From NCBI RefSeq assembly GCF_030252345.1, contig NZ_CP126980.1, positions 8,007,501-8,071,500 of the forward strand: DNA of 64,000 bases. The letters are read 5' to 3'. The notes under the pieces are model-generated. The model ran no database searches, was not told the DNA's origin, and worked only from the letters and a program-made list of their open reading frames with translations. Origin of the DNA: Actinoplanes oblitus. Lineage in GTDB: Bacteria > Actinomycetota > Actinomycetes > Mycobacteriales > Micromonosporaceae. The translations under genes and the position numbers were made by a program. Shown piece by piece: positions 1 to 64,000 of this stretch. Position 1 is the stretch's first letter. Each line of letters starts with the position of its first letter.

Positions 1-577
1 CGACGTCGTGCAGCTCGCGGGCGATGGCGCTGCGCTCGTCGGCGCGGGCCGCCCGGTGCTCCGACTCGCGCCGCCGCTGTTCCTCCAGGGCCCGCCGCTC
101 GGCCTGCACGCCGAGCTCCCGGGTGGTCCGGACGACCAGGCCGAGCAGCACCGGAAGCCCCAGGTTGATCGCCAGGCCGACGATGGCCTCGAGGATCGAC
201 GAGGACGACGATGACGACGAGGGCGGGTCGCCGATCAGGAAGACCGCGGCCACCAGCGAGACCCCGGCCACCAGGTAGCGCGTCCGGGGCGCCCAGAGGG
301 CCAGCTCGCCGACCGCCCACGCGGTGCCGACCTGGTTGATCGTCGCGTCGTCCAGGACCGCCAGCGCGACGGCGAACAGCGTGGTCTGCACCAGCAGGTT
401 GATCGGCTGGCGGCGGTGCAGCAGCAGCGCGGAGGCGAAGGCGGGCACCGCGAGGGCCCACTGCGCCGGGGTCGGTGGATGGTCGGTGTGGTTGACCACG
501 AGCAGGTAGGCCAGGCCGCTGAGATCCAGCAGCGCCGAGCGCGTGAGGGTGTCCCGCGCATCGAGGAACTTGGCCAT
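1..577 (-). CDS. Sensor histidine kinase, NarL-type (partial, 3' end outside window)
   Basis: The frame opens at ATG 577 and is still open at base 1, so only the first 192 residues are present. The N-terminal 140 or so residues are hydrophobic with about four membrane segments. A charged region rich in Arg, Glu and Ala (coiled-coil signalling helix) follows, then AIARELHDV, the H-box of HisKA_3 kinases, with the phosphoacceptor His at about residue 190. The ATPase domain lies outside the window. A run of about eight Ser codons near 205-230 sits between membrane segments. The gene starts 5 bp after the stop of the ABA4-like gene, so it is probably co-transcribed with it. Such kinases usually pair with a LuxR-type response regulator, expected just to the left. 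Confidence 0.85.
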   Translation of the reverse strand, partial: MAKFLDARDTLTRSALLDLSGLAYLLVVNHTDHPPTPAQWALAVPAFASALLLHRRQPINLLVQTTLFAVALAVLDDATINQVGTAWAVGELALWAPRTRYLVAGVSLVAAVFLIGDPPSSSSSSSSILEAIVGLAINLGLPVLLGLVVRTTRELGVQAERRALEEQRRRESEHRAARADERSAIARELHDV

Positions 578-582
578 GGCGC

Positions 583-1008
583 TCAGCCTAGGTCCTGCCG
601 CCAGCGCGTGCGGACCGCCAGATAGGCGGCCAGCCCGAGCGGTCCGAGCAGGATGGTGAGCACCAGGATCGGCGCGAGGACCAGGTGCGGCATGCCTCGC
701 TCGCGGGCGTCCAGCCAGGCCCAGCGGCCGACGAACAGGTCGAAGGCGATCATGTGGGCCCAGCCGGCGGCCGCCCCGTCGGCGCTGCCGAGCAGGTCGC
801 GCACCCCGCCCAGGGTGGGATCGGCGACCGCCGGCAGCACCTCGCCGAGGTTGGCGAGGACCAGCACCGCGTAGATCAGCACCACCGGCAGCACGATCAG
901 CGGCGAGGCGACGATCCGCCGGGTCCACGACCAGCCCGGTGCCAGGATCATCAGCGCCCAGAACGGCGCGGCCAGCAGGAACGTCAGGGTGAACAGAAAC
1001 GCCGTCAC
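583..1008 (-). CDS. ABA4-like (DUF4281) integral membrane protein
   Basis: This 141-residue protein has about four membrane segments (FLFTLTFLLAAPFWALMIL at the start). It contains a conserved-looking central stretch, HMIAFDLFVGRWAWLDARE, typical of the ABA4-like family, named after the plant neoxanthin-synthesis protein; no bacterial function is established. GTG 1008 is chosen because it overlaps the upstream TGA in a GTGA tetranucleotide, implying translational coupling. A longer in-frame extension upstream only reads the neighbour in another frame. Confidence 0.75.
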   Translation of the reverse strand: MTAFLFTLTFLLAAPFWALMILAPGWSWTRRIVASPLIVLPVVLIYAVLVLANLGEVLPAVADPTLGGVRDLLGSADGAAAGWAHMIAFDLFVGRWAWLDARERGMPHLVLAPILVLTILLGPLGLAAYLAVRTRWRQDLG

Positions 1009-1928
1009 GCCGTCACCATCTCCGGCCGGCGGCCGCGGGACAAGACCAGGCCGATGCCGGTAGCGGTTGCCGCGGCCAGGGCCGCGAGCGCCAGGAGGGT
1101 GATCCCATCCGGTCGCAGCAGCGGTTGCGCACGCATGGCCTGCCAGGTCAGAACAGGGACGATTGCGGCGTACGCCAATCCGCTCACCAGCACCAGCCCC
1201 GCCCGTGTCCGCGCGTCCAGCCGGTCCCCCGCCCAGCGCGCCAGCGCGAACGCCAGGAACGGCAGCACCTGCATCGCGTGCAGCCCGACGAAGTGGCCGA
1301 TCCGCAGGTCCCCGCCGGTGGTGCTCCACCCGGTCAGCGGCATGCCCGGCCCGCCGTCCGGCACGCCGACGCTGTGCGCCCCGGTGATCCCCTCGATACC
1401 GGTCCGCTGGGTGGTCATCGGGACGGCGGCGAGCATGCCGAGCAGCGAGATGAACAGGCCGAGCCGGATCGCGTACGCGGCAGCCCTGTCCGCGATCCGC
1501 TGCCGCAGCGCGACGATGCCGATGGTCAGGTGCGCGAGGAAGAGCACCATGATCGAGGCGCCCATCATCGACCAGAGCGTCGCGTTCAGCGGGGTGGTCT
1601 GGTTGTAGTGGCTGGTGGTGCCCCGGATGACCTGGACGGTGATGATGGCCAGCTCGATCGCCGAGACGCCGACGACGACGGTGCCGGCCCGGGCGGCGAG
1701 GCGGCTGCGTCTCGGCAGCGCGGCGAGCAGCCAGGCGAGCGTCCAGCCGTAGACGGCGAACGAGACGGCGAACTTGAACGGCTTGAGCCAGATCGGCACC
1801 CCGGTCAGGACCCGGGAGTCGGCGAACAGGCCGATCCCGGCGATCACGGCCAGTGCGACCGACGCCCAGGTGAGCGCCAGCAGCGGCCGATGCCAGTGCC
1901 GCGGTGCGGAGACTTCGATGGTCGTCAT
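1005..1928 (-). CDS. Conserved multi-pass membrane protein, function unknown
   Basis: This 307-residue protein has about eight predicted membrane helices and no signal peptide. It has conserved-looking polar positions between helices (LKPFKFAVSFAVYGW, SHYNQTTPLNATLWSMMG, IGHFVGLHAMQVLP); the His-rich last motif could bind metal or cofactor, but I do not recognise a characterised family. ATG 1928 is chosen because the sequence before it is low-complexity and Arg/Pro-rich. It heads a leftward operon with the ABA4-like protein and the histidine kinase, and is divergent from the gene at 2039 across about 110 bp that must hold both promoters. Confidence 0.75.
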   Translation of the reverse strand: MTTIEVSAPRHWHRPLLALTWASVALAVIAGIGLFADSRVLTGVPIWLKPFKFAVSFAVYGWTLAWLLAALPRRSRLAARAGTVVVGVSAIELAIITVQVIRGTTSHYNQTTPLNATLWSMMGASIMVLFLAHLTIGIVALRQRIADRAAAYAIRLGLFISLLGMLAAVPMTTQRTGIEGITGAHSVGVPDGGPGMPLTGWSTTGGDLRIGHFVGLHAMQVLPFLAFALARWAGDRLDARTRAGLVLVSGLAYAAIVPVLTWQAMRAQPLLRPDGITLLALAALAAATATGIGLVLSRGRRPEMVTA

Positions 1929-2038
1929 GGCGTCAGAGTCCCGCCGCGCGGGCCCGGAATCGCCAGCCCGCGGGCCGCAGTCGCGGCCGCTCGTCCGAGG
2001 CCGCCTCCTCCCGGGGTAGGAGGGGTGATACTGGCGCG

Positions 2039-3436
2039 GTGCACCCCGCATCCGCCGGCCTGACCGACTTCCCCATCGACCACACGGGACGCCGCAGCAG
2101 CGCGTCCCTGGGCCGCGCGGTGGTCGCCGACGCGCTGCGCCCGATCGACCCGGCGGCCGCCGCGGCGGCCGAGCGCGAGTCCGACTGGCGGCGCGGCTAT
2201 CTGCGGCACTTCCGGGCGCTGGTGGAGGCCGGGCTGAGCGCCGACGGCAGTGCCGGCTACGCGATCGCCGAGGCCGGCCTGGCCTCGGTGCAGGCCCGGA
2301 TGCGTTACGTGCTGCGCGACGGTGCGGAGTTCAGCCTGGCGCAGGCGCTGATGGCGGAGCCGCGGCAGCCGTACGAGACGGTGGAGATGGCCGGCTTGGC
2401 GGCGCCGGACCGGGATCTGTCCGGGCTGGTCCGCCGGCTGGACGGGTGGGTGGCGGCCGGGGTGGTCGAGGAGTCGTGCGCCGAGGCGGTGCGGGAGGTG
2501 GCCGCCAACCCGGGCTGGCTGGACCTCGGTGACCTGACGTTCGCGCTGCTCGGGGCGGGCGCCGAGATGGGCCCGCTGAAGGCGCTGCTCGACTGGGGCG
2601 CCACCGTGCTGGCGATCGACCTGCCGCTGGCCGAGCTGTGGGAGCGGATCGGCGCGGTGGTGACCGGGTCGGCGGGGCGCCTGCTGGCGCCGGCGGTGGC
2701 CGGGACGGGGACGCCGGGCGCCGATCTGCAAGCCGCCCTGCCCGCTGTCGCGCACTGGCTGCTCGGCTTCGACGGGCAGCTGGTGCTGGGCAACTACGGG
2801 TACGCGCCGGGCAACGCCTACCCGAGGCTGGCCGCCGCTGTCGACGCCCTGTCGGTGCACGTCCGGCAGCAGCGGCCGGACACCGCGCTGACCGTGCTGG
2901 CCACCCCGACCGACGTGTACGCGGTCCCGGCCGGAGCCGTCGAGCAGTCCCGGGCCAGGTACGCCGAGCGCGGCCGCCGGGCTCGGCTGACCACTCCGCT
3001 CTCCGGTGGCCGGCTGCTGCTGCCCAACTATCCGGTGCCGGCCGTGCCGGGGATCAGCGACAGCCTGGTCCCGCAGCAGGGACCGAACTACGCGCTGGCG
3101 AAACGGATCCACCGCTGGCGGGCCACCGTGGCGCGGCGGGACGGGCCGGTCAGCTTCGCGGTGGCGCCGCCCACCCGGACCCGGTCGGTGCTGCGCAACC
3201 GGCTGCTCAAGGCGGCGTACGCGGGGGCGCACCTGTTCGGCGTGGAGGTGTTCGAGCCGGCCACGGCGAGCAAACTGATGGCCGTGCTGATGATCCATCA
3301 GCTGCGGAAGCCCCGGGCGGCGGATCCGGCGGCGTGGCGGGACGAGACGGTCGCGGCGGCGCACGGCGGCCTGTGGCGTGCCGCCTATCACCCGCGGACG
3401 GCGTTGCCGATCGCCGCGGTACGCGGGTTCCTGTAA
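2039..3436 (+). CDS. Conserved hypothetical protein with Rossmann-like glycine motif
   Basis: This 465-residue, probably cytoplasmic protein belongs to no family I can name. The N-terminal third is helical and acidic. Around residues 165-200 the stretch LLGAGAEMGPLKALLDWG followed by ATVLAIDL looks like a dinucleotide-binding beta-alpha-beta turn, and GNYGYAPGNAYPRL follows near residue 250. There is no membrane segment or signal peptide. GTG 2039 is chosen because AGGAGGGG lies about 13 bases upstream; a longer reading overlaps the divergent promoter region. It ends 23 bp before the MobA-like gene, so it may share its transcript. Confidence 0.7.
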   Translation: MHPASAGLTDFPIDHTGRRSSASLGRAVVADALRPIDPAAAAAAERESDWRRGYLRHFRALVEAGLSADGSAGYAIAEAGLASVQARMRYVLRDGAEFSLAQALMAEPRQPYETVEMAGLAAPDRDLSGLVRRLDGWVAAGVVEESCAEAVREVAANPGWLDLGDLTFALLGAGAEMGPLKALLDWGATVLAIDLPLAELWERIGAVVTGSAGRLLAPAVAGTGTPGADLQAALPAVAHWLLGFDGQLVLGNYGYAPGNAYPRLAAAVDALSVHVRQQRPDTALTVLATPTDVYAVPAGAVEQSRARYAERGRRARLTTPLSGGRLLLPNYPVPAVPGISDSLVPQQGPNYALAKRIHRWRATVARRDGPVSFAVAPPTRTRSVLRNRLLKAAYAGAHLFGVEVFEPATASKLMAVLMIHQLRKPRAADPAAWRDETVAAAHGGLWRAAYHPRTALPIAAVRGFL

Positions 3437-3459
3437 CACGCCGTGGCTACGCTCCGACG

Positions 3460-4023
3460 ATGATCACGGCCGGTCTGGTGCTCGCCGCCGGGGCGGGACT
3501 CCGGTACGGGATGGCCAAGGCGCTGGTCCCGTACCGTAATCGGCTTCTGGTGGAACACGCTGCCGAGACTTCGCGGCGGGCCGGTTGTGAGCGGACCCTG
3601 GTGGTTCTCGGCGCGCGCGCCGAGGAGGTCGTGGCGCGGGCGGACCTGCCGGAGACCGTGATCAACCCGGAGTGGGCCGGCGGCATGGGCTCGTCGCTGC
3701 GGGCCGGGCTGGCGGCGCTGAGCGCGGACCCGAGCGTCGGCGCGGTGGTGGTTCTGCTGGTGGACATGCCCGGCGTGACGGCCGAGGCGGTCCGCCGGGT
3801 GCTCGCGCACGCCGCGCCGGACGCCCTGGTGATGGGCGGGTATCGAGGGCGGCGGGGGCATCCGGTGCTGCTCGGGCGCGAGCATTGGGCGGGTGTCGCG
3901 GCCGGTGCGACCGGAGATCGGGGCGCGCGGGATTACCTGCGCGCGCACGAGGTACTGGTGGTCGAGGTCGGCGACATCGCCGACGACACCGATCTGGACC
4001 GCCCGGGAGACCTCGATGCGTGA
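3460..4023 (+). CDS. MobA/MocA-like NTP transferase
   Basis: This 187-residue protein is of the MobA-like NTP-transferase family, which attaches CMP or GMP to molybdopterin. The nucleotide-binding signature LAAGAGLRYGMAKALV is at the N-terminus, VDMPG provides the metal-binding Asp near residue 105, and GHPVLLGREHW occurs in the C-terminal half. It overlaps the XdhC gene by 8 bp. The pairing with XdhC points to cofactor preparation for a xanthine dehydrogenase or CO dehydrogenase-type hydroxylase (MocA-like, cytidylylating). No such hydroxylase is in the window. Confidence 0.88.
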   Translation: MITAGLVLAAGAGLRYGMAKALVPYRNRLLVEHAAETSRRAGCERTLVVLGARAEEVVARADLPETVINPEWAGGMGSSLRAGLAALSADPSVGAVVVLLVDMPGVTAEAVRRVLAHAAPDALVMGGYRGRRGHPVLLGREHWAGVAAGATGDRGARDYLRAHEVLVVEVGDIADDTDLDRPGDLDA

Positions 4024-5002
4024 CGTGCTCGCCGACCTGCTGCGCTGGTGGTCGGCCGGCGAGCCGGCCGGGCTGGCGATCGTGACCGCCACCTGGTCGA
4101 GCGCGCCGCGGCAGGTGGGCGCGGCGATGGCGGTCGGGCCGGACGGGGTGGCGGTCGGCAGCGTGTCCGGCGGGTGCGTGGAGGCAGCCGTCTACGACCT
4201 GTGCCGGGAGGCGGCCGAGACCGGTTTGTCGCAAGTGGCGAGTTTCGGCGTGACAGATGATCTCGCCCTGGACGCCGGCCTGCCCTGTGGCGGCACGATC
4301 GAGCTGCACATCGGACGAGTGGACCGGCTGACCTTTCCGGATCTGCCGCGCCTGGTGAGCGCCGTGGAGCGGGGTGAGCCGGTGGCACTGCGCATCGCCG
4401 ACGGGTATGCCGTCGGGGCGACCGGCGAGATCGCCTTCCCGCCACCGGCCCGGATGCTGGTGTTCGGCGCCACCGACCACGCCGCGGCGGTCGCCCGGAT
4501 CGGCGGCTTCCTCGGCTATCGGGTGACGGTCTGTGACGCCCGCCCGGTCTTCGCCACCGCCCGCCGCTTCCCCGGCGCGCATCAGGTGGTGGTCGACTGG
4601 CCGCACCGGTACCTGGCCGCCGAGGCCGAGGCCGGCCGGATCGACGACCGGACCGTGATCTGTGTGCTCACCCACGACCCGAAGTTCGACGTGCCCACCC
4701 TGGAGCTGGCGCTGCGCCTGGACGTCGGCTACGTCGGCGCGATGGGCTCCCGGCGCACGCACGAGGACCGGCTGGCCCGGTTGCGCGCGGCCGGGCTGAG
4801 CGAGCCGGAGCTGGCCCGGCTCTGCTCGCCGATCGGCCTGGACCTGGGTGCGCGCAGTCCCGAGGAGACAGCGGTGAGCATCGCCGCCGAGATCGTCGCG
4901 CTGCGCCACGGCGGCTCCGGCGGCCGGCTGTCGCGGGTCACCGGACCGGTCCACAAAAACTTCGGCGCGGCGGGCAACCTTTCCGTCCCGCGGGAACACT
5001 GA
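4016..5002 (+). CDS. XdhC family molybdoenzyme maturation protein
   Basis: This 328-residue protein has an N-terminal XdhC/CoxI domain (residues 1-85, with SVSGGCVEAAVY and its conserved Cys) and a C-terminal Rossmann domain (about 140-285, with MLVFGATDHAAAVARIGG and YVGAMGSRRTHEDRL). The family binds and sulfurates molybdenum cofactor before insertion into xanthine dehydrogenase-type enzymes. ATG 4016 lies inside the end of the MobA-like gene, so the two are translationally coupled. About 60 bp of AT-richer DNA after the stop carries the pectate lyase promoter region. Confidence 0.9.
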   Translation: MRDVLADLLRWWSAGEPAGLAIVTATWSSAPRQVGAAMAVGPDGVAVGSVSGGCVEAAVYDLCREAAETGLSQVASFGVTDDLALDAGLPCGGTIELHIGRVDRLTFPDLPRLVSAVERGEPVALRIADGYAVGATGEIAFPPPARMLVFGATDHAAAVARIGGFLGYRVTVCDARPVFATARRFPGAHQVVVDWPHRYLAAEAEAGRIDDRTVICVLTHDPKFDVPTLELALRLDVGYVGAMGSRRTHEDRLARLRAAGLSEPELARLCSPIGLDLGARSPEETAVSIAAEIVALRHGGSGGRLSRVTGPVHKNFGAAGNLSVPREH

Positions 5003-5009
5003 CACTTAC

Positions 5010-5078
5010 GAAAGCATTTTCAGAATTGCATTTCTGGCCGCATTCTTAATTTATGAGAATCGTTGACAGAAAGCTTTC
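5010..5078 (+). promoter_or_regulatory. Putative operator pair upstream of pectate lyase
   Basis: This AT-rich island holds a perfect palindrome GAAAGCTTTC at 5069-5078 and a related imperfect copy GAAAGCATTTTC at 5010-5021. Possible -35 and -10 elements lie between them (TTGCAT near 5026, TTATGA near 5051, spacing about 19). GAAA/TTTC palindromes are common in LacI-family and other sugar-responsive operators of actinobacteria, so regulation of the lyase by a sugar repressor is plausible. No regulator is identified. Confidence 0.4.
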
Positions 5079-5131
5079 CTGAGGATCAGGATCGTCGCGT
5101 TCCCCGACATCTCCCCGGAAAGGCCGTAAAC

Positions 5132-5935
5132 GTGTTCAACAATCTTCGGCGACGGTGGCGCGCCGGGCTCGTCGCGGTGGTCGCGCTCGGACTGGGCGTC
5201 GGCGCCGTGGTCTACACGCAGGGCGCCAGCGCGGCGACCTGGCCGACCGCGACCGGCACGGTGAAGCTGACCGCCACCAAGGCGTTCTCCGGCACGCTGG
5301 ACGGCGGCCTCAAGCGCTACTACGGCAGCGGCGCGCTGGGCACCAGCGACCAGGACGAGAACCAGGACCCGCTGTTCGAGCTGGCCGACGGCGCCACCCT
5401 GAAGAACGTGATCATCGGGTCGCCGGCCGCGGACGGCGTGCACTGCCTCGGTTCCTGCACCCTCACCAACGTGTGGTGGGAGAACGTGGGCGAGGACGCC
5501 GCGACGTTCAAGGGCGGGTCCGGCGCGACGTACACGGTCAGCGGCGGTGGCGCCAAGGGTGCCGACGACAAGGTGTTCCAGCACAACGGTGGCGGCACGC
5601 TGACCGTCAAGAACTTCGCCGTCGACGACTTCGGCAAGCTGTACCGGTCCTGCGGCAACTGCAAGACGCAGTACAAGCGCAAGGTGGTGCTGAGCGGGAT
5701 CACCGCCACCTACCCGGGCTCGTCGCTGGTCGGCATCAACGCGAACTACGGCGACACCGCGACGTTCAGCAACATCACGATCGTCGGCGACAGCAGCAAG
5801 AAGATCGCCGTCTGCGTCACCTACCAGGGCAACAAGACCGGCGCCGAGCCGACCAAGCTGGCCACCTACAAGGGCAGCACCGGCGGCGACGGGACGTACT
5901 GCAAGTTCACCAGCGCCAACATCACCTACAAGTGA
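5132..5935 (+). CDS. Secreted pectate lyase, PL3-like
   Basis: This 267-residue exported protein resembles PL3 pectate lyases (PelI type), which cleave polygalacturonate by beta-elimination. A twin-Arg-like basic start (NNLRRRWR) and a hydrophobic core lead to cleavage near ASAATWP. The mature part is a short parallel beta-helix rich in N, T and G with paired Cys (HCLGSC, SCGNC) and the basic stretch YKRKVVL, where the catalytic Lys/Arg of the family would lie. GTG 5132 has GGAAAGG 8 bases upstream; an in-frame TTG at 5063 would place the operator inside the gene. The KDG kinase/KDPG aldolase pair at 9.4-11 kb could use its downstream product. Confidence 0.85.
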   Translation: MFNNLRRRWRAGLVAVVALGLGVGAVVYTQGASAATWPTATGTVKLTATKAFSGTLDGGLKRYYGSGALGTSDQDENQDPLFELADGATLKNVIIGSPAADGVHCLGSCTLTNVWWENVGEDAATFKGGSGATYTVSGGGAKGADDKVFQHNGGGTLTVKNFAVDDFGKLYRSCGNCKTQYKRKVVLSGITATYPGSSLVGINANYGDTATFSNITIVGDSSKKIAVCVTYQGNKTGAEPTKLATYKGSTGGDGTYCKFTSANITYK

Positions 5936-5963
5936 CCCACCGTCCCCCGCGACCGCCGCACTG

Positions 5964-6047
5964 AACGCGCCCGGATCGGGCTCGGCCATCCCCAGATCGT
6001 CGGAGTCCGCGCGACCCCGCGATCGGCCGGGCCCCGCCGGGCGCGTT
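5964..6047. terminator. Large inverted repeat between convergent genes
   Basis: AACGCGCCCGG at 5964-5974 is perfectly complementary to CCGGGCGCGTT at 6037-6047, followed by TTT. It lies between the stops of the converging pectate lyase and GlxA-type genes, so it may act as a bidirectional terminator. The 62-base loop is unusually long, which lowers confidence. Confidence 0.4.
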
Positions 6048-6053
6048 TCGCTG

Positions 6054-6938
6054 TCACACCGTCCTTGATCGCAGCCGGCGGAGCATCCGCGCGTCCCCGA
6101 AACCGACGGCCCGGGCGGCGGCCTCGACGGTGGCGCCGTGGCCGATCAGGTACTCCGCCCGCTCCAGGCGCAGCAGCTGCTGGTACCGCAGCGGGGTACG
6201 GCCGGTCGCGGCGGTGAACAGCCTGGTCAGAGTGCGTTCGCTGACGCCGGCGCCGGACGCCAGCTCGGCCAGCGGCAGCGGCTCGGCGAACGCCGCGTCG
6301 ATCCGGTCCTGCACCCGGTGCACCACGTCGCTGAGGTGCCCGCGATGCCGCAGCATCGCGCTGGCCTGCTGCTCGTCGCCGTTGCGCCGGGCATAGACGA
6401 CCATCTCCCGGGCCACCCCGGCGGCCACCGCCGGGCCGTGCCGCTGGGCCACCAGGTGCAAGGCCAGATCGATGCCGCTGGCGATGCCCGCCGAGGTGAT
6501 CACCCGGTCGTCGCAGACGTAGAGCACGTCCCGGACGACCGTGGCCCGCGGATGGCTGCGGGCCAGCGAGTCCTGCAGGTCATGGTGGGTGGTGCAGCGG
6601 CGGCCGTCGAGCAGTCCGGCCCGGCCGAGCGCGTCGGCGCCGGAGCAGACGCTGGCCACCGTGCCGCCGGAGGCGTGGTGCCCGGCTATCTCGCGGAGCG
6701 TTCCGGCGCTGAAGAAGCCGTAACCGGTGCGCCACCCCGGGACGACGACCAGGTCGTCCGGGGACAGCGCGGGCCAGTCCACCTCGGCCCGCAGGACGAC
6801 GCCCTGCCAGCTGGGGACGCTGGCCGACTCGGCCACGTACCGCAGGGTGTAGCCGGGGGCGGTGGAGAAGACCTGAGCCGGGCCGGCCAGATCGAGCAGG
6901 TGGACCTGCGGGGTGAGCAGAAAGACCACCACGCTCAC
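6054..6938 (-). CDS. GlxA-type transcriptional regulator (DJ-1/PfpI plus AraC HTH)
   Basis: This 294-residue regulator has an N-terminal DJ-1/PfpI amidotransferase-like domain (about 1-180, with SVCSGADALG and its nucleophile-elbow Cys98) and a C-terminal AraC/XylS DNA-binding domain (about 205-294, with LAELASGAGVSERTLTRLF). The protein stops soon after the second helix-turn-helix, slightly short for the family, and the usual FSRAF segment reads as MLRRL. It lies 7 bp downstream of the cysteine hydrolase gene, so the two are an operon, and it probably regulates that hydrolase. Confidence 0.88.
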   Translation of the reverse strand: MSVVVFLLTPQVHLLDLAGPAQVFSTAPGYTLRYVAESASVPSWQGVVLRAEVDWPALSPDDLVVVPGWRTGYGFFSAGTLREIAGHHASGGTVASVCSGADALGRAGLLDGRRCTTHHDLQDSLARSHPRATVVRDVLYVCDDRVITSAGIASGIDLALHLVAQRHGPAVAAGVAREMVVYARRNGDEQQASAMLRHRGHLSDVVHRVQDRIDAAFAEPLPLAELASGAGVSERTLTRLFTAATGRTPLRYQQLLRLERAEYLIGHGATVEAAARAVGFGDARMLRRLRSRTV

Positions 6939-6945
6939 GATCCGG

Positions 6946-7530
6946 TCACTCCTTCTCGATGTCGGCCACCGTCCGGATCGTGGCGAAGCGGCCGGCCAGG
7001 GCGTACTCGGTGCGGGTCACCACGTCCGCGGCGGACAGCGTACGCGGGTCGGCCAGCAGCTCGGCGACGCTCTGGTCGGCGGGGGCGTCGCGGTGCGGGA
7101 TCGGGAAGGTGGCGGTGGCGTCGGTGACGAAGGTGACGTGGTACCCGAGATCGGCGGCGACCCGGGCGGTGGTCTCGACGCACTGCTCGGTGCGCATGCC
7201 GCAGACGGTGACCCGGGTGACGCCCCCGAGCGTGAGGCGATGCTGCAGGTCGGTGCCGGTGAACGCGTTGTGCACGGTCTTGGTCAGGACGGGCTCGCCG
7301 GCGGCCGGGACGAGTTCCGGCATCAGGTGCACGAAACCGTTGGCCGGGTCGAAGGTGCCGCCGCTGCCCGGCTCGGTGTGCAGCACCCAGACGACGAGCT
7401 TTCCGGCATTGCGCGCGTGGTCCACCAGCCGCTGGACGTTCGGCAGGAGGTCCGGGTTGTCGACGGTCGCCCAGAGCGGGCGCGCCCGGAACGATTCCTG
7501 CATGTCGATCACGATCAGAGCCTCGGTCAT
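6946..7530 (-). CDS. Cysteine hydrolase, isochorismatase family
   Basis: This 194-residue enzyme has the family's catalytic triad: Asp9 (ALIVIDMQESF), Lys84 (LTKTVHNAF) and Cys117 (CGMRTEQCVETTAR). Members hydrolyse isochorismate, nicotinamide, N-carbamoyl compounds or related amides; sequence alone does not fix the substrate. ATG 7530 is used because the family's hydrophobic first strand begins immediately after it; an upstream in-frame start would add only four residues. It is co-transcribed with the GlxA-like regulator. Confidence 0.88.
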   Translation of the reverse strand: MTEALIVIDMQESFRARPLWATVDNPDLLPNVQRLVDHARNAGKLVVWVLHTEPGSGGTFDPANGFVHLMPELVPAAGEPVLTKTVHNAFTGTDLQHRLTLGGVTRVTVCGMRTEQCVETTARVAADLGYHVTFVTDATATFPIPHRDAPADQSVAELLADPRTLSAADVVTRTEYALAGRFATIRTVADIEKE

Positions 7531-7598
7531 GCCCTCATCCAACGCCGCTCCGGGCGACCGGAACAGGCCTCATCCAGCCCGCTCCCGGAACGATCCGG

Positions 7599-8063
7599 TC
7601 ACCGCCGCAGCCGGGCTGCCGAACGGGCGCGGGCGTGCTCGAGAAGTGGCTGCACCACCGCCGGGTCGGGATCGATCATCGAACCCCAGCCCTGGACGGC
7701 GTAGACCGGGTGCGGGAACCACCGGCCGGACGCGGTGAAGTCGATGGCGGACTCGTGCTCGGTGAACTGCTCCGGGCCGTACCCGAAAAGGGCCTTGAAC
7801 CGCTCGCGGCCGAGCTCGACGTTGAGCCGGAACACGCCCGGGCGGTCCAGATCGGACCGCTCGTCGAAGCCGGGGACGTCTTGCACGACGATCGTGGCGA
7901 ACGGGCGCATCCGGTCCTCGCCGGCGAAGAAGAAACGGTCACCCCAGCTGAGCTCCGGGGCACCGGTGCCGGGGCCGGCGATCAGCTGGGTGACGCCGGG
8001 AAGTCGCAGGATGTGCTCGACGAGCGTGTCGAGGCGGTCGGCCTCAGGAGGTTCGGGCAGCAT
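7599..8063 (-). CDS. DUF6194 family protein
   Basis: This 154-residue soluble protein matches the pattern of DUF6194: an N-terminal helix, GDRFFFAGEDRMRPFATIV, then FRLNVELGRERFKALFG and a C-terminal WGSMIDPDPAVVQPLLEHA. The ligand-binding alpha/beta fold is suggested but no activity is known. It is divergent from the TioE regulator with 61 bp between the starts, so the regulator may control it. Confidence 0.75.
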   Translation of the reverse strand: MLPEPPEADRLDTLVEHILRLPGVTQLIAGPGTGAPELSWGDRFFFAGEDRMRPFATIVVQDVPGFDERSDLDRPGVFRLNVELGRERFKALFGYGPEQFTEHESAIDFTASGRWFPHPVYAVQGWGSMIDPDPAVVQPLLEHARARSAARLRR

Positions 8064-8124
8064 GACCTCTACCGTATCGTTGAACCACCCTGTGAAGGTT
8101 TTGCCGACTCTGTTCAGGACGGGT

Positions 8125-8847
8125 ATGCCGAAGTCTCAACGTACGGCGTTTCGCCCGGTGGATCTGGCGCGGCGGCACGGGCTGTCCGCGCAGGCCATCC
8201 GGAACTACGAGCGGGACGGCGTGATCCCGCCGGCGCAGCGGACGCCCAGCGGATATCGCGCCTACGGCGAGGCGCACATGGTCGCGGTGGGCGCGTTTCT
8301 GGCGCTTGCTTTCGCGTACGGCCACGGGCCGGCCGGCGTGATCATGCGAGCCGTCCTCGGCGGTGACCCGGACACCGCCTTCGCCACCATCGACGCCGGT
8401 CACGCCCGGTTGATGCGGGACCGGGAGACGCTGAGCGCCGTCGAGGGTGCCATCGGTGCGCTTTCCGCGGTTCCCGCCCACCGCCGGGACCGGGTGTCGG
8501 AGCGACCGGTTCCGGTCGGCGTGCTCGCCCACCGGCTCGGCGTCACCCCCGCCACGCTGCGCAAATGGGAGCAAGCCGGGATCCTGGTGCCGGCCCGCGA
8601 CCGGGCCAGCCAGCAGCGTCTCTACTCCCCCGACGACGTCCGCGACGCCGACCTGGCCCACCTGCTGCGCCGCGGCGGGTACGGGCTGCCGCACATCGCC
8701 ACCGTCCTCGACCAGGTGCGCACCGCCGGCAGCCCGGAGGCGCTGGCAGCTTCGCTGACCGAGTGGCGGGCCCGGCTGACAGCTCGCGGCCAGGCGATGC
8801 TGACCGCCGCCGCCCGGCTCTCCGACTTCCTGGCGCTGCGCCCCTAG
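8125..8847 (+). CDS. TioE-like MerR family regulator with two HTH domains
   Basis: This 240-residue regulator has two MerR-type winged helices: residues about 8-55 (LARRHGLSAQAIRNYERDG, RTPSGYRAYGE) and about 130-190 (LAHRLGVTPATLRKWEQAG, RLYSPDDVRDADLAHLL). The duplicated arrangement is that of TioE-like proteins. No Cys-rich metal-binding C-terminus is present, so an organic effector is more likely than a metal. ATG 8125 gives the conventional N-terminus. It is divergent from the DUF6194 gene. Confidence 0.85.
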   Translation: MPKSQRTAFRPVDLARRHGLSAQAIRNYERDGVIPPAQRTPSGYRAYGEAHMVAVGAFLALAFAYGHGPAGVIMRAVLGGDPDTAFATIDAGHARLMRDRETLSAVEGAIGALSAVPAHRRDRVSERPVPVGVLAHRLGVTPATLRKWEQAGILVPARDRASQQRLYSPDDVRDADLAHLLRRGGYGLPHIATVLDQVRTAGSPEALAASLTEWRARLTARGQAMLTAAARLSDFLALRP

Positions 8848-8858
8848 CCCGGCATGGT

Positions 8859-8892
8859 GCCGCCCCGCCCGCAGGGGTGCGGACGGGGCGGC
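8859..8892. terminator. Bidirectional hairpin between convergent genes
   Basis: GCCGCCCCG (8859-8867) pairs perfectly with CGGGGCGGC (8884-8892) around a 16-base loop. It lies between the stop of the TioE-like gene and the stop of the PRC-barrel gene, which converge. There is no long U-tract, as is usual in very GC-rich actinobacteria. Confidence 0.55.
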
Positions 8893-8907
8893 GGGCATCA
8901 TCCGCGA

Positions 8908-9324
8908 TCAGCGCGGGTAATCCCGATAGCTGCCGGTGTAGTAATCGCCGACCTGCTCCCGGTACGAAGCCGTCTCGAAGGTCTCCTTGTCGTACTCCGG
9001 AGACGCCTTGATCTGGTCCTTCGTGCGGTCCACGTAGACCTTCCGGTCGCTGTGGTCGACGTTCTGCACCGTGCCGGCCGGCAGCAGCACCTTGCGGCCG
9101 AAGATCCACGGCCCGGTGTCCACCACCAGATAAGCGCTACCGACGTCGTAGCTGGCCCGGTCGATCGAACCGATGTGCCCATCGCTCGCCTCGACCTTGT
9201 AACCGACCAGGTCCACGCCGGCCTGCCCGGCGTCATCGGTCAGGTCGGAGCCCGCCGGCGCGTTGCCGCCGGACATACCGGCCGGATCCCGCCAGGACCA
9301 CGGAGTGAACGGCGTAGGTTGCAT
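8908..9324 (-). CDS. PRC-barrel domain protein
   Basis: This 138-residue soluble protein carries one PRC-barrel (about 38-105: VDLVGYKVEASDGHIGSI, AYLVVDTGPWIFGRKVLLPA, VYVDRTKDQIKASPEY). It has a short disordered N-terminus and a Tyr-rich, acidic tail. PRC-barrels occur in ribosome maturation and photosynthetic H proteins; small stand-alone actinobacterial ones are linked to stress but have no set role. ATG 9324 has GAGGAGG six bases upstream; GTG 9327 is the alternative. Confidence 0.85.
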   Translation of the reverse strand: MQPTPFTPWSWRDPAGMSGGNAPAGSDLTDDAGQAGVDLVGYKVEASDGHIGSIDRASYDVGSAYLVVDTGPWIFGRKVLLPAGTVQNVDHSDRKVYVDRTKDQIKASPEYDKETFETASYREQVGDYYTGSYRDYPR

Positions 9325-9422
9325 CACGGCCTCCTCGAAATAGACGAATATGCCGCTTCTCTGTGTCTACCCCGTGGGCCGGTCTCCAATCACGACTGGC
9401 ACGAAGGGCCGCCGACCAGCGG

Positions 9423-10358
9423 TTAGCGGTGGATGTCGGCGCCGGTCAGGGACCGGAGGTCGGCCCGGGTGGGTGCGCCGTCGCAGTCGCCGGGGACGGT
9501 GACGGCGAAGGCGCCGGCGGCCGTGGCGGTCCGCAGGCGCTCGGCGGGCGGGGCGCCGGCCAGACGGTCGGCCAGGTAGCCCGCGACGAACGCGTCACCG
9601 GCGCCGACCGGGTCGACGGCGGTGACCGGGAGCGCCGGGACCGTGTGACGGGAGCCGTCGATCAGGGCGGTGCAGCCGCGGGCGCCGTCCTTGACGATGA
9701 CCTCGGTGGGGCCGAGCCCGGCGAGGCCGTCGACCGGGTCGGCGCCGTCCAGGATGATGGCGGCCTCGTCCGGGCCGGCGAAGACGACGTCGGCGAGGGC
9801 GACCAGGTCCCGCAGGACCGGGGCGGCTTCGAAGCGGGACCAGAGCTTGCCGCGGTAGTTCACGTCGAGGGAGACCGGGACGCCGGCGGCGCGGGCGGCC
9901 TCCACCGCGGCGAAGACGGTGGCCCGGGCGGTGTCACCGAGGGCCGGGGTGATGCCGGTGACGTGCACGATGCCCGCCGACTCCAGCTCGGACAGTGGCA
10001 GGTCGGCCGGGGTGAGCCGGGAACCGGCGCTGCCCGCCCGGTGGTAGTCGGCGTGGATGAACTGGGCGGACCGGCGGTAGCGGAGCATCAGGCCGGTGGG
10101 TGCGGTGTCCTCGACGGCGATCACGCGCACGCCGGACGAGCGCAACCGGCCGGCGATCAGTGACCCGGTGGAGTCCGGGCCGAGGCGGCCCAGCCAGGTG
10201 GCCGCGCCGCCGAGGCGGGCCACGCCGACCGCGACGTTGCTCTCCGCGCCGCCGACCGCGAGGGTGAAACCGCGCGCGTGCTCCAGCGTCCCGATGCCGT
10301 CCGCCACGAAGATCCCCATGGCCTCGCCGAGCGTGAAGAGCCCACCCGCGCCGGTCAT
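9423..10358 (-). CDS. kdgK: PfkB family sugar kinase, probable 2-dehydro-3-deoxygluconokinase
   Basis: This 311-residue protein of the ribokinase/PfkB family has the N-terminal signature GGAESNVAVGVARLGG and the C-terminal DPVGAGDAF motif with catalytic base about Asp255. In KDG kinases it phosphorylates 2-keto-3-deoxygluconate to KDPG. The assignment rests on the adjacent KDPG aldolase gene: the kinase ATG lies in a 4-bp ATGA overlap with the aldolase stop. Together they give the lower Entner-Doudoroff or uronate route to pyruvate and glyceraldehyde 3-phosphate. A different sugar acid is possible. Confidence 0.82.
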   Translation of the reverse strand: MTGAGGLFTLGEAMGIFVADGIGTLEHARGFTLAVGGAESNVAVGVARLGGAATWLGRLGPDSTGSLIAGRLRSSGVRVIAVEDTAPTGLMLRYRRSAQFIHADYHRAGSAGSRLTPADLPLSELESAGIVHVTGITPALGDTARATVFAAVEAARAAGVPVSLDVNYRGKLWSRFEAAPVLRDLVALADVVFAGPDEAAIILDGADPVDGLAGLGPTEVIVKDGARGCTALIDGSRHTVPALPVTAVDPVGAGDAFVAGYLADRLAGAPPAERLRTATAAGAFAVTVPGDCDGAPTRADLRSLTGADIHR

Positions 10359-10996
10359 GAGCGGGCGAAGGTGACGGCGTCGACGGCGTGCTTGGCGCGG
10401 GCGGCCAGCGACTTGAGGCTGCCGCCGGTGGCCGCGTCGCCGATCAGCGGACTGCCCAGCCCGACGGCCGCCGCGCCGGCGCTCAGCCAGTCGGAGATGT
10501 CGTCCAGGTCGATGCCGCCGGTGGGCAGGATCCGCACCTGCGGGAGCGGACCGCGGAGATCCTTCAGGTACGCCGGCCGCAGTCCCCCGGCCGGGAAGAG
10601 CTTGACCAGCGGCGCACCCGCCCGGTGCGCCGAGTAGACCTCGGTCGGCGTGTACGCCCCCGGGTAGCACGGCACGCTCTGCCCGGCCAGGGTGTCCAGC
10701 ACCGGTGAGACCAGGAAGGCGGCGCCCGCGTCGACGGCGGCCTTGGCGTCGTCCGGGGTGAGGACGGTGCCGGCGCCGATGACCGTGCCGGCCGGGAGCT
10801 GGCGGCGCAGGCCGGAGAGCGCGTCGAGGGCGCCGCGCGAGGTGAGGGTGACCTCGAGGGCGGTGATGCCGGCGGACACCAGCACGTCGGCGATCGCGGC
10901 GAACCCGCCGGCGGTCGGAGCGCGCAGGATCGCGACGATGCCACTGTCGACGATGGCGGCGGAGACGGGATCGAGCGGAGCACGATGATCGGTCAC
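10355..10996 (-). CDS. eda: 2-dehydro-3-deoxyphosphogluconate aldolase (KDPG/KHG aldolase)
   Basis: This 213-residue class I aldolase cleaves KDPG to pyruvate and glyceraldehyde 3-phosphate. Family residues are visible: Glu48 in ALEVTLTS, the Schiff-base Lys132 in PLVKLFPA, and the phosphate-binding RILPTGGI. GTG 10996 gives the family's usual length; further upstream sequence has no RBS and reads as a shadow. It is the first gene of a two-gene operon with the kinase. No regulator lies next to it. Confidence 0.9.
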   Translation of the reverse strand: MTDHRAPLDPVSAAIVDSGIVAILRAPTAGGFAAIADVLVSAGITALEVTLTSRGALDALSGLRRQLPAGTVIGAGTVLTPDDAKAAVDAGAAFLVSPVLDTLAGQSVPCYPGAYTPTEVYSAHRAGAPLVKLFPAGGLRPAYLKDLRGPLPQVRILPTGGIDLDDISDWLSAGAAAVGLGSPLIGDAATGGSLKSLAARAKHAVDAVTFARS

Positions 10997-11082
10997 GCCT
11001 TGAATCCTGCCCGACGCACCACCGCCGAGGCCAGTGGCAAACAACGATTTCTCAGCTCGCAGGAAAGCGCATTCCCGCAGGC

Positions 11083-11616
11083 CTAATCGCGTTGCATCAG
11101 CCGCCGCGCGCTCCCGTTCAGGGTGTGCGAGGGCGGCAGCTCGTGGATGCCCAGCTCCTCCCGGATCGCCGCCTCGAACTCCTGCATCACCAGCGGCACC
11201 TGGGCGAGCAACTCGCGGAAGTGGGTCTCCGGCCGCACCCCCGTCACGTTCGCCGGGTTCATCTGTCCGTGCAGCCGCTCCAGCTGGAGGTGGACGGCGA
11301 GGGCGGCGCTGCGCACCGGCCCGGAGGCGAGCAGCCGCACCGGCATCAGCGACGGACCCACCTCGTCCACGTAGGCCAGCAGGCCGGGCGCCCTCTCCCC
11401 CGCCTCGAAGCTCGCCCGCAGTCGCACGGTGGCCCGCTCGAACGCGGCCAGCAACTGCACGTAGGCCGCCTTGCGCTCGTCGTACCACCGGCGGTTGCGG
11501 CGCCGCCGGCTCAGCAGAGCGTGGTCATGAGCGGCGACGATCCGCACCGTCGCGGCGCCGGCCAGGGCGAACACGGCGGCCACCAGGGGTAGTGCCCACC
11601 ACGGGATCTGAGACAC
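11083..11616 (-). CDS. Small membrane-anchored hypothetical protein
   Basis: This 177-residue protein has one N-terminal membrane helix (WALPLVAAVFALAGAATVRI) followed by a basic stop-transfer segment (SRRRRNRRW). About 130 residues of mostly alpha-helical cytoplasmic sequence follow, with possible coiled coil. GTG 11616 starts just before the helix. I recognise no family. About 100 bp separate it from the GntR-TetR regulator upstream on the same strand. Confidence 0.65.
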   Translation of the reverse strand: MSQIPWWALPLVAAVFALAGAATVRIVAAHDHALLSRRRRNRRWYDERKAAYVQLLAAFERATVRLRASFEAGERAPGLLAYVDEVGPSLMPVRLLASGPVRSAALAVHLQLERLHGQMNPANVTGVRPETHFRELLAQVPLVMQEFEAAIREELGIHELPPSHTLNGSARRLMQRD

Positions 11617-11718
11617 AGGCCTACCGTATCGAGCCGGCGCGGGATTTCGTGCGGGCGGGCCGCGGTGGGCGTACCGAAAGCGCCGCGGGCCGGCCGAAGC
11701 GGCCCGGACGCGGGCGGC

Positions 11719-12600
11719 TCACCCGATCCACACCGCGATCCCGTCCAGGAAGCGGGCCAGGCCGAACTCGAAGAGCACGGCGAGGTCGAACTCGAAGTCC
11801 GGCGTGTGCAGGAACAGCTCGGTGAAGTTCGGCATCGGCTGGAACTCCAGGAAGCGCCGGAACGCGTCCTCCTGCGAGTCCATCCACTCGTCGTCGGTCA
11901 GCCCGGTGTCCCGCCGCGCCGTGGCCTCCGGCTCCAGCGCGCTGGCCACCCCGCGGATGAAGCTGAACAGCAGCACCTCGACCAGCATCCGGTCGGTAAC
12001 GCCCAGCCGGGTCCGGGCCAGCGCACCCATGATCAGCTCACCCAGCCGCATCGCGTTCGGCGTCATCTGCGGCCGGGTCAGCGACATGGTCACGCCCAGC
12101 CAGGGGTGCCGCTGGAACACCTCCCAGAGGCCGCGGGCGCAGCCCTCCAGATCGGCCCGCCAGTCCCCGGAGTAGCGCGGCGGCACGCGCAGCTCGCCGA
12201 GCGCCACGTCGATCATCGCCAGCTCCAGGTCCTCCCGGCTGGGCACGTGCCGGTAGAGCGACATGGTGGCCACGTCCAGGTCGGCGGCGATCCGGCGCAT
12301 CGAGAGGTCGGCCACGCCGTGCTTGTCGGCGATCGCCATCGCCGTCGCGACGATCCGCTCCCGGCTCAGGTCGGTGTCGCGGCGCGGGGCCGGCCCGGCG
12401 ACCACGGTGCCGACGCCGGGGCGGGCCACGGTCAGGCCGGCCTCGCGCAACGCGGCGTGCGCCTTGGTCGCCGTCGCGATCGCGACGCCCCACTCGCGGG
12501 TGATCGCCCGGGCGGACGGCACCCGGTCGCCCGGGCGCAGCTCGCCCGACTCGATCATCTGCTGGATGGCCGCCACGATTTTCGTGTATGCCGCATCCAC
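11719..12600 (-). CDS. GntR-TetR hybrid transcriptional regulator
   Basis: This 293-residue protein joins two DNA-binding modules. Residues about 1-68 are a GntR winged helix (IESGELRPGDRVPSARAITR, GVGTVVAG). Residues about 78-130 are a TetR HTH (IVATAMAIADKHGVADLSM, RHVPSREDL), and the rest is a TetR-type all-helical ligand domain resembling tetracycline-repressor C-termini. The family is common in actinobacteria beside monooxygenases and exporters. It is divergent from the TetX-like FAD monooxygenase, and the 103 bp between them carry TAGTAC repeats likely to be its operator. Confidence 0.9.
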   Translation of the reverse strand: MDAAYTKIVAAIQQMIESGELRPGDRVPSARAITREWGVAIATATKAHAALREAGLTVARPGVGTVVAGPAPRRDTDLSRERIVATAMAIADKHGVADLSMRRIAADLDVATMSLYRHVPSREDLELAMIDVALGELRVPPRYSGDWRADLEGCARGLWEVFQRHPWLGVTMSLTRPQMTPNAMRLGELIMGALARTRLGVTDRMLVEVLLFSFIRGVASALEPEATARRDTGLTDDEWMDSQEDAFRRFLEFQPMPNFTELFLHTPDFEFDLAVLFEFGLARFLDGIAVWIG

Positions 12601-12687
12601 CTAGTACACCAGCCTCCCCGTACTAGTGCGGTTCGCCTTCCGGTCCGGCGCGTCCTACCGTCCCTAGTACATCGATATACACAGTAC
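12601..12687. promoter_or_regulatory. TAGTAC inverted-repeat operator cluster
   Basis: CTAGTAC (12601-12607) faces GTACTAG (12620-12626) as a perfect 7-bp inverted repeat with a 12-base spacer. A second CTAGTAC at 12664-12670 is followed by GTAC at 12684-12687. The region is locally AT-richer than its surroundings. It separates the divergent GntR-TetR regulator and FAD monooxygenase starts, so it is the obvious candidate for autoregulation and control of the monooxygenase. Confidence 0.6.
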
Positions 12688-12703
12688 GCAGAGGAGCGGG
12701 GAA

Positions 12704-13912
12704 ATGCGGGTTCTGATTTCCGGGAGCAGCATCGCGGGACCGGCCAGCGCGTTCTGGTTGCACCGGGCCGGCGCCGAGGTGACGGTGGTGGAGAAGTCCC
12801 GGGCGCCCCGGCCGGGCGGGCACGCGGTGGACATCCGGGGCGTGGCCCGGCAGGTGGTCGAGTGGATGGGCATCCGCGAGGCGATCCGGGCCCGCCAGGT
12901 GGACGAGCGCGGCTGGAAACTGGTGGACCGGCGGAACCGGACGATGGGCCGGATGCCCGCCGACGCGTTCGGCGGCGAGGGCATGGTCGCGGAGATCGAG
13001 ATCGCCCGGGGCGATCTCGCCGAGGTGCTGCGGGACGCGACGGAGCGCTACACCGACTATCGGTACGGCGACCGGATCACCACGCTCGACCAGGACCGCG
13101 ACGGCGTCGACGTGACGTTCGCCAGTGGCCTGCGGGAACGGTACGACCTGGTGATCGGCGCCGACGGCGTGCACTCGGGGGTGCGCTCGCTGGCGTTCGG
13201 CCCGGAGGCGGAGTTCGTCAGATACCTGGGCGTGTACGCGGCGTACTTCACCGTCACCGATCCGGGCGACCTGGAGAACTGGTACCTGATGTACAACGAG
13301 CCGGGCCGGGTCGCCGGGATGCGCCCGGAGCGGGGTGGCACCGCCAAGGCACATTTCGGGTTCCGCGAGCCGGAGCCCCGCTACGAGCGGCTCACCCGGG
13401 CCGAGGAGCGACGGGTGGTCGCCGAGCGGATGGCCGGCGGCGCCTGGAAGATCCCGGAACTGCTGCGCCAGATGCCGGACGCGCCGGACTTCTTCTTCGA
13501 CTCGATCAACCAGGTGCACGTGAAGCGCTGGTGGCGCGGCCGGGTGGCGCTGGTCGGCGACGCCGGCTACTGCGGGTCGCCACTGGTCGGGCTGGGCACC
13601 AGCATGAGCCTGGTCGGGGCGTACGTGCTGGCCGGTGAGCTGGCCGCGCACGGTGACCCGGAGGCGGCGTTCGCGGCGTACCAGAACGAGATGGCCGATT
13701 ACGTGGCGGCCGGCCTGGAGCTGCCGCCGGGCGGGGCCGCCGGGTTCGCCCCCCACTCCCGCCTGTTGATCCGGGCGCGGGCCACGTCGATGTCGATGAT
13801 GACCCGCTGGCCGATGCGGCAGCTGCTGGCCAAGCAGTTCGGCAAGGCCGAGGCGATCACGCTGAAGGACTACGGCCTGATCGCCCCGGCCGGCGGCGCG
13901 GTCAGGATTTGA
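12704..13912 (+). CDS. FAD-dependent monooxygenase, TetX/PHBH-like
   Basis: This 402-residue aromatic hydroxylase-type flavoprotein has the N-terminal FAD motif RVLISGSSIAGPASAFWL, the DG motif DLVIGADGVHSGVRS and the second FAD motif GRVALVGDAGYCGSPLVGLGT. Family members hydroxylate antibiotics or polyketides using NADPH. The nearest functional analogues are TetX-like drug-modifying enzymes, but the substrate is unknown. Divergent control by the GntR-TetR protein suggests induction by that substrate. The last 11 bp overlap the convergent VOC gene. Confidence 0.88.
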   Translation: MRVLISGSSIAGPASAFWLHRAGAEVTVVEKSRAPRPGGHAVDIRGVARQVVEWMGIREAIRARQVDERGWKLVDRRNRTMGRMPADAFGGEGMVAEIEIARGDLAEVLRDATERYTDYRYGDRITTLDQDRDGVDVTFASGLRERYDLVIGADGVHSGVRSLAFGPEAEFVRYLGVYAAYFTVTDPGDLENWYLMYNEPGRVAGMRPERGGTAKAHFGFREPEPRYERLTRAEERRVVAERMAGGAWKIPELLRQMPDAPDFFFDSINQVHVKRWWRGRVALVGDAGYCGSPLVGLGTSMSLVGAYVLAGELAAHGDPEAAFAAYQNEMADYVAAGLELPPGGAAGFAPHSRLLIRARATSMSMMTRWPMRQLLAKQFGKAEAITLKDYGLIAPAGGAVRI

Positions 13913-14267
13913 GGCAGATGTCGAACGGCTGCCCGGCCGGGTCGAGGAGCACCCGCCACCGCTCCGGGGTCGGCTGCGACTCCGGCTTGGTGGCGCCCAG
14001 GGCGAGCGCCCGCTCCTCGGCCTTGTCCAGGTCGTCGACGTAGAAGTCGAGGTGGTAACGCTTCGGCGCGGCCTCCACCGGCCAGCCCGGCCCGGAGTAC
14101 CCGTCCACCCGGCCCCAGCCCAGGTTGGTGGTGCCGTCACCGATCATCGCGTAATCGTCGTCGGCGTGCAGCACGTCCCAGCCGAGCACCGCGGCATAGA
14201 AGCGGGCCAGCGCTCCGGGGTCGGCGGCGTCCATGTTCAGCATCGCGAGAGTGGCGAATCCAGTCAT
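13902..14267 (-). CDS. VOC family protein (glyoxalase/bleomycin resistance fold)
   Basis: This 121-residue VOC protein has two beta-alpha-beta-beta-beta modules: the first around FATLAMLNMDAADPGALARFY, the second around HLDFYVDDLDKAEERALALG, ending in LLDPAGQPFDICLK. These proteins bind metals or sequester drugs. No complete set of His/Glu metal ligands is obvious, so a binding rather than catalytic role is possible. Its stop overlaps the monooxygenase stop tail to tail. Proximity to a drug-type monooxygenase fits a resistance role, but that is inference. Confidence 0.85.
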   Translation of the reverse strand: MTGFATLAMLNMDAADPGALARFYAAVLGWDVLHADDDYAMIGDGTTNLGWGRVDGYSGPGWPVEAAPKRYHLDFYVDDLDKAEERALALGATKPESQPTPERWRVLLDPAGQPFDICLKS

Positions 14268-14311
14268 GTGCCGATCCTCTCCGCGGAGACTGACACCTGC
14301 TGTCAGGTTCC

Positions 14312-16333
14312 TCAGCCCAGACGCACCAAGCCGTCGATAATCACCTTCGGCCGCCCGGAGGTGGCTTCCGGCACCACCCGCACGGTGTGCTCGCCGCCCT
14401 CCGGCCACGACCGCGTCCACACCATCCGCCGATACATCGGAGCTGTCGACCGCAGGTCGACATAACCCTGGAAATCGCCGTCGACATAGACCTTGATCCG
14501 CCCCGAGGTGGTCGTGCGGCCGACCACCAGACCCGCCGAACTCCCGGAGAAGGACCAGGTCAGCGAGGCGTCGCCGGAAGCGGCCGAGGCCGCCGCACCG
14601 CCCAGGTGGCTGGTGTCCGAGGAGGTCCGCCAGGTCCCGGTCCGCGTCGCCGCGCTCTCCTGCAACACCTGCGGGGTACGCGTGAGCGTCGCCTCCCGCC
14701 GATTCCCCGCGTGATCGGTAGCGGCCACCGTCCAACTGCTCGCCACACCCACCGGGGCCGTGCCGAGCAGACTGCGGACGGTCCCGCCGAGCGTCGCCTC
14801 GCTCGTCCCGGTGACCTGCACACCGCGCAGCCCGGCCGGGTCGGTAGCCGTCCAGGCCAGCTGCACCGGCGCGCTGGTCCCGACCGTCCCGGCGGTCAGC
14901 CGGGCCTGCGGCAGCGCGGTGAAGGCCGGCGGGGTCACGTCGGCCACCACCGGGATCGAGACGGTCGACGACCGGCCGGACAGGTGCACCGCCCGGATCG
15001 CGACGGTGTGCGCGCCGGGGCCGAGCCGCAACTCGCCCAGCCGGGTCCAGTTGGCCCGGGACAGCACCCGCTCGCCGTCCACGTACACGTCGAACCGGGC
15101 GATCATCCGGGTCGAGGTGGTCAGATCCCAGAGCGGGACCAGCCGCCCGGTGGTCCAGTACGTCCCCGACCAGAGCCAGGCGCGGGACACCTTGGCGACG
15201 TGCAGGCCGCTCGGCGCCCCGCCGGCCAGCCGCCGGATCGCCGGCAGCTGGGCGTAGAGCGCGTCGCCCGGGCACTCGGTCAGCCCGGCGTCGCGGTGCC
15301 CGGAGATCCGGTTCAGCGTCACCCGCCGGCCCACCGGGAACTTCGGCCCGCCGCCGGAGGTGACCAACACCCGGCCGGCCGGCGCGTTGCCGTGCGCGCC
15401 CAGCTTGTACGCGGCGAGCTGCGCCACCGACAGCCGGGCCGCCGGCGAGAGCGCCGCCGACCGGAAGTCCCCGATCACCGCTACCGCGCTGGCGTTGGTG
15501 TTGAAGCCCAGGGTGTGCGCGCCGAGCACGTTGCGGGTCACCCCGCCGCGCCGCCCCTCGAAGATGGTGCCGCACTTGTCGACCAGGAAGTTGTAGCCGA
15601 TGTCGTTCCAGCCCTTGCTCTTCACCTGGTACGCCTCGATCCCGCGGACCACGCTGGTCGAGCTCCTGCAGCTGTAGTTGTTGCCGGTCGCCGTGTGGTG
15701 CACGAAGAACACCCGGACCGGGCCGGTGTAGCTGGGGGCCTCCTTGACGATCCGCTCGTTCGCACCCCAGGCGGCCCTGGTCATCAGCTTCGGTACCGGC
15801 CGGTCCGGCGTCTCCACCGAGGCTCGCTCCATCACGGCCGGGTTCTCGCCGGCGACCGCTTCGGCGTCGGCGTCGGCGTCGGGATTTATCAGGTCGACGC
15901 GCATCCCGACCGGCAGGGCCGACGCGCCGCCGGCGGCGATCACCCGGGCCTGCACGCCGTTCGACGGCCCGACCCAGAGCGGGTCGCTCGCACCACGGGC
16001 CGCGGCGCCACCGGACTCGTCCGGGGCGTCCGTCTCCAGTACCTGCCACGGCGTCCAGCTCCGGCCGCCGACCGGGCGGGTGCGCACCTCGATGGTCCCG
16101 GCCGCCACCGCGCGGGGGTCGTCCCAGGTGACGCCGACCAGGCTGAACCGCTTGGTGTGGCGTTCCGGAAGCTCGGCGGTCTGGGTGCCGGTGTCGGCGA
16201 CCAGGCGCAGGCCGCCGGTCAGCGCGAAGGTCTGCAGCAGCGGGGGCGCCGCGGCGGGGGCGAGACCGACGATCGCCAGGGCGATCGCGGGGGTGGCCGC
16301 GACCATGGCGGCGACGAGGCGGTTCCGGCGCAT
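14312..16333 (-). CDS. Secreted PGRP-domain N-acetylmuramoyl-L-alanine amidase
   Basis: This 673-residue exported protein begins with a signal peptide (MRRNRLVAAMVAATPAIALA). A beta-rich N-terminal region of about 150 residues follows. A peptidoglycan-recognition/amidase_2 domain spans about 185-350 (FFVHHTATGN, GIEAYQVKSKGWNDIGYNF, GHRDAGLTECPGD), whose His and Cys bind zinc. The C-terminal half contains Ig-like and NPCBM-like beta domains (HTVAIRAVHLSGRSSTVSIP). It hydrolyses the amide between muramic acid and the peptide stem. ATG 16333 is fixed by the signal peptide; the much longer open frame upstream is an artefact of repeats and GC content. Confidence 0.88.
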   Translation of the reverse strand: MRRNRLVAAMVAATPAIALAIVGLAPAAAPPLLQTFALTGGLRLVADTGTQTAELPERHTKRFSLVGVTWDDPRAVAAGTIEVRTRPVGGRSWTPWQVLETDAPDESGGAAARGASDPLWVGPSNGVQARVIAAGGASALPVGMRVDLINPDADADAEAVAGENPAVMERASVETPDRPVPKLMTRAAWGANERIVKEAPSYTGPVRVFFVHHTATGNNYSCRSSTSVVRGIEAYQVKSKGWNDIGYNFLVDKCGTIFEGRRGGVTRNVLGAHTLGFNTNASAVAVIGDFRSAALSPAARLSVAQLAAYKLGAHGNAPAGRVLVTSGGGPKFPVGRRVTLNRISGHRDAGLTECPGDALYAQLPAIRRLAGGAPSGLHVAKVSRAWLWSGTYWTTGRLVPLWDLTTSTRMIARFDVYVDGERVLSRANWTRLGELRLGPGAHTVAIRAVHLSGRSSTVSIPVVADVTPPAFTALPQARLTAGTVGTSAPVQLAWTATDPAGLRGVQVTGTSEATLGGTVRSLLGTAPVGVASSWTVAATDHAGNRREATLTRTPQVLQESAATRTGTWRTSSDTSHLGGAAASAASGDASLTWSFSGSSAGLVVGRTTTSGRIKVYVDGDFQGYVDLRSTAPMYRRMVWTRSWPEGGEHTVRVVPEATSGRPKVIIDGLVRLG

Positions 16334-16604
16334 GCGAGACTCCCCGGCCACCGGCGGAAGGGGTCGATTCGGCAGTGAACCGGCGGCCACCTGACACCTT
16401 GCCGGGGGCGGGAGTGGCTTGTGGCGATTTCTGTGAAAAAAGCTCGATTCGCCGGGTGGTGGGGTGGGGTGCCGCCGAGCACAGCCCGCCCACCCTGGGG
16501 GCCACCGCCCACCTGGCAGTGTGGCGGATTTCCGCGGTTGCGGTGGGGTGGGCTGTGGATGACGCGGTCGGGATGCGTTGCGTTCGAGCGGGCTTGTGAC
16601 TTCG
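16334..16604. other. Non-coding stretch upstream of the amidase
   Basis: About 270 bp separate the amidase start from the 62-bp repeats. The part next to the amidase must hold its promoter and RBS (GGAG about 10 bases before ATG on the minus strand). Runs such as TTTCTGTGAAAAAAGC near 16430 are locally AT-rich. I see no convincing gene. Confidence 0.4.
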
Positions 16605-16852
16605 GGGCTGGCGCCCACGGTGGTAACAAACGGTCCGAGACCACCACCACAACCAGCCACCACCACGGGCTGGCGCCCACGGTGGTAACAAGCGGCCCGA
16701 GACCACCACCACAACCAGCCACCACCACGGGCTGGCGCCCACGGTGGTAACAAGCGGCCCGAGACCACCACCACAACCAGCCACCACCACGGGCTGGCAC
16801 CCACGGTGGTAACAAACCACCCGAGACCACCACCACGACCAGCCGAGACTGA
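16605..16852. repeat. Four tandem copies of a 62-bp repeat
   Basis: Four contiguous units start at 16605, 16667, 16729 and 16791. Each opens with GGGCTGGCGCCCACGGTGGT, continues into AACAAGCGGCCCGAG, and ends in ACCACCACC/ACAACCAGCC runs. Units 2 and 3 are identical; units 1 and 4 differ by a few bases and unit 4 decays at its end. There are no spacers, so it is not a CRISPR. Since 62 is not a multiple of three, it is unlikely to encode a repetitive protein. A diverged copy of part of the unit occurs at 27738-27771. Confidence 0.9.
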
Positions 16853-17069
16853 GGGTGACGGGCTGGACTGGCTTTGGGAGACGGGGGCTGCGGGCGTACC
16901 GGAGAAAGTGACCGACCGCGAGCGGACAGCGGACCCCGGCCGCGGAAGCTGGAACGTGACTGAGGACCATGCCCGGCCGGCGGCCGGAGGTGCCTGCGAG
17001 GCACCGCTGACCGCCGGGTGGGGCTGGACGATGCGCCTGGAGACGACCGCTGGGCGGGGCTGAGCGGTG
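16853..17069. other. Spacer between two repeat arrays
   Basis: About 215 bp lie between the 62-bp and 25-bp arrays. A single degenerate GACGACCGCTGGGCGG near 17042 resembles the 25-bp unit. No gene with a plausible RBS or codon pattern is seen on either strand. Confidence 0.35.
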
Positions 17070-17236
17070 CGCCCGGGACGACCGCTGGACGGTACGCCCG
17101 GGACGACCGCTGGACGGTACGCCCGGGACGACCGCTGGACGGTACGCCCGGGACGACCGCTGGACGGTACGCCCGGGACGACCGCTGGACGGTACGCCCG
17201 GGACGACCGCTGGACGGTACGCCCGGGACGACCGCC
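17070..17236. repeat. Tandem 25-bp repeats, six copies plus a partial
   Basis: The unit CGCCCGGGACGACCGCTGGA followed by CGGTA recurs at 17070, 17095, 17120, 17145, 17170 and 17195, with a 17-bp partial copy from 17220. The copies are essentially identical, implying recent slippage or expansion. The array ends 9 bp from the stop of the GH13 gene on the minus strand, so it forms that gene's 3' flank and could supply a repeated GC-rich transcript end. Confidence 0.92.
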
Positions 17237-17244
17237 CGGCGAGG

Positions 17245-18945
17245 CTAGACGGTGCGTTTGTAGATGACGGCCTGCCAAGGGGCTAGCACCAGCGACCCCG
17301 GCGACCCCCCGGGCAGGTTGGTGAGCAGGAGCTCGGCATCCGCCCACGCCGCCGCGTCCTCGATCTCCGCGCGCACCTGCTCGCCGGTGAAATTGCCGAT
17401 CACCAGGAGTTCGGTCGCGCCGAGGCGGCGGGTGAAGGCGTAGAGCCGCTCGTCGTGCGGCAGCAGCATGGTGAAGTCGCCCTCGGCCACCGCCGGCTCG
17501 GTGTGCCGCAGCTCGATCAGCCGGCGGTAGTAGTGGAACACCGAGTCCGGATCCGCGCGCTGGGCAGCCGCGTTGATCTCCGGATAGTTCGGGTTCGCCG
17601 GAAGCCACGGCGTGCCGGTGGTGAAGCCGGCGTTGGGCGAGTCGTCCCACTGCATCGGGGTACGGGCGTTGTCCCGGCCGCGCGCCCGCAGCACGGTCAG
17701 CACCTCCTCCGGGGTCCGCCCCTCCAACTCCAGCGCCTGCTTGTACTGCCCGAGCGCCTCGATGTCGCGGAAGTCCTCGATCCCGCCGAACGGGTAGTTG
17801 GTCATCCCGAGTTCCTCGCCCTGATACACGTACGGCGTGCCGCGGTGCAGGTGCAGCACGGTGCCGAGCATCTTGGCCGAGGCCGCCCGGTACGCCGGGG
17901 AGTCGTCGCCGTACCGGGAGACGACCCGGGGCTGGTCGTGGTTGTTCCAGTAGAGGCTGTTCCACCCGGCCTCGGCGAGCCCGGCCTGCCAGCGGCCCAG
18001 GATCGCCTTGAGCTTGGTGAGCTGGAGCGGCTGCAGCAGCCACGGGTCCGGGCCCCGGTCCACCCAGACGTGGTCGAACTGGAAGACCATGTCGACCTCG
18101 TGCCGGTCCGGGTCGGTGTGCAGGATCGCCTCCTCGACGGTGACCCCGGGCATCTCGCCGACGGTCAACAGCCCCTCCCGGCCGGCGAACACCTCCCGGT
18201 GCATCTCCTGGAGGAACTCGTGCAGGCGGGGACCGCCGATGAAACCGGCGGAGCCGTCGGCGTAGGCGGAGCCGGCCGAGAGGCGGCCGTCCGGCAGCGG
18301 CAGGACCTTGGAGATCATGTTGATCACGTCCATCCGGAAGCCGTCCACGCCCCGGTCCAGCCACCAGCGCATCATCGCGTGGACCGCCTGCCGGACCTCC
18401 GGGTTCTCCCAGTTGAGGTCGGGCTGCTTGCGGGAGAACAGGTGCAGGTAGTACTCGCCGGTCTTCTCGTCGAACTCCCAGGCCGGGCCGCCGAAGACGG
18501 AGCCCCAGTTGGTCGGCTCGGCGCCCGGGGTGCCCGGTTCCATGCCGTCGCGGGCCGGCCGCCACCAGTACCAGTCGCGTTTCGGGTTGTCGGTCGACGA
18601 GCGGCTCTCCTGGAACCAGGGGTGCTCGTCGGAACTGTGGTTCACCACCAAGTCCATGATCAGCTTCATGCCGCGGGCGTGCGCCCCGGCGAGCAGCTCG
18701 TCGAAGACCTCCAGGGTGCCGAACATCGGCTCGATGTCCTGGTAGTCGCTGATGTCGTACCCGTTGTCGTCCTGCGGCGAGGGATAGATCGGCGATAACC
18801 AGAGCACGTCCACGCCCAGTTCGGCGAGGTGGTCGAGGTGGTTGATGACGCCGCGCAGATCGCCCATCCCGTCGCCGTCCGAGTCCGCGAAGCTCCGCGG
18901 GTAGATCTGGTAGACGACCGCCTTCTTCCACCACGAATCCGTCAT
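17245..18945 (-). CDS. GH13 alpha-glucosidase, oligo-1,6-glucosidase type
   Basis: This 566-residue cytoplasmic GH13 enzyme has the TIM-barrel motifs MDLVVNHSSDEHPW, the nucleophile Asp206 in DGFRMDVINMI, acid/base Glu264 in TVGEMPG and Asp337 in NNHDQPR. Val directly after the nucleophile is the pattern of oligo-1,6-glucosidases and dextran glucosidases; alpha-1,4-specific enzymes usually have Thr, so alpha-1,6 linkages are the favoured substrate. There is no signal peptide. It is divergent from the GT4/GH130 cluster, with 82 bp between the starts. Confidence 0.9.
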   Translation of the reverse strand: MTDSWWKKAVVYQIYPRSFADSDGDGMGDLRGVINHLDHLAELGVDVLWLSPIYPSPQDDNGYDISDYQDIEPMFGTLEVFDELLAGAHARGMKLIMDLVVNHSSDEHPWFQESRSSTDNPKRDWYWWRPARDGMEPGTPGAEPTNWGSVFGGPAWEFDEKTGEYYLHLFSRKQPDLNWENPEVRQAVHAMMRWWLDRGVDGFRMDVINMISKVLPLPDGRLSAGSAYADGSAGFIGGPRLHEFLQEMHREVFAGREGLLTVGEMPGVTVEEAILHTDPDRHEVDMVFQFDHVWVDRGPDPWLLQPLQLTKLKAILGRWQAGLAEAGWNSLYWNNHDQPRVVSRYGDDSPAYRAASAKMLGTVLHLHRGTPYVYQGEELGMTNYPFGGIEDFRDIEALGQYKQALELEGRTPEEVLTVLRARGRDNARTPMQWDDSPNAGFTTGTPWLPANPNYPEINAAAQRADPDSVFHYYRRLIELRHTEPAVAEGDFTMLLPHDERLYAFTRRLGATELLVIGNFTGEQVRAEIEDAAAWADAELLLTNLPGGSPGSLVLAPWQAVIYKRTV

Positions 18946-19027
18946 GGCTCTTCTCTAACACGAGAACGGGCTCGGTAAACGGCAGGCATACTGACCACGT
19001 GTTTATTGCCGGAATCAGGCTTTTGTC

Positions 19028-20029
19028 ATGAAGGTGGCACTGCTGGGGCCGATCGCCTGGCGCACTCCCCCGCTTCACTACGGCCCCTGGGAACTGATCA
19101 CCAGCCTGCTCGCCGAGGGACTGACCGAGCGCGGCGTCGACGTCACCCTCTTCGCCACCCTGGACTCGGTCACCAGGGCCACCCTGGACGGCGTCGTGCC
19201 GACCGGGTACGAGGAGTCCGACGAGATCGACGGCCGGGTCTGGGAAGCCATCCACGTCAGCCACGCGCTCGGCCGCTCCGGCGAGTTCGACCTGGTGCAC
19301 AACCACCTGGACTGGCTGCCGCTGGCCTTCTCGGCGCACTGCCGGGCGCCGCTGCTGACCACCGTGCACGGGTTCTCCGGGAGGAACATCCTCCCGGCGT
19401 ACCAGCGGGCGAAGTCGCTGTTCGTGTCCATCTCCGACAGCGACCGCTCGCCCGAACTGGACTATCTGGCCACCGTGCACCACGGTGTCGACCTCGATGG
19501 CCTGCCGTTCCACCCGGACGGCGGGGACGATCTGATCCTGTTCGGCCGGATCCACCCGGACAAGGGAACCGATCTGGCCATCGAGATCGCCCGGCGGGCC
19601 GGCCGGCGGCTGGTGATCTGCGGGATCGTGCAGGACCGGCGATTCTTCGAGGAGAAGGTGGAGCCGCTGATCGACGGGGAACGGGTGGTCTACCTCGGCT
19701 CGGTCGGACCGGACGAGCGCGGCACCATTCTCGGGTCTGGTGCGGCGCTGCTGCATCCGATCCGGTTCGCCGAGCCGTTCGGGCTGTCGGTGGTGGAGTC
19801 GATGGCGTGCGGGACGCCGGTGATCGCGTACCGGAAAGGGTCCATGCCCGAAGTGGTCGACGAGGGCGTGACCGGCCGCCTGGTCGACTCGGTGGAGGCG
19901 GCGGTGGCCGCGGTCGATGAGATCGGGACCCTCGATCGGGGGGTTTGTTCCGCGCGGGCCCGGGAACGCTTCTCGGCCGCTCGGATGGTCGAGGACTATC
20001 TGGCGATTTATCGAAAAATCCTCAGCTGA
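19028..20029 (+). CDS. GT4 family glycosyltransferase
   Basis: This 333-residue GT-B fold protein has an N-terminal acceptor half (KVALLGPIAWRTPPLHYGPW, VHNHLDWLPLAFSAHC) and a C-terminal GT4 donor half (LILFGRIHPDKGTDLAIEIA, HPIRFAEPFGLSVVESMACG). The EPFGLSVVE segment is the EX7E-type motif of retaining transferases. Donor and acceptor are unknown. A stem-loop with a T-rich tail overlaps its stop, and a 110-base leader separates it from the next gene, so the clustered genes may have partly separate transcripts. Confidence 0.88.
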   Translation: MKVALLGPIAWRTPPLHYGPWELITSLLAEGLTERGVDVTLFATLDSVTRATLDGVVPTGYEESDEIDGRVWEAIHVSHALGRSGEFDLVHNHLDWLPLAFSAHCRAPLLTTVHGFSGRNILPAYQRAKSLFVSISDSDRSPELDYLATVHHGVDLDGLPFHPDGGDDLILFGRIHPDKGTDLAIEIARRAGRRLVICGIVQDRRFFEEKVEPLIDGERVVYLGSVGPDERGTILGSGAALLHPIRFAEPFGLSVVESMACGTPVIAYRKGSMPEVVDEGVTGRLVDSVEAAVAAVDEIGTLDRGVCSARARERFSAARMVEDYLAIYRKILS

Positions 20030-20045
20030 AAAGCTGGGTCTTGTT
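20021..20045 (+). terminator. Stem-loop with T-rich tail at the end of the GT4 gene
   Basis: CTCAGCT (20021-20027), loop GAAA and AGCTGGG (20032-20038) form a 7-bp stem with one G-U pair, closed by a GNRA-type tetraloop and followed by TCTTGTT. The stop codon lies in the stem-loop. It could attenuate read-through into the next glycosyltransferase. Confidence 0.45.
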
Positions 20046-20061
20046 AACGTCGGAATGTGAA

Positions 20062-20139
20062 TTACGCGTTGAACGGGAGGTATTCCCGGACGCCCCGCGC
20101 TGCGGGGAGGCAGCCGGCTGAGGAGAGAAAGGCCCAGTC
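20062..20139 (+). promoter_or_regulatory. Structured leader before the second glycosyltransferase
   Basis: Two local hairpins lie in the 5' leader: CGGGA/TCCCG around 20074-20089, and CCCCGC-GCT-GCGGGG at about 20092-20106. The palindrome CAGCCGGCTG follows, then the RBS-like AGGAGAGAAAGG. The leader does not match a riboswitch consensus I know. It may control translation or mark a separate start of the operon. Confidence 0.35.
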
Positions 20140-21306
20140 ATGCCCGCGACATACGGGTTTTTGAGCACGTATCCCCCCACTCAATGCGGTTTGGCGACAT
20201 TCAATGCCGCACTCGCCACCCACCTGACCGCCGGCACGCCCGGCGCCGCCGTGGGATCCGGGGTGGTACGCCTGCTCAGCCAGGACAACGCCGGTGGGGG
20301 GATCGCGCTCGACCGGGCCGCGCCGCGGGTCGTGCACACCTGGCACACCGACCGGCCGGGCGGCTGGGTCGCCGCCGCCGCCGCGCTGAACCGATTCGAC
20401 GTGGCGATCATCCAGCACGAGTACGGGATCTACCCGGGCGACGCCGGCGCCGAGGTGCTGCCGCTGCTGCGCGACCTCAAGATCCCGGCCATCGTGGTGC
20501 TGCACACCGTGCTCACTCGGCCGGACCCGCTGCAACGCGCGGCGCTGGAGCAGATCGCCGACACCGCCGCCGCCGTGGTGACCATGACCGACACCGCCCG
20601 GCAGCGGCTGACCGCGAACTACGCGGTGAACCCCCGCAAGATCACGGTGATTCCGCACGGCGCCGGCAGCCACACCGGGGTGCCCCGCGAGGCGCACGAC
20701 CGGCCGAACCTGCTGACCTGGGGCCTGCTCGGCCCGGGCAAGGGCATCGAGTGGGCGCTGCGGGCCCTGGCCCTGCTCGGCGACCTCGCCCCGGCCCCGC
20801 TCTACACGGTGGCCGGGCGCACCCACCCGAAGGTGCTGGAGCAGCAGGGCGACGTCTACCGCTCCTCGCTGGTCGCGCTGGCCGCCGAGCTGGGCGTGAC
20901 CGACGCGGTGAACTGGGTGGACGCGTACCTGGAGCCGGCCCGGCTGTCCAAGCTGATCCGGTCCGCGGACGCGGTGGTGCTGCCCTACGACTCGACCGAG
21001 CAGGTCACCTCCGGGGTGCTGATCGAGGCGGTCGGCGCCGGGGTACCGGTGGTGGCCACCGAGTTCCCGCACGCCGTGGAACTGCTCGCCGACGGGCCCG
21101 GACTGCTGGTGCCGCACCAGGACCCGGAGGCGATGGCGCTGGCCATCCGGCACGTGCTCGCCGAACCGGGGCTGCCGGGCCGGCTGGCCGGGCTGGCCGG
21201 CGGGCCGACGCTGCGCTGGCCGGCGGTGGCCGCCCGCTACCAGTCCCTGGCCGCCCGCCTGCTGGCCGACCGGGCGCCGCTGGCCGCGGCGACGATCTCG
21301 GCATGA
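20140..21306 (+). CDS. GT4-type glycosyltransferase
   Basis: This 388-residue GT-B protein begins FLSTYPPTQCGLATFNAALA, the N-terminal motif of a GT4 subgroup often found with GH130 genes. Its C-terminal half contains LLGPGKGIEWALRALALL and VLPYDSTEQVTSGVLIEAVG, so the usual acidic EX7E pattern reads STEQVTSGVLIE. It lacks a signal peptide. Its stop overlaps the next start in ATGA, so translation is coupled to the six-hairpin protein. Confidence 0.88.
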   Translation: MPATYGFLSTYPPTQCGLATFNAALATHLTAGTPGAAVGSGVVRLLSQDNAGGGIALDRAAPRVVHTWHTDRPGGWVAAAAALNRFDVAIIQHEYGIYPGDAGAEVLPLLRDLKIPAIVVLHTVLTRPDPLQRAALEQIADTAAAVVTMTDTARQRLTANYAVNPRKITVIPHGAGSHTGVPREAHDRPNLLTWGLLGPGKGIEWALRALALLGDLAPAPLYTVAGRTHPKVLEQQGDVYRSSLVALAAELGVTDAVNWVDAYLEPARLSKLIRSADAVVLPYDSTEQVTSGVLIEAVGAGVPVVATEFPHAVELLADGPGLLVPHQDPEAMALAIRHVLAEPGLPGRLAGLAGGPTLRWPAVAARYQSLAARLLADRAPLAAATISA

Positions 21307-22385
21307 GCCTTTCGCTGCGGCTGATCCCGCCACCGATCCGGCTCACCGACGTCCCCGAACCCCGCTTCGACCACGTGCTCCGGCTCTCCGACGACACCGG
21401 GCTGCTGGAGCACGCCCGTACCGCCATCGCCCGGCGCGAGCACGGCTACTGCGTCGACGACGTCAGCCGCGGCCTGCTGGTCGCCAGCCGGGAGCCCCGG
21501 CCGTCACCCGAGCTGCTCCGGGCCGCCGAGCGCTACCTGGCCTTCCTCACCCACGCGCAGGGGCCGGACGGCGCGTTCCGTAACCGGATGAGCTACGACC
21601 GGCGCTGGCAGGACGAGCCGTCGCTGGGCGACTGGTGGGGCCGGGCGCTGTGGGGCCTGGGCACCGCCGCCGCCCGCAGCAGCGCCCGGTGGATCCGCGC
21701 GGAGGCCCGGTACGCCTTCCACCTGGGCGCCCACCGCCGCTCCCCGTGGCCCAGGGCGATGGCCTTCGCCGGTCTGGGCGCGGCCGAGCTGCTCCGGGCC
21801 GATCCGCGCGACCGGGCCGCCGCCACGCTGCTCGCCGACGCGGCGACCGTGATCGGCCTGCCCGGCTCCGACCCGGCCTGGGTGTGGCCGGAGCGGGAAC
21901 TCACCTACGCCAACCCGGCGCTGGCCGAGGTGGTGATCGCGGCCGGTGACCTGCTCGGCGACGAGGCGCTGCTCGGCGACGGCCTGCGGATGCTGTCCTG
22001 GCTCTGCGACATGCAGGAGCACCGGGGGCACCTGTCCACGGTGCCGGTCGGCGGCTGGCGCCCGGGTGTCCCCCGGCACCGGCACGACCAGCAACCGATC
22101 GAGGCGGCGGCCACCGCCGACGCCTGCGCCACCGCGGCGGCGGTCACCGGCGACGAACGCTGGGACGCCCCGCTCTTTCAGGCCATCGCCTGGTTTCTGG
22201 GCGACAACGACACCGGAACGGTGATGTGGGACAGCGAGACTTGTGGTTGTTATGACGGATTGACGGCTGATGGTCCTAATCTGAACCAAGGAGCCGAATC
22301 CACTCTCGCGCTCGTCTCCACGCTGCAGCATGCCCGCACGCTGGCACACCGGAGCGCGACCCGACCGTCAGGCGGCCTAGGTTGA
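21303..22385 (+). CDS. Six-hairpin (alpha/alpha toroid) glycosidase-like protein
   Basis: This 360-residue protein is predicted to be an alpha/alpha barrel of the AGE/six-hairpin glycosidase type. Repeated helix pairs carry conserved-looking motifs: EHGYCVDDVSRGLL, GPDGAFRNRMSYDRRWQD, WVWPERELTYANPALAEV, RHDQQPIEAAATAD and GLTADGPNLNQGAESTLA. The last three look like catalytic-site signatures of an uncharacterised family that co-occurs with GT4 and GH130 genes. There is no signal peptide. It is coupled at both ends by 4-bp overlaps (ATGA, TTGA). Confidence 0.75.
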   Translation: MSLSLRLIPPPIRLTDVPEPRFDHVLRLSDDTGLLEHARTAIARREHGYCVDDVSRGLLVASREPRPSPELLRAAERYLAFLTHAQGPDGAFRNRMSYDRRWQDEPSLGDWWGRALWGLGTAAARSSARWIRAEARYAFHLGAHRRSPWPRAMAFAGLGAAELLRADPRDRAAATLLADAATVIGLPGSDPAWVWPERELTYANPALAEVVIAAGDLLGDEALLGDGLRMLSWLCDMQEHRGHLSTVPVGGWRPGVPRHRHDQQPIEAAATADACATAAAVTGDERWDAPLFQAIAWFLGDNDTGTVMWDSETCGCYDGLTADGPNLNQGAESTLALVSTLQHARTLAHRSATRPSGGLG

Positions 22386-23869
22386 CAGCCACCGTGAACT
22401 CCACCGACATCACCCGTCACAACATCACCATGGCGCCTGACGGCCGCCGCGTGGTGATCAAGTTGTTCGTGCCCGGCGAGGACGCGCACTCCACGCACAA
22501 CCGCACGGCCTGCATGATCGAGCGGATGCTGCAGCTCGACGAGGGCGACATCAGCGCGCTGCTCGACGACGTGCTGGGCCGGTTCTCCGGGCGGCACCAC
22601 GACGTCCTGGCGACGTTCCAGCACCACTACGAGGTGGTGCAGCACCGGGTGCCGCCCGAGATCGACCTGTCGCCGCAGGCCCGGACGCTGATCGGGGCGT
22701 ACTTCAGCCACGAGTTCTCGGTCGAGGCCGCGGCGCTGTGCAACCCGTCCATCGTCCCGCACCCGGACCAGCACGACCTGGCGCCGGGCGAGCTGCGCGC
22801 GGCGCTGAGCCTGCGGCAGATCGGCGAGGGGCACATCTCGTCGATCGGGTTCTGCAGCGTGATCATCGGGCCGGGCGCGGCGATCCGCCTCGAGGACCGG
22901 GACGGCCCGCTCGCGATCGGCCAGCGGGTCGGCGCCAAACACATGAAGCACCAGCTGTTCGCGGCGCTCGGCGACGAGGACATCGACAACGAGTGCTCGG
23001 CGTACATCCTCGGCGCCCTCCCGGACCGCTACGACGACCAGGTGTTCGAGGACGTGCTGAGCCATCTGCCGCCGGAGATCCTGGCCCGGCCGACCACCCC
23101 GATGACGATGGACCTGATCCGGCGCATCGTGATGGACGACTACGCCGTCACCTTCCCGGCCACCATGCCGCTGCACCAGCGGGTGCTCTGGCCGGCCACC
23201 CCGAGCGAGAGCCGGGGCATGGAGGACGCCCGGTTCGTGCAGGTGATCGACCCGGACGGGCGGCCGGCGTACCAGGCGACCTACACCGCGTACGACGGGT
23301 ACAACATCGCCGGCCGGGTGATCTACAGCCGGGACCTGCGGCACTTCGAGGTGACGGCGCTGCACGGGCCGGCCGCCCGGAACAAGGGCATGGCGCTGTT
23401 CCCGCGCTACGTCAAGGGCAAGAAGATGGCGCTCTGCCGCTCCGACGGCGAGACCCTCGGCCTGGCCGTCCGCGACGACCAGCACCGCTGGCAGCCGGCC
23501 GGCCCGCTGCTGGTGCCGCATCGCGGCTGGGACCTGATCCAGGTGGGCAACTGCGGCTCGCCGATCGAGACCGAGGCCGGGTGGCTGGTGCTCACCCACG
23601 GCGTCGGGCCGATGCGGCGGTACGCGATCGGCGCCATGCTGCTCGACCTGGACGACCCGTCCAAGGTGATCGCCGACCTGCCGCAGGGCCTGATCGACCC
23701 AGACGAGACCGAGCGGGAGGGGTACGTGCCGAACGTGCTCTACTCCTGCGGCGGGCTGGTGCACGACGGGCGGTTCTGGCTGCCGTACGCGTCGAGTGAC
23801 GTCCGGATCAGCTTCGCCAGCATGCCCCTCGACCGTCTGCTGCACCGCATGGTCCCGGTCGAACGGTGA
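22382..23869 (+). CDS. GH130 family glycoside phosphorylase
   Basis: This 495-residue protein resembles GH130 beta-mannoside phosphorylases, which split beta-mannosyl linkages with phosphate to give mannose 1-phosphate. Family features include SRGMEDARFV, YQATYTAYDGYNIAG, NKGMALFPRYVKGK and NCGSPIETEAGWLVLTHGVG. It has the N-terminal helical extension (about 170 residues) typical of the longer bacterial members. TTG 22382 overlaps the upstream TGA in TTGA; GTG 22394 is an alternative start. It ends 1 bp before the convergent methyltransferase stop. Confidence 0.85.
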   Translation: MTATVNSTDITRHNITMAPDGRRVVIKLFVPGEDAHSTHNRTACMIERMLQLDEGDISALLDDVLGRFSGRHHDVLATFQHHYEVVQHRVPPEIDLSPQARTLIGAYFSHEFSVEAAALCNPSIVPHPDQHDLAPGELRAALSLRQIGEGHISSIGFCSVIIGPGAAIRLEDRDGPLAIGQRVGAKHMKHQLFAALGDEDIDNECSAYILGALPDRYDDQVFEDVLSHLPPEILARPTTPMTMDLIRRIVMDDYAVTFPATMPLHQRVLWPATPSESRGMEDARFVQVIDPDGRPAYQATYTAYDGYNIAGRVIYSRDLRHFEVTALHGPAARNKGMALFPRYVKGKKMALCRSDGETLGLAVRDDQHRWQPAGPLLVPHRGWDLIQVGNCGSPIETEAGWLVLTHGVGPMRRYAIGAMLLDLDDPSKVIADLPQGLIDPDETEREGYVPNVLYSCGGLVHDGRFWLPYASSDVRISFASMPLDRLLHRMVPVER

Positions 23870-24691
23870 TCACACCGTCCCGGCCACCACCCAGATGGTC
23901 AGGACGGCGAGGAAGTCACCGCGGGCGCCGGCCGCCTCGACACAGGCCAGCCACTCCTCCCGGAGTCCGGGCGGGGTCTGCCAGGTGTCCGCCGGCACCC
24001 GCGGGTTGACCATCGGCAGCACCACCGCCGCCGACTCGGGACTGCCGAACAGGCAGGTCACCGGGGTCGCGGTCAGGCTCGACAGCCCGGCCGCGACCAG
24101 GCGGCGGCGCAGCGTGCGCCCCATGTCCCGCTGCGGCGGGGTGAAGTGCCCGCGCACATAGCGCCACACGGTGTTCCACAGCCGCGGCGGCATCCCGTCG
24201 AAGGCCAGCGAGTCCCAGTCGGTGTCGATCAGGCAGAGCCGCCCGCCCGGCCGGGTCACCCGGCGCAGCTCGCCGATCGCCCGGTCCGCGTCGTCCACGT
24301 GCTGCAGCACCCGCTCGCACCACACCCCGTCCACGCAGTCGTCGGGCAGGTCCAGGTCGCAGACGTCACCGAGGACGTAGCGCACGTTGCTGTCGTCGTG
24401 CCGGCTCACCGCGGCCGCGGTGATCGCCGCCGAACAGTCCAGCGCGATCACCTCACCGCGCGGCCCGACCTCGCCGGCCAGCCTGCGGGCCACCTCCCCG
24501 CTCCCGGATCCCGCGTCCAGCAGCCGCGTCCCGAGCGCCGGCCGGAGCGCGTCGACCCCGGCCCGGCGGACCCGCCGGATCTCCGGGTGCCGGCCCATCT
24601 CGGTCAGCGCGGCGAGCACCATCTCCGACATCGGGGCGGTCAGTCCGTCGATGTCGGAAAACGGCGTACGTTCCTTCTGCGCGGGCTCCAT
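23870..24691 (-). CDS. Class I SAM-dependent methyltransferase
   Basis: This 273-residue protein has a Rossmann methyltransferase domain: motif I LLDAGSGSGEVARRLAG, acidic loop VIALDCS, motif II GDVCDLDLPDDCVDGVWCER, and post-motif LRRVTRPGGRLCLID. The ERVLQHVDD stretch is typical of methyltransferase 11/25 small-molecule enzymes; the substrate is unknown. ATG 24691 is used; the longer open frame upstream is anti-sense to the repeat protein. It is divergent from the repeat membrane protein, with a 126-bp intergenic region. Confidence 0.88.
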   Translation of the reverse strand: MEPAQKERTPFSDIDGLTAPMSEMVLAALTEMGRHPEIRRVRRAGVDALRPALGTRLLDAGSGSGEVARRLAGEVGPRGEVIALDCSAAITAAAVSRHDDSNVRYVLGDVCDLDLPDDCVDGVWCERVLQHVDDADRAIGELRRVTRPGGRLCLIDTDWDSLAFDGMPPRLWNTVWRYVRGHFTPPQRDMGRTLRRRLVAAGLSSLTATPVTCLFGSPESAAVVLPMVNPRVPADTWQTPPGLREEWLACVEAAGARGDFLAVLTIWVVAGTV

Positions 24692-24817
24692 GCCGCGATT
24701 GTTCTCCTGGCGCACACCGATTCGACGGCCGTCGTCATCCATCCGACAGGGGGCTCCACCTGCTTTTCTTTTGATCGGTTCCAGTACCGTGAGGCGCTTG
24801 TGAACGAGGAGCACCCG

Positions 24818-25570
24818 ATGACGACACCGCAGCGGCCGGACGAGCCCGCCTGGATCACCTATCCGTTCCGGGCGATCGCACTCATCGTGGTCTTCCCCTT
24901 CCGGCTGCTCTGGGAGCTGGGCGTTCTGCTCAACCGATTCGTCCTGGTGCCGGTCAGCCGGGCGCTCGGCTGGCTGCTGCGCACCTTCCTGGTGGTCCCG
25001 CTGCTCTGGCTGCTGCGCCAGCTGCTGCAGTGGATCGTGCTGCCGATCTGGCACGCGCTGCGCTGGGTGCTGGCCGCGCTGGTCACCGGGGTCGCCTGGG
25101 TGCTCCGGATGCTGCTGCGCCATCTGCTGCGGCCGATCGCGATGGCCATCGTGTGGTTGCTCACCCCGGTGCTGCGGGCGCTCTACAACTGGGTGCTGGC
25201 GCCGCTCGGGCACGCGCTCGCCTGGCTGCTGGTGGCGCTCTACCGCTGGGTGCTCACGCCGATCGGACGGGCGGTCGTCTGGGCGGTGCACGCGTCGTAC
25301 CGATGGATCCTCCGGCCGATCGGCCTGGCGATCGCCTGGCTCGCGCGCGGCGCCTACCGCTGGGTGCTGGTCCCGATCGCCCTGGCGATCGCCTGGGCCT
25401 CGCGGGTGATCTATCGGTTCGTGCTCCGGCCGCTCGGCATCGCGATCGCTGTCACCTGGCGATACACCTTCGGCGCGGTGTTCCGCGGCATCGCCGCGAC
25501 CAGCCGGTGGCTGCGCGACGAGGTGTTCCGCCCGGCCGGTCACGCGATCCGGGCCACGTTCGGCCTGTGA
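24818..25570 (+). CDS. Trp-rich membrane protein made of 19-residue repeats
   Basis: This 250-residue, highly hydrophobic protein belongs to no family I recognise. Residues 123-217 are five exact-length 19-residue repeats starting at Y123, Y142, Y161, Y180 and Y199, with consensus YRWVLxPIGxAIAW then five variable residues. Three looser units occur at about 39-57, 70-88 and 100-118. Each unit has one Trp near either end, a central Pro and an Arg, a pattern suited to short hairpin or interfacial helices. The N-terminus (MTTPQRPDEPAW) is short and polar, and the C-terminus basic. ATG 24818 has GAGGAG 7 bases upstream; GTG 24800 is possible. Confidence 0.8.
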   Translation: MTTPQRPDEPAWITYPFRAIALIVVFPFRLLWELGVLLNRFVLVPVSRALGWLLRTFLVVPLLWLLRQLLQWIVLPIWHALRWVLAALVTGVAWVLRMLLRHLLRPIAMAIVWLLTPVLRALYNWVLAPLGHALAWLLVALYRWVLTPIGRAVVWAVHASYRWILRPIGLAIAWLARGAYRWVLVPIALAIAWASRVIYRFVLRPLGIAIAVTWRYTFGAVFRGIAATSRWLRDEVFRPAGHAIRATFGL

Positions 25571-25676
25571 GACGGGCACTACCACATTTTGTGACTGCGC
25601 GTCATGCGGCGGTCATCACAAGTCACGGGCCGGATCACCCGCAACAGCCCGGCAATGGATATGAAAAACTTCCGGC

Positions 25677-26699
25677 ATGATCGAGCAGGTGCGGTTCGGG
25701 CTGGTGGGTTACGGCAGCGGCGGGCGGATCTTCCACGCCCCGCTGATCGCCTCCGCGGAGAACATCGAGTTCGTCGGTGTGGTCACCACCTCCGAGGAGC
25801 GCCGCAAGCAGGTCGCCGAGGAGCTGCCCGGCGTCGCCACCTTCGACTCGATCGAGGCGATGGCCGCCGCCGGCGTCCGGGCGGTGACCGTCTCGACCCC
25901 GGCGTCCACCCACGCCGACCTGGCCCTGGAGGCCATCCGGCTGGGCCTCGCCGTGGTCGTCGACAAGCCGTTCACGCTCGACGCGCCGACCTCCCGCGAG
26001 CTGGTCAGGACCGCCGAGGCGGCCGGCGTCCCGCTGACGGTCTATCAGAACCGGCGCTGGGACTCGGACTTCCTGACCCTCCAGAAACTCATCGAGAAGG
26101 GCTCGCTCGGCACCATCCGCCGCTTCGAGTCCCGGATGGAACGCTGGGCGCCCGACCGCCTGCCCAAGGCGGCCGGCGGCGGCACCCTGCTCGACTTCGG
26201 CTCGCACCTGGTCGACCAGGCGCTCCAGCTGCACGGCCCGGCCCAGCGCGTCTATGCCGAGATGCGCGGCGAGAGCGAGCTGGACGACGACTTCTTCCTG
26301 GCCATGCACCACCTCAGCGGCGTCGAGTCGCACCTGTGGGGCAGCTGGCGGCAGGCCGGCCCGGGCCCGCGCTTCCGGGTCACCGGCACGGCCGGCACGT
26401 TCATCTCCGCCGAGCTGGACTGCCAGGAGGAGATGCTCAAAGCCGGCAAGAACCCGGCCAAGCTGGGCGACCGCTGGGGCATCGAGCACGAGCACCGCTG
26501 GGGCCACCTGTGGCGCGGCTCCACCGGCGCCCCGGTGGAGAGCTGCCGCGGCCGCTGGGACACCTTCTATCCGGCCTTCGCCGCGGCGGTCCTCGGCACC
26601 GGCCCGCTCCCGGTCGACCCGTGGGACACCGTCCGCGCCATGGAGGTCCTCGACGCCGCCCGCGTCAGCGCCTCCACCGGCCGCTCCGTCGCCCTCTGA
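25677..26699 (+). CDS. Gfo/Idh/MocA family oxidoreductase
   Basis: This 340-residue NAD(P)-dependent sugar or inositol-type dehydrogenase has an N-terminal Rossmann fold (RFGLVGYGSGGRIFHAPL), the family EKP-like motif (VVVDKPFTLD) and the C-terminal Gfo/Idh/MocA beta domain with GGGTLLDFGSHLVDQAL, which supplies the catalytic His. It is of the type often annotated as YhhX- or scyllo-inositol dehydrogenase-like. ATG 25677 gives the expected N-terminus. It is monocistronic here, followed by the repeat-rich region. Confidence 0.9.
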   Translation: MIEQVRFGLVGYGSGGRIFHAPLIASAENIEFVGVVTTSEERRKQVAEELPGVATFDSIEAMAAAGVRAVTVSTPASTHADLALEAIRLGLAVVVDKPFTLDAPTSRELVRTAEAAGVPLTVYQNRRWDSDFLTLQKLIEKGSLGTIRRFESRMERWAPDRLPKAAGGGTLLDFGSHLVDQALQLHGPAQRVYAEMRGESELDDDFFLAMHHLSGVESHLWGSWRQAGPGPRFRVTGTAGTFISAELDCQEEMLKAGKNPAKLGDRWGIEHEHRWGHLWRGSTGAPVESCRGRWDTFYPAFAAAVLGTGPLPVDPWDTVRAMEVLDAARVSASTGRSVAL

Positions 26700-26709
26700 C
26701 ATTCAGAAC

Positions 26710-26811
26710 CACGATTTTCTACGCTCTGGGTGTCCCCAGACGCAGCAGCCCTGTCCCGTGGCTGAGCGCGCGGTGATCCCGGTGCCGGGCCGCGGGGCCG
26801 CGCCGGGCTGA
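26710..26811 (+). repeat. Left arm of a long inverted repeat
   Basis: An 18-bp block at 26710-26727 and a 71-bp block at 26741-26811 are found inverted at 27886-27903 and 27801-27871. The 18-bp block is perfect; the 71-bp block has five mismatches and no gaps (about 93% identity). The 13-base spacer between blocks is unrelated. The arms bracket about 1 kb holding one small membrane-protein gene. Confidence 0.9.
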
Positions 26812-26906
26812 ACTCGCCAGGCCGCGCCGGGCACGGGCCGCGGGGCCGCGCCGGGCTGAGCTCGCCAGGCCGCGCCGGGCACGGACCGCGGGGCCGCGCC
26901 GGGCGG
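26789..26906. repeat. Tandem 48-bp GC-rich repeat
   Basis: Two full 48-bp units (26789-26836 and 26837-26884) and a 22-bp partial third start with GCCGCGGGGCCGCGCCGGGC and include TGARCTCGCCAGG. The first unit overlaps the inner end of the left inverted-repeat arm. It lies upstream of the small membrane gene and is not coding on the evidence of composition. Confidence 0.85.
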
Positions 26907-26994
26907 ATTCGGCGTCTCGGACAGCCGGGATGACGCCCGGCCGGAGCGGGGTCGAACGGCGGTGGCTGTGGTGGCCTGTTCCTACGCTGACGAG

Positions 26995-27540
26995 ATGAAG
27001 GATCGGCTGTACTTCTCGACGAACCCGTCGCTCGGGGCACGCCTGTTCGACCTGCTCGCGGGGATCTGCTTCCTTCTCCTACCGATCTGCGTATTGGTGG
27101 GTGCGTTCCCCAGCCGGCACGAGCACCGAGGACACCGGAACCACTTCAACGTCGCCGGGCTGCTCATGATGCCGGTCATGTTCACGTTCGGCATCTTCTT
27201 CGTGGTGCGATCGCTGCGTGCCGTGTGCTGGCTGACGGGCTCGACGCTACGGGTCCGCGGGCCACAAGGCGCCCAGTCCGCCGACCTGAGCCGGAGCTAC
27301 CTGCACATCCGGCAGGTCGAGGAAGACGGGCGGGCCGGCGAGCAGGTTCCCTACCTGGTCGCGCGCGACCCGGTGACGGGACATGAGGTGCTGCAATCCC
27401 TCCGGCTGACCGCCGGTGAGCTCGACCGGCTCGCCGGCGCCATTCTCGTCGCCCGCCCGCCGGAGGGCGGCGACCAGGAGGCACACGACGTGGCCGAGGC
27501 GATCCGCCGGCTCGCCCACGACACGGCCTCCCGAACCTGA
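26995..27540 (+). CDS. Small two-helix membrane protein, function unknown
   Basis: This 181-residue protein has two membrane helices: about 19-40 (LLAGICFLLLPICVLVGAF) and about 56-78 (LLMMPVMFTFGIFFVV). A cytoplasmic domain of about 95 residues follows, starting with short beta strands (STLRVRGPQGAQSADLSRS) as in a PH-like module, and ends in an acidic helix. ATG 26995 is preferred, although the RBS is poor; an in-frame GTG at 26962 would add 11 residues. The gene is enclosed by long inverted repeats, suggesting a mobile or recombined cassette, though there is no transposase. Confidence 0.65.
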   Translation: MKDRLYFSTNPSLGARLFDLLAGICFLLLPICVLVGAFPSRHEHRGHRNHFNVAGLLMMPVMFTFGIFFVVRSLRAVCWLTGSTLRVRGPQGAQSADLSRSYLHIRQVEEDGRAGEQVPYLVARDPVTGHEVLQSLRLTAGELDRLAGAILVARPPEGGDQEAHDVAEAIRRLAHDTASRT

Positions 27541-27800
27541 CAACCCCGCCGCACCCTCATCGCCAGGCACGGACACTCGGTCATGCGCCTGCGCCCGCCG
27601 CCGGCAAACGGGTGAACCAGACACGAGGCCGAGCCGAGCCGAGACCGCGCCGCCGGGCCGGGCCGCGAGGCCCGCCGCACTCCGGAAAGTGCCGCGCCTC
27701 CGTCCCCGGCTGGTCCTCACGGTTGTGTCAATGCCTGCGAGACCACCACCAGCACCAGCCAGACCCGGGCTCGCCTGTTCGTCGCGGCGGGGTGGGCAGC
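27541..27800. other. Non-coding stretch with a diverged copy of the 62-bp repeat
   Basis: No gene is supported here. Positions 27738-27771 (CGAGACCACCACCAGCACCA then GCCAGACCCGGGCT) resemble the second half of the 62-bp unit at 16.6 kb, so the two regions share a dispersed repeat family. Confidence 0.45.
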
Positions 27801-27903
27801 TCAGCCCGGCGCGGCCTCGCGGTCCGGCACCGGGATCACCGTGCGCTTAGCCACGGGACCGGGCTGCTGCGGTTGTGGTGGGCCGAGAGCGTAGAAAATC
27901 GTG
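27801..27903 (-). repeat. Right arm of the long inverted repeat
   Basis: This is the inverted counterpart of 26710-26811: the 71-bp block is at 27801-27871 and the 18-bp block at 27886-27903. Just outside, ATCGTGCTCTTGAAGG occurs twice (27898-27913 and 27946-27961) with a looser copy between them, giving short direct repeats at the outer edge. Confidence 0.9.
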
Positions 27904-27964
27904 CTCTTGAAGGTCTGAAAGATCGCGGTTCGGAAAGGGAAGACGATCGTGCTCTTGAAGGGGG

Positions 27965-27999
27965 GCGTGCCCGCGTCCGGCGGGCGGGCGCGGGCACGC
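27965..27999 (-). terminator. Hairpin downstream of the first GH87 gene
   Basis: GCGTGCCCGCG (27965-27975) and CGCGGGCACGC (27989-27999) form a perfect 11-bp stem with a 13-base loop. It lies 12 bp beyond the stop of the GH87 gene on the minus strand and is the probable end of the glucan locus transcript. The tail is not U-rich. Confidence 0.6.
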
Positions 28000-28011
28000 G
28001 ACAGCTAGCGA

Positions 28012-31000
28012 TCAGTTGCGGACAATGGTGAACGTCGAGGTCGGGTTCTCGATGTCCTTGTAGTTGTTGCTCAGGGTGAGGTTGGTGAAGGTGGCCGAGC
28101 CGACCGCCGGGCCCTGGCCGGCCTCCGGCAGCGGGTTGGCCCAGATGCCGTAACCGCTCTTGGCGTCGAAGGCGTCGCCGCTCTTCTGCGCGCCGGTGAT
28201 GGTGACGTTGGTGAAGACCGTGTCCTTGATCGGGTTCACCGGCTGGCCGCCGATGTACTGGGTCTGGAACATGATCCCGGAGTAGGTCGGGTCGACGATG
28301 TCGACGTTGCTGACCCGGATGCCCTGGAACACCTTCGAGGCGCTGAACATCCAGATCGCCGGGAAGACCTGCTGGCCCCAGAAGTGGCCGCCGGCCCGGA
28401 CGACCGAGATGTTGTCGAGCACGGTCGGCGGGCTGGCGCCGAAGCCGTTCATCGGGTAGCCGAAGTCCAGCGAGCTGACCGTGATGCCGGAGTAGCAGAG
28501 CGTGTCCGCGATGTAGATGTTCTTGAACGTGTTCGCGTAGCCGCCGTAGACCGCGATGCCTGCCGCGCGCCAGGTGAGCAGGCTGGTCAGGTTCGAGAAG
28601 GTGTTGTCGATCTCGTCGGACCCGCCGGCGTCGATCGCCGAGAACAGCGCGAAGCTGTCGTCGCCGGTCGCCCGGGACTCGTTGTTGTCGACCAGGTTCC
28701 CGGTGCTGCCGTTGGTCATGTTGACGCCGTCGGCGAAGGTGTCCCGGATCCGCGAATTCTTGATCACCATGTTGTCGGTGTTCGCGCCCCAGTACAGGCA
28801 GACCACGTGCTCGGCCCAGATGTTGTCGATGGTGATCCCGGAGACGTTCGCGAAGTCGAACACCTTGCCGGGACCGTCGATCCGGATCGTGTAGTTGCCC
28901 CAGAACGAGAAGTTGGCGAACGTCGAACCGTTGGCGGTGGCGTCGGCCCGGAAGCCGGCATCCGTCTCGGTCTGCGTCTCCGGGGTGTGGAAGCGGGTGT
29001 ACCAGGGGCCGGCGCCGACGACCTTCAGCGCCTTGCCGTACACCTGGAACTTGTTCGACGTCTGGTAGTCACCGGCGGGCAGGTAGACGCCCACCTTGGT
29101 GCTGTCCTGACGCGCCGTGTCCAGGGCGGCCTGCACCGACTGCTGGTCGAAACCGGTCGGCACCACGTACTTGCTGGCGTCCGGGTTGGCGATCGCGGAG
29201 ACCTGCTCCAGCTGGATGAAGTCGATCGCGATGGAGCCGCTGTTGCCGGCGTCCTTCTGCAGCTTGATGGTGCTGCCGGCCGGGAACGACCCGGTCAGCA
29301 TGAGGTTCGCTTCGTCGTAGATGTGCCGCGGGCCGGAGCCGGAGTTCTGCGGCGCCGTCTCGCTGCCGTACAGCCAGGCGTACTTCGAGGTGAGCGGCAG
29401 GGTCTTGTTGAGCGCGCCGTTGACGTACACGTTGATCGAGCTGGTCGTGCCGTCCGGGATGGAGAAGCGCGCGACAACGGTGTTGGTGGCGTTGCGGGTC
29501 GTCCAGGACACCGACGAGCCGGTCTGGTTCAGCGTGACCGCCTTGCGGCCGGACGCCTCGCCGGCCAGGTCACCGATGGTGCGGTTGGGGCCGACGACCG
29601 CCGCGCCACCGGCGACGGCGCCGTCCTCGGCCTCGTACATGTCGTACGGCATGTTCGCGCCACGGCCGACGAAGAACGGCTTCTCGCCGGTGTTGTTGGC
29701 CTGCTTGACCGGCAGCTCGTTGGTGTCGGCGGCGACCACCGTACGCACGGTGTACTTGCCGTTGACCGCGGTCCAGCCGCCCAGGCTGATCGACGGCGAC
29801 GAGGCGCCGGCGGCCAGGGTGCCGGTGTACGACCCGGTGAACGTCTTGACGGTGGTCGAGCCGTTCAGCACGGTGACCGTCACGCTGTGCGTGCCGCTGC
29901 CGGTGGCCGCGGTGCCCTGGTTCTTCAGGACCGCCGAGAAGCTGACCGTCTGGCCGGCCGACGGGTTGCCGGGCGACCAGGAGACCGCCGAGGCGACCAG
30001 GTCGGAGCTGCTGACCGGGGCGACGACCAGGGTGGCCGGGTTGGTGTAGGAGTTGTTGGCCTCGTTGGTCTCGATCACCGTGTTCGCCTCGTCGACCTTG
30101 GCGGACACGGCGTAGCTGCCCGCGTCCCGGGCCCCGATCGAGGCCGAGACGGTGGTGGACGCGCCGGCCGCGAGGGCGCCGACCGCCGCGGTGCCGGCCT
30201 TCGTCGTGCCGAGGTAGAAGGTGACCGACGACGCGGCCGAGGCGGCGGTGCCCGCGTTGCGGACGGTGGCCGACAGGGTGATCGGGTCGGTCTCCACCGG
30301 CGAGGCCGGCGAGCTGGTCATGCCGGTGATCGTCAGGTCCGGGTTGGCCGCCGGGGTGCCGATCACCTGGAGTTCCGCGACCTGCCCGCTGGGCGCGCCG
30401 GTGTTGGCGGTGAAGGAGAGCCGGACGTCAGCGGTGGTCGCCGAGACCGGGATGGTCACGGTGTTCTGCGAGGCGGGATTGAAGGTGTACGTCGCGGAGC
30501 CCACGAGCGTGGTGTACGCCGACGCCGACTGCTCCCGGCCGAGCACCGAGAACGTCTGCTGCCGGGTACCCCAGTCGGTGCCCGGGTTGAGCTTGACGAC
30601 CACCGAGGAGACCGTCGCGTTGGCACCCAGCTTCACCGTCAGGTCGGCCGGGTACGCGCTGCCCTCCCAGTACGTGGCGGTGTCGTTGTCGTTGGCGTTG
30701 GTGGCGACGAAGGTGAAGACCGTCGACGAGGCCTCGATCGGCTTGCCGACCGCCAGGTTGGTGCCGGTCTGCGGCGCGCCGGTCCGGGTCACCGTGTTGC
30801 TGGCCGCCGACTCGTTCCCGGCGGCGTCCCTCGCCTTCACGTAGTACGAGACGGTCGCCGTGTCGGGCTGGCTGTCGGTGTACGTGGTACCGGTGACGGT
30901 GGTCTTCAGGGTGCCGTTGGCGTACACGTTGTAGCCGGTGACGCCCACGTTGTCGGTGGACGCGCCCCAGCTGAGCCGGATCTGCCCGCCGGCCGGCTGG

Positions 31001-31830
31001 GTGTAGGAGAGGGTGCCCGGCGTGGTGGGCGCCTGGGAGTCGCCGGTCGCGCCGGTCCGGGTCACCGTGTTGCTGTTCCCGGAGACGTTGCCGGCCGCGT
31101 CCTTGGCCCGCACGTAGTAGGAGACCGTCGCCGAGTCCGGCTGGCTGTCGGTGTAGGTCAGCACGTTGCCGGCCACCGAGGTGCGGAGCTGGCCGTTGGC
31201 GTAGATGTCGTAACCGGTCACCCCGACGTTGTCGGTGGACGCGTTCCAGGTCAGCCTGATCTGCCCGCCGGCCGGCTGGGTGTAGGCGAGGTTGCCGGGT
31301 GCGCTGGGCGCCTGGCTGTCCCCGCTGACCGGCCCGTAGAGCTCCAGCTCGGAGAGCTGACCGGCGGGCCACGCGGTGTTGGCGGTGAAGCTCAGCCGGA
31401 CGAACCGGGCGCTGGCCGCGGTGAAGTCCACTGTCACCGTGTTGCCGGACGACGGGTTGAAGGTGTACCCGGCGCTCGCCTTGAGCGTGCTGAACGAGCT
31501 GCCGTCGGTGCTGCCCTGGATGGACAGCGTCTCGGTCCGGGTGTTCCAGGCGGTGGCCGGAGGGAGTTTGAGGACGGCCTGGTTGACCTGGGTGGACGTA
31601 CCGAGGTCGACCTGGAGCCACTGCGGGAAGGCGTTGTTGTTGCTCTCCCAGTAGGTGTTGGCGTTGCCGTCGCCGGCGTTGCCGGCCGGGTAGACGTCGG
31701 TGTAGCCGCTGGCGCTGAAGGCCTTGCCGGCGGCCAGGTTGGGGCCGGCTGCCAGCGCCGCGGGGGCGTGGACGAGTGCGGCGACCACGCTCGCGGCCGC
31801 CGCGGCGGCTATGAGCCTGAATCTGGACAT
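28012..31830 (-). CDS. Secreted multidomain GH87-type alpha-1,3-glucanase/mycodextranase
   Basis: This 1272-residue exported enzyme has a signal peptide (to about residue 28, PAALAAGP). It continues with an F5/8C discoidin domain (about 28-165), two near-identical FN3 domains (about 170-355), a second discoidin domain (360-495), two CARDB-like domains (500-720), a CBM35/CBM6-like module (735-885, starting MYEAEDG) and a right-handed beta-helix (890-1272). In the helix, RDTFADGVNMTNG and ATGDDSFALFS match the GH87 pattern in which the DG and GDD aspartates are catalytic. GH87 enzymes cleave alpha-1,3-glucan or nigeran. ATG 31830 fits the RBS AAGAAAGG and signal peptide better than GTG 31842. 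Confidence 0.85.
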   Translation of the reverse strand: MSRFRLIAAAAAASVVAALVHAPAALAAGPNLAAGKAFSASGYTDVYPAGNAGDGNANTYWESNNNAFPQWLQVDLGTSTQVNQAVLKLPPATAWNTRTETLSIQGSTDGSSFSTLKASAGYTFNPSSGNTVTVDFTAASARFVRLSFTANTAWPAGQLSELELYGPVSGDSQAPSAPGNLAYTQPAGGQIRLTWNASTDNVGVTGYDIYANGQLRTSVAGNVLTYTDSQPDSATVSYYVRAKDAAGNVSGNSNTVTRTGATGDSQAPTTPGTLSYTQPAGGQIRLSWGASTDNVGVTGYNVYANGTLKTTVTGTTYTDSQPDTATVSYYVKARDAAGNESAASNTVTRTGAPQTGTNLAVGKPIEASSTVFTFVATNANDNDTATYWEGSAYPADLTVKLGANATVSSVVVKLNPGTDWGTRQQTFSVLGREQSASAYTTLVGSATYTFNPASQNTVTIPVSATTADVRLSFTANTGAPSGQVAELQVIGTPAANPDLTITGMTSSPASPVETDPITLSATVRNAGTAASAASSVTFYLGTTKAGTAAVGALAAGASTTVSASIGARDAGSYAVSAKVDEANTVIETNEANNSYTNPATLVVAPVSSSDLVASAVSWSPGNPSAGQTVSFSAVLKNQGTAATGSGTHSVTVTVLNGSTTVKTFTGSYTGTLAAGASSPSISLGGWTAVNGKYTVRTVVAADTNELPVKQANNTGEKPFFVGRGANMPYDMYEAEDGAVAGGAAVVGPNRTIGDLAGEASGRKAVTLNQTGSSVSWTTRNATNTVVARFSIPDGTTSSINVYVNGALNKTLPLTSKYAWLYGSETAPQNSGSGPRHIYDEANLMLTGSFPAGSTIKLQKDAGNSGSIAIDFIQLEQVSAIANPDASKYVVPTGFDQQSVQAALDTARQDSTKVGVYLPAGDYQTSNKFQVYGKALKVVGAGPWYTRFHTPETQTETDAGFRADATANGSTFANFSFWGNYTIRIDGPGKVFDFANVSGITIDNIWAEHVVCLYWGANTDNMVIKNSRIRDTFADGVNMTNGSTGNLVDNNESRATGDDSFALFSAIDAGGSDEIDNTFSNLTSLLTWRAAGIAVYGGYANTFKNIYIADTLCYSGITVSSLDFGYPMNGFGASPPTVLDNISVVRAGGHFWGQQVFPAIWMFSASKVFQGIRVSNVDIVDPTYSGIMFQTQYIGGQPVNPIKDTVFTNVTITGAQKSGDAFDAKSGYGIWANPLPEAGQGPAVGSATFTNLTLSNNYKDIENPTSTFTIVRN

Positions 31831-31870
31831 GCGGGAGCGCACCTTTCTTCGGTGAAGGTGTTCAAGGGGA

Positions 31871-31904
31871 CCGCCGGGCGGCCTGGTGGATGGCCGCCCG
31901 GCGG
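31871..31904 (-). terminator. Perfect 13-bp hairpin between the two GH87 genes
   Basis: CCGCCGGGCGGCC (31871-31883) pairs exactly with GGCCGCCCGGCGG (31892-31904) around an 8-base loop. It sits in the 78 bp between the GH87 genes, immediately after the stop of the upstream one. It can reduce read-through or stabilise the 3' end of the upstream message. Confidence 0.7.
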
Positions 31905-31908
31905 CGTC

Positions 31909-34674
31909 TCACGAGGGGTAGGCCTCGATCTCGGAAAGCTGGCCGGCGGGCCAGCCGGTGTTCCCCGTGACGGTGACGCGCAGGTACCGCTGGGTCGCGC
32001 TCACCGGGATGGTGACGGTGTTGCCGCTCGCCGGGTCGAAGGTGTACCCGGCGCTCGCCTTGACGGTGCTGTAGGCCGAGCCGTCGGTGCTGCCCAGGAT
32101 GCTGAGCGTCTCGGTGCGGGTGGCCCAGGCCGTCGTCGGCGGCAGCTTCAGGACGACCCGGCCGAGGGTGCGGTTCTGGCCCAGGTCGACGGTGATCGAC
32201 TGCGGGAAGGCGTTGCTGCCGCTCTCCCAGTAGCTGCTCGCGTTGCCGTCGGTCACGTTGGCCGGGGTGTAGACGTCCGCCTGGCTGGTCGCGGTGGCCG
32301 TTCTCCCGGCCGCGAGGTTGCCGGTGGGCGGCGCGGTGGTGGTCGGCGGCGCGCTGGTCGGCGGCGTGGTGGTGCCACCGCTCGCATACACCTCGAGCTC
32401 GGCGAGCTGCGCCGCGGGCCAGCCCGAGTTGGCCGAGAAGGTCAGCCGGACGTATCGGTGGTTCCCGGTGGTCAGCGCCAGGGTCGCGCTGTTGCCACTG
32501 GCCGGGTCGAGCGTGACCCCGCCGGCACCGGCGAGCGACGTCCAGGAGGACCCGTCGGTGCTTCCGGAGACCGCGACGGTCTCGGTCCGCTTCTCCCAGC
32601 CGGCCGGCAGCTTCAGTACGGCCCTGCCGACGGTCTGCGCCGAGCCCAGGTCCACGGTGTACGTCTGCGGGAACGCGTTGTTGGCGCTCTCCCAGTACGT
32701 CGCCGCGTTGCCGTCGACGGCGTTCGCCGCCACGTAGTTACCGTTCGAGGACGTGGCGGTGACCGGCTTGCCCCGCGCCAGGTTGCCGTTGGACGGCGGC
32801 GGAGTGCTGGAGGTGCTGGGGCCGGGCGTCGGCGACGAGGCCGGCGGGCCAGACGGCGTGGTGGTGCTGTTGCCCCACTTCGGCGCCGGCCACGGCCCGC
32901 AGTACGGCGTCGGTGTCTGCCACCCCGAGTTGCCGCCCGCGTCGGTGATCGCCAGCCCGGAGCCGGTGCAGTTGTAGGTCGGCGGGTTCTGGGCGATCCC
33001 GGTCGCCTTCACGTTCTTGAACGTGGCGGTGGCCGGGGCCTGCGCCTGCAGGGCGAACGTTCCGGCGCCGGCGATGTTGACGTTGGTCAGGTTCAGCCCG
33101 CTGGTGCCGTTGCCGATCCACTGGATCCCGGCGTAGGAGCTGTCCAGGATGTCGGTGTCGGTGACGTTGATGGTGGCCCCGGTGATCGCGCCCTGGTCCG
33201 GCCAGAACCACAGCGCGCCGATGCCGAAGTTCCAGTTGTAGTCGGAGTTGCCGGTCCGGATCAGGGTGTTGCGGGCCAGGGTCCAGGTGCCGGCCACCGC
33301 TGTCGGGCCGGTGACGCCCGGGTACCGGTTGGCGACGTGCAGGCCGCCGCCGTTGGTGACCGTCTCGGCCATCACGTTGTCGCTGATCGTGATGTCCCGG
33401 CCGCCGTAGCTGACGATGTTGTTGGCCAGGATCGGCGCCACCACGGTGTTGTGGGTGAACGCGTTGCCGACGTTCGCGGTGTTCTCCGCCCACATCGCCA
33501 GGCCGTCGTCCCCGGTGTTGCGGACGAACGTGTTGGTAACGGTGGAGTTGGTGACGCCGATGTGGAAGTTCACGCCGTCCGCGGTCTGGTCCAGGATCCG
33601 GCTGTTGCGGATGGTGAAGTTGTCCATCGGGCCGTCCATCCAGGCGCCGACCTTGGTGTGCTGCATCCAGACGTCGTCGACGGTCGAGTTCGACATGGCC
33701 CCGCCAAACGCGTTGACCTGGTCCTCGTCCACCCGCTCCTGGATGTCACCGATGACCGCGAGGTCCTTGACGGTGACGTTCCGGCTCGGACCGCCCTGAC
33801 CCACGTACTTGCCGTAGAGGCCGGCGGCCTGGTTGCGCTGGCTGGGGTGCCGGCCGCCGAGCACGGTGTACCAGGGCCCGGCCCCGGCCAGCGTGACCCT
33901 GTCGACGATCACGTGGCTGTACAGCGTGTAGCTGCCCTGCGGCAGGTAGACCACGCGGCCGGACGCGGCGCCGGCGTCGACCGCGGCCTGGATCCGGGCG
34001 GTGGTGTCGGTGGCGCCGGTCGGATCGGCGCCGTAGTCGGCGACCGCGTCGATGGCGCCGGCCGGCTTGCCGATCGGGCCCGGCACGTTCTCGAAGTCGG
34101 CCAGGTCGATGGTGAAGCTGGGCGACTGCGCGGTCGAGGAGACCTGGATCCGGATCTTGGTGCCGGCCTGGTAGGTGGTCCCGAACAGCGCCCGGGCCTC
34201 GTCGTAGAAGTGGTGCGGGCGGCCGTCACCGGGGTTGTTGGTGAACGGGTAGTACCCGTAGTACCAGCTGTACTTCGAGGTGACCGGCACGCTCTTGATC
34301 AGGGTGGAGCCGGCGCGGAGGTCCAGCGAGCCGCTCCTGCCGTCCGGCACGCTGTACCGGAAGGTGACCGCGTTGGCCGGCTTGGTCAGGGTGAACTCGA
34401 CGTATTCACCCGCGGCGTCGAGGGTGACGGCCTCCCGCCCGGAGGCTTCGGAGGAGAGGGCGCCGTAGGTCCGGTCGGTGCCGGTGGAGGTGCCGTTCGT
34501 CGCGGCCTTCTCGGCCTCGATCTCGGTGAACGGCACCGTGGCGCCCCGTCCGGAGATGTCGAACGGGGAGAGCCCGGCGGCCTGCGCCGGCGTGGAGCTC
34601 CAGGTCACCGCGGTGACCGCGGTGGCCGCGAGGACTGCGGCAAGTGTCGCTATCGGGGCGGTGCGGTTGGCCAT
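31909..34674 (-). CDS. Secreted GH87-type alpha-1,3-glucanase with discoidin tail
   Basis: This 921-residue exported enzyme has a signal peptide ending near PAQAAGL, then a CBM35-like module (about 45-185, FTEIEAEKAATNG). A beta-helix catalytic domain spans about 190-625 and includes DQTADGVNFHIG and RNTGDDGLAMWAE, the GH87-like DG and GDD aspartates. A Pro/Ser/Thr linker follows (about 625-650), then two F5/8C discoidin domains separated by a second Thr/Pro linker. The modules are rearranged relative to the neighbouring GH87, which has its discoidin domains in front. ATG 34674 has AAGGAAGGG 8 bases upstream. Confidence 0.87.
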   Translation of the reverse strand: MANRTAPIATLAAVLAATAVTAVTWSSTPAQAAGLSPFDISGRGATVPFTEIEAEKAATNGTSTGTDRTYGALSSEASGREAVTLDAAGEYVEFTLTKPANAVTFRYSVPDGRSGSLDLRAGSTLIKSVPVTSKYSWYYGYYPFTNNPGDGRPHHFYDEARALFGTTYQAGTKIRIQVSSTAQSPSFTIDLADFENVPGPIGKPAGAIDAVADYGADPTGATDTTARIQAAVDAGAASGRVVYLPQGSYTLYSHVIVDRVTLAGAGPWYTVLGGRHPSQRNQAAGLYGKYVGQGGPSRNVTVKDLAVIGDIQERVDEDQVNAFGGAMSNSTVDDVWMQHTKVGAWMDGPMDNFTIRNSRILDQTADGVNFHIGVTNSTVTNTFVRNTGDDGLAMWAENTANVGNAFTHNTVVAPILANNIVSYGGRDITISDNVMAETVTNGGGLHVANRYPGVTGPTAVAGTWTLARNTLIRTGNSDYNWNFGIGALWFWPDQGAITGATINVTDTDILDSSYAGIQWIGNGTSGLNLTNVNIAGAGTFALQAQAPATATFKNVKATGIAQNPPTYNCTGSGLAITDAGGNSGWQTPTPYCGPWPAPKWGNSTTTPSGPPASSPTPGPSTSSTPPPSNGNLARGKPVTATSSNGNYVAANAVDGNAATYWESANNAFPQTYTVDLGSAQTVGRAVLKLPAGWEKRTETVAVSGSTDGSSWTSLAGAGGVTLDPASGNSATLALTTGNHRYVRLTFSANSGWPAAQLAELEVYASGGTTTPPTSAPPTTTAPPTGNLAAGRTATATSQADVYTPANVTDGNASSYWESGSNAFPQSITVDLGQNRTLGRVVLKLPPTTAWATRTETLSILGSTDGSAYSTVKASAGYTFDPASGNTVTIPVSATQRYLRVTVTGNTGWPAGQLSEIEAYPS

Positions 34675-34729
34675 GGGTCCCTTCCTTGGTGTGGCCAGCC
34701 CCCGTTTTCGGTGGTGTTCCTCCTGCTCG

Positions 34730-34765
34730 GCGGGCGTCTCCGGCGGTGGAACCGGAAACGCCCGC
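34730..34765 (-). terminator. Intercistronic hairpin after the GH13 gene
   Basis: GCGGGCGTCTCCGG (34730-34743) and CCGGAAACGCCCGC (34752-34765) form a 14-bp stem with one mismatch and an 8-base loop. It starts 6 bp after the GH13 stop and precedes the GH87 gene, so it probably attenuates transcription between intracellular and secreted enzymes. Confidence 0.6.
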
Positions 34766-34770
34766 AGCCG

Positions 34771-36321
34771 TCAGAAACGCAGCCAGACCGCGGTGTCCTG
34801 GGGGAGGAGGTCACCGTCGAGAGGGCCGCTGGCGAGCAGGATGGTCTTGTGCTCCGGCATGGGGATGGGAGCGCCGGACAGGTTGAGCACGCAGGCGAAG
34901 TCGTCGCCGCGGGTGTAGGCGAGCACCCCGGCGCCCCGGTCGAGCCAGCTGAACGCGGCCGCGCGGGGGCGCAGCCGGATGGCGGTGCGGTACAGCTCCA
35001 GCATCGAGTTCGGATCGCCGGTCTGCGCCTCGACGGTGCGGTCCTTCCACTCGGCCGGCTGGGGCAGCCACGGTGTGCCGCTGCTGAAGGCGTACGGTGG
35101 CTCGTCGCCGGACCAGGGCAGCGGCACCCGGCAGCCGTCCCGGGTGTGCCCGCGCCGGGCGTACATCGGATCCTGGATCTGCTCCTCGGGGATGTTCTCG
35201 TTCTCCCAGAGTCCGAGTTCCTCGCCCTGGTAGACGTAGGCCGAGCCGGGCAGCGAGAGGGTGAGCAGCGCGGCGGCCCGCGCCCGGCGGGTGCCCAGTT
35301 CCAGGTCGACGGGGGTGCCGTCGAGGTTGTTCTCGAAGCTGAACGTGGTGTCGGCCCGGCCGTAGCGGGTGACGTGCCGGGTGACGTCGTGGTTGGAGAG
35401 CACCCAGGTGGCCGGGGCGCCGACCCCGGCGTGCGCGTCGAGGGTGCGGTCGATGCAGGCCCGCATCAGCTCCGGGTCCCACGCGCAGCCGAGGAAGTCG
35501 AAGTTGAACGCCGCGTGCAGCTCGTCCGGCCGCAGGTAGTTGGTGAAGCGCTCGACGTCGGGCATCCACACCTCGCCGATCAGTGCCCGGTCCTCGTAGT
35601 CGTCGGCCACCCGGCGCCAGGCCCGGTAGACGTCGTGCACCGCGTCCAGGTCGTGGAAGGGGTGCGGCTCACCCTCGACCACCTCGGGCAGCGCGGTGTC
35701 CTTGAACAGCAGCGCCGCCGAGTCGATCCGGATGCCGTCGGCACCCCTGTCGAACCAGAACCGCAGGATGTCCTCGAACTCGGCCTTGACGTCCGGGTGC
35801 TCCCAGTTGAGGTCGGGCTGCTCCGGGGTGAACAGGTGCAGGTACCAGGACCCGTCGGGCGCCTTCGACCAGGTGGTGCCGCCGAACTCCCCGGTCCACC
35901 GGGTGGGCATCCGCTCGGACGGCGGCCGGAACCAGAAGTACTCCCGCTCCGGCGCGTCCGGCGAGGCGATCGCGGCCTGGAACCACGGATGCTCGGCGGA
36001 GATGTGGTTCGGGACGATGTCGACGATCATCCGGATGCCGGCCGCGTGCGCCTCGGCGATCAGCGCCTCGGCGCCGGCCAGGGTGCCGAAGACCGGGTCG
36101 ACGTCGCGGAAGTCCGCCACGTCGTAGCCGGCGTCCGCCATCGGCGAGGGGTACCAGGGACTCATCCAGATCGCGTCCACCCCGAGGTCGCGGAGGTGGC
36201 CCAGGCGCGACCGGATGCCGTCGATGTCACCGACGCCGTCACCGTCGGAGTCGGCGAAACTCCGGGGATACACCTGGTAGATGACCGCGTCGCGCCACCA
36301 CGCACTGTCTTTTGCGGACAC
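34771..36321 (-). CDS. GH13 alpha-glucosidase
   Basis: This 516-residue cytoplasmic GH13 enzyme has catalytic Asp200 (DGIRIDSAALL), Glu250 (LIGEVWMP) and Asp312 (LSNHDVTRH). The residue after the nucleophile is Ser rather than the Val of the 17-kb enzyme, so linkage preference differs, perhaps alpha-1,4 or alpha-1,3 glucosides. There is no signal peptide, so it probably hydrolyses imported oligosaccharides. GTG 36321 starts just before the family's WWRDAVIYQVYPRSF. It follows the permease genes by 72 bp and precedes the GH87 genes. Confidence 0.9.
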   Translation of the reverse strand: MSAKDSAWWRDAVIYQVYPRSFADSDGDGVGDIDGIRSRLGHLRDLGVDAIWMSPWYPSPMADAGYDVADFRDVDPVFGTLAGAEALIAEAHAAGIRMIVDIVPNHISAEHPWFQAAIASPDAPEREYFWFRPPSERMPTRWTGEFGGTTWSKAPDGSWYLHLFTPEQPDLNWEHPDVKAEFEDILRFWFDRGADGIRIDSAALLFKDTALPEVVEGEPHPFHDLDAVHDVYRAWRRVADDYEDRALIGEVWMPDVERFTNYLRPDELHAAFNFDFLGCAWDPELMRACIDRTLDAHAGVGAPATWVLSNHDVTRHVTRYGRADTTFSFENNLDGTPVDLELGTRRARAAALLTLSLPGSAYVYQGEELGLWENENIPEEQIQDPMYARRGHTRDGCRVPLPWSGDEPPYAFSSGTPWLPQPAEWKDRTVEAQTGDPNSMLELYRTAIRLRPRAAAFSWLDRGAGVLAYTRGDDFACVLNLSGAPIPMPEHKTILLASGPLDGDLLPQDTAVWLRF

Positions 36322-36393
36322 GAAAACTCGCTTTCTGCGTTTATTGCGGCATTTTTCGCCCGGATACTGGGCACTGAGAGGCGGCGACGCTGC

Positions 36394-37281
36394 TCAGCCC
36401 TTGACGCTGCCCGCGGTCAGGCCGGACATGATGTTCCGCTGGAAGATCAGAAAGATGATCACGGTGGGGATGGCCGCGATCACCGAGGCGGCGATCACCT
36501 CGTTCACCGACGAGCCGCCGGAGAAGGCCACGATGCCGACGCTCACCGTCCGGGTGGAGCCGTCCGGCATGACCAGCTTCGGCCAGAGGAAGTCCTTCCA
36601 GACGTACGTCACCGAGAAGATCGAGACGACGCCGAGGATCGGGCGCGACATCGGCAGGATGATCGACCAGAGCGTGCGCAGCGGGCCGGCCCCGTCCACC
36701 TGGGCGGCCGACATCAGGTCCTCCGGGATGGAGTCGAAGAACCGCTTCAACAGGAAGATGTTGAAGGCGTTGGCGACCAGCGGCAGCCAGATCGCGAGCG
36801 GCTGGTTGATCAGGCTGGCGTGCACGATCGGCAGGTCGATCACCGTCACGTACTGCGGGACGATCAGGACGATCACCGGGATCATCAGGGTGGCCAGCAT
36901 CGCGCCGAGGACCACGTTGCCCAGGACCGGGCGCAGCTTCGACAGCGAGTACGCCGCGGCGGTGTCGAACACCAGCTGGAACAGGACCGCGCCGATCGCG
37001 TAGTAGAACGTGTTGAACAGCAGCTTGGAGAGGTTGAGGTTGCTCCAGGCGTTGGTGTAGTTGCTGACGTCCGGGTGCCGCGGCCACAGCGTCGGCGGGG
37101 TCTGCGCGATCTCCTGGCCGGTCTTGAGCGCGCCGGTGACCATCCAGTACAGCGGGCCGATGAACACCAGGGTGAAGCCGGCCACGACCAGGCCCAGCAA
37201 CGTCCAGTAGAGGTACTTGCCCTTGCCGCGTCGCAGCTGGGCCTGCGAGACGAGCGTACGGGTGCCGGAATTGTGCGACAT
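36394..37281 (-). CDS. Carbohydrate ABC transporter permease, MalG type
   Basis: This 295-residue inner-membrane permease has six predicted helices and the EAA loop (EDLMSAAQVDGAGPLRTLWS) that docks the ATPase. It forms the second half of a heterodimeric sugar importer with the permease just upstream; 9 bp separate them. No ATPase gene is adjacent; actinobacterial CUT1 importers commonly share an MsiK-type ATPase encoded elsewhere. Confidence 0.92.
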   Translation of the reverse strand: MSHNSGTRTLVSQAQLRRGKGKYLYWTLLGLVVAGFTLVFIGPLYWMVTGALKTGQEIAQTPPTLWPRHPDVSNYTNAWSNLNLSKLLFNTFYYAIGAVLFQLVFDTAAAYSLSKLRPVLGNVVLGAMLATLMIPVIVLIVPQYVTVIDLPIVHASLINQPLAIWLPLVANAFNIFLLKRFFDSIPEDLMSAAQVDGAGPLRTLWSIILPMSRPILGVVSIFSVTYVWKDFLWPKLVMPDGSTRTVSVGIVAFSGGSSVNEVIAASVIAAIPTVIIFLIFQRNIMSGLTAGSVKG

Positions 37282-37290
37282 GGTCCGTCC

Positions 37291-38238
37291 TCAGTCGTTC
37301 TTCGTGGTGAGCCGCAGGTAGACACCCGAGAAGGCGGCCAGCGCCACGAGGATGATCACTCCGAGCGCCGCGGCGCCGTTGAGGTCGTTCTGATAGAAGC
37401 CGTGCTGATAGATCAGGTACGCCACGGTGGTCGCCGAGTCCTGCGTGCCGGCGCCGTTGGCGAGGATCAGCGGCTCGATGAAGACCTGCATGGTGGCGAC
37501 GATCTGCATCATGGCGAGCAGGCCGAGGATCAGCCTGGTCTGCGGGATGGTCACGTTCCAGATCCGTCGCCAGAGCCCGGCGCCGTCCAGCTCGGCCGCC
37601 TCGTACAGCTCGCCCGGGATGTTCTGCAGCGAGGCCAGGTAGATCAGCACGGCGCTGCCCATGTTCATCCACGTGGAGGCGATCACCATGGCCGGCATCG
37701 TCGCGCCCGGCGACTGCATCCACTGCGAGGTGGGCAGGTGCAGGAACGTGAGGATCGCGTTGAACAGGCCGGCGTCGCTCGGGTCGTACGCGTAGAACTT
37801 GAAGAGGAAGAGCGCCGAGGCCGGCGGCAGCATCACCGGCAGGTACACCAGGACGCGCAGGTAACCCTTGGCGTGCCGCAGCTCGTTGAGCAGGATCGCG
37901 ACGAAGAACGGGACCGCGTACCCGATGACCAGGGCCAGCACGGTGAAGTAGACGGTGTTGCGCCAGGCCGGCCAGAAGCTCGGGTCGGCGATGATCCGGG
38001 TGTAGTTGTCCCAGCCGACCCAGGTGGTCACACCGCGCCTGGTCCGCTGGAAGCTCATGATGATCCCGCGGATCATCGGGTACCAGGTGAAGAGGGCGAA
38101 GCAGAGGATCGCGCCGATCAGGAAGGCGTACCCGGTGACGTTGTCGCGGATCTTGCGGTTGCGCCGCCCACGGCTCCGGGCGGGCGAGGCGCTGCGTGTC
38201 AACTGTTCGGTCGTGCCCGGGGCGGTCATGGTCGCCAA
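37291..38238 (-). CDS. Carbohydrate ABC transporter permease, MalF type
   Basis: This roughly 315-residue permease has a basic cytoplasmic N-terminus (RSRGRRNRKIRDN), about six helices and the EAA loop GELYEAAELDGAGLWRRIWN. It pairs with the MalG-like permease. Start choice is uncertain: TTG 38238 has AGGAG at an ideal 7 bases, whereas ATG 38229 (MTAPGTTEQ) has no well-placed RBS but is the usual form of such N-termini. It follows the binding-protein gene by 68 bp. Confidence 0.9.
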   Translation of the reverse strand: MATMTAPGTTEQLTRSASPARSRGRRNRKIRDNVTGYAFLIGAILCFALFTWYPMIRGIIMSFQRTRRGVTTWVGWDNYTRIIADPSFWPAWRNTVYFTVLALVIGYAVPFFVAILLNELRHAKGYLRVLVYLPVMLPPASALFLFKFYAYDPSDAGLFNAILTFLHLPTSQWMQSPGATMPAMVIASTWMNMGSAVLIYLASLQNIPGELYEAAELDGAGLWRRIWNVTIPQTRLILGLLAMMQIVATMQVFIEPLILANGAGTQDSATTVAYLIYQHGFYQNDLNGAAALGVIILVALAAFSGVYLRLTTKND

Positions 38239-38306
38239 CGGAAAACTCCTGCGATGAGTCGGAAGGGTGCGGACCGGTCGGCGACCGGCCCGCACTCCTC
38301 GCGGGA

Positions 38307-39686
38307 TCAGCTACCGGCGGTGATCAGCTGGTTGACCTTCTGCTCCGCGGTCTTGAGGAGCTCGTCGATGTTGGCGTTCGGGTTGGTCAGCACCCCGGAC
38401 ATCGCCGAGTCGAGCACCGCGTAGATCGCCTGGGCGTTGGCGGGCTCTCCCTTGATCGGCAGCTGCTGGTTCTCGAACAGCGCGTAGATCGACGGGTCGA
38501 CGTTCGCGTTCGCCTTGCGCAGCTCGTACTCCGCCTTGGCGGTGGCGCTGTCCTTGGTGAACAGCAGCGGCTGCGGCAGGCCCACCGGGTAGTTCTGCGG
38601 CTTGGCCCGCGGGTAGTCGAACTGGCCCTTGCCGACCGTGAGTTTCTCGAAGGCGACCCACTTGAGGCCGGCCTTGACCTGCGCCTCGGTCAGGCCCTTC
38701 TTGAAGAAGTAGCCGTCGCCGCCACCGAGGGTGGCCTTCGCCAGGCCGTCCTGGCCGGGGAGCGGGGCGACCGCCCAGTCCGCGTACTTGCCCTTGAACT
38801 GGGAGACGATCTGCTGGGTGGTGTCCGGCGCGCCGATGAACATGCCGACCTTGCCGGCCGCCGCGTTGGTCAGCAGGTCACCCCACTGGAGCAGCTGACG
38901 CGAGCCCATCGAGTTGTCGCCGTACCGCATGTCCTTGAGGTTCTGCAGGACCTGCTTGCCCATCGCGTTGTTGAAGTCGGCCTTCTTGCCGTCCTCGGTG
39001 AGGATCTGGCCGCCCTGCGCGTAGATCTCGGCGGTGAAGTGCCAGCCACCGGTGTTGCCGGCGCTGTAGTCGGCGTAGCCGGCGACGCCCGGGGCGGCCT
39101 GGGCGATCTTCTTGGCCGCGGTGCGGACGTCGGCCCAGGTCTTCGGCGGGTTCGCCGGGTCCAGGCCGGCCTTTTGGAACAGGACCTTGTTGTAGACCAG
39201 GCCCATCGAGTAGTTCTTGATCGGCACGCCGTAGACCTTGCCGCCGTCGGAGAAGACCGACTTGAGCGCCGGGTCGACGTCATCCCAGGTGGGGATGGTG
39301 TCCTTGGTGACGTAGGACGTGATGTCCATGGCCTGACCGGAGTCCAGCACCTGCTGCAGGTCGGTCATGTAGCCGTAGAAGACGTCGGTGGTGGTGCCAC
39401 CCGCCAGCCGGGCGGTGAAGTCCGGCGGGTTGTTGCACTGGGTGCCGACGCTGACGCTCTTGATCTGGACGTCCGGGTTCGCCTTCTCGAACGCGGCGAC
39501 GTCGGCGTTCCAGTTCGCCACCAGCTCCTTCTCGGTGCCGACCGGCATGCAGTCGACCGTGATGATCGTCTTGCCGTCGGCGCTGGTGCTCTCGTCGTCG
39601 CTCTTCGTGGAGCACGCCGCGAGGCTGAGTCCCAGGCCGGCCGCGAGCGCGAACGCCACGGCCTTCCGGTACTGCGGTGCGGACAT
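38307..39686 (-). CDS. Extracellular sugar-binding lipoprotein of ABC importer
   Basis: This 459-residue solute-binding protein of the CUT1 family has a lipoprotein signal with lipobox LSLAAC (Cys around residue 25). The mature part contains GGTTTDVFYGYMTDLQQV, YGVPIKNYSMGLVYNK and PPKTWADVRTAAKKIA, typical SBP_bac_1 features. In this locus it would capture alpha-glucan oligosaccharides released by the GH87 enzymes. ATG 39686 gives a normal signal peptide; an upstream in-frame ATG would add ten polar residues. It is the first gene of the transport operon and has a good promoter candidate about 100 bp upstream. Confidence 0.92.
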   Translation of the reverse strand: MSAPQYRKAVAFALAAGLGLSLAACSTKSDDESTSADGKTIITVDCMPVGTEKELVANWNADVAAFEKANPDVQIKSVSVGTQCNNPPDFTARLAGGTTTDVFYGYMTDLQQVLDSGQAMDITSYVTKDTIPTWDDVDPALKSVFSDGGKVYGVPIKNYSMGLVYNKVLFQKAGLDPANPPKTWADVRTAAKKIAQAAPGVAGYADYSAGNTGGWHFTAEIYAQGGQILTEDGKKADFNNAMGKQVLQNLKDMRYGDNSMGSRQLLQWGDLLTNAAAGKVGMFIGAPDTTQQIVSQFKGKYADWAVAPLPGQDGLAKATLGGGDGYFFKKGLTEAQVKAGLKWVAFEKLTVGKGQFDYPRAKPQNYPVGLPQPLLFTKDSATAKAEYELRKANANVDPSIYALFENQQLPIKGEPANAQAIYAVLDSAMSGVLTNPNANIDELLKTAEQKVNQLITAGS

Positions 39687-39785
39687 CTGTCCATCCCTTC
39701 GGGAACGGTTATCCATGTGTTCGCTTCAAGTGCGAGGTGATCGATGCGTGGGGGCTCACAGGCAGTCATCTCTGTGAGTGGAGTC

Positions 39786-39814
39786 ACCGTAGCGAGGCAC
39801 TCCGATTTCCGCAA
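39786..39814 (-). promoter_or_regulatory. Promoter of the sugar ABC operon
   Basis: On the minus strand TTGCGG (39809-39814) and TACGGT (39786-39791) are separated by exactly 17 bases, a good match to the housekeeping -35/-10 pattern of actinobacteria. A GAAACC/GGAAATC pair flanks the -35 box and CTTG-containing half-sites occur nearby, so the LacI protein may bind here. The transcription start would fall near 39780, about 95 bases before the binding-protein ATG. Confidence 0.5.
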
Positions 39815-39921
39815 GGTTTCGATCGTGACGTGAAAAGAAGCGACTTTGACATGGCAGATGTTGACAGCCCCAGCTCAGGCGTCGGTATGCCCGGCTTGGG
39901 AACCACCGGGGGCATGAAAAG

Positions 39922-39956
39922 ACGGCTGCCGACCGCAAGGTGCGGTCGGCAGCCGT
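39922..39956 (-). terminator. Strong intrinsic terminator of the lacI-type gene
   Basis: ACGGCTGCCGACCGC (39922-39936) and GCGGTCGGCAGCCGT (39942-39956) form a perfect 15-bp stem with a 5-base loop. On the minus strand it is followed by CTTTTC, a short U-tract. It lies about 70 bp beyond the stop of the LacI-type gene and insulates the ABC operon promoter from it. Confidence 0.85.
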
Positions 39957-40024
39957 TCTGAGGTTGCGTTCGGTTGTCAAAACTTGCAGCGCTGAACCGG
40001 ACGCCCGAGCGGCGCTGCAGTGGA

Positions 40025-41020
40025 TCAGCGCGGGGCGGGCCCGGTGGAGCCGCGGACCACCAGCTCCGGCTCGAAGAGCAGCTCGTCGCGGAGCACGCCG
40101 GCCTCCTCGATCTGCGTGACCAGCAGGTCGACGGCCGACTGGCCCATCGTCTCGATCGGCTGGCGCACCGTGGTCAGCGGCGGGTCGGTGCAGGTCATGA
40201 ACGCCGAGTCGTCGAAGCCGACCACCGAGACGTCGGCCGGGACGGCGCGCCCCAGCCGCCGCGCCGCCCGGATCGTGCCGAGCGCCATCACGTCGCTGGC
40301 GCAGATGATGCCCGTCGCGCCGCGCTCGATCAGCTTGGCGGCGGCCACCCGGGCGCCCTCCATCGAGAAGCTGGAGCGCTCCACCCATGTGTCGTCCGAC
40401 CAGCCGGCCGCCTGGATCATCGCGGCGAGCTTGCGGCGGGACGGGATGTGCCCCTCCGGGCCGAGCACCATGCCGATCCGCTCGTGGCCGAGCGAGCGCA
40501 GGTGCCCGTACGCCTGCTCGACCGCCACCGCGTCGTCGGTCGACACCCGGGGGAAGCCCAGCTCGTCGACCCCCGCGTTGACCAGCACCACCGGCAGTCC
40601 ACGGTCGGTGAGCCGGCGATAGTGCTCGTGCGAGGCGTCGGCCAGGGCGTACGACCCGCCCGCGAAGATCACGCCGGAGACCTGGTGGTCGAGCAGCATC
40701 TCCACGTAGTCCGACTCGGGGACGCCGCCGATGGTCCGGGCGCACAGCGCCGGGGTGAAGCCGCGCTGGGCCAGCGAGGCGGTCACCACCTCGGCGAGCG
40801 CCGGGAAGATCGGGTTCTGCAGCTCGGGGAGCACCAGGCCGACCAGCCGGCCGCGCTCGCCCCGCAGTTTGGTGGGGCGTTCGTATCCCAGGACATCGAG
40901 GGCGGTGAGGACCGATGCCCGGGTGGCCTCGGAGACGCCGCTGCGCCCGTTGAGCACCCGGCTGACGGTCGCCTCGCTGACCCCGGCCTTTTTCGCCACC
41001 TCGGCAAGACGTTTGGTCAC
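40025..41020 (-). CDS. LacI family transcriptional regulator
   Basis: This 331-residue regulator has a LacI HTH at residues 4-50 (LAEVAKKAGVSEATVSRVLN) and hinge helix, then a periplasmic-binding-protein-like effector domain (LVGLVLPELQNPIFPALAEV, ICASDVMALGTIRAARRLG, TTVRQPIETMGQSAVDLL). It is expected to repress the adjacent sugar uptake and glucanase genes until an oligosaccharide binds. GTG 41020 is used. CTTG and CAAG half-sites in its own upstream region (41036-41070) suggest autoregulation. Confidence 0.92.
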   Translation of the reverse strand: MTKRLAEVAKKAGVSEATVSRVLNGRSGVSEATRASVLTALDVLGYERPTKLRGERGRLVGLVLPELQNPIFPALAEVVTASLAQRGFTPALCARTIGGVPESDYVEMLLDHQVSGVIFAGGSYALADASHEHYRRLTDRGLPVVLVNAGVDELGFPRVSTDDAVAVEQAYGHLRSLGHERIGMVLGPEGHIPSRRKLAAMIQAAGWSDDTWVERSSFSMEGARVAAAKLIERGATGIICASDVMALGTIRAARRLGRAVPADVSVVGFDDSAFMTCTDPPLTTVRQPIETMGQSAVDLLVTQIEEAGVLRDELLFEPELVVRGSTGPAPR

Positions 41021-41175
41021 GACGGAATCCTACGTCAAGTCATTGCAAGAACTGAACCGGCGCTTGCGGTCGATTCTGGAATCGATGACAGTGCTTGCCG
41101 GTCTTCCGTGACGCTTCTTTTAAGTTTCCGCCATGTTTCACCGGCGGTGACCGAGCGGCGGCGGTCCGGCCGGGA

Positions 41176-41246
41176 CTGATCCGGTTAAGTCGTCGCGCTG
41201 CGTGCTGACGGCGCTTTCGGCACGGTTCCATAACGGACCGGATCAG
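41176..41246. repeat. 10-bp inverted repeat upstream of the MCP-like gene
   Basis: CTGATCCGGT (41176-41185) is exactly inverted as ACCGGATCAG (41237-41246) with 51 bases between. It lies in the 297-bp region between the LacI-type start and the MCP-like start. It may be a pair of regulator half-sites; otherwise I see nothing in that gap except the LacI promoter area near 41030-41070. Confidence 0.45.
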
Positions 41247-41317
41247 CGAAAACGCCTCCCGAGGAGTCGGCCAGGTGGGATCTTGTGAGTTGACGGTAAG
41301 AGAGGGATCACCACGAC

Positions 41318-41824
41318 ATGACCGACTGGGATCAGAACGACAGCTGGTCGTCCGGGGGCGCCCAGGAGGACTGGTCGGCGCAGGACCGGCAGCGCGACTC
41401 GGTGCAGCGGCTGGCCAACGTGAGCAACGACATGGCCACCGCCACCCAGGCCGCCGTACACGCCGCCGAGACCGCGGTGCAGGTGATCCAGCGGCTGGAG
41501 GCGAGCAGCACCGAGATCGGCAAGGTGGTCCAGCTGATCGCCACCATCGCCAAGCAGACCAACCTGCTCGCGCTGAACGCCACCATCGAGGCGGCCCGCG
41601 CCGGCGAGGCGGGACGCGGCTTCGCCGTGGTGGCCAGCGAGGTCAAGGACCTGGCCAACGAGACCGCCACCGCGACCAGTGAGATCGGCACCCAGGTCGG
41701 CGGGATCCGGACGGACACCCAGAACGCGGTCTCCGCCATCGAGGAGATGCAGGGCCTGATCGAGGAACTGGACCGCTGCCAGAAGGTGATCAGCGGGATC
41801 GTGGTGGAGCAGCAAGCCGGCTGA
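41318..41824 (+). CDS. Minimal soluble methyl-accepting chemotaxis signalling protein
   Basis: This 168-residue protein is almost only an MCP signalling domain. The hairpin tip ([20 protein letters not shown] then [20 protein letters not shown]), which contacts CheA/CheW, is at about residues 75-115, flanked by short coiled-coil arms. There is no membrane helix, HAMP domain or sensory domain, and the N-terminal 25 residues are Trp/Asp/Ser-rich and probably disordered. RBS AGAGAGGG precedes ATG 41318. It may act as an adaptor or decoy in chemosensory arrays, or in a non-motility pathway. Confidence 0.88.
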
Positions 41825-41839
41825 GGAAGACTGTCCGGC

Positions 41840-42229
41840 ATGGCAGGCAAGCGCACCGCACGGGCGAGGACATGCCCGTGCGGCTCCCCGGCGTACGAGA
41901 CATGTTGCGGACCGCTCCACGCGGGCAACCCGGCGGCGGACCCGGAGTCCCTGATGCGATCGCGCTTCAGCGCGTTCGCCCTGGACCGGACCGACTACGT
42001 GCGGGACACCTGGCACCCGGAAACCCGGCCCGCGGACGTCGCGAGTGACCCCGGTCTGCGCTGGGTACGGCTGGAGGTGCAGGAGAGCAGCGGCGGCGGG
42101 ATCTTCGACGCCGAGGGGTTCGTCACGTTCCAGGCGCATTTCCGGGACGACGGGCGCCCCGGCGTGATGACCGAACGCAGCAGGTTCGTCCGCCACGACG
42201 GCCGATGGGTCTACTGGGGCCCGGTGTGA
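41840..42229 (+). CDS. YchJ family (UPF0225) SEC-C motif protein
   Basis: This 129-residue protein starts with a SEC-C zinc motif (CPCGSPAYETCCGPLH). The YchJ core follows (ESLMRSRFSAFALDRTDYV, TWHPETRP, AEGFVTFQAHFRD), an NTF2-like fold. The function is unknown. It lies 15 bp after the MCP-like gene and 30 bp before the tryptophan dioxygenase gene, so it could be transcribed with either. Confidence 0.9.
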   Translation: MAGKRTARARTCPCGSPAYETCCGPLHAGNPAADPESLMRSRFSAFALDRTDYVRDTWHPETRPADVASDPGLRWVRLEVQESSGGGIFDAEGFVTFQAHFRDDGRPGVMTERSRFVRHDGRWVYWGPV

Positions 42230-42259
42230 TCTCCTGAAGTCGAAAAGGTAGGTGATCAC

Positions 42260-43111
42260 ATGTCGGCAACGCGGCCGATCGAGGACGGTATCGTCCGGGA
42301 TTTCAAGGTCAATCTCTCGTACGGCGAGTACCTGCACCTGGACGAGGTGCTCAACGCCCAGCACCCGGTCAGCGTGCCCGAGCACCACGACGAGCTGCTC
42401 TTCATCCTGCAGCACCAGACGTCCGAGCTGTGGTTGAAACTGATCATCCACGAGCTGCGCGCGGTGCTCCGGCACCTGGCCAAGGACGAGCTGAAGCCGG
42501 CGCTCAAGGGCCTGGCCCGGGTCAAGCACATCCAGCGCACGCTGACCGAGCAGTGGTCGGTGCTGGCCACCCTGACCCCGACCGAGTACGCGCAGTTCCG
42601 CAGCTTCCTGGGCACCTCGTCCGGATTCCAGTCGTACCAGTACCGCGCGGTCGAGTTCCTGCTCGGCAACAAGGACCGCCGGATGCTGCAGATCTTCGAC
42701 GACCAGCCGGCCGCCCGGGAGCTGCTGGCGGAGCTGCTCGGCACGCCCAGCGTCTACGACGAGTTCCTGCACCTGCTGGCCCGGCACGGGCACCCGGTGC
42801 CGGCCGACGTGCTGGCCCGGGACGTGACCGAGGCGTGGGAGTTCCGGCCCGAGCTGGTCGGCGTCTTCCAGACCATCTACGAGAAGGCCGAGCAGCACTG
42901 GGAGGCGTACGAGGCCTGCGAGGAACTGGTCGACCTGGAGGAGAACTTCCAGCTCTGGCGGTTCCGGCACCTCAAGACGGTGGAACGGACGATCGGCTTC
43001 AAGCGCGGGACCGGCGGCTCCAGCGGGGTCTCGTTCCTGAAGGCGGCTCTCGATCTGACATTCTTCCCCGAGCTCTACGCCGTCCGCACCGAGATCGGAG
43101 TCCCCCGTTGA
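42260..43111 (+). CDS. kynA: Tryptophan 2,3-dioxygenase
   Basis: This 283-residue haem enzyme oxidises L-tryptophan to N-formylkynurenine. Hallmarks are YGEYLHLDEVLNAQ, HHDELLFILQHQTSELWLKL (substrate-pocket His), GFQSYQYRAVEFLLGN and RFRHLKTVERTIGFKRGTGG with the proximal haem His. ATG 42260 has GGTAGGTGA upstream. Its TGA overlaps the kynureninase TTG in TTGA, so the genes are translationally coupled. The operon gives anthranilate and alanine from tryptophan. Confidence 0.96.
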   Translation: MSATRPIEDGIVRDFKVNLSYGEYLHLDEVLNAQHPVSVPEHHDELLFILQHQTSELWLKLIIHELRAVLRHLAKDELKPALKGLARVKHIQRTLTEQWSVLATLTPTEYAQFRSFLGTSSGFQSYQYRAVEFLLGNKDRRMLQIFDDQPAARELLAELLGTPSVYDEFLHLLARHGHPVPADVLARDVTEAWEFRPELVGVFQTIYEKAEQHWEAYEACEELVDLEENFQLWRFRHLKTVERTIGFKRGTGGSSGVSFLKAALDLTFFPELYAVRTEIGVPR

Positions 43112-44325
43112 CTGACCTGCTCGCCCGCGCCACCGCCCTGGACGCGGCCGATCCCCTGGCGGCGTTCCGGGAGCGGTTCGTGCCCGCGCCGGTCGTGTCG
43201 TACCTCGACGGGAACTCGCTGGGCCGCCCGCTGGAGGCCACCGCGCGGCTGATGGACGACTTCATCCGGGGTCAGTGGGGCGACCGGCTCATCCAGGGCT
43301 GGACCGACGGCTGGCTGGAGTGGCCGCTCACCCTCGGCGACCGGCTCGGCGCGGTGGCCCTGGGCGCCGCGGCCGGCCAGACCGTCGTCGCCGACTCCAC
43401 CACGGTCCTGCTCTACAAGCTGGCCCGGGCCGCCGTCGACGCCCGGCCGGGCCGGCGCAAGGTGGTCCTGGACACCGACAACTTCCCCACCGACCGGTAC
43501 GTGCTGGAGGGCATCGCCGCCGAGCGCGGGTTGTCGCTGCACTGGATCGAGACCGACCCGGCGACCGGCGTCCACCCCGGCCAGGTCGCCGCCGCCGTCG
43601 ACGAGGACACCGCGCTGGTGCTGTTCTCGCACGTCGCCTACCGGTCCGGCTGGCTCGCCGACGTACCGGAGATCAACCGGATCGCGCACGAGGCCGGCGC
43701 GCTGACCCTGTGGGACCTGTGCCACTCGGCCGGCTCGGTGCCCGTCGAACTCGACGCGTGGGGCGTCGACCTCGCCGTGGGCTGCTCCTACAAGTACCTC
43801 AACGGCGGCCCCGGCGCCCCCGCCTTCGGATACCTGCGGCAGGCTCTGCAGGCCGAGCTGCGCCAGCCGATCCAGGGCTGGATGGGACACCGCGCGGCGT
43901 TCGAGATGGGCCCCGGCTACGAGGCCGCCCCCGGCATCCGAGCCCTGCTCAGCGGCACCCCGCCGATCCTCGCGATGGTGCCCATGCACGCCAACCTGGA
44001 CATGCTGGCGGAGGCCGGGATCGAGGCGGTCCGGGCCAAGTCCCTGCTGCTCACCGACTATGTGCTGGACCTCGCCGACGCGTGGCTGGTCCCGCTCGGC
44101 GTCGAGGTGGTCAGCCCGCGCGACCCGGCGCGCCGCGGCGGCCACGTCACCCTGCGCCGGGCCGGCTTCGAGGAGCTGCTGGCCCCGCTCTGGGCGAGCG
44201 GCGTGATCCCGGACTACCGCCGCCCGGACGGCCTGCGGATCGGGCCGGCGCCGCTGAGCACCAGCTTCACCGAGGTCCACCAGGGCCTGGCGATCCTGCG
44301 CGACCTGGCCGAGAAGCAGCGGTGA
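43108..44325 (+). CDS. kynU: Kynureninase
   Basis: This 405-residue PLP enzyme cleaves kynurenine to anthranilate and alanine. Motifs: SYLDGNSLGRPL near the N-terminus, VLDTDNFPTDRYVLEGIA, the PLP-lysine motif CSYKYLNGGPGAPAF and GWMGHRAAFEM. TTG 43108 overlaps the tryptophan dioxygenase stop, and its own TGA overlaps the amidohydrolase GTG, so three genes are coupled in a row. Anthranilate could feed quinoline or phenazine-type secondary metabolism or be catabolised; no such genes are in the window. Confidence 0.95.
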   Translation: MTDLLARATALDAADPLAAFRERFVPAPVVSYLDGNSLGRPLEATARLMDDFIRGQWGDRLIQGWTDGWLEWPLTLGDRLGAVALGAAAGQTVVADSTTVLLYKLARAAVDARPGRRKVVLDTDNFPTDRYVLEGIAAERGLSLHWIETDPATGVHPGQVAAAVDEDTALVLFSHVAYRSGWLADVPEINRIAHEAGALTLWDLCHSAGSVPVELDAWGVDLAVGCSYKYLNGGPGAPAFGYLRQALQAELRQPIQGWMGHRAAFEMGPGYEAAPGIRALLSGTPPILAMVPMHANLDMLAEAGIEAVRAKSLLLTDYVLDLADAWLVPLGVEVVSPRDPARRGGHVTLRRAGFEELLAPLWASGVIPDYRRPDGLRIGPAPLSTSFTEVHQGLAILRDLAEKQR

Positions 44326-45470
44326 GCGAGGACGCCACCCCGGGACCGTGCGGCGGTGCGGGCTGCGGCGGCCAGGGGTGCTTCTCGCGTACGGCCCGGG
44401 CTGCCGGTGACTGCGCGCCGCGCCCGACGGTGACCGAGGTACCCGACCCGCGCGAGGACCGGCGGATCGGCTGGCTGGCCGCCGACACCGTCTGGTGGGG
44501 CGGCCGGCTCCGCAGGGGCGTGGTCCTGCGGTCCGGTGCGGACGGCACGGTGAAGCCGGTGCCGGCCGAGATGGCGCCGGCGGACGGTGTCCGGCGCTTC
44601 CCGGGCACGCTGCTTCCCGGGCTGGTCGACGCGCACGTCCACTCCGCGCTGGTCGACCTCGGCACGGTGCGGGCCGGGGGCATCGCCGCCGTCTGGGACC
44701 TGGGCGGCGAGCCCGGGGCGGTCGCCGCGCTCGCCTCCCGGACCGACGCGGGGCTGCCGCGGATCCGGTATGCGGGACCGTTCCTGATCGCGCCCGGCGG
44801 CTACCCGAGCGACCGGGCCTGGGCGCCGGCCGGCAGCTGGCGGGAGATCGCCTCGGCGGCGGACGCCGGTGCCGCGGTGGCCGGCGCCTGGTCGGCCGGC
44901 GCGACCCTGATCAAGGTGACCGCGCACGCCGGCGGTCCCCTGCTACCGCAGCCGGTGCTGCGCGCGCTGGTCGACGCCGCGCACGCCGCCGGGCTGCCGG
45001 TCGTGGTGCACGCCGAGGGCCCGGGCACGGTGGCCGCCGCGTTCGAGGCCGGCGCCGATCTGCTCGCGCACACCCCGTGGACCGAGGCGCTGCCGGACGC
45101 CCTGGTCCGCGCCTGCGCCACCAGGATGACCTGGATCAGCACCCTGGACATCCACGGCTGGGGCGATCCCGACCCGGCCCGGGAGGTGGCCGTCGGCAAC
45201 CTGCGGCGGTTCGTCGAGCACGGCGGCAAGGTCCGGTACGGTACCGACCTCGGCAACGGCCCGCTGCCGCCCGGGGTCAACAGCCGTGAGCTGCGCGCGC
45301 TGCGCTCGGCCGGGCTGGCCCCCGACGAGATCCTCACCGCCATGACCGAGCCGGACCACCCGGAGATCACCTGGCTGCCCGGTGGCCTCGACCTGTCCCC
45401 GGCGGGCTTCGCCGACTCGCTGGCCACCGCCCGCGTCCTCGACGACGCGGTCCGGCCCCGCTCCGCCTGA
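44322..45470 (+). CDS. Amidohydrolase family protein with Cys-rich N-terminus
   Basis: This 382-residue metal-dependent hydrolase of the amidohydrolase superfamily has VDAHVHS (HxH metal ligands), LIKVTAHAGG (bridging Lys), PVVVHAEGPG and LLAHTPW (His ligands), and YGTDLGNGP (Asp). The first 35 residues contain five Cys (CGGAGCGGQGCF and a later C), unusual for the superfamily and possibly a metal or Fe-S site. GTG 44322 overlaps the kynureninase stop in GTGA. The position suggests it hydrolyses N-formylkynurenine, since no KynB-type formamidase is present; this is inference. Confidence 0.82.
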   Translation: MSEDATPGPCGGAGCGGQGCFSRTARAAGDCAPRPTVTEVPDPREDRRIGWLAADTVWWGGRLRRGVVLRSGADGTVKPVPAEMAPADGVRRFPGTLLPGLVDAHVHSALVDLGTVRAGGIAAVWDLGGEPGAVAALASRTDAGLPRIRYAGPFLIAPGGYPSDRAWAPAGSWREIASAADAGAAVAGAWSAGATLIKVTAHAGGPLLPQPVLRALVDAAHAAGLPVVVHAEGPGTVAAAFEAGADLLAHTPWTEALPDALVRACATRMTWISTLDIHGWGDPDPAREVAVGNLRRFVEHGGKVRYGTDLGNGPLPPGVNSRELRALRSAGLAPDEILTAMTEPDHPEITWLPGGLDLSPAGFADSLATARVLDDAVRPRSA

Positions 45471-45486
45471 GCGCCCGCCCCGCCGA

Positions 45487-47607
45487 TCAGGCCGGGGCGT
45501 GCACCGGACGGCGGGCGCCCAGCACCGGGTCCACCTCGTACATCCGGGCCTCGGCGAGGTCGAAGTACAGGCCGGCCAGGCGGAGACGGCCGGCCTGCTC
45601 GGCGGCCCGGACCACCGGGTAGGTACGCAGGTTGGCCAGCTGCCGGAGGACGTTGTCGGTGCAGCAGCGCTCCTCGTCGGCCGGGTCGGCGAACTCGGTG
45701 CCGGCGTGCGACAGCCAGTCGCCCAGGGACGAGCCCGGGACGGCGGCGCCGGACATCAGCGCGCGGACGGCGCCGCAGCCGGAATGGCCGCAGACGGTGA
45801 TGGTGGTGACGCCGAGAACCTCGACGGCGTACTCCACGGCGGCGCCGACCGAGGCGTCGCCGGCCGCGTGCGGCGGGACCAGATTGCCGACGTTGCGGAC
45901 GCAGAACAGGTCGCCCGGGCCGCTGCCGGTGATCAGGTTGGGCACCATCCGGGAGTCGGCGCAGGTGATGAAGAGCTGCTCGGGGCGCTGGCCGTCGCGG
46001 GCCAGGGCGGCCAGCTGCGGGCGGACCAGCGGGGCCACGGTGCGCTCGAACTCGGCGATGCCGGCCGCCATGGCGTCCCGGCGTTGCAGGTCCAGGCTCT
46101 GCCAGCGGGACCAGGAGCCGAGCAGGCGGGGCGTGCTCTTCGCCTCGCCCAGCCGGCCGGTGGTGGCCCGGGAGAACCACGAGTCGTGCACCTCCCGGAT
46201 CCGCACCCGGCCGCCGGCCTTCCGGTAGGCCTCCCGCCAGTCCCGGATCGTCTCGAACGCGCCGTGGTCGAGGTAGTCCAGGTGCAGCTCGACGTCCACC
46301 TCCTGGCCCGCCGGCAGCGCGGCGAACTCCCTGGTCAGCCGGGCCGACTCGATGAACGCGAGGGTGCCGCCGAGGGTGACCAGCCACTGGCCGGGCGCCC
46401 GCTCGACGGTCCGGATCTCGCAGCGGGTGAGCCGCCAGAGGATCAGCACGGCCGCGGTGACCATGCCGAGCAGGACCCCGGTGAGCAGGTCGACAGCGAC
46501 CACGCCGAGCGCGGTGACCAGGTAGGTGGGCAGCTCCCGGTGCCGGGCGTAGGTGCGGATCTGCGCCAGGCTCACCAGCCGCAGGCCGACCACGATCAGC
46601 ACCGCGGCCAGCGCCGCCATCGGGATGCGTTCCAGCAGGCCGGCGCAGAACAGCACGAACCCGGCGACCCACACGCCGTGCATGATCGACGAGGCGCGGG
46701 ACCGGGCGCCGGCCGCCACGTTCGTCGAGCTGCGGACGATCACGCCGGTCACCGGCAGGCCGCCGAGCAGCCCGGAGACGGTGTTGGCGGCGCCCTGGGC
46801 GACCAGCTCGCGGTTCAGGTCGGCGCGCGGGCCGTCGTGCAGCCGGTCCACGGCCACCGCGGAGAGCAGCGACTCGACGCTGGCGACCAGCGCGATGGTG
46901 AGCACCGCGACGGTGATCTCGCGCAGCGGCGCGTCCGGCCAGGCCGGGGTGACCAGCTCGGCGAGCGGTTCGTCGGGGAGCCGGACCCGCTCCACGTCGG
47001 CACCGGTGACATGCGCCAGCACGGTGACGCCGGCCACCGCGACCAGGGCGGCCGGCAGTAGCGAGATCCGGACGAAGCGCGGCCAGAGGATCAGGATGGC
47101 GATGGTGAGCAGGCCGAGCGCCGCGGACAGGCCGTGGTGGGTGGCGATCTGGCCGGGCAGCTCACGCAGGTTGCGCCAGGCCGAGCTCTGCGGCGCGCCG
47201 CCGAGCAGCACGTGTACCTGGCCGAGCGCGATGACCAGGCCGATGCCGGCCAGCATGCCGTGCACGACGGCGGGTGAGAGGGCCAGGGCGGCGCGGCCCA
47301 GGCGGGACGCACCGAGCAGGATCTGGACGATCCCGGCGACGGCCACGATGGCGGCGGTGCCGGCGAAGCCGAAATCGGCGACGGCGCCGGCCACGATCAC
47401 GGTCAGCCCGGCGGCCGGGCCGCTGACCTGGAGAGGGGCGCCGCCCAGGGCGCCCGCGACGACGCCGCCCACGACGGCGGCGACCAGGCCGGCGAACAGC
47501 GGGGCCCCGGAGGCCGCCGCGATACCCAGCGACAACGGGATGGCGATCAGGAACACGACGATGGACGCCGGCAAGTCCCGGCGCAGCAACTGCGTCAAGT
47601 CGGACAT
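45487..47607 (-). CDS. SulP transporter fused to beta-carbonic anhydrase
   Basis: This 706-residue fusion has an N-terminal SulP/SLC26 domain of about 10-14 helices (residues 1-410, with IPLSLGIAAASGAPLFAGL). A short STAS-like segment (about 410-480) links it to a C-terminal beta-carbonic anhydrase (about 510-700), whose zinc ligands are in ITCADSRMVP and CGHSGCGAV. Such fusions are thought to couple bicarbonate uptake to CO2 hydration. It converges with the amidohydrolase gene, 16 bp between stops, and stands alone. Confidence 0.93.
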   Translation of the reverse strand: MSDLTQLLRRDLPASIVVFLIAIPLSLGIAAASGAPLFAGLVAAVVGGVVAGALGGAPLQVSGPAAGLTVIVAGAVADFGFAGTAAIVAVAGIVQILLGASRLGRAALALSPAVVHGMLAGIGLVIALGQVHVLLGGAPQSSAWRNLRELPGQIATHHGLSAALGLLTIAILILWPRFVRISLLPAALVAVAGVTVLAHVTGADVERVRLPDEPLAELVTPAWPDAPLREITVAVLTIALVASVESLLSAVAVDRLHDGPRADLNRELVAQGAANTVSGLLGGLPVTGVIVRSSTNVAAGARSRASSIMHGVWVAGFVLFCAGLLERIPMAALAAVLIVVGLRLVSLAQIRTYARHRELPTYLVTALGVVAVDLLTGVLLGMVTAAVLILWRLTRCEIRTVERAPGQWLVTLGGTLAFIESARLTREFAALPAGQEVDVELHLDYLDHGAFETIRDWREAYRKAGGRVRIREVHDSWFSRATTGRLGEAKSTPRLLGSWSRWQSLDLQRRDAMAAGIAEFERTVAPLVRPQLAALARDGQRPEQLFITCADSRMVPNLITGSGPGDLFCVRNVGNLVPPHAAGDASVGAAVEYAVEVLGVTTITVCGHSGCGAVRALMSGAAVPGSSLGDWLSHAGTEFADPADEERCCTDNVLRQLANLRTYPVVRAAEQAGRLRLAGLYFDLAEARMYEVDPVLGARRPVHAPA

Positions 47608-47704
47608 TTCGTAAATGTACCGAGCGGCGGTTACGGCGCCTTTACAACGCGGGCACGTCCAGGCAAAACACAGCCGTTTGCCGACGAGTTCCCAGCGAGG
47701 AGAA

Positions 47705-47720
47705 AGGGCCCGTAGGCCCT
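47705..47720 (-). terminator. Hairpin terminator after the epimerase gene
   Basis: AGGGCC (47705-47710), loop CGTA and GGCCCT (47715-47720) form a compact stem-loop. On the minus strand it is followed by TTTCTCC, a short U-rich tail. It lies 12 bp beyond the epimerase stop and before the SulP gene start region. Confidence 0.65.
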
Positions 47721-47732
47721 CTCAGCGGCGCC

Positions 47733-48803
47733 TCACGCCTTCCAGACGTCCTTGTTCGACTCGTACATGTCGCGCAGGATCATCGGCACGTCGTAGGTCA
47801 CCTTCCAGTCCGGGTAGTGCTCCTCGAACCGGGCCGTGCTGCTGATCCACCACTGGTGGTCGCCGGTCCGGTTCTCCGGCACGTACTCGGTGTCGGCGGG
47901 CAGCCCGGCGATCTCCGAGGCCAGCTGGAACGCCTCCAGCACGGAGCAGTTCGAGGTACGCCCGCCGCCCATGTTGTAGATCTCGGCGACCCGCGGCGCC
48001 TTCTGGAACGCCTCGAACGCGGACACCAGGTCGTGCGAGTGGATCGCGTCGCGGACCTGCTTGCCCTTGTACCCGAAGATCCGGTACTTGCGCTGCTCCA
48101 TGACGCACCGCATCACGTACGCCAGGAAGCCGTGCAGCTCGGCGGCGGAGTGCCCCGGGCCGGTCAGGGTGCCACCACGGAACACCGCTGTCGGCATGCC
48201 GAAGTACCGCCCGTACTCCTGCACCATCACGTCGGCGGCGACCTTGCTGGCCCCGAAGATCGAGTGCAGGCTGCTGTCGATGGTCATCGTCTCGTCGATG
48301 CCCTGGTACCACTTGTGGTCCTCGGGCAGCTCCCAGCGGGTCTCCCGCTCGACCAGCGGCAGCGAGTTCGGCGTGTCGCCGTACACCTTGTTGGTGGAGG
48401 TGAAGATGAACGGCGCGTCGATGGCATGCCGGCGGGCCGACTCCAGCATGTTCAGCGTGCCGACAGCGTTCACGTCGAAGTCGGTGTACGGCTCGCGGGC
48501 CGCCCAGTCGTGGCTCGGCTGCGCGGCGGCGTGGATGACCAGGCCGATGTTCTTCCCGTACTGGGCGAAGAGCCGGCCCAGGCCCTCCCGGTCGCGGATG
48601 TCCAGCGAGTAGTGGGTGTACCGGTCGCCGATCTCCTTGGTCATCCGCTCCAGGTTCCACTTGGTGGAGCCGTCGGCGCCGAAGAAGTAGCCGCGCATGT
48701 CGTTGTCGACACCGACCACGTCCATGCCGAGGGCGGCGAAGTGGCGGACCGACTCGGAACCGATCAGACCGGCCGAGCCGGTGATGACGACGACGCTGCC
48801 CAT
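47733..48803 (-). CDS. NAD-dependent epimerase/dehydratase (CDP-paratose/tyvelose epimerase-like)
   Basis: This 356-residue extended SDR has [19 protein letters not shown] (NAD motif), [13 protein letters not shown] and [19 protein letters not shown]. It resembles CDP-tyvelose/paratose 2-epimerase-type enzymes, which act on nucleotide sugars for surface polysaccharide. In the active-site YxxxK motif the Tyr is Phe183 ([11 protein letters not shown], Lys187 kept), so classical proton transfer may differ. ATG 48803 has GGAGG 5 bases upstream, better placed than for the TTG three bases earlier. It is monocistronic. Confidence 0.85.
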
Positions 48804-48955
48804 CAAAACCTCCGCAGGATGTGGGTCCGACGCCCGAGGTTACCGGTAGCGACGAAAGCCACCGTCCACCGGTCGGGAGGTAGTGACCACCATGCTTGGC
48901 AAGAGCACGAAGTGGGCACCTGTCACATCTGCCACAGCTGATGAAGGCGGTCGTG

Positions 48956-51511
48956 ATGACGGAGTCCCTGCCGGTCCTTGCCCCTGCGAGCCCGGACACC
49001 GAGACGCTCACGCTCGGTGCCGAGGAGGAGTTGCACGTCGTCGACCTGACCACCCGTGAACTGGTGCCGCGGGCGCCCGAGGTGCTCGACCGGCTCGACC
49101 CGGAGCACTTCTCGGCCGAGCTGCACCGCTCGGTGGTGGAGACGAACACCCCGGTCAGCACCACCCTCGACGGCCTGCGCGAGGGGATCACGGAGCGCCG
49201 CCGGACCGCGCTCGCGGTCGCCGGGTCGCTCGGGCTGGGCCTGGTCGCGGCCGGCACCGTTCCGCTGGTCGACCTGGACGCGCTGCCGGTCACCCCGACC
49301 AACCGGTACCGCCGGATGCTGCACGAGTATCAGATGCTCGTCCGGGAGCAGCTGATCTGCGGCGCCCAGGTGCACGTCGGCGTGCCGGACCGGGACGAGG
49401 CGGTGGCGGTGGCCCAGCGGGTCGCCCCGGCGCTGCCGGTGCTGCTGGCCCTGTCGGCCAGCTCGCCCTACTGGATGGGCGAGGACTCCGGGTACGCCAG
49501 TGTCCGCTCCCTGGTCTGGTCGCGCTGGCCGACCGCCGGCGACAGCGGCGTGCTGTCCTCCGCGGCGGAGCACGACCAGCTGGTCGGCGACCTGATCGCG
49601 TCCGGGACGATCACCGACCCGAAGATGGTCTACTTCGACGTCCGGCCGTCCGCGCACGTGCCCACCGTGGAGTTGCGGGTCACCGACGCCTGCCCGGACG
49701 TGGACACCGTGGTGCTGCTGGCCGGCCTGTTCCGGGCCCTGGTCCGCCGGGCCCGCGACGAGTACCGGGCCGGCCTCCCCCAGCTCACCGTCCCGCCGCC
49801 GCTGCACCGCGCGGCGATGTGGCGGGCCGCCCGCTCCGGCCTGGAGGGCGACCTGCTCGACCTGCCCCGCTCCCCGGTCCCGGTGCCGGCCGCCGTCGCC
49901 GTCGAGCACCTGGTCGGCGAGCTGCGCCCGGACCTCGAGGCGCTGGGCGACTGGGAGCAGGTCAGCGACCTGTCGGAGCGGGCGCTGAGCCGGGGCAGCT
50001 CGGCGTCGCGGCAACGGCGCGCCCTGACCCGGCGGGGCCGGATCGCCGACGTCGTGGACCTGCTGGTCACCGAGACCGGCGGCGGCTTCCCGAAGGCCGG
50101 CCCGGCGGCGCCGGTCCGGCTGGCCCCCTACACGCTGACCGGCGACGAGGCCTTCCCGGACGGGATCGCCCCGGAGTACGCCGGGATCGTCCCGGCGCTG
50201 ACCGCGCTCGGCGCCACCGGCCTGCGGCACCGCGAGGACGCCCGGGACGAGGAGCAGCGGGCCAACGGGGTGACGTTCAGCGTGGCGGGCGAGGCGGCCA
50301 CCCGGCTCTTCCCGTTCGACCTGGTGCCGCGGGTGGTCCCGGCGGACGACTGGACGGCGCTGACCGCCGGGCTCACCCAGCGGGTCCGGGCCCTGAACGC
50401 GTTCCTGGCCGACGTCTACGACACCCGGCAGATCGTGGCCGACGGCGTCGTACCGGAATGGGTGATCGACGGCTCCCCGGAGCTGCGGGCCAGCGGCGCG
50501 CTCTCCTCCGGGCCCGGCGTGCGGGCGCAGGTGGCCGGCGTCGACCTGGTCCGGGACGTGGACGGCCGGTGGTGCGTGCTGGAGGACAACCTGCGGGTGC
50601 CGTCCGGGATCGCGTACGCCATGCAGAACCGCCGGCTGACCGAGAGCATCCTGCCCGAGCTGCCCCGGCCCGGGAACCTGATCCCGGTGGACGACACGCC
50701 CCGCCTTCTCAAGGAGGCGCTGCTGGCCTCGGCCCCCGGCGACGACCCGGCGCTCGTCGTGCTCAGCCAGGGACCCGACGACTCGGCGTGGTTCGAGCAC
50801 CGGATGCTGGCCGAGGCGATGGGCGTGCCGGTGGTGCGCAGCACCGAGCTGTTCGTCGAGGACGGCCGGGTGCACCGGCTGCGGGACGGCAAGCGGTACC
50901 CGGTGGACGTGATCTACCTGCGGATGGGTGAGGACAGCCTGGTGCACTCCCCCGGCGCGGACGGGATGCCGCTGGGCCCGAGCCTGGTCGCGGCGCTGCA
51001 CGCGCGGACCGTCAGGCTGGCGAACTCGCTGGGCAACGGGATCGGCGACGACAAGGCGGTCTACGCGTACGCCGGCCGGATGATCGAGTACTACCTGAAC
51101 GAGAAGCCGCTGCTGGCGGACGTGCCGACCTACCTCTGCGGGCTGCCGGAGCAGCGAGCCGAGGTGCTGTCCCGGCTGGACGAGCTGGTCTGCAAGCCGG
51201 TCGACGGGTACGGCGGGGACCGGATCGTGATCGGCCCGCACGCCACCGCCGACGAGCTGGACGCGCTGCGCCGGCAGATCCGCACCGCCCCGCACCGCTG
51301 GGTGGCGCAGGACCTGGTCCGGCTCTCCACCCACCCGGTGTTCGACGGGCACCAGCTCGCGCCCCGGCACGTGGACCTGCGCGCCTTCGTCTTCACCGGC
51401 GACCGCCCGGTGGTCGCTCCGGCCGCGCTCACCCGGGTGGCGCCGGCCGGCTCCATGATCGTCAACTCGTCGCGTGGCGGCGGCTCCAAAGACACCTGGT
51501 TGCTGGCCTGA
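48956..51511 (+). CDS. GCS2-type carboxylate-amine ligase fused to circularly permuted ATP-grasp
   Basis: This 851-residue two-enzyme fusion begins (about 10-370) with a YbdK/GCS2 glutamate-cysteine ligase-like domain (LTLGAEEELHVVDL, ICGAQVHVGVPD, DVRPSAHVPTVELRVTDA). From about 395 to the end it is a circularly permuted type 2 ATP-grasp (GVTFSVAGEAATRLFPFDLV, VLEDNLRVPSGIAYAMQNR, IVNSSRGGGSKDTWLL). Both halves make amide bonds with ATP. ATG 48956 is chosen; ATG 48941 and GTG 48953 are alternatives. It is followed after 12 bp by the amidotransferase gene, so the cluster probably builds a small peptide amide. Confidence 0.9.
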   Translation: MTESLPVLAPASPDTETLTLGAEEELHVVDLTTRELVPRAPEVLDRLDPEHFSAELHRSVVETNTPVSTTLDGLREGITERRRTALAVAGSLGLGLVAAGTVPLVDLDALPVTPTNRYRRMLHEYQMLVREQLICGAQVHVGVPDRDEAVAVAQRVAPALPVLLALSASSPYWMGEDSGYASVRSLVWSRWPTAGDSGVLSSAAEHDQLVGDLIASGTITDPKMVYFDVRPSAHVPTVELRVTDACPDVDTVVLLAGLFRALVRRARDEYRAGLPQLTVPPPLHRAAMWRAARSGLEGDLLDLPRSPVPVPAAVAVEHLVGELRPDLEALGDWEQVSDLSERALSRGSSASRQRRALTRRGRIADVVDLLVTETGGGFPKAGPAAPVRLAPYTLTGDEAFPDGIAPEYAGIVPALTALGATGLRHREDARDEEQRANGVTFSVAGEAATRLFPFDLVPRVVPADDWTALTAGLTQRVRALNAFLADVYDTRQIVADGVVPEWVIDGSPELRASGALSSGPGVRAQVAGVDLVRDVDGRWCVLEDNLRVPSGIAYAMQNRRLTESILPELPRPGNLIPVDDTPRLLKEALLASAPGDDPALVVLSQGPDDSAWFEHRMLAEAMGVPVVRSTELFVEDGRVHRLRDGKRYPVDVIYLRMGEDSLVHSPGADGMPLGPSLVAALHARTVRLANSLGNGIGDDKAVYAYAGRMIEYYLNEKPLLADVPTYLCGLPEQRAEVLSRLDELVCKPVDGYGGDRIVIGPHATADELDALRRQIRTAPHRWVAQDLVRLSTHPVFDGHQLAPRHVDLRAFVFTGDRPVVAPAALTRVAPAGSMIVNSSRGGGSKDTWLLA

Positions 51512-51523
51512 GGAGGGGTTTGG

Positions 51524-53296
51524 ATGTGCGGAATAGCCGGAGAGATCCGGTACGGCGAGCGGCCCGCGGACGCCGAGGCGGTCCGGCGGATGCTGCCCGT
51601 CCTGGAGTCACGCGGCCCGGACGGGGAGGGACTCTGGGAACACGGCCGGATCGTCCTCGGCCATCGCCGCCTGAAGATCATCGACCTGAGCGACGCCGGC
51701 CGGCAGCCGATGACCGATCCTGATCTCGGCCTGACGGTGGTCTTCAACGGCTGCGTCTACAACTACCGCGAGCTTCGCGAGGAGCTGCGCGGGTACGGCT
51801 ACCGGTTCTTCTCCACGTCGGACACCGAGGTGATCCTGAAGGCGTACCACCGATGGGGTGCCGACTGTGTCACCCGGTTCTTCGGGATGTTCGCCTTCGC
51901 GGTGGCCGAGCACGACAGCGGGACCGTCACGCTGGCCCGCGACCGGCTCGGGATCAAGCCGCTCTACCTGGCCGAGACGCCGGGACGGCTGCGGTTCGCC
52001 TCCACGCTGCCGGCCCTGCTCGCCGCCGGCGGGGTGGACACCACGCTGGACAAGGTGGCGCTGCAGCACTACATGACGTTCCACTCGGTGGTGCCGGCGC
52101 CGCGGACCATCGTCGCCGGGATCCGGAAACTGCCGCCGGCCACGGTGCGGGTGGTCAAGGCGGACGGGACGGTGACGGATCGGTGCTACTGGACGGCCGC
52201 TTTTCACCGTACGCGAGCCTTGGCGGACAACGAGTGGGCCGCAGCCGTGCGGGAAACGCTGGGTCTCGCCGTGCGGCGGCGCATGGTCGCCGACGTGCCG
52301 GTGGGGGTGCTGCTCTCCGGCGGCCTGGACTCCAGCTTCATCGTGGCCCTGCTGGCGCAGCAGGGGCAGCAGGGGCTGACCACGTTCAGCATCGGATTCG
52401 AGGCGGGTGGCGGCGAGAGCGGCGACGAGTTCCGCTACTCGGATCTGATCGCGAAGGAGTTCGGTACCGAGCACCATCAGATCAGGATCGGACGAGATCG
52501 GTTCCTGCCGGCGGTGGACCGGACGGTGGCGGCGATGAGCGAGCCGATGGTCAGCCACGACTGCGTCGCCTTCCACCTGCTCAGCGAGGACGTGGCGAAG
52601 CAGGTCACCGTGGTGCAGTCGGGGCAGGGCGCGGACGAGATCCTCGCCGGTTACAGCTGGTACCCGCCGCTCGCCGGGGTGCCTCGCGACCGGGCCGTCG
52701 AGGCGTACGCGGCGGAGTTCTTCGACAGGCCGCACGCCGAGCTCGCCGGGCAGCTCAGCCCGGCCTGGCACCTCGACCGGGACCATGCCACGGAGTTCGT
52801 CGCGGAGAGTTTCGGGCAGCCCGGTGCGGAGACCGCCGTCGACGCGGCGCTGCGCCTCGACTCGCAGGTGATGCTGGTGGACGATCCGGTCAAGCGGGTC
52901 GACAACATGACGATGGCGTGGGGGCTGGAGGCGCGCGTACCGTTCCTCGACCACGAGCTGGTGGAGCTGGCCGCGGCCTGCCCGCCCGCGCTCAAGCTGG
53001 CCTCGGGCGGCAAGGGCGTGCTCAAGGACGCGGCCCGCGGGCTGGTGCCGGACGAGGTGATCGACCGGACGAAGGGATATTTCCCGGTACCGGGCATCCG
53101 GCACCTGGAAGGCCCGATGCTGGCGAAGGTGCGCGACGCGCTGCTCGCGCCGGAGGCCCGCGCCCGCGGGCTGTTCCGGCCGGAGTACGTCGCGGCGCTG
53201 CTGGCCGACCCGAACACCCCGCGGACCACACTCGGGGCGAACCAGCTGTGGCAGCTCGCGCTGCTGGAGATGTGGTTGCAGGACAAGAAGCTCTAG
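51524..53296 (+). CDS. Asparagine synthase-like amidotransferase (N-acetylglutaminylglutamine amidotransferase type)
   Basis: This 590-residue class II glutamine amidotransferase has the N-terminal nucleophile Cys2 (MCGIAGEIRYG) and glutaminase domain (RLKIIDLSDAGRQPM, FNGCVYNYRELR). The C-terminal ATP-pyrophosphatase domain carries VLLSGGLDSSFIVALL. The later SGQGADEILAGY and DNMTMAWGLEARVPFLDHEL match the subgroup that amidates N-acetylglutaminylglutamine. GAGGAGGGG is the RBS. The gene sits between the ligase fusion and an S9 peptidase, as in the osmoprotective dipeptide trio. Confidence 0.92.
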   Translation: MCGIAGEIRYGERPADAEAVRRMLPVLESRGPDGEGLWEHGRIVLGHRRLKIIDLSDAGRQPMTDPDLGLTVVFNGCVYNYRELREELRGYGYRFFSTSDTEVILKAYHRWGADCVTRFFGMFAFAVAEHDSGTVTLARDRLGIKPLYLAETPGRLRFASTLPALLAAGGVDTTLDKVALQHYMTFHSVVPAPRTIVAGIRKLPPATVRVVKADGTVTDRCYWTAAFHRTRALADNEWAAAVRETLGLAVRRRMVADVPVGVLLSGGLDSSFIVALLAQQGQQGLTTFSIGFEAGGGESGDEFRYSDLIAKEFGTEHHQIRIGRDRFLPAVDRTVAAMSEPMVSHDCVAFHLLSEDVAKQVTVVQSGQGADEILAGYSWYPPLAGVPRDRAVEAYAAEFFDRPHAELAGQLSPAWHLDRDHATEFVAESFGQPGAETAVDAALRLDSQVMLVDDPVKRVDNMTMAWGLEARVPFLDHELVELAAACPPALKLASGGKGVLKDAARGLVPDEVIDRTKGYFPVPGIRHLEGPMLAKVRDALLAPEARARGLFRPEYVAALLADPNTPRTTLGANQLWQLALLEMWLQDKKL

Positions 53297-53306
53297 GAGG
53301 CTGGTT

Positions 53307-55067
53307 TTGCTCGATCGCGCCGACGTGACGCTCCTGCCGGCGTTCTCCCTCCTGCCGGCGGCCGTCGCGGGAAGCTGGTCGCCGGCGTTGTCGCCGGACG
53401 GGCGGCACGCGGCCTACGTCTCGGACCGCGACGGGATGCCGGCCGTCTGGGTCCAGCCGGTCGGCGGGGAGCTGGCCTTCCCGATCGCTCTCGGCCATCC
53501 GGTGAGCGCCGTGGCCTGGTCGTCCGGCGGCGGCTGGCTGGCCTGCCAGCTCGCCCCGGGCGGCGGGCCCCGGCAGGAGGTGTGGCTGGTCCGGCCGGAC
53601 GGGTCGGATCCGCACCAGGTGGCCGGTTTCGGGGCGGACACCGCCGACGACATGCGGTGGCTGCCCGGGCGCCCGGTGCTCGCCCTGACCGAGAACCTGA
53701 CCAGCGCCGTCCTGATCGACGTGGTGTCCGGCACCCGGACCGTGGTCAGCACCGGCGACCTGATCTCCCTGCGCGACGTCGACCCGAGCGGCCGGTTCGC
53801 GCTGCTCCGCCAAGGCCCCCGGGGCGCCCGCGTCATTCTCCTCGAAGATCTGATTTCCGGTACGACGAAGCAGGTCGCCCGCGGCGAACAGGCGGTCTTC
53901 GCCCCCGGCGGCGACAGCGTGTACGTGCGTGACGAGGAGGGGGAGTTCCCGGTCCTGCGGCGAGACGACGTGGTGCTCGCCGGTGGCCCCGCCCCCGCTC
54001 GCCGGCCCGGCCCGGCCGGCGAGCCGTCGGAGGTCGAGTCGTTCGCGGTGACAGCGGACGGGCGGACGGTCGCGGTGCTGTGGAACGTGCGCGGCGGTGA
54101 GTCCGCGCTGGAGCTGCTGACCTCCGGCGGGTCCCGGACGGTGCCGCTGCCCGGGCCGGTCGTCTCCGGGCTCACCTGGAGCCACGACGGGTCCACGCTG
54201 GCCTTCACCGCCGAGGGACCGGGCCAGCCGCACGGGGTGTGGGCCTGCGACAGCGACGGCACCAACCTGCGGGCCGTCTCCGCCGAGCCGCCCGGGGACG
54301 GCACCGTGCGGCCGACGCTGGAGAAGGTCACCGCGCACGACGGCCTGACCCTGACCGGCTGGCTGTTCACGCCGCCCGGGGACGGGCCGCACCCGGCGGT
54401 CGTGTGGCTGCACGGCGGACCGGAGGCGCAGGAGCGGCCCGGTCACGGCCCGCTCTTCCAGGCCCTGGTGCGGCGCGGCATCGCGGTCTTCGCCCCGAAC
54501 GTGCGCGGCTCGTCCGGGTTCGGCCGCAGCTTCGTGAACGCTGACAACGGGCCGCTGCGGTACGACGCGATCGAGGACGTCCGGTCGTGTGTCAGGCACC
54601 TGCGCGACTCCGGTCTCGCCGGGCGGGTGGGGTTGATGGGCCGCTCCTACGGTGGCTACCTGACACTGGCGGCGCTGTGCGCCTTTCCCGCGCTGTTCGA
54701 GGTCGGTGTCGACATCTGCGGCATGTCGAACTTCCAGACCTTCTACCGGCACACCGAGCCATGGATCGCCGCCGCCGCGATCAGCAAGTACGGCGATCCG
54801 GTGACCGATGCGGCACTGCTGCACGACCTGTCCCCGATCCACCAGATCGACCGGCTCCGGGCGCCGCTGCTGGTCGTCCACGGCGAGAACGACACCAACG
54901 TCCCGGTGATCGAGGCGGAGCAGGTGGTGGCGGCGCTCGCCGCCCGCGGCCTGCCGCACCGCTACCTGCTCTTTCCCGGGGAGGGGCACGAACTGCTGCA
55001 CCAGACGTCCCGCGCCACCTTTCTCAGGGAGACGCTCGACTGGCTGACCGAGCATCTGCTCACCTGA
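53307..55067 (+). CDS. S9 family prolyl oligopeptidase-like serine peptidase
   Basis: This 586-residue protein has a WD40/TolB-like beta-propeller (about 20-330, with repeats such as WSPALSPDGRHAAYVSDRDG). A C-terminal alpha/beta hydrolase (about 345-586) carries Ser in GLMGRSYGGYL, Asp in HGENDTNVPV and His in PGEGHELLH, the family triad. There is no signal peptide. TTG 53307 is supported by AGGAGG 6 bases upstream. It starts 10 bp after the amidotransferase and may recycle the peptide amide made by the two upstream enzymes. Confidence 0.92.
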   Translation: MLDRADVTLLPAFSLLPAAVAGSWSPALSPDGRHAAYVSDRDGMPAVWVQPVGGELAFPIALGHPVSAVAWSSGGGWLACQLAPGGGPRQEVWLVRPDGSDPHQVAGFGADTADDMRWLPGRPVLALTENLTSAVLIDVVSGTRTVVSTGDLISLRDVDPSGRFALLRQGPRGARVILLEDLISGTTKQVARGEQAVFAPGGDSVYVRDEEGEFPVLRRDDVVLAGGPAPARRPGPAGEPSEVESFAVTADGRTVAVLWNVRGGESALELLTSGGSRTVPLPGPVVSGLTWSHDGSTLAFTAEGPGQPHGVWACDSDGTNLRAVSAEPPGDGTVRPTLEKVTAHDGLTLTGWLFTPPGDGPHPAVVWLHGGPEAQERPGHGPLFQALVRRGIAVFAPNVRGSSGFGRSFVNADNGPLRYDAIEDVRSCVRHLRDSGLAGRVGLMGRSYGGYLTLAALCAFPALFEVGVDICGMSNFQTFYRHTEPWIAAAAISKYGDPVTDAALLHDLSPIHQIDRLRAPLLVVHGENDTNVPVIEAEQVVAALAARGLPHRYLLFPGEGHELLHQTSRATFLRETLDWLTEHLLT

Positions 55068-55166
55068 CACTCGGCTGTGTCGTTGTCCACAGCGGGAGTT
55101 CGTCCACAGGGCACCGAGAGAGTCGCCGCCGATCCGGTCACACTGATCGAGGGGGCTCCCCCTGGG

Positions 55167-55350
55167 AGGGCGGGCCGTGAGCGGGCGGGCCATGAGCGGG
55201 CGGGCCATGAGCGGGCGGGCCATGAGCGGGCGGGCCATGAGCGAACGAACCACGAGCGAACGAACCACGAGCGAACGAGCCACAAGCGAACGAACCACAA
55301 GCGGACGAACGGGCCATGAGCGCACCCGCCACGAGCACGCGCCATGAGCG
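55167..55350. repeat. 15-bp tandem repeat tract
   Basis: About a dozen copies of a 15-bp unit are present. Early units read GAGCGGGCGGGCCAT and later ones GAGCGAACGAACCAC, with a few irregular units at the end. The homogeneous left half and diverged right half suggest ongoing expansion from one side. It fills the gap between convergent S9 peptidase and Clp_N genes. Both strands stay open because 15 is a multiple of three, but no RBS or conserved protein is seen. Confidence 0.88.
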
Positions 55351-56100
55351 TCACTCCGGCGCCGCCCCGAGCCGCTGCTCCAGTCGCTCGATCCGCTCGA
55401 TCAGCGGCTGCAAAGCCTGCGCGAGCAGCTGAGCCGCACCGGCGGTGCCGGCGTCGCGCTGCGACGCGGCGGCAGCGGTGTTGGCCTGCAGGTGCCGGTA
55501 ACCGGCCAGCGCCGAGGCGACCGCCCGGCGGGTGAGGCGCGGCTCGGCACCGGCCGCCCGCAGCACCCGGCCACCCACGCCGTCCGGCTCGGCGGCCAGG
55601 CCGAGCAGCAGGTGCTCGCACCCCACGTAGTTGTGCCCGATGCTGACCGCCTCGCCCACGGCCAGCTCCAGCGCCCCGGCCGCCGGGACGCTGAGGTGCA
55701 CGCCATCGCCCGGGCCGGGCGGCTCGTCGGCCGGCTCCCGGTCCAGCTCGGCGGCGAGCCGGGCGGGGTCGATCTCCAGGGCCTGGAGCACGTGCAGCGC
55801 GAGGTTGGTGCCCTCCTCGATCATGGCGCCGAGTAGATGGCCGGTGCCGACAGTGCGGAGCGAGGCGGCCCGGGCCCGGTCGACGGCCAGGCCGAGCACC
55901 GTCCGCGTCCGGCCGGTCATCAGCGGGAAGCGCTCCTCCAGGTCGGCTCCGGACAGCTCGGCCAGCGACGTCTCGCGGATCGCGGTGACCCGGCGCACCG
56001 CCTGCTCCAGGGCCCGCTGGCAGATCGCCGAGACCGGCAGCCCGGTCTCCCGGACCGCCTCGGCCAGCTCGTCCGGCAAATACACGTTGATCTTCGGCAT
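55351..56100 (-). CDS. Clp_N-domain protein with N-terminal ribbon-helix-helix-like segment
   Basis: This 249-residue protein begins with PKINVYLPDELAEAVRETGL, which resembles a CopG/ribbon-helix-helix DNA-binding segment. Two Clp_N-type repeats follow: about 70-135 (TGHLLGAMIEEGTNLALHVL) and about 145-205 (GCEHLLLGLAAEPDGVGGRVL). A C-terminal coiled coil (ALQPLIERIERLEQRLGA) ends it. It has no ATPase module, so it is not a ClpC/ClpB chaperone; a repressor or adaptor role is more likely. ATG 56100 fits GGGAG 10 bases upstream. It is divergent from the MFS transporter. Confidence 0.85.
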   Translation of the reverse strand: MPKINVYLPDELAEAVRETGLPVSAICQRALEQAVRRVTAIRETSLAELSGADLEERFPLMTGRTRTVLGLAVDRARAASLRTVGTGHLLGAMIEEGTNLALHVLQALEIDPARLAAELDREPADEPPGPGDGVHLSVPAAGALELAVGEAVSIGHNYVGCEHLLLGLAAEPDGVGGRVLRAAGAEPRLTRRAVASALAGYRHLQANTAAAASQRDAGTAGAAQLLAQALQPLIERIERLEQRLGAAPE

Positions 56101-56123
56101 CGCGCTCACGCTCCCTCTGCGTC

Positions 56124-56160
56124 TTGGGGTTATAAGGCTATACCCCTATTGGGGTTACAA
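56124..56160. promoter_or_regulatory. AT-rich promoter/operator between Clp_N protein and MFS genes
   Basis: GGGGTTATAAGGCTATACCC lies at about 56126-56145 and GGGGTTACAA follows at about 56152. TTATAA and TATACC are AT-rich against a very GC-rich background, and GGGGTTA occurs twice, about 26 bases apart. This is the likely divergent promoter and may contain RHH-type direct repeats. Confidence 0.45.
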
Positions 56161-56253
56161 CAAGGAACAGCAGTGGGCAAACGCACGTTGCACCGCGACG
56201 ACCTGCGGAGAAGGCTGGAAAGGCACCTGCACAACGTGAGTGGAAGGCACCAC

Positions 56254-57600
56254 ATGTCCCTGCGACCCGGAGCCCGGGCCTGGGCGGTGTGGGCCGCCGG
56301 CCTCGCCGCGTATGTCACCGCCGTCCTGCACCGCACCTCGCTGGGGGTGGCCGGTCTCGACGCGCAGCACCGGTTCGACGTGGGTGCCGGCGCGCTCGCC
56401 AGCTTCGCGGTGCTCCAGCTGCTGGTCTACGCCGGCCTGCAGATCCCGGTCGGGCTGCTGCTCGACCGGTTCGGATCACTGCGCCTGGTGGTCTGCGGCG
56501 GTCTCGTGATGGCCGTCGGGCAGACCTTGATGGCGTTCGCCGACGGGATGACCGGGGCGATCCTGGCCCGGGTCCTGGTCGGCGCCGGCGACGCGATGAC
56601 CTTCATCAGCGTGCTGCGCCTGGTCCCGCGCTGGTTCCCGGCCCGCCGGGTGCCGGTGCTCTCCCAGCTCACCGGGATCGTCGGGCAGCTCGGGCAGATC
56701 CTCTCCGCGGTGCCGCTGGCCGCCGTGCTGGCCCGGTCCGGCTGGACCGCCGGCTTCCTCGGCGCGGCCGCCGCCGGGCTCTTCGTCTCGCTGGTCGCCC
56801 TCGCCGCGCTGCGCGACACCCCGGACCACCGGGTCAGCAGCGGCCACCCGATCAACCTGCGGCGCCTCGGTGCCGACCTGAGCGGCGCCTGGCGGCACCC
56901 GGGCACCCGGCTCGGGCTGTGGACGCACTTCACCACCCAGTTCACCGGCACGGTGTTCGCCCTGATGTGGGGCATCCCGTTCCTGGTCGCCGGGGAAGGG
57001 CTGACCCGCGCCGAGGCCGGCACCCTGCTCACCATCTTCGTGGTCACCGGCATGTGCGCCGGCCCGGTGCTCGGCACGCTGGTGCAGCGCTATCCGCTGC
57101 GCCGCTCGTTGCTGGTGCTCGGCATCGTGGCGATCAACCTGGGCGCCTGGGCGGTGGTCATCCTGTGGCCCGGGCGGGCCCCCTTCGCGCTGCTGGTGCT
57201 GCTGGTCGTGGCGCTCGGCTCCGGTGGTCCGGGTTCGATGATCGGGTTCGACTACGCGCGTACGTTCAATCCCCCGCACCGCCTCGGCACCGCGACCGGT
57301 GTGGTGAACGTGGGTGGTTTCGTCGCCTCGCTGCTCACCATCGAGCTGATCGGCCTGATCCTGGACGCCCGCACCGGCGGCCGTGCCGACTATCACATCG
57401 CCGACTTCCGGGTCGCGATGTCGGTGCAGTTCCTGGTGGCCGCGGTCGGCCTGGCAGGCATCCTGCGCACCCGGAAACTGGCCCGTCGCCGCTACGAACA
57501 GGAGGAGGGCGTCATCATCCGCCCGCTGCGGGTGGCCCTCGCCGAGCGGCGTGGTTTAGCGGCGAGCCGAGCGGTAAAGGCGGAAAGCTGGCGCGACTGA
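56254..57600 (+). CDS. MFS transporter
   Basis: This 448-residue membrane protein has about 12 helices and major facilitator signatures (VGLLLDRFGSLRLVVCGG in the loop 2-3 region, LVPRWFPARRVPVLSQLTG). It resembles nitrate/nitrite- or sugar phosphate-type MFS members, but the substrate is not clear. ATG 56254 has GGAAGG 6 bases upstream; the open frame extends far upstream through the intergenic region without support. The 153-bp divergent region near 56120-56160 is unusually AT-rich (GGGGTTATAAGGCTATACCC) and may bind the Clp_N/RHH protein. Confidence 0.88.
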   Translation: MSLRPGARAWAVWAAGLAAYVTAVLHRTSLGVAGLDAQHRFDVGAGALASFAVLQLLVYAGLQIPVGLLLDRFGSLRLVVCGGLVMAVGQTLMAFADGMTGAILARVLVGAGDAMTFISVLRLVPRWFPARRVPVLSQLTGIVGQLGQILSAVPLAAVLARSGWTAGFLGAAAAGLFVSLVALAALRDTPDHRVSSGHPINLRRLGADLSGAWRHPGTRLGLWTHFTTQFTGTVFALMWGIPFLVAGEGLTRAEAGTLLTIFVVTGMCAGPVLGTLVQRYPLRRSLLVLGIVAINLGAWAVVILWPGRAPFALLVLLVVALGSGGPGSMIGFDYARTFNPPHRLGTATGVVNVGGFVASLLTIELIGLILDARTGGRADYHIADFRVAMSVQFLVAAVGLAGILRTRKLARRRYEQEEGVIIRPLRVALAERRGLAASRAVKAESWRD

Positions 57601-57610
57601 GAGGGGGCAC

Positions 57611-58477
57611 ATGACCGAGCACGCGCAACCCCGGATCTGGGCCGGCATCGACATCCCGAAAACCCTGGCCGGCACGCTGGCCGCGGTCTCCGCCGCGGTG
57701 GTCGGCTCGTTCCTCGGCGTGGCCGGCACGCTGATCGGCGCCGCGCTGGTCAGCCTGATCAGTTCGATTGCCACCGAGATCTATCACCGTTACCTGGAGC
57801 GGGGCACCAAGAAACTCCAGGCCGCGTTCGTCACCACGGACGGCACGCCGTCGTCCGCCTTCGTGCCGAGCGCGGCGGCGGTCGGCACCCCGCAGGTGGC
57901 GGCGGGACACCATCCCGCGTCCGAGGCACCGGTCTCCCCCGCGGCACCGCATCCGCCCATCGCGGCGCACGTCGCCGCCCCCGCACGATCCGGCGCGGCG
58001 CCGCATCCGGCCGGCACGCACCCCGTCACCACCGCGGCTCCGGTCCGGCGGATCCGCTGGAAGCGGGTCGCCCTGGTGGCCGGCGCCCTGTTCCTGCTGG
58101 CGATGGGCACGCTCACCACCGCCGAGCTGCTGGCCGGCCGGTCGGCGCAGGATGCCACCAGCGGGCGGGACAGCGGGGCGCCGACCGTGTTCAACTGGAC
58201 CGGCAACCACTCCGACGACGACCGGAAGCCGGCGCCGGCCGGCACGCCGACCGACTCCGGCCCGACCTCGGATCCCCGGCCGGCCGGGACCGACGCGACC
58301 ACCACGCCGGGTGACTCGGGGACCGGCAGCACCGAGCCGGCGCCCGGGCCGACCACCGAGGCCCCGGCCGACCCGACGCCGACCGGCGGCTCCGAGACCG
58401 GCTCCGGCCAGGACTCCGGCTCGCCGTCCGGCGAGGGGGCCGAGCAGCAGGGCGCCACGGAGCAATCGCAGCAGTAG
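57611..58477 (+). CDS. Two-helix membrane protein with Ala/Pro- and Thr/Ser-rich regions
   Basis: This 288-residue protein of unrecognised family has an N-terminal hydrophobic segment (about 18-55, LAAVSAAVVGSFLGVAGTLI), a long Ala/Pro/His-rich cytoplasmic linker, a second helix (about 150-172, VALVAGALFLLAMGTLTTAEL), and an extracytoplasmic Thr/Pro/Gly/Ser-rich tail of about 110 residues. The tail is likely disordered and may be O-glycosylated. It starts 10 bp after the MFS gene and precedes the DinB-like gene by 14 bp, so a small operon is likely. Confidence 0.75.
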   Translation: MTEHAQPRIWAGIDIPKTLAGTLAAVSAAVVGSFLGVAGTLIGAALVSLISSIATEIYHRYLERGTKKLQAAFVTTDGTPSSAFVPSAAAVGTPQVAAGHHPASEAPVSPAAPHPPIAAHVAAPARSGAAPHPAGTHPVTTAAPVRRIRWKRVALVAGALFLLAMGTLTTAELLAGRSAQDATSGRDSGAPTVFNWTGNHSDDDRKPAPAGTPTDSGPTSDPRPAGTDATTTPGDSGTGSTEPAPGPTTEAPADPTPTGGSETGSGQDSGSPSGEGAEQQGATEQSQQ

Positions 58478-58491
58478 GAGGGAGATCGAGG

Positions 58492-58995
58492 ATGGACGCC
58501 AAGGGAGTGCTGGAGGAGGCGTACGGTCGCCTGCCCGACCTGGTCGGCACGGCTGTCGACGGCCTCACCCCGGAGCAGCTGCGCTGGTCGCCGCGGCCCG
58601 GCGCCAACTCGATCGGCTGGCTGGTCTGGCACCTCACCCGGGTGCAGGACCACCACCTCGCCGAGCTGCTGGACGCCGAGCAGGTCTACGTCACCGGCGA
58701 CTGGGCCGCCCGCTTCGGCCGCAAGCCGGATCCGTCGGACACCGGTTACGGCCACACGGCCGCCGACGTGGCCGCCGTCGTCCCGGAGAGCGCGCGGGCG
58801 CTGACCGATTACTACCAGGCCGTGCACGAGCGGACTCTGGCCTACCTGAGCGGCCTCACCGACGCCGACCTGGACCGGGTCGTCGATCGCCGGTGGGACC
58901 CGCCGGTCACCCTCGGCGTCCGCCTGATCAGCGTCTACGACGACGACGCCCAGCACGCCGGCCAGGCCGCCTACCTCCGCGGCCTGCTCCCCTGA
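58492..58995 (+). CDS. DinB-like (DUF664/mycothiol-dependent) protein
   Basis: This 167-residue four-helix-bundle protein has the DinB family pattern: GANSIGWLVWHLTRVQDHHL supplies metal-ligand His residues and ISVYDDDAQHAGQAAYLRG supplies the C-terminal one. Actinobacterial members act as thiol (mycothiol or bacillithiol)-dependent transferases or isomerases. GGAGGGAGATCG precedes ATG 58492. It is co-oriented with and close to the upstream membrane-protein gene. Confidence 0.88.
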   Translation: MDAKGVLEEAYGRLPDLVGTAVDGLTPEQLRWSPRPGANSIGWLVWHLTRVQDHHLAELLDAEQVYVTGDWAARFGRKPDPSDTGYGHTAADVAAVVPESARALTDYYQAVHERTLAYLSGLTDADLDRVVDRRWDPPVTLGVRLISVYDDDAQHAGQAAYLRGLLP

Positions 58996-59126
58996 CCACC
59001 GGCGGCGGGGCGCTCCACCGCGTACCTCGAGAATGGTGAGCGGACCGGGACCGTGGCGGCGTGACATGTGTCAGCGGTCCGCCCGCCGCGGTGGTCTACC
59101 GTCGGCTGTGGAGCTGAGGGGGATCG

Positions 59127-59993
59127 ATGCCGGAATATCGGGCGAGTCAGACAGCGGTGCTGGTCTGTCAGGGCCGGGCCGCGGCCCATGAGCGGCTCGC
59201 GCCGGGCCGGTTCGCCGATCCGACGGCGATGGCGCTGTTGCGCGACGACGAGCGGGCGCTGGTCGAGCTGGTCCGCGAGGGGCGGCAGCCGGCCGGCTGG
59301 AGCGAGCGGGTCGGTTGCGAGATGGTGGCCCGCTGCGCCGAGATGATGGTGCCGCGGACCGTGGCCATCGACGAGGCGGTGCGGGAACGCCCGGCTACCC
59401 AGGTGGTGATCCTCGGCGCCGGCTTGGACGGGCGGGCCTGGCGGATGCCGGAGCTGGCCGAGACAGGTGTCTTCGAGGTCGACCAGCCCGCCTCCCAGCA
59501 GGACAAGCGTGAGCGGGCGGCGGCGCTGGACGGCAAGCCGCCGGTGTTCGTCCCGGTCGACTTCGGCCGGGACCGGCTCGGTGACGCGCTGGCCGCCGCC
59601 GGGCATCGGGCCGCCGAGCCGACCACCTGGGTGTGGGAGGGCGTGGTCCCCTACCTGACGCGGGACCAGGTGGCGACAACGGTCCAGGCGATCGCCTCGC
59701 TGTCCGCCTCGGGCAGCCGGCTGATCGTGAACTATCAGGCCCGGTCGGTCAAGGCGACCCTCGGCCGCCTCCTGGTCCAGGGCATGACGAAAGTCGCCGG
59801 CCGGCCCAACCCGTGGGCCGCCGAGCCGTGGCGGTCCACCTGGCCACCGGCGACGATGGCCGGGTTGCTGGCCCGTCACGGCTTCACCGTGCTCCGCGAC
59901 GACCACCTGCACACCCTGGCCACCGGCATGCTCGGCGCGGAGTCGGACACCGTCTCGTTCCGCTCCGGCCGCCTCGCCGTCGCCGACATCTGA
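59127..59993 (+). CDS. SAM-dependent methyltransferase, PPM1/LCMT-like
   Basis: This 288-residue protein resembles the class I methyltransferases related to leucine carboxyl methyltransferase (TIGR00027 type). RASQTAVLVCQGRAAAHERL is at the start, QVVILGAGLDGRAWRMPEL is the SAM-binding loop, FEVDQPASQQDKRER contains the acidic residue, and WVWEGVVPYLTRDQV follows. Actinobacterial members are often of unknown substrate. GAGGGGGATCG precedes ATG 59127. Its 3' end is 2 bp from the convergent SRPBCC stop. Confidence 0.88.
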   Translation: MPEYRASQTAVLVCQGRAAAHERLAPGRFADPTAMALLRDDERALVELVREGRQPAGWSERVGCEMVARCAEMMVPRTVAIDEAVRERPATQVVILGAGLDGRAWRMPELAETGVFEVDQPASQQDKRERAAALDGKPPVFVPVDFGRDRLGDALAAAGHRAAEPTTWVWEGVVPYLTRDQVATTVQAIASLSASGSRLIVNYQARSVKATLGRLLVQGMTKVAGRPNPWAAEPWRSTWPPATMAGLLARHGFTVLRDDHLHTLATGMLGAESDTVSFRSGRLAVADI

Positions 59994-59995
59994 CC

Positions 59996-60400
59996 TCAGG
60001 CGGCGGCTTCGAGGACCGCTTTCAACTCCACGATCCCGCGTTCCACCCGGGCACGGACCGCGGGGGCGAGGGCGTCCGGCAGCAGATCGGTGGTCCAGCG
60101 GATGTGGGTGCGCCCGTCCACCTCCACCACCTCGAAGGTCGCATGGTGATACGTCAGCGGCATCGCCGACCCGTCGATCACCGAGTACGCCAGGCGGCGC
60201 AGCTCGTGGTCGATCGCCACGATCCGTTCCCGGATCCGGGCGCCGTCCGGCATGGTCAGCGTGCGGATGTCACCGTCGACCTCCGCGGACGACACCCGGC
60301 CGGGCAGCATCCGCTCGTGCACCGCCTCGACGTCGGCGATCGCCTCCCACGCGTCCGCCGCCTTCACGTCGACGAACGTCTCCACCCGAACCGTGGCCAC
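59996..60400 (-). CDS. SRPBCC family (START-like) protein
   Basis: This 134-residue protein has the helix-grip fold pattern of polyketide cyclase/AHSA1-like proteins: FVDVKAADAWEAIADVEAVH at the N-terminus, MPDGARIRERIVAIDHE in the sheet, and a long C-terminal helix. It binds a small hydrophobic ligand in other families; the ligand here is unknown. It lies 24 bp downstream of the histidine kinase gene and is probably part of that leftward operon. Confidence 0.85.
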   Translation of the reverse strand: MATVRVETFVDVKAADAWEAIADVEAVHERMLPGRVSSAEVDGDIRTLTMPDGARIRERIVAIDHELRRLAYSVIDGSAMPLTYHHATFEVVEVDGRTHIRWTTDLLPDALAPAVRARVERGIVELKAVLEAAA

Positions 60401-60424
60401 CTCGGACCTCTCCTCTCTCCGGCG

Positions 60425-61894
60425 TCAGGCCGACGCCGGCTCGCTCAGCGGCAGCCGGACCAGGAACCGGGTGTCGCCCGGCACCGACTGCAGCGAGATG
60501 TCGCCGCCGTGCCCGTTGACCACGATCCGGTACGAGATGTCCAGCCCCAGCCCGGTCCCCTCGCCCACCGCCTTGGTGGTGAAGAACGGCTCGAACACCC
60601 GCTTCTTGATCTCGTCGGGCACGCCCGGCCCGGTGTCGCCGATCGAGACCACCACCCGGTCGTCCTCGCGGCGGGTCGTCACGGTGAGGGTGCCGGCGCC
60701 GGACATCGCCTGGACCGCGTTGTCGATCAGGTTGGTCCACACCTGGTTCAGCTCGGCCGGGTGGGCCGGGATCTGTGGCAGCGTCCGGTCGTACGCCTTG
60801 ACCACCCGGATCCCGTCGCCGATCTTGTGGGCGAGCATCACCAGGGTGCTGTCCAGCCCGGTGTGCACGTCGATCCACTGGTGCGCCGAGCGGTCCACGT
60901 GGGAGTACTGCTTGGCCGCGTTGACCAGCGACGAGACCCGCCCAGTGGCATCCTCGATGTCGCTCATCAGCTGCTCGGTCTCCAGCGCGTAACCGATCCA
61001 GTGGATCGCCTGGTCGAGCAGTTCCGGCGCCGCCAGCCGGTGGAGGATCTCGGTGAGGCACTCGGTGTCGATGCCGCCCTGAGCGAAGACCGGGGCGACG
61101 TCCCAGCCGTTGGTGACGCCGTGCTCGTCCATCCAGTCGCCGAGCTCGTCCTCCATGTCGGCGATCTCCATGGCGGTGCGCACCGGCGCCTTGGCGGCCC
61201 GCTCGATCACCTCCTCCTGGAGGTCGAGCAGGGCGGTCAGCCGGTCCGGGGCGACCTTGCCCTTGGCCAGCTTGCCGAGTTTCATCCGCATCGCGGCGAC
61301 CCGCTCGCGCAGCGCGCCGGTGGCCCGGGCGGCCGCCGCCGCCGGGTTGTTCAGCTCGTGCATCAGGCCGGCCGAGAGCGCGCCGAGCGCCTGCAGCCGC
61401 TGCCGCTCGCCGATCGCCGCCTGCGAGTTGCGCATCCCGAGGGCCAGGCCCTCGAGCAGGTGGATGGCCATCGGGAACCACTCGCGCATCAGGTGGCCGA
61501 AGTCGCCGGCGGAGAGCATGAAGAACTCGCTGTCGGACAGCGCCCGCATCGAGCCCATGTAGTTGCGCGGCACGCCGTCGTCGCGCAGGTACGCGTTCGT
61601 GGCGCCCATGTACACCCCGCGCTGCTCGGTGCGCACGGTCTCCACCTCGTCCCGCCCGACCCGGCGGGTCAGCGAGATGGTGCCGCTGAGCAGCACGAAG
61701 AACTGCTCGGCCGGGTCACCCTCGCGCAGCACCAGCCCGCCGGCCGGCACCCGCATGGTGCAGCCGTGGTCGGCGATCCAGGCCAACTGCTCGTCGGTCA
61801 GTTTCTCGAACAGGAACAGGGTCCTCAGCTCGGCCGGGGTGAGCCGGCCCGGCTCGCAGGGCTCCAGCCGGATCTCGTCTGTCTCAGCAGCCAT
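60425..61894 (-). CDS. Cyclic-nucleotide-binding-domain sensor histidine kinase
   Basis: This 489-residue soluble kinase has an N-terminal cNMP-binding domain (about 25-150: VLREGDPAEQFFVLLSGTIS, GVYMGATNAYL). A dimerisation/phosphoacceptor region follows (ALGALSAGLMHELNNPAAAA, H-box His) and a HATPase domain (NLIDNAVQAMSGAGTL, VSIGDTGPGVPDEIKKRVFE, GTGLGLDISYRIV). There is no membrane segment. ATG 61894 is 2 bp after the stop of the receiver-reductase gene with GGAGG upstream, so the two are coupled. The kinase presumably phosphorylates the receiver domain of that reductase. Confidence 0.92.
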   Translation of the reverse strand: MAAETDEIRLEPCEPGRLTPAELRTLFLFEKLTDEQLAWIADHGCTMRVPAGGLVLREGDPAEQFFVLLSGTISLTRRVGRDEVETVRTEQRGVYMGATNAYLRDDGVPRNYMGSMRALSDSEFFMLSAGDFGHLMREWFPMAIHLLEGLALGMRNSQAAIGERQRLQALGALSAGLMHELNNPAAAAARATGALRERVAAMRMKLGKLAKGKVAPDRLTALLDLQEEVIERAAKAPVRTAMEIADMEDELGDWMDEHGVTNGWDVAPVFAQGGIDTECLTEILHRLAAPELLDQAIHWIGYALETEQLMSDIEDATGRVSSLVNAAKQYSHVDRSAHQWIDVHTGLDSTLVMLAHKIGDGIRVVKAYDRTLPQIPAHPAELNQVWTNLIDNAVQAMSGAGTLTVTTRREDDRVVVSIGDTGPGVPDEIKKRVFEPFFTTKAVGEGTGLGLDISYRIVVNGHGGDISLQSVPGDTRFLVRLPLSEPASA

Positions 61895-61896
61895 CT

Positions 61897-63555
61897 TTAC
61901 TGCGCCTCCAGGTAACGGTGGACCAGCGCGACGGCCATCGCTCCCTCGCCGACCGCCGAGGCCACCCGTTTGATCGAGTTGGCCCGGACGTCTCCGGCGG
62001 CGAAGATGCCGGGGACACTGCTCTCCAGATAGAACGGATCGCGGTCGCGATCCCATCCCCGTGGGCGCTCGCCGTTGGCGAGAAGATCCGATCCGGTACG
62101 GATGAAGCCCTTCCCGTCCCGCTCCACCGCGTCGCCCAGCCAGTCGGTCCGCGGTTCGGCGCCGATGAAGACGAACAGGTAACCGCACTCGACGGTGGCC
62201 TGCGTCCCGCCCTTGCTGTCACAGATGGTGATCGCCTGCAGGTGCCCGTCGCCGTGCGCCCCGATCACCTCGCAGCGGGTCCGCACCTCGATGTTCGCCA
62301 CCTGGGCGAGCTGCTGGATCAGGTAGTACGACATGGACGCCTCGAGCGAGTCGCCGCGCACCAGCAGGGTGACCTTGCGGGCGTACCGGGAGAAGAAGAG
62401 CGCGGCCTGACCGGCCGAGTTCGCCCCACCGACGATGTAGACGTCGCTGCCCGCGCAGGCCGGCCCCTCGGTGGCCGCCGAGCCGTAGAACACGCCCGAG
62501 CCGGTCAGGCCGGCGACCCCCTCGGCCAGCAGCGGACGGTACGACACACCGGTCGCGAGCAGAATCGCGTGCGCCGAGATCTCCCCGCCGTCGGCGAAGG
62601 TGAGCGTGCGGGCCGAACCGTCGGTGCGGAGCCCGACCACCTCGCGGGTGTTGAGCGTCTCGGCGGCGAACTTGTCGGCCTGCCGCCGGGCCCGGTCGGT
62701 GAGCTGGGCGCCGGAGATGCCGTCCGGGAAGCCCAGGTAGTTCTCGATCCGGGAGCTCTGGCCGGCCTGTCCGCCGACCGCCTGCCGCTCGATGAGCAGC
62801 GTCTTGAGCCCCTCCGACCCGCCGTAGACGGCGGCGCCCAGCCCGGCCGGGCCACCACCCACGATGATCAGGTCGTAGAAGTCGCGGCCCGGGGTGACCG
62901 ACAGCCCGGCCGCCTCGGCGACCTCCTGCACTGTCGGCCGGGGCAGGGCCCGCCCGTCGGCGGTGACCACCAGCGGGATCGACTCCGGGCCGGCGTCGGC
63001 GGCCTCCATCAGCCGGCGGCCCTCCGGCTCGTCGGCGCCGAAGTACTTGTAGGGCACCAGGTTGCGGGCCAAGAAGTCGCGGATCTGGAAGGACGGCTCG
63101 CTCCACCGGTGGCCGACCAGGCGCAGGTCCGGCACCTCCTGGTCACCGGTGGCCTGCCAGGCGTCCAGCAGCGCGTCCAGCACCGGGTAGAGCTTCTCCG
63201 CCGGCGGGTCCCACGGTTTCAACAGGTAGTGATCGACGTCGACCACGTTGATCGCCTGGATCGCCGCGTCGGTGTCGGCGTACGCGGTGAGCAGCGCCCG
63301 CCGCGCGTGCGGGAACAGGTCCATCGCCTGCTCCAGGAACTCGATGCCGTTCATCTGCGGCATCCGGTAGTCGGCGAGCATGACGGCGACCCGGCCACCG
63401 CGGAGTTTCAGCTCCTTGAGCACGTCGAGAGCCTCGCCGGCGGAGCCGGCCCGGATGACCCGGTACCTGTCGGCGTACCGGCGGCGCAGGTCGCGGGCGA
63501 TGGCCCGGGAGACCGAGGGGTCGTCGTCGACGGTGAGGATCGCGGGTTGACCCAT
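61897..63555 (-). CDS. Receiver domain fused to thioredoxin reductase-like flavoprotein
   Basis: This 552-residue fusion has a CheY-like receiver (1-130, phospho-Asp62 in MLADYRMPQMNG) and a linker or glutaredoxin-like segment (about 140-215). The rest is a pyridine nucleotide-disulfide oxidoreductase (about 225-552: LIIVGGGPAGLGAAVYGGSE, VYIVGGANSAGQAALFF, IFAAGDVRANS). In thioredoxin reductases a CxxC occurs before the NADPH motif. Here the equivalent reads FYGSAATEGPACAG, with only one Cys downstream, so normal dithiol transfer is doubtful. It is coupled to the cNMP kinase gene. Confidence 0.93.
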   Translation of the reverse strand: MGQPAILTVDDDPSVSRAIARDLRRRYADRYRVIRAGSAGEALDVLKELKLRGGRVAVMLADYRMPQMNGIEFLEQAMDLFPHARRALLTAYADTDAAIQAINVVDVDHYLLKPWDPPAEKLYPVLDALLDAWQATGDQEVPDLRLVGHRWSEPSFQIRDFLARNLVPYKYFGADEPEGRRLMEAADAGPESIPLVVTADGRALPRPTVQEVAEAAGLSVTPGRDFYDLIIVGGGPAGLGAAVYGGSEGLKTLLIERQAVGGQAGQSSRIENYLGFPDGISGAQLTDRARRQADKFAAETLNTREVVGLRTDGSARTLTFADGGEISAHAILLATGVSYRPLLAEGVAGLTGSGVFYGSAATEGPACAGSDVYIVGGANSAGQAALFFSRYARKVTLLVRGDSLEASMSYYLIQQLAQVANIEVRTRCEVIGAHGDGHLQAITICDSKGGTQATVECGYLFVFIGAEPRTDWLGDAVERDGKGFIRTGSDLLANGERPRGWDRDRDPFYLESSVPGIFAAGDVRANSIKRVASAVGEGAMAVALVHRYLEAQ

Positions 63556-63561
63556 GGCTGG

Positions 63562-64000
63562 TTACCTCAGCTCCACATCGTTGTACTCGGGGTGGCGGTC
63601 CAGATAGCCGGCCACGAACGGGCAGGTGGCGATGACCGGGACGGCCCGGGCGCGGGCGTCGTCGAGGGCCGCGCGGGCCAGCCGGCCGGCCAGCCCGCGA
63701 CCGGAGAAGGCCTGGTCGACCTCGGTGTGCAGCAGCTCGATGCGGTCGCCGTGCCGGCGGTAGTGCAGCACCCCGGCGGACTCGCCGCCGACCAGCACCT
63801 CGTACCGCTGGTGCTCGAAGCTGTCCACCACGACGGCGGCGTCGGCGTCCCAGTCGCCGGCCTGCGCGCTGCCCTCCACCCGCAGCTTGCGGCGGGCCCG
63901 CTCGTAGAACGTGGTGCGGCCGAACCGGATGACGTTGGCGGCGGCCGGGATCGGCTCGATCTCGATGGCGGCGCCGGGCTCGGCGTACCCCTCGATGATC
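63562..64000 (-). CDS. GNAT family N-acetyltransferase-like protein (partial, 5' end outside window)
   Basis: The frame is open to the right edge, so the start is outside. The last 100 residues look like a short YidJ/NAT-type GNAT: SAGVLHYRRHGDRIELLHTE, FSGRGLAGRLARAALDDARA, VIATCPFVAGYLDRHPEY. The preceding 45 residues (IEGYAEPGAAIEIEPIPAAA and FYERARRKLRV) belong to another region I cannot identify, so the gene may encode a fusion. A GTG at 63879 could give a GNAT-only product but has no RBS. It ends 6 bp before the receiver-reductase gene, so it likely heads this operon. Confidence 0.75.
   Translation of the reverse strand, partial: IIEGYAEPGAAIEIEPIPAAANVIRFGRTTFYERARRKLRVEGSAQAGDWDADAAVVVDSFEHQRYEVLVGGESAGVLHYRRHGDRIELLHTEVDQAFSGRGLAGRLARAALDDARARAVPVIATCPFVAGYLDRHPEYNDVELR

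Follow-up and report, generated by a model that had tools for sequence, protein, structure and literature searches.

The locus at positions 28012-41020 of the window, which is the whole stretch of 64,000 nucleotides of DNA from the soil actinobacterium Actinoplanes oblitus that was analysed, raises the question whether two beta-helix enzymes, an importer and a regulator that are encoded side by side make up one system for feeding on alpha-1,3-glucan, which gives structure to the walls of some fungi and also occurs in dental-plaque biofilm. We think that these genes form an operon dedicated to the use of alpha-1,3-glucan, and give this reading a probability of roughly 0.8. According to the ORF list, seven genes lie in the cluster, all on the minus strand, and encode a LacI-family regulator, a lipoprotein solute-binding protein (SBP), two CUT1-type permeases, a GH13 enzyme and two GH87 enzymes, here named GH87-A and GH87-B. 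Their placement and strand are as in a preliminary description made from the sequence, and the identities proposed there were matched by Pfam domains (Alpha-amylase for GH13, two BPD_transp_1, SBP_bac_1, LacI with Peripla_BP_3, and the GH87 domains). Signal peptides and the lipobox (LAAC) were identified by inspecting the translations and not with a predictor. In the direction of transcription, the features are:

41027..41051, minus strand: conserved block TTCTTGCAATGAC-TTGACG-TAGGAT before lacI, putative promoter and candidate operator
40025..41020, minus strand: lacI-family regulator, 331 aa (Pfam LacI and Peripla_BP_3)
39922..39956, minus strand: intrinsic terminator after lacI, 16-pair stem with T-run, z -6.67
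39786..39814, minus strand: putative promoter of the SBP gene, a conserved block of the form TTGCGG - 17 nt - TACGGT
38307..39716, minus strand: lipoprotein SBP (SBP_bac_1, 113.6 bits; lipobox LAAC by eye)
37291..38295, minus strand: CUT1-type permease, MalF/UgpA-like (BPD_transp_1; UgpA/MalF-type NCBIfam matches below cut-off)
36394..37281, minus strand: CUT1-type permease, MalG/UgpE-like (BPD_transp_1; UgpE/MalG-type NCBIfam matches below cut-off)
34771..36321, minus strand: GH13 alpha-glucosidase-like enzyme (Alpha-amylase, 341 bits)
34725..34768, minus strand: hairpin between GH13 and GH87-A, z -3.70
31909..34674, minus strand: GH87-A, CatAgl D1 and D2 and, at the C terminus, two F5/8 type C domains; secreted (signal peptide by eye)
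31870..31905, minus strand: hairpin between GH87-A and GH87-B, z -5.77
28012..31842, minus strand: GH87-B, CatAgl D1 and D2 preceded by F5/8 type C, FnIII-like and CARDB domains; secreted (signal peptide by eye)
27965..27999, minus strand: weak hairpin downstream of GH87-B that may close the unit, z -2.83

The substrate proposal depends on the two beta-helices being GH87 enzymes, and the profile search bears this out for both, with CatAgl_D1 and CatAgl_D2 scoring over their cut-offs in GH87-B (226.5 and 391 bits) and GH87-A (149.3 and 73.9 bits). The outcome that would have spoken against the proposal, beta-helices belonging to another polysaccharide family, did not occur. The solved relatives of both catalytic regions are all named alpha-1,3-glucanase. 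The nearest chain to GH87-A is 7c7d (Agl-ST; E 1e-118, 43% identity), and that to GH87-B is 6k0m (E 1e-131, 43% identity), which we take to be Agl-FH1 of Paenibacillus glycanilyticus FH11. The FnIII-like domain of GH87-B is presumably of that type, as it was named through a match to the chitinase A1 chain 1k85. A pectinase identity was considered for the beta-helices and rejected; the Pect-lyase_RHGA_epim profile reaches 59.7 bits in GH87-A, below the 149 bits of CatAgl D1, and solved alpha-1,3-glucanases fit better. The three catalytic aspartates described for Agl-FH1, D1045, D1068 and D1069 (PMC10696023), are kept in the alignment with both proteins, and motif and alignment place them at positions 366, 389 and 390 of GH87-A and 1038, 1061 and 1062 of GH87-B. 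Among 225 GH87 domains taken (209 distinct), the first of these residues stands 22 residues ahead of the GDD motif in all 224 domains that hold it, and the sole exception (1/225) is a broken or cut frame. In the tree the two enzymes fall into clearly separate clades; support for how GH87-A, the Agl-ST type and a third type join is weak (80/44), in a tree in which long branches come together.

The seven genes also stay together in relatives. Among the 80 named relatives that match GH87-A best, the full order lacI-SBP-F-G-GH13-GH87-A-GH87-B (F and G being the two permeases) is found in 46 loci, with three more in which the contig is cut before the last gene and 18 in which all five module genes occur in a different order. 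The flanks of about 10 kb hold no module gene in 11 of these 80, and of 19 family-level stretches around relatives of GH87-B, 13 lack both GH87-A and GH13 over a similar distance (about 10 kb), so that GH87 enzymes also occur outside the operon. Beyond the family, a class-level relative carries the lacI-SBP-F-G-GH13 module followed by a GH87 gene whose product is identical to Agl-ST (PDB 7C7D) at 574 of 576 residues, and six Agl-ST-type loci of one family, among those around the best class-level SBP matches, show the order lacI-SBP-F-G-GH13-GH87 with GH87 proteins 79 to 99.7% identical to 7c7d. That a nearly identical copy of the gene for a characterised mutanase sits behind the same module is the strongest new evidence; next to GH87 membership, it gives support of a different kind to the earlier reading of the locus as one for degrading alpha-1,3-glucan and importing the products. 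Secreted depolymerase, importer, cytoplasmic glycosidase and regulator are kept together, secretion and cellular place being judged by eye.

In the mechanism that we infer from family knowledge, GH87-A and GH87-B, which belong to different clades, would be secreted, bind glucan and break down insoluble alpha-1,3-glucan, such as mutan or that of fungal walls, into short nigero-oligosaccharides. These would be imported by the SBP lipoprotein together with both CUT1 permeases, with the power of a shared MalK/MsiK-type ATPase encoded elsewhere. The GH13 enzyme would then hydrolyse the imported oligosaccharides to glucose in the cytoplasm, and the LacI protein would repress the operon until such an oligosaccharide binds. 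Mutan as sole carbon source has been described to sustain growth of Streptomyces isolates (PMC11475409). The substrate of the locus may be alpha-1,3-glucan itself, nigeran, or a fungal glucan of mixed alpha-1,3/1,4 linkage.

The importer has the make-up of a CUT1 system, an extracytoplasmic SBP with two different permeases. Alignment of relatives suggests that the SBP starts at 39686, since a conserved GAAGGGATGGACAGATG precedes the inner ATG. The preliminary description had pointed to a shared ATPase, and indeed none of the seven genes encodes one; three proteins with a MalK-type OB domain (PF17912) are encoded elsewhere in the genome and are candidates for a shared MsiK-type ATPase. In one lineage, represented by Nucisporomicrobium, the SBP/permease trio is 46/51/52% identical to its counterparts here, whereas the lacI, GH13 and two GH87 genes that flank it reach 78 to 83%, and the importer has apparently been replaced there in place, between lacI and GH13. 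The GH13 enzyme has no signal peptide by eye and is probably cytoplasmic; enzymes of this family are mostly active on alpha-1,4 and alpha-1,6 bonds. Its nearest solved chains, 8yif and 8yie (E 7.5e-130 and 1.4e-129), are named 'Alpha-glucosidase', and these structures are described as containing acarviosin and acarbose (PMC12567066).

As to regulation, both the HTH and the sugar-binding domain were found by Pfam in the lacI product, whose GTG start lies 6 bases past the -10-like box TAGGAT. The block before lacI, of the type TTGCA(A)-spacer-TGACGTA, is kept with variants in Actinoplanes and Micromonospora relatives, and a CTTGC element lies upstream of the SBP gene in 21 of 21 Micromonosporaceae regions (the window included), followed by a downstream element that exists in two versions; the SBP block was not seen in five upstream regions from other families. 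Motif searches gave 21.05 bits before lacI (11.8 and 11.5 after shuffling; 26 regions) and 29.8 bits before the SBP gene (13.8 and 13.9; 21 regions), part of this signal being kinship of the sequences, and no operator common to both blocks emerged from these 26 and 21 regions. A simple sigma-70 consensus scan found 0 promoters (0.7 expected), so that the promoter statements rest on conservation. A perfect inverted repeat before lacI, TCGATTC-CA-GAATCGA (41070-41085), was dropped as an operator candidate, as it is not kept in aligned relatives.

The hairpins between the enzyme genes that had been noticed before are real by RNA folding, with the z-values given above (200 shuffles each). Perfect stems of at least 10 pairs recur between GH13 and GH87-A in 22 of 49 same-order relatives (0.45 expected from shuffles) and between GH87-A and GH87-B in 30 of 48 (0.25 expected). 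In the terminator scan a T-run accompanies only the hairpin after lacI.

The rival readings concern the exact substrate and the use that is made of it. GH87-A may be a mycodextranase, which acts on nigeran, instead of a mutanase; it would then cut alpha-1,4 bonds in nigeran or mixed alpha-1,3/1,4-glucan while GH87-B cuts the alpha-1,3 runs, and the locus would harvest mixed fungal-wall alpha-glucans, with GH13, a natural partner for alpha-1,4 bonds, handling the alpha-1,4-containing or nigerose-type pieces. This is a narrower form of the main reading and not its opposite, and we consider it possible but doubtful. It fits with the separate clades of the two enzymes and with the actinomycete mycodextranases that form a cluster apart from bacillar alpha-1,3-glucanases among characterised GH87 enzymes (PMC10696023). 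The label 'mycodextranase' (NCBI or UniRef) stands on 12 of 120 listed GH87-A relatives and on 0 of 120 listed relatives of the catalytic part of GH87-B, a listing limited to proteins of about 306-975 residues; such labels are propagated names and are cut short. The J-13-3 mycodextranase sequence is moreover absent among the matches listed for relatives of both enzymes, and in related loci this position is taken by the Agl-ST-type enzyme, a mutanase. Tentatively, this idea can be extended to a harvester of two linkages in fungal-wall alpha-glucan, in which alpha-1,3 runs would be opened by GH87-B and alpha-1,4 links, in nigeran or in spacer segments, by GH87-A, and in which the importer could be swapped to another oligosaccharide length or type while regulator and enzymes keep their job.

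It is unlikely, in our view, that the locus serves general alpha-glucan or malto/isomalto-oligosaccharide import and merely carries along GH87 genes whose products do not make the main substrate. The SBP and GH13 do resemble general alpha-glucoside proteins, and the nearest solved SBP, 7bvt (E 7e-22), binds cyclic maltosyl-maltose (PMC7676653). Yet around the 17 best SBP matches in other class-level genomes, GH13 is adjacent in 17, LacI in 16 and GH87 in 14, and GH87 is present in 18 of 18 genomes with a strong SBP as opposed to 16 of 179 others (197 class-level genomes; Fisher p 1.6e-16, kinship not corrected for); the conserved order with two GH87 genes speaks in the same direction. Of the class-level stretches, three of the 17 strong ones (L137, L138 and L147) and all three weaker ones have no nearby GH87, L147 being cut by the contig end and L138 also lacking lacI. 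Near GH87-less module copies (L137, L138, L153, L154, L155), none of ten chosen ORFs matched a glycoside hydrolase as an alternative depolymerase. We regard it as quite improbable that the locus chiefly serves attack on living fungi or the loosening of biofilms, with uptake as a by-product. Hydrolysis of alpha-1,3-glucan in Aspergillus oryzae walls has been described for a GH87 enzyme (PMC10696023), and both GH87 enzymes here carry several added binding-type domains, but the conservation of importer, GH13 and regulator with the enzymes is the design of a feeding system.

The dedicated alpha-1,3-glucan operon can finally be compared with known systems. The preliminary description knew of no such locus, and a search confined to open-licence PubMed Central papers did not find a description of this actinomycete operon, but a related cluster had already been described in Lachnoclostridium phytofermentans, a Firmicute. 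That nigerose cluster (Cphy_1874 to Cphy_1877; PMC9061262) is likewise Gram-positive and has ABC transporter genes, LacI-family regulators, alpha-1,3-active enzymes and one putative GH87 nearby, whereas two GH87 genes lie inside the present cluster and GH13 takes the place of its GH65 nigerose phosphorylase and GH31 enzyme. In Prevotella melaninogenica, a predicted GH87/GH97/GH99 locus combines a regulator, uptake proteins and GH87 for mutan-type glucan, but it is a Bacteroidota system with a TonB-dependent transporter and a SusD-like protein, and its authors stated in 2026 that they knew of no experimentally characterised utilisation locus containing GH87 (PMC13421300). Agl-FH1 shares the GH87 catalytic domain and comes from a different host phylum, and the comparison with GH87-B covers its catalytic unit only. 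Agl-ST, the GH87 alpha-1,3-glucanase of Streptomyces thermodiastaticus HF3-3, belongs to another clade (31% identity to GH87-B, besides the 43% to GH87-A); the near-identical gene behind the same module links it to its likely physiological setting. The present locus offers a pair of GH87 enzymes from two clades that may act together. As it is compact, conserved and equipped with an importer and a regulator of its own, it makes glucan uptake and sensing directly testable. The cmm cluster of Arthrobacter globiformis (PMC7676653) similarly joins an extracellular enzyme, an SBP with a pair of permeases and an alpha-glucosidase inside the cell, all serving a single defined glucan oligosaccharide, but its substrate is cyclic maltosyl-maltose from starch and its enzymes are GH13. 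The locus of A. oblitus, whose gene set recurs in relatives, looks like a feeding system of a known general type, the Gram-positive glucan utilisation locus.

The locus comprises seven genes, read on the minus strand from 41020 to 28012. Transcription runs from the gene of a LacI-family regulator through those of a lipoprotein solute-binding protein (SBP), two permeases (F and G) and a GH13 enzyme to those of GH87-A and GH87-B, both of them large and secreted. The features discussed here are the following:

39956-39922, minus strand: strong terminator at the lacI end, from RNA folding and a terminator scan
36394-39716, minus strand: importer trio (SBP, F and G), seemingly replaced in loci L009-L012, L018, L047, L049 and L126 (stretches around relatives), while regulator and enzymes stay
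31909-34674, minus strand: GH87-A
28012-31842, minus strand: GH87-B

The preliminary description took the two secreted beta-helix proteins for GH87 enzymes, and a Pfam profile search bore this out by assigning both to CatAgl_D1 and CatAgl_D2, the catalytic families of alpha-1,3-glucanases; the other five proteins belong to the families expected. The best solved relatives, 7c7d for GH87-A (E 1.3e-118) and 6k0m for GH87-B (E 1.2e-131), are both alpha-1,3-glucanases by name. We take 6k0m to be Agl-FH1, and likewise 5zru to be Agl-KA. An excerpt of PMC11475409 identifies 7c7d as the Streptomyces thermodiastaticus HF3-3 mutanase, and an excerpt of PMC10696023 gives Paenibacillus glycanilyticus FH11 as the source of Agl-FH1 and D1045, D1068 and D1069 as its catalytic residues. 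The three equivalent aspartates are kept in both GH87-A and GH87-B. Among the matches listed, Actinoplanes octamycinicus supplies the named protein closest to GH87-A (90% identity), so that the host is probably Actinoplanes-like. The window covers bases 8007501-8071500 of the source genome, a single 9.81 Mb contig. This genome encodes three GH87 proteins (GH87-A, GH87-B and one at 485684-486574) and, outside the locus, three MalK-type ATPases, which fits a shared ATPase for the importer. Judged from its genes, the locus is real and conserved and is well explained as an alpha-1,3-glucan utilisation operon, in which GH87-A might cut alpha-1,4 bonds instead and the imported sugar would putatively be a nigero-oligosaccharide.

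The module lacI-SBP-F-G-GH13 is tied to an enzyme with measured alpha-1,3-glucan activity, because loci of the L139 type carry a GH87 like Agl-ST, the enzyme of structure 7c7d. L139 (genome G272) shows the gene order lacI-SBP-F-G-GH13-GH87, its GH87 matching the 7c7d stretch at 574/576 residues. Five further stretches, from genomes with the same family code (L140, L141, L144, L146 and L150) have the same order, with GH87 proteins 79 to 84% identical to 7c7d, and those placed in the tree (L140, L141 and L144) join the 7c7d clade (100/100). From the enzyme match, these genomes are probably Streptomyces.

As alternative for GH87-A, a nigeran-cutting mycodextranase like that of J-13-3 has to be considered. 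The database name mycodextranase occurs in 12/120 relatives listed for GH87-A versus 0/120 listed for the GH87-B catalytic part in a length-limited search, which may point to a mycodextranase as a lead rather than a test. The tree of 45 catalytic domains groups GH87-B with Agl-FH1 (100/100) and resolves the Agl-ST type (100/100), a third type (100/100) and GH87-A (100/99), but the joining of the latter three is unsure (80/44), with a program warning of long branches meeting. The GH87-B copies of the Nucisporomicrobium group (L009-L011) are 74-76% identical to the class-level L143 copy versus 65-68% when set against three Micromonospora copies; GH87-B may have been exchanged along a route of its own.

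Searching named genomes with an alignment built from GH87-A relatives yielded 386 confirmed stretches, and the gene content of the best 80 was scored by tblastn with the window genes. The full order lacI-SBP-F-G-GH13-GH87-A-GH87-B was found in 46/80, a share among the nearest relatives of GH87-A and not a population figure. Three further loci keep the order until the contig ends ahead of GH87-B, and in 18 (17 Streptosporangiaceae, 1 Kitasatospora) the five module genes are all present but differ in order or strand. L015 has only the two GH87 genes, a contig end cutting that side, L073 has a lone LacI match (32%), and in 11 loci tblastn found no module gene within the flanks examined. An extra GH87, 38-42% identical to GH87-A, adjoins the cluster in 20/80 loci (10 Micromonospora, 10 Microbispora and Planotetraspora); the three placed in the tree cluster with the source genome's third GH87, the others being typed by identity. 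That third gene (L116:9195-11189) stands alone beside a CHASE3/HAMP chemotaxis-receptor gene, and no importer, GH13 or lacI of the locus kind was found in 20 kb around it. Divergent from lacI lies an ORF of 168 residues (41318-41824, plus strand) that matched Pfam solely through an MCP signalling domain; it could be a receptor that is soluble or broken.

In an independent sample of 197 genomes of the class, 33 (source included) had an SBP relative at E <=1e-60, and stretches were taken around the 17 best matches (source excluded) and 3 of 15 weaker ones. GH13 was present in 17/17, LacI in 16/17 and a GH87 in 14/17 of the former; near the three weaker matches no GH87 was seen, while two of them had GH13 at 59-60% and LacI at 64-65%. 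At least one GH87 occurred in 18/18 strong-SBP genomes (source included) versus 16/179 others (Fisher p 1.6e-16, genomes counted as independent although related). Against this co-occurrence, 13/19 family-level stretches centred on GH87-B relatives had neither GH87-A nor GH13 nearby. In L154 and L155, from other families, lacI and GH13 lie ahead of SBP and GH87 was not found nearby, their genomes (G277, G214) carrying it elsewhere; regulation over a distance is possible.

Averaged over seven loci of the Nucisporomicrobium group (Nucisporomicrobium, Mangrovihabitans, two Amorphoplanes, Winogradskya, Symbioplanes and Pseudosporangium), SBP and the two permeases share just 46, 51 and 52% identity with those of the window, whereas lacI, GH13, GH87-A and GH87-B reach 83, 79, 78 and 83%. 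Micromonospora (7 loci) gives 78-80% for the importer, 69-71% for GH13 and GH87 and 90% for lacI. The SBP tree, which carries a long-branch warning, unites Actinoplanes, Paractinoplanes and Micromonospora (100/99) apart from the Nucisporomicrobium group with L126 (100/100), whereas the lacI tree places Paractinoplanes with the Nucisporomicrobium group (99/97). Based on this identity gap and the disagreement of the trees, the simplest reading would be that the importer was swapped in place in one lineage, though one of two old importer copies could have been lost instead.

Ahead of SBP, a conserved promoter-like block (TTGCGG, 17 bases, TACGGT; role predicted) is present in 21/21 Micromonosporaceae regions and was not seen in five regions of other families. 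A second conserved promoter-like block precedes lacI, and as its -10-like TAGGAT lies only six bases 5' of the GTG start, the lacI message may be leaderless. The hairpins noticed earlier between the enzyme genes proved real, RNA folding giving strong ones in both gaps (GH13/GH87-A and GH87-A/GH87-B). Among same-order relatives, a perfect stem of at least 10 pairs occurs within 110 bases after GH87-A in 30/48 (0.25 expected from mononucleotide shuffles) and after GH13 in 22/49 (0.45 expected). The terminator scan of the window did not call these hairpins as terminators; their role may be to adjust or protect segments of the message. Shortly after GH87-B, the word ttcaagagcacgat is present twice in 27500-28000, and a dispersed repeat, roughly 100 bases long, has two copies just downstream of the locus (26695-26825, plus strand; 27780-27960, minus strand). 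A repeat query of 181 bases gave at least 27 genome matches, itself included, with at least 11 others at E 3e-16 or better, lower bounds since 40/200 first-look candidates were scored.

In the open-licence literature searched, no description of an actinomycete operon of this make-up was found. Mutan supports growth of Streptomyces isolates, such a locus not being mentioned in the excerpt of that paper (PMC11475409). The GH87 locus of Prevotella belongs to the TonB/SusD type; the authors describing it state, in the part of the text available, that they know of no experimentally characterised GH87 locus (PMC13421300). The nearest published layout found, from an excerpt of PMC9061262, is a GH65/GH31/ABC/LacI cluster of Lachnoclostridium with a GH87 nearby.
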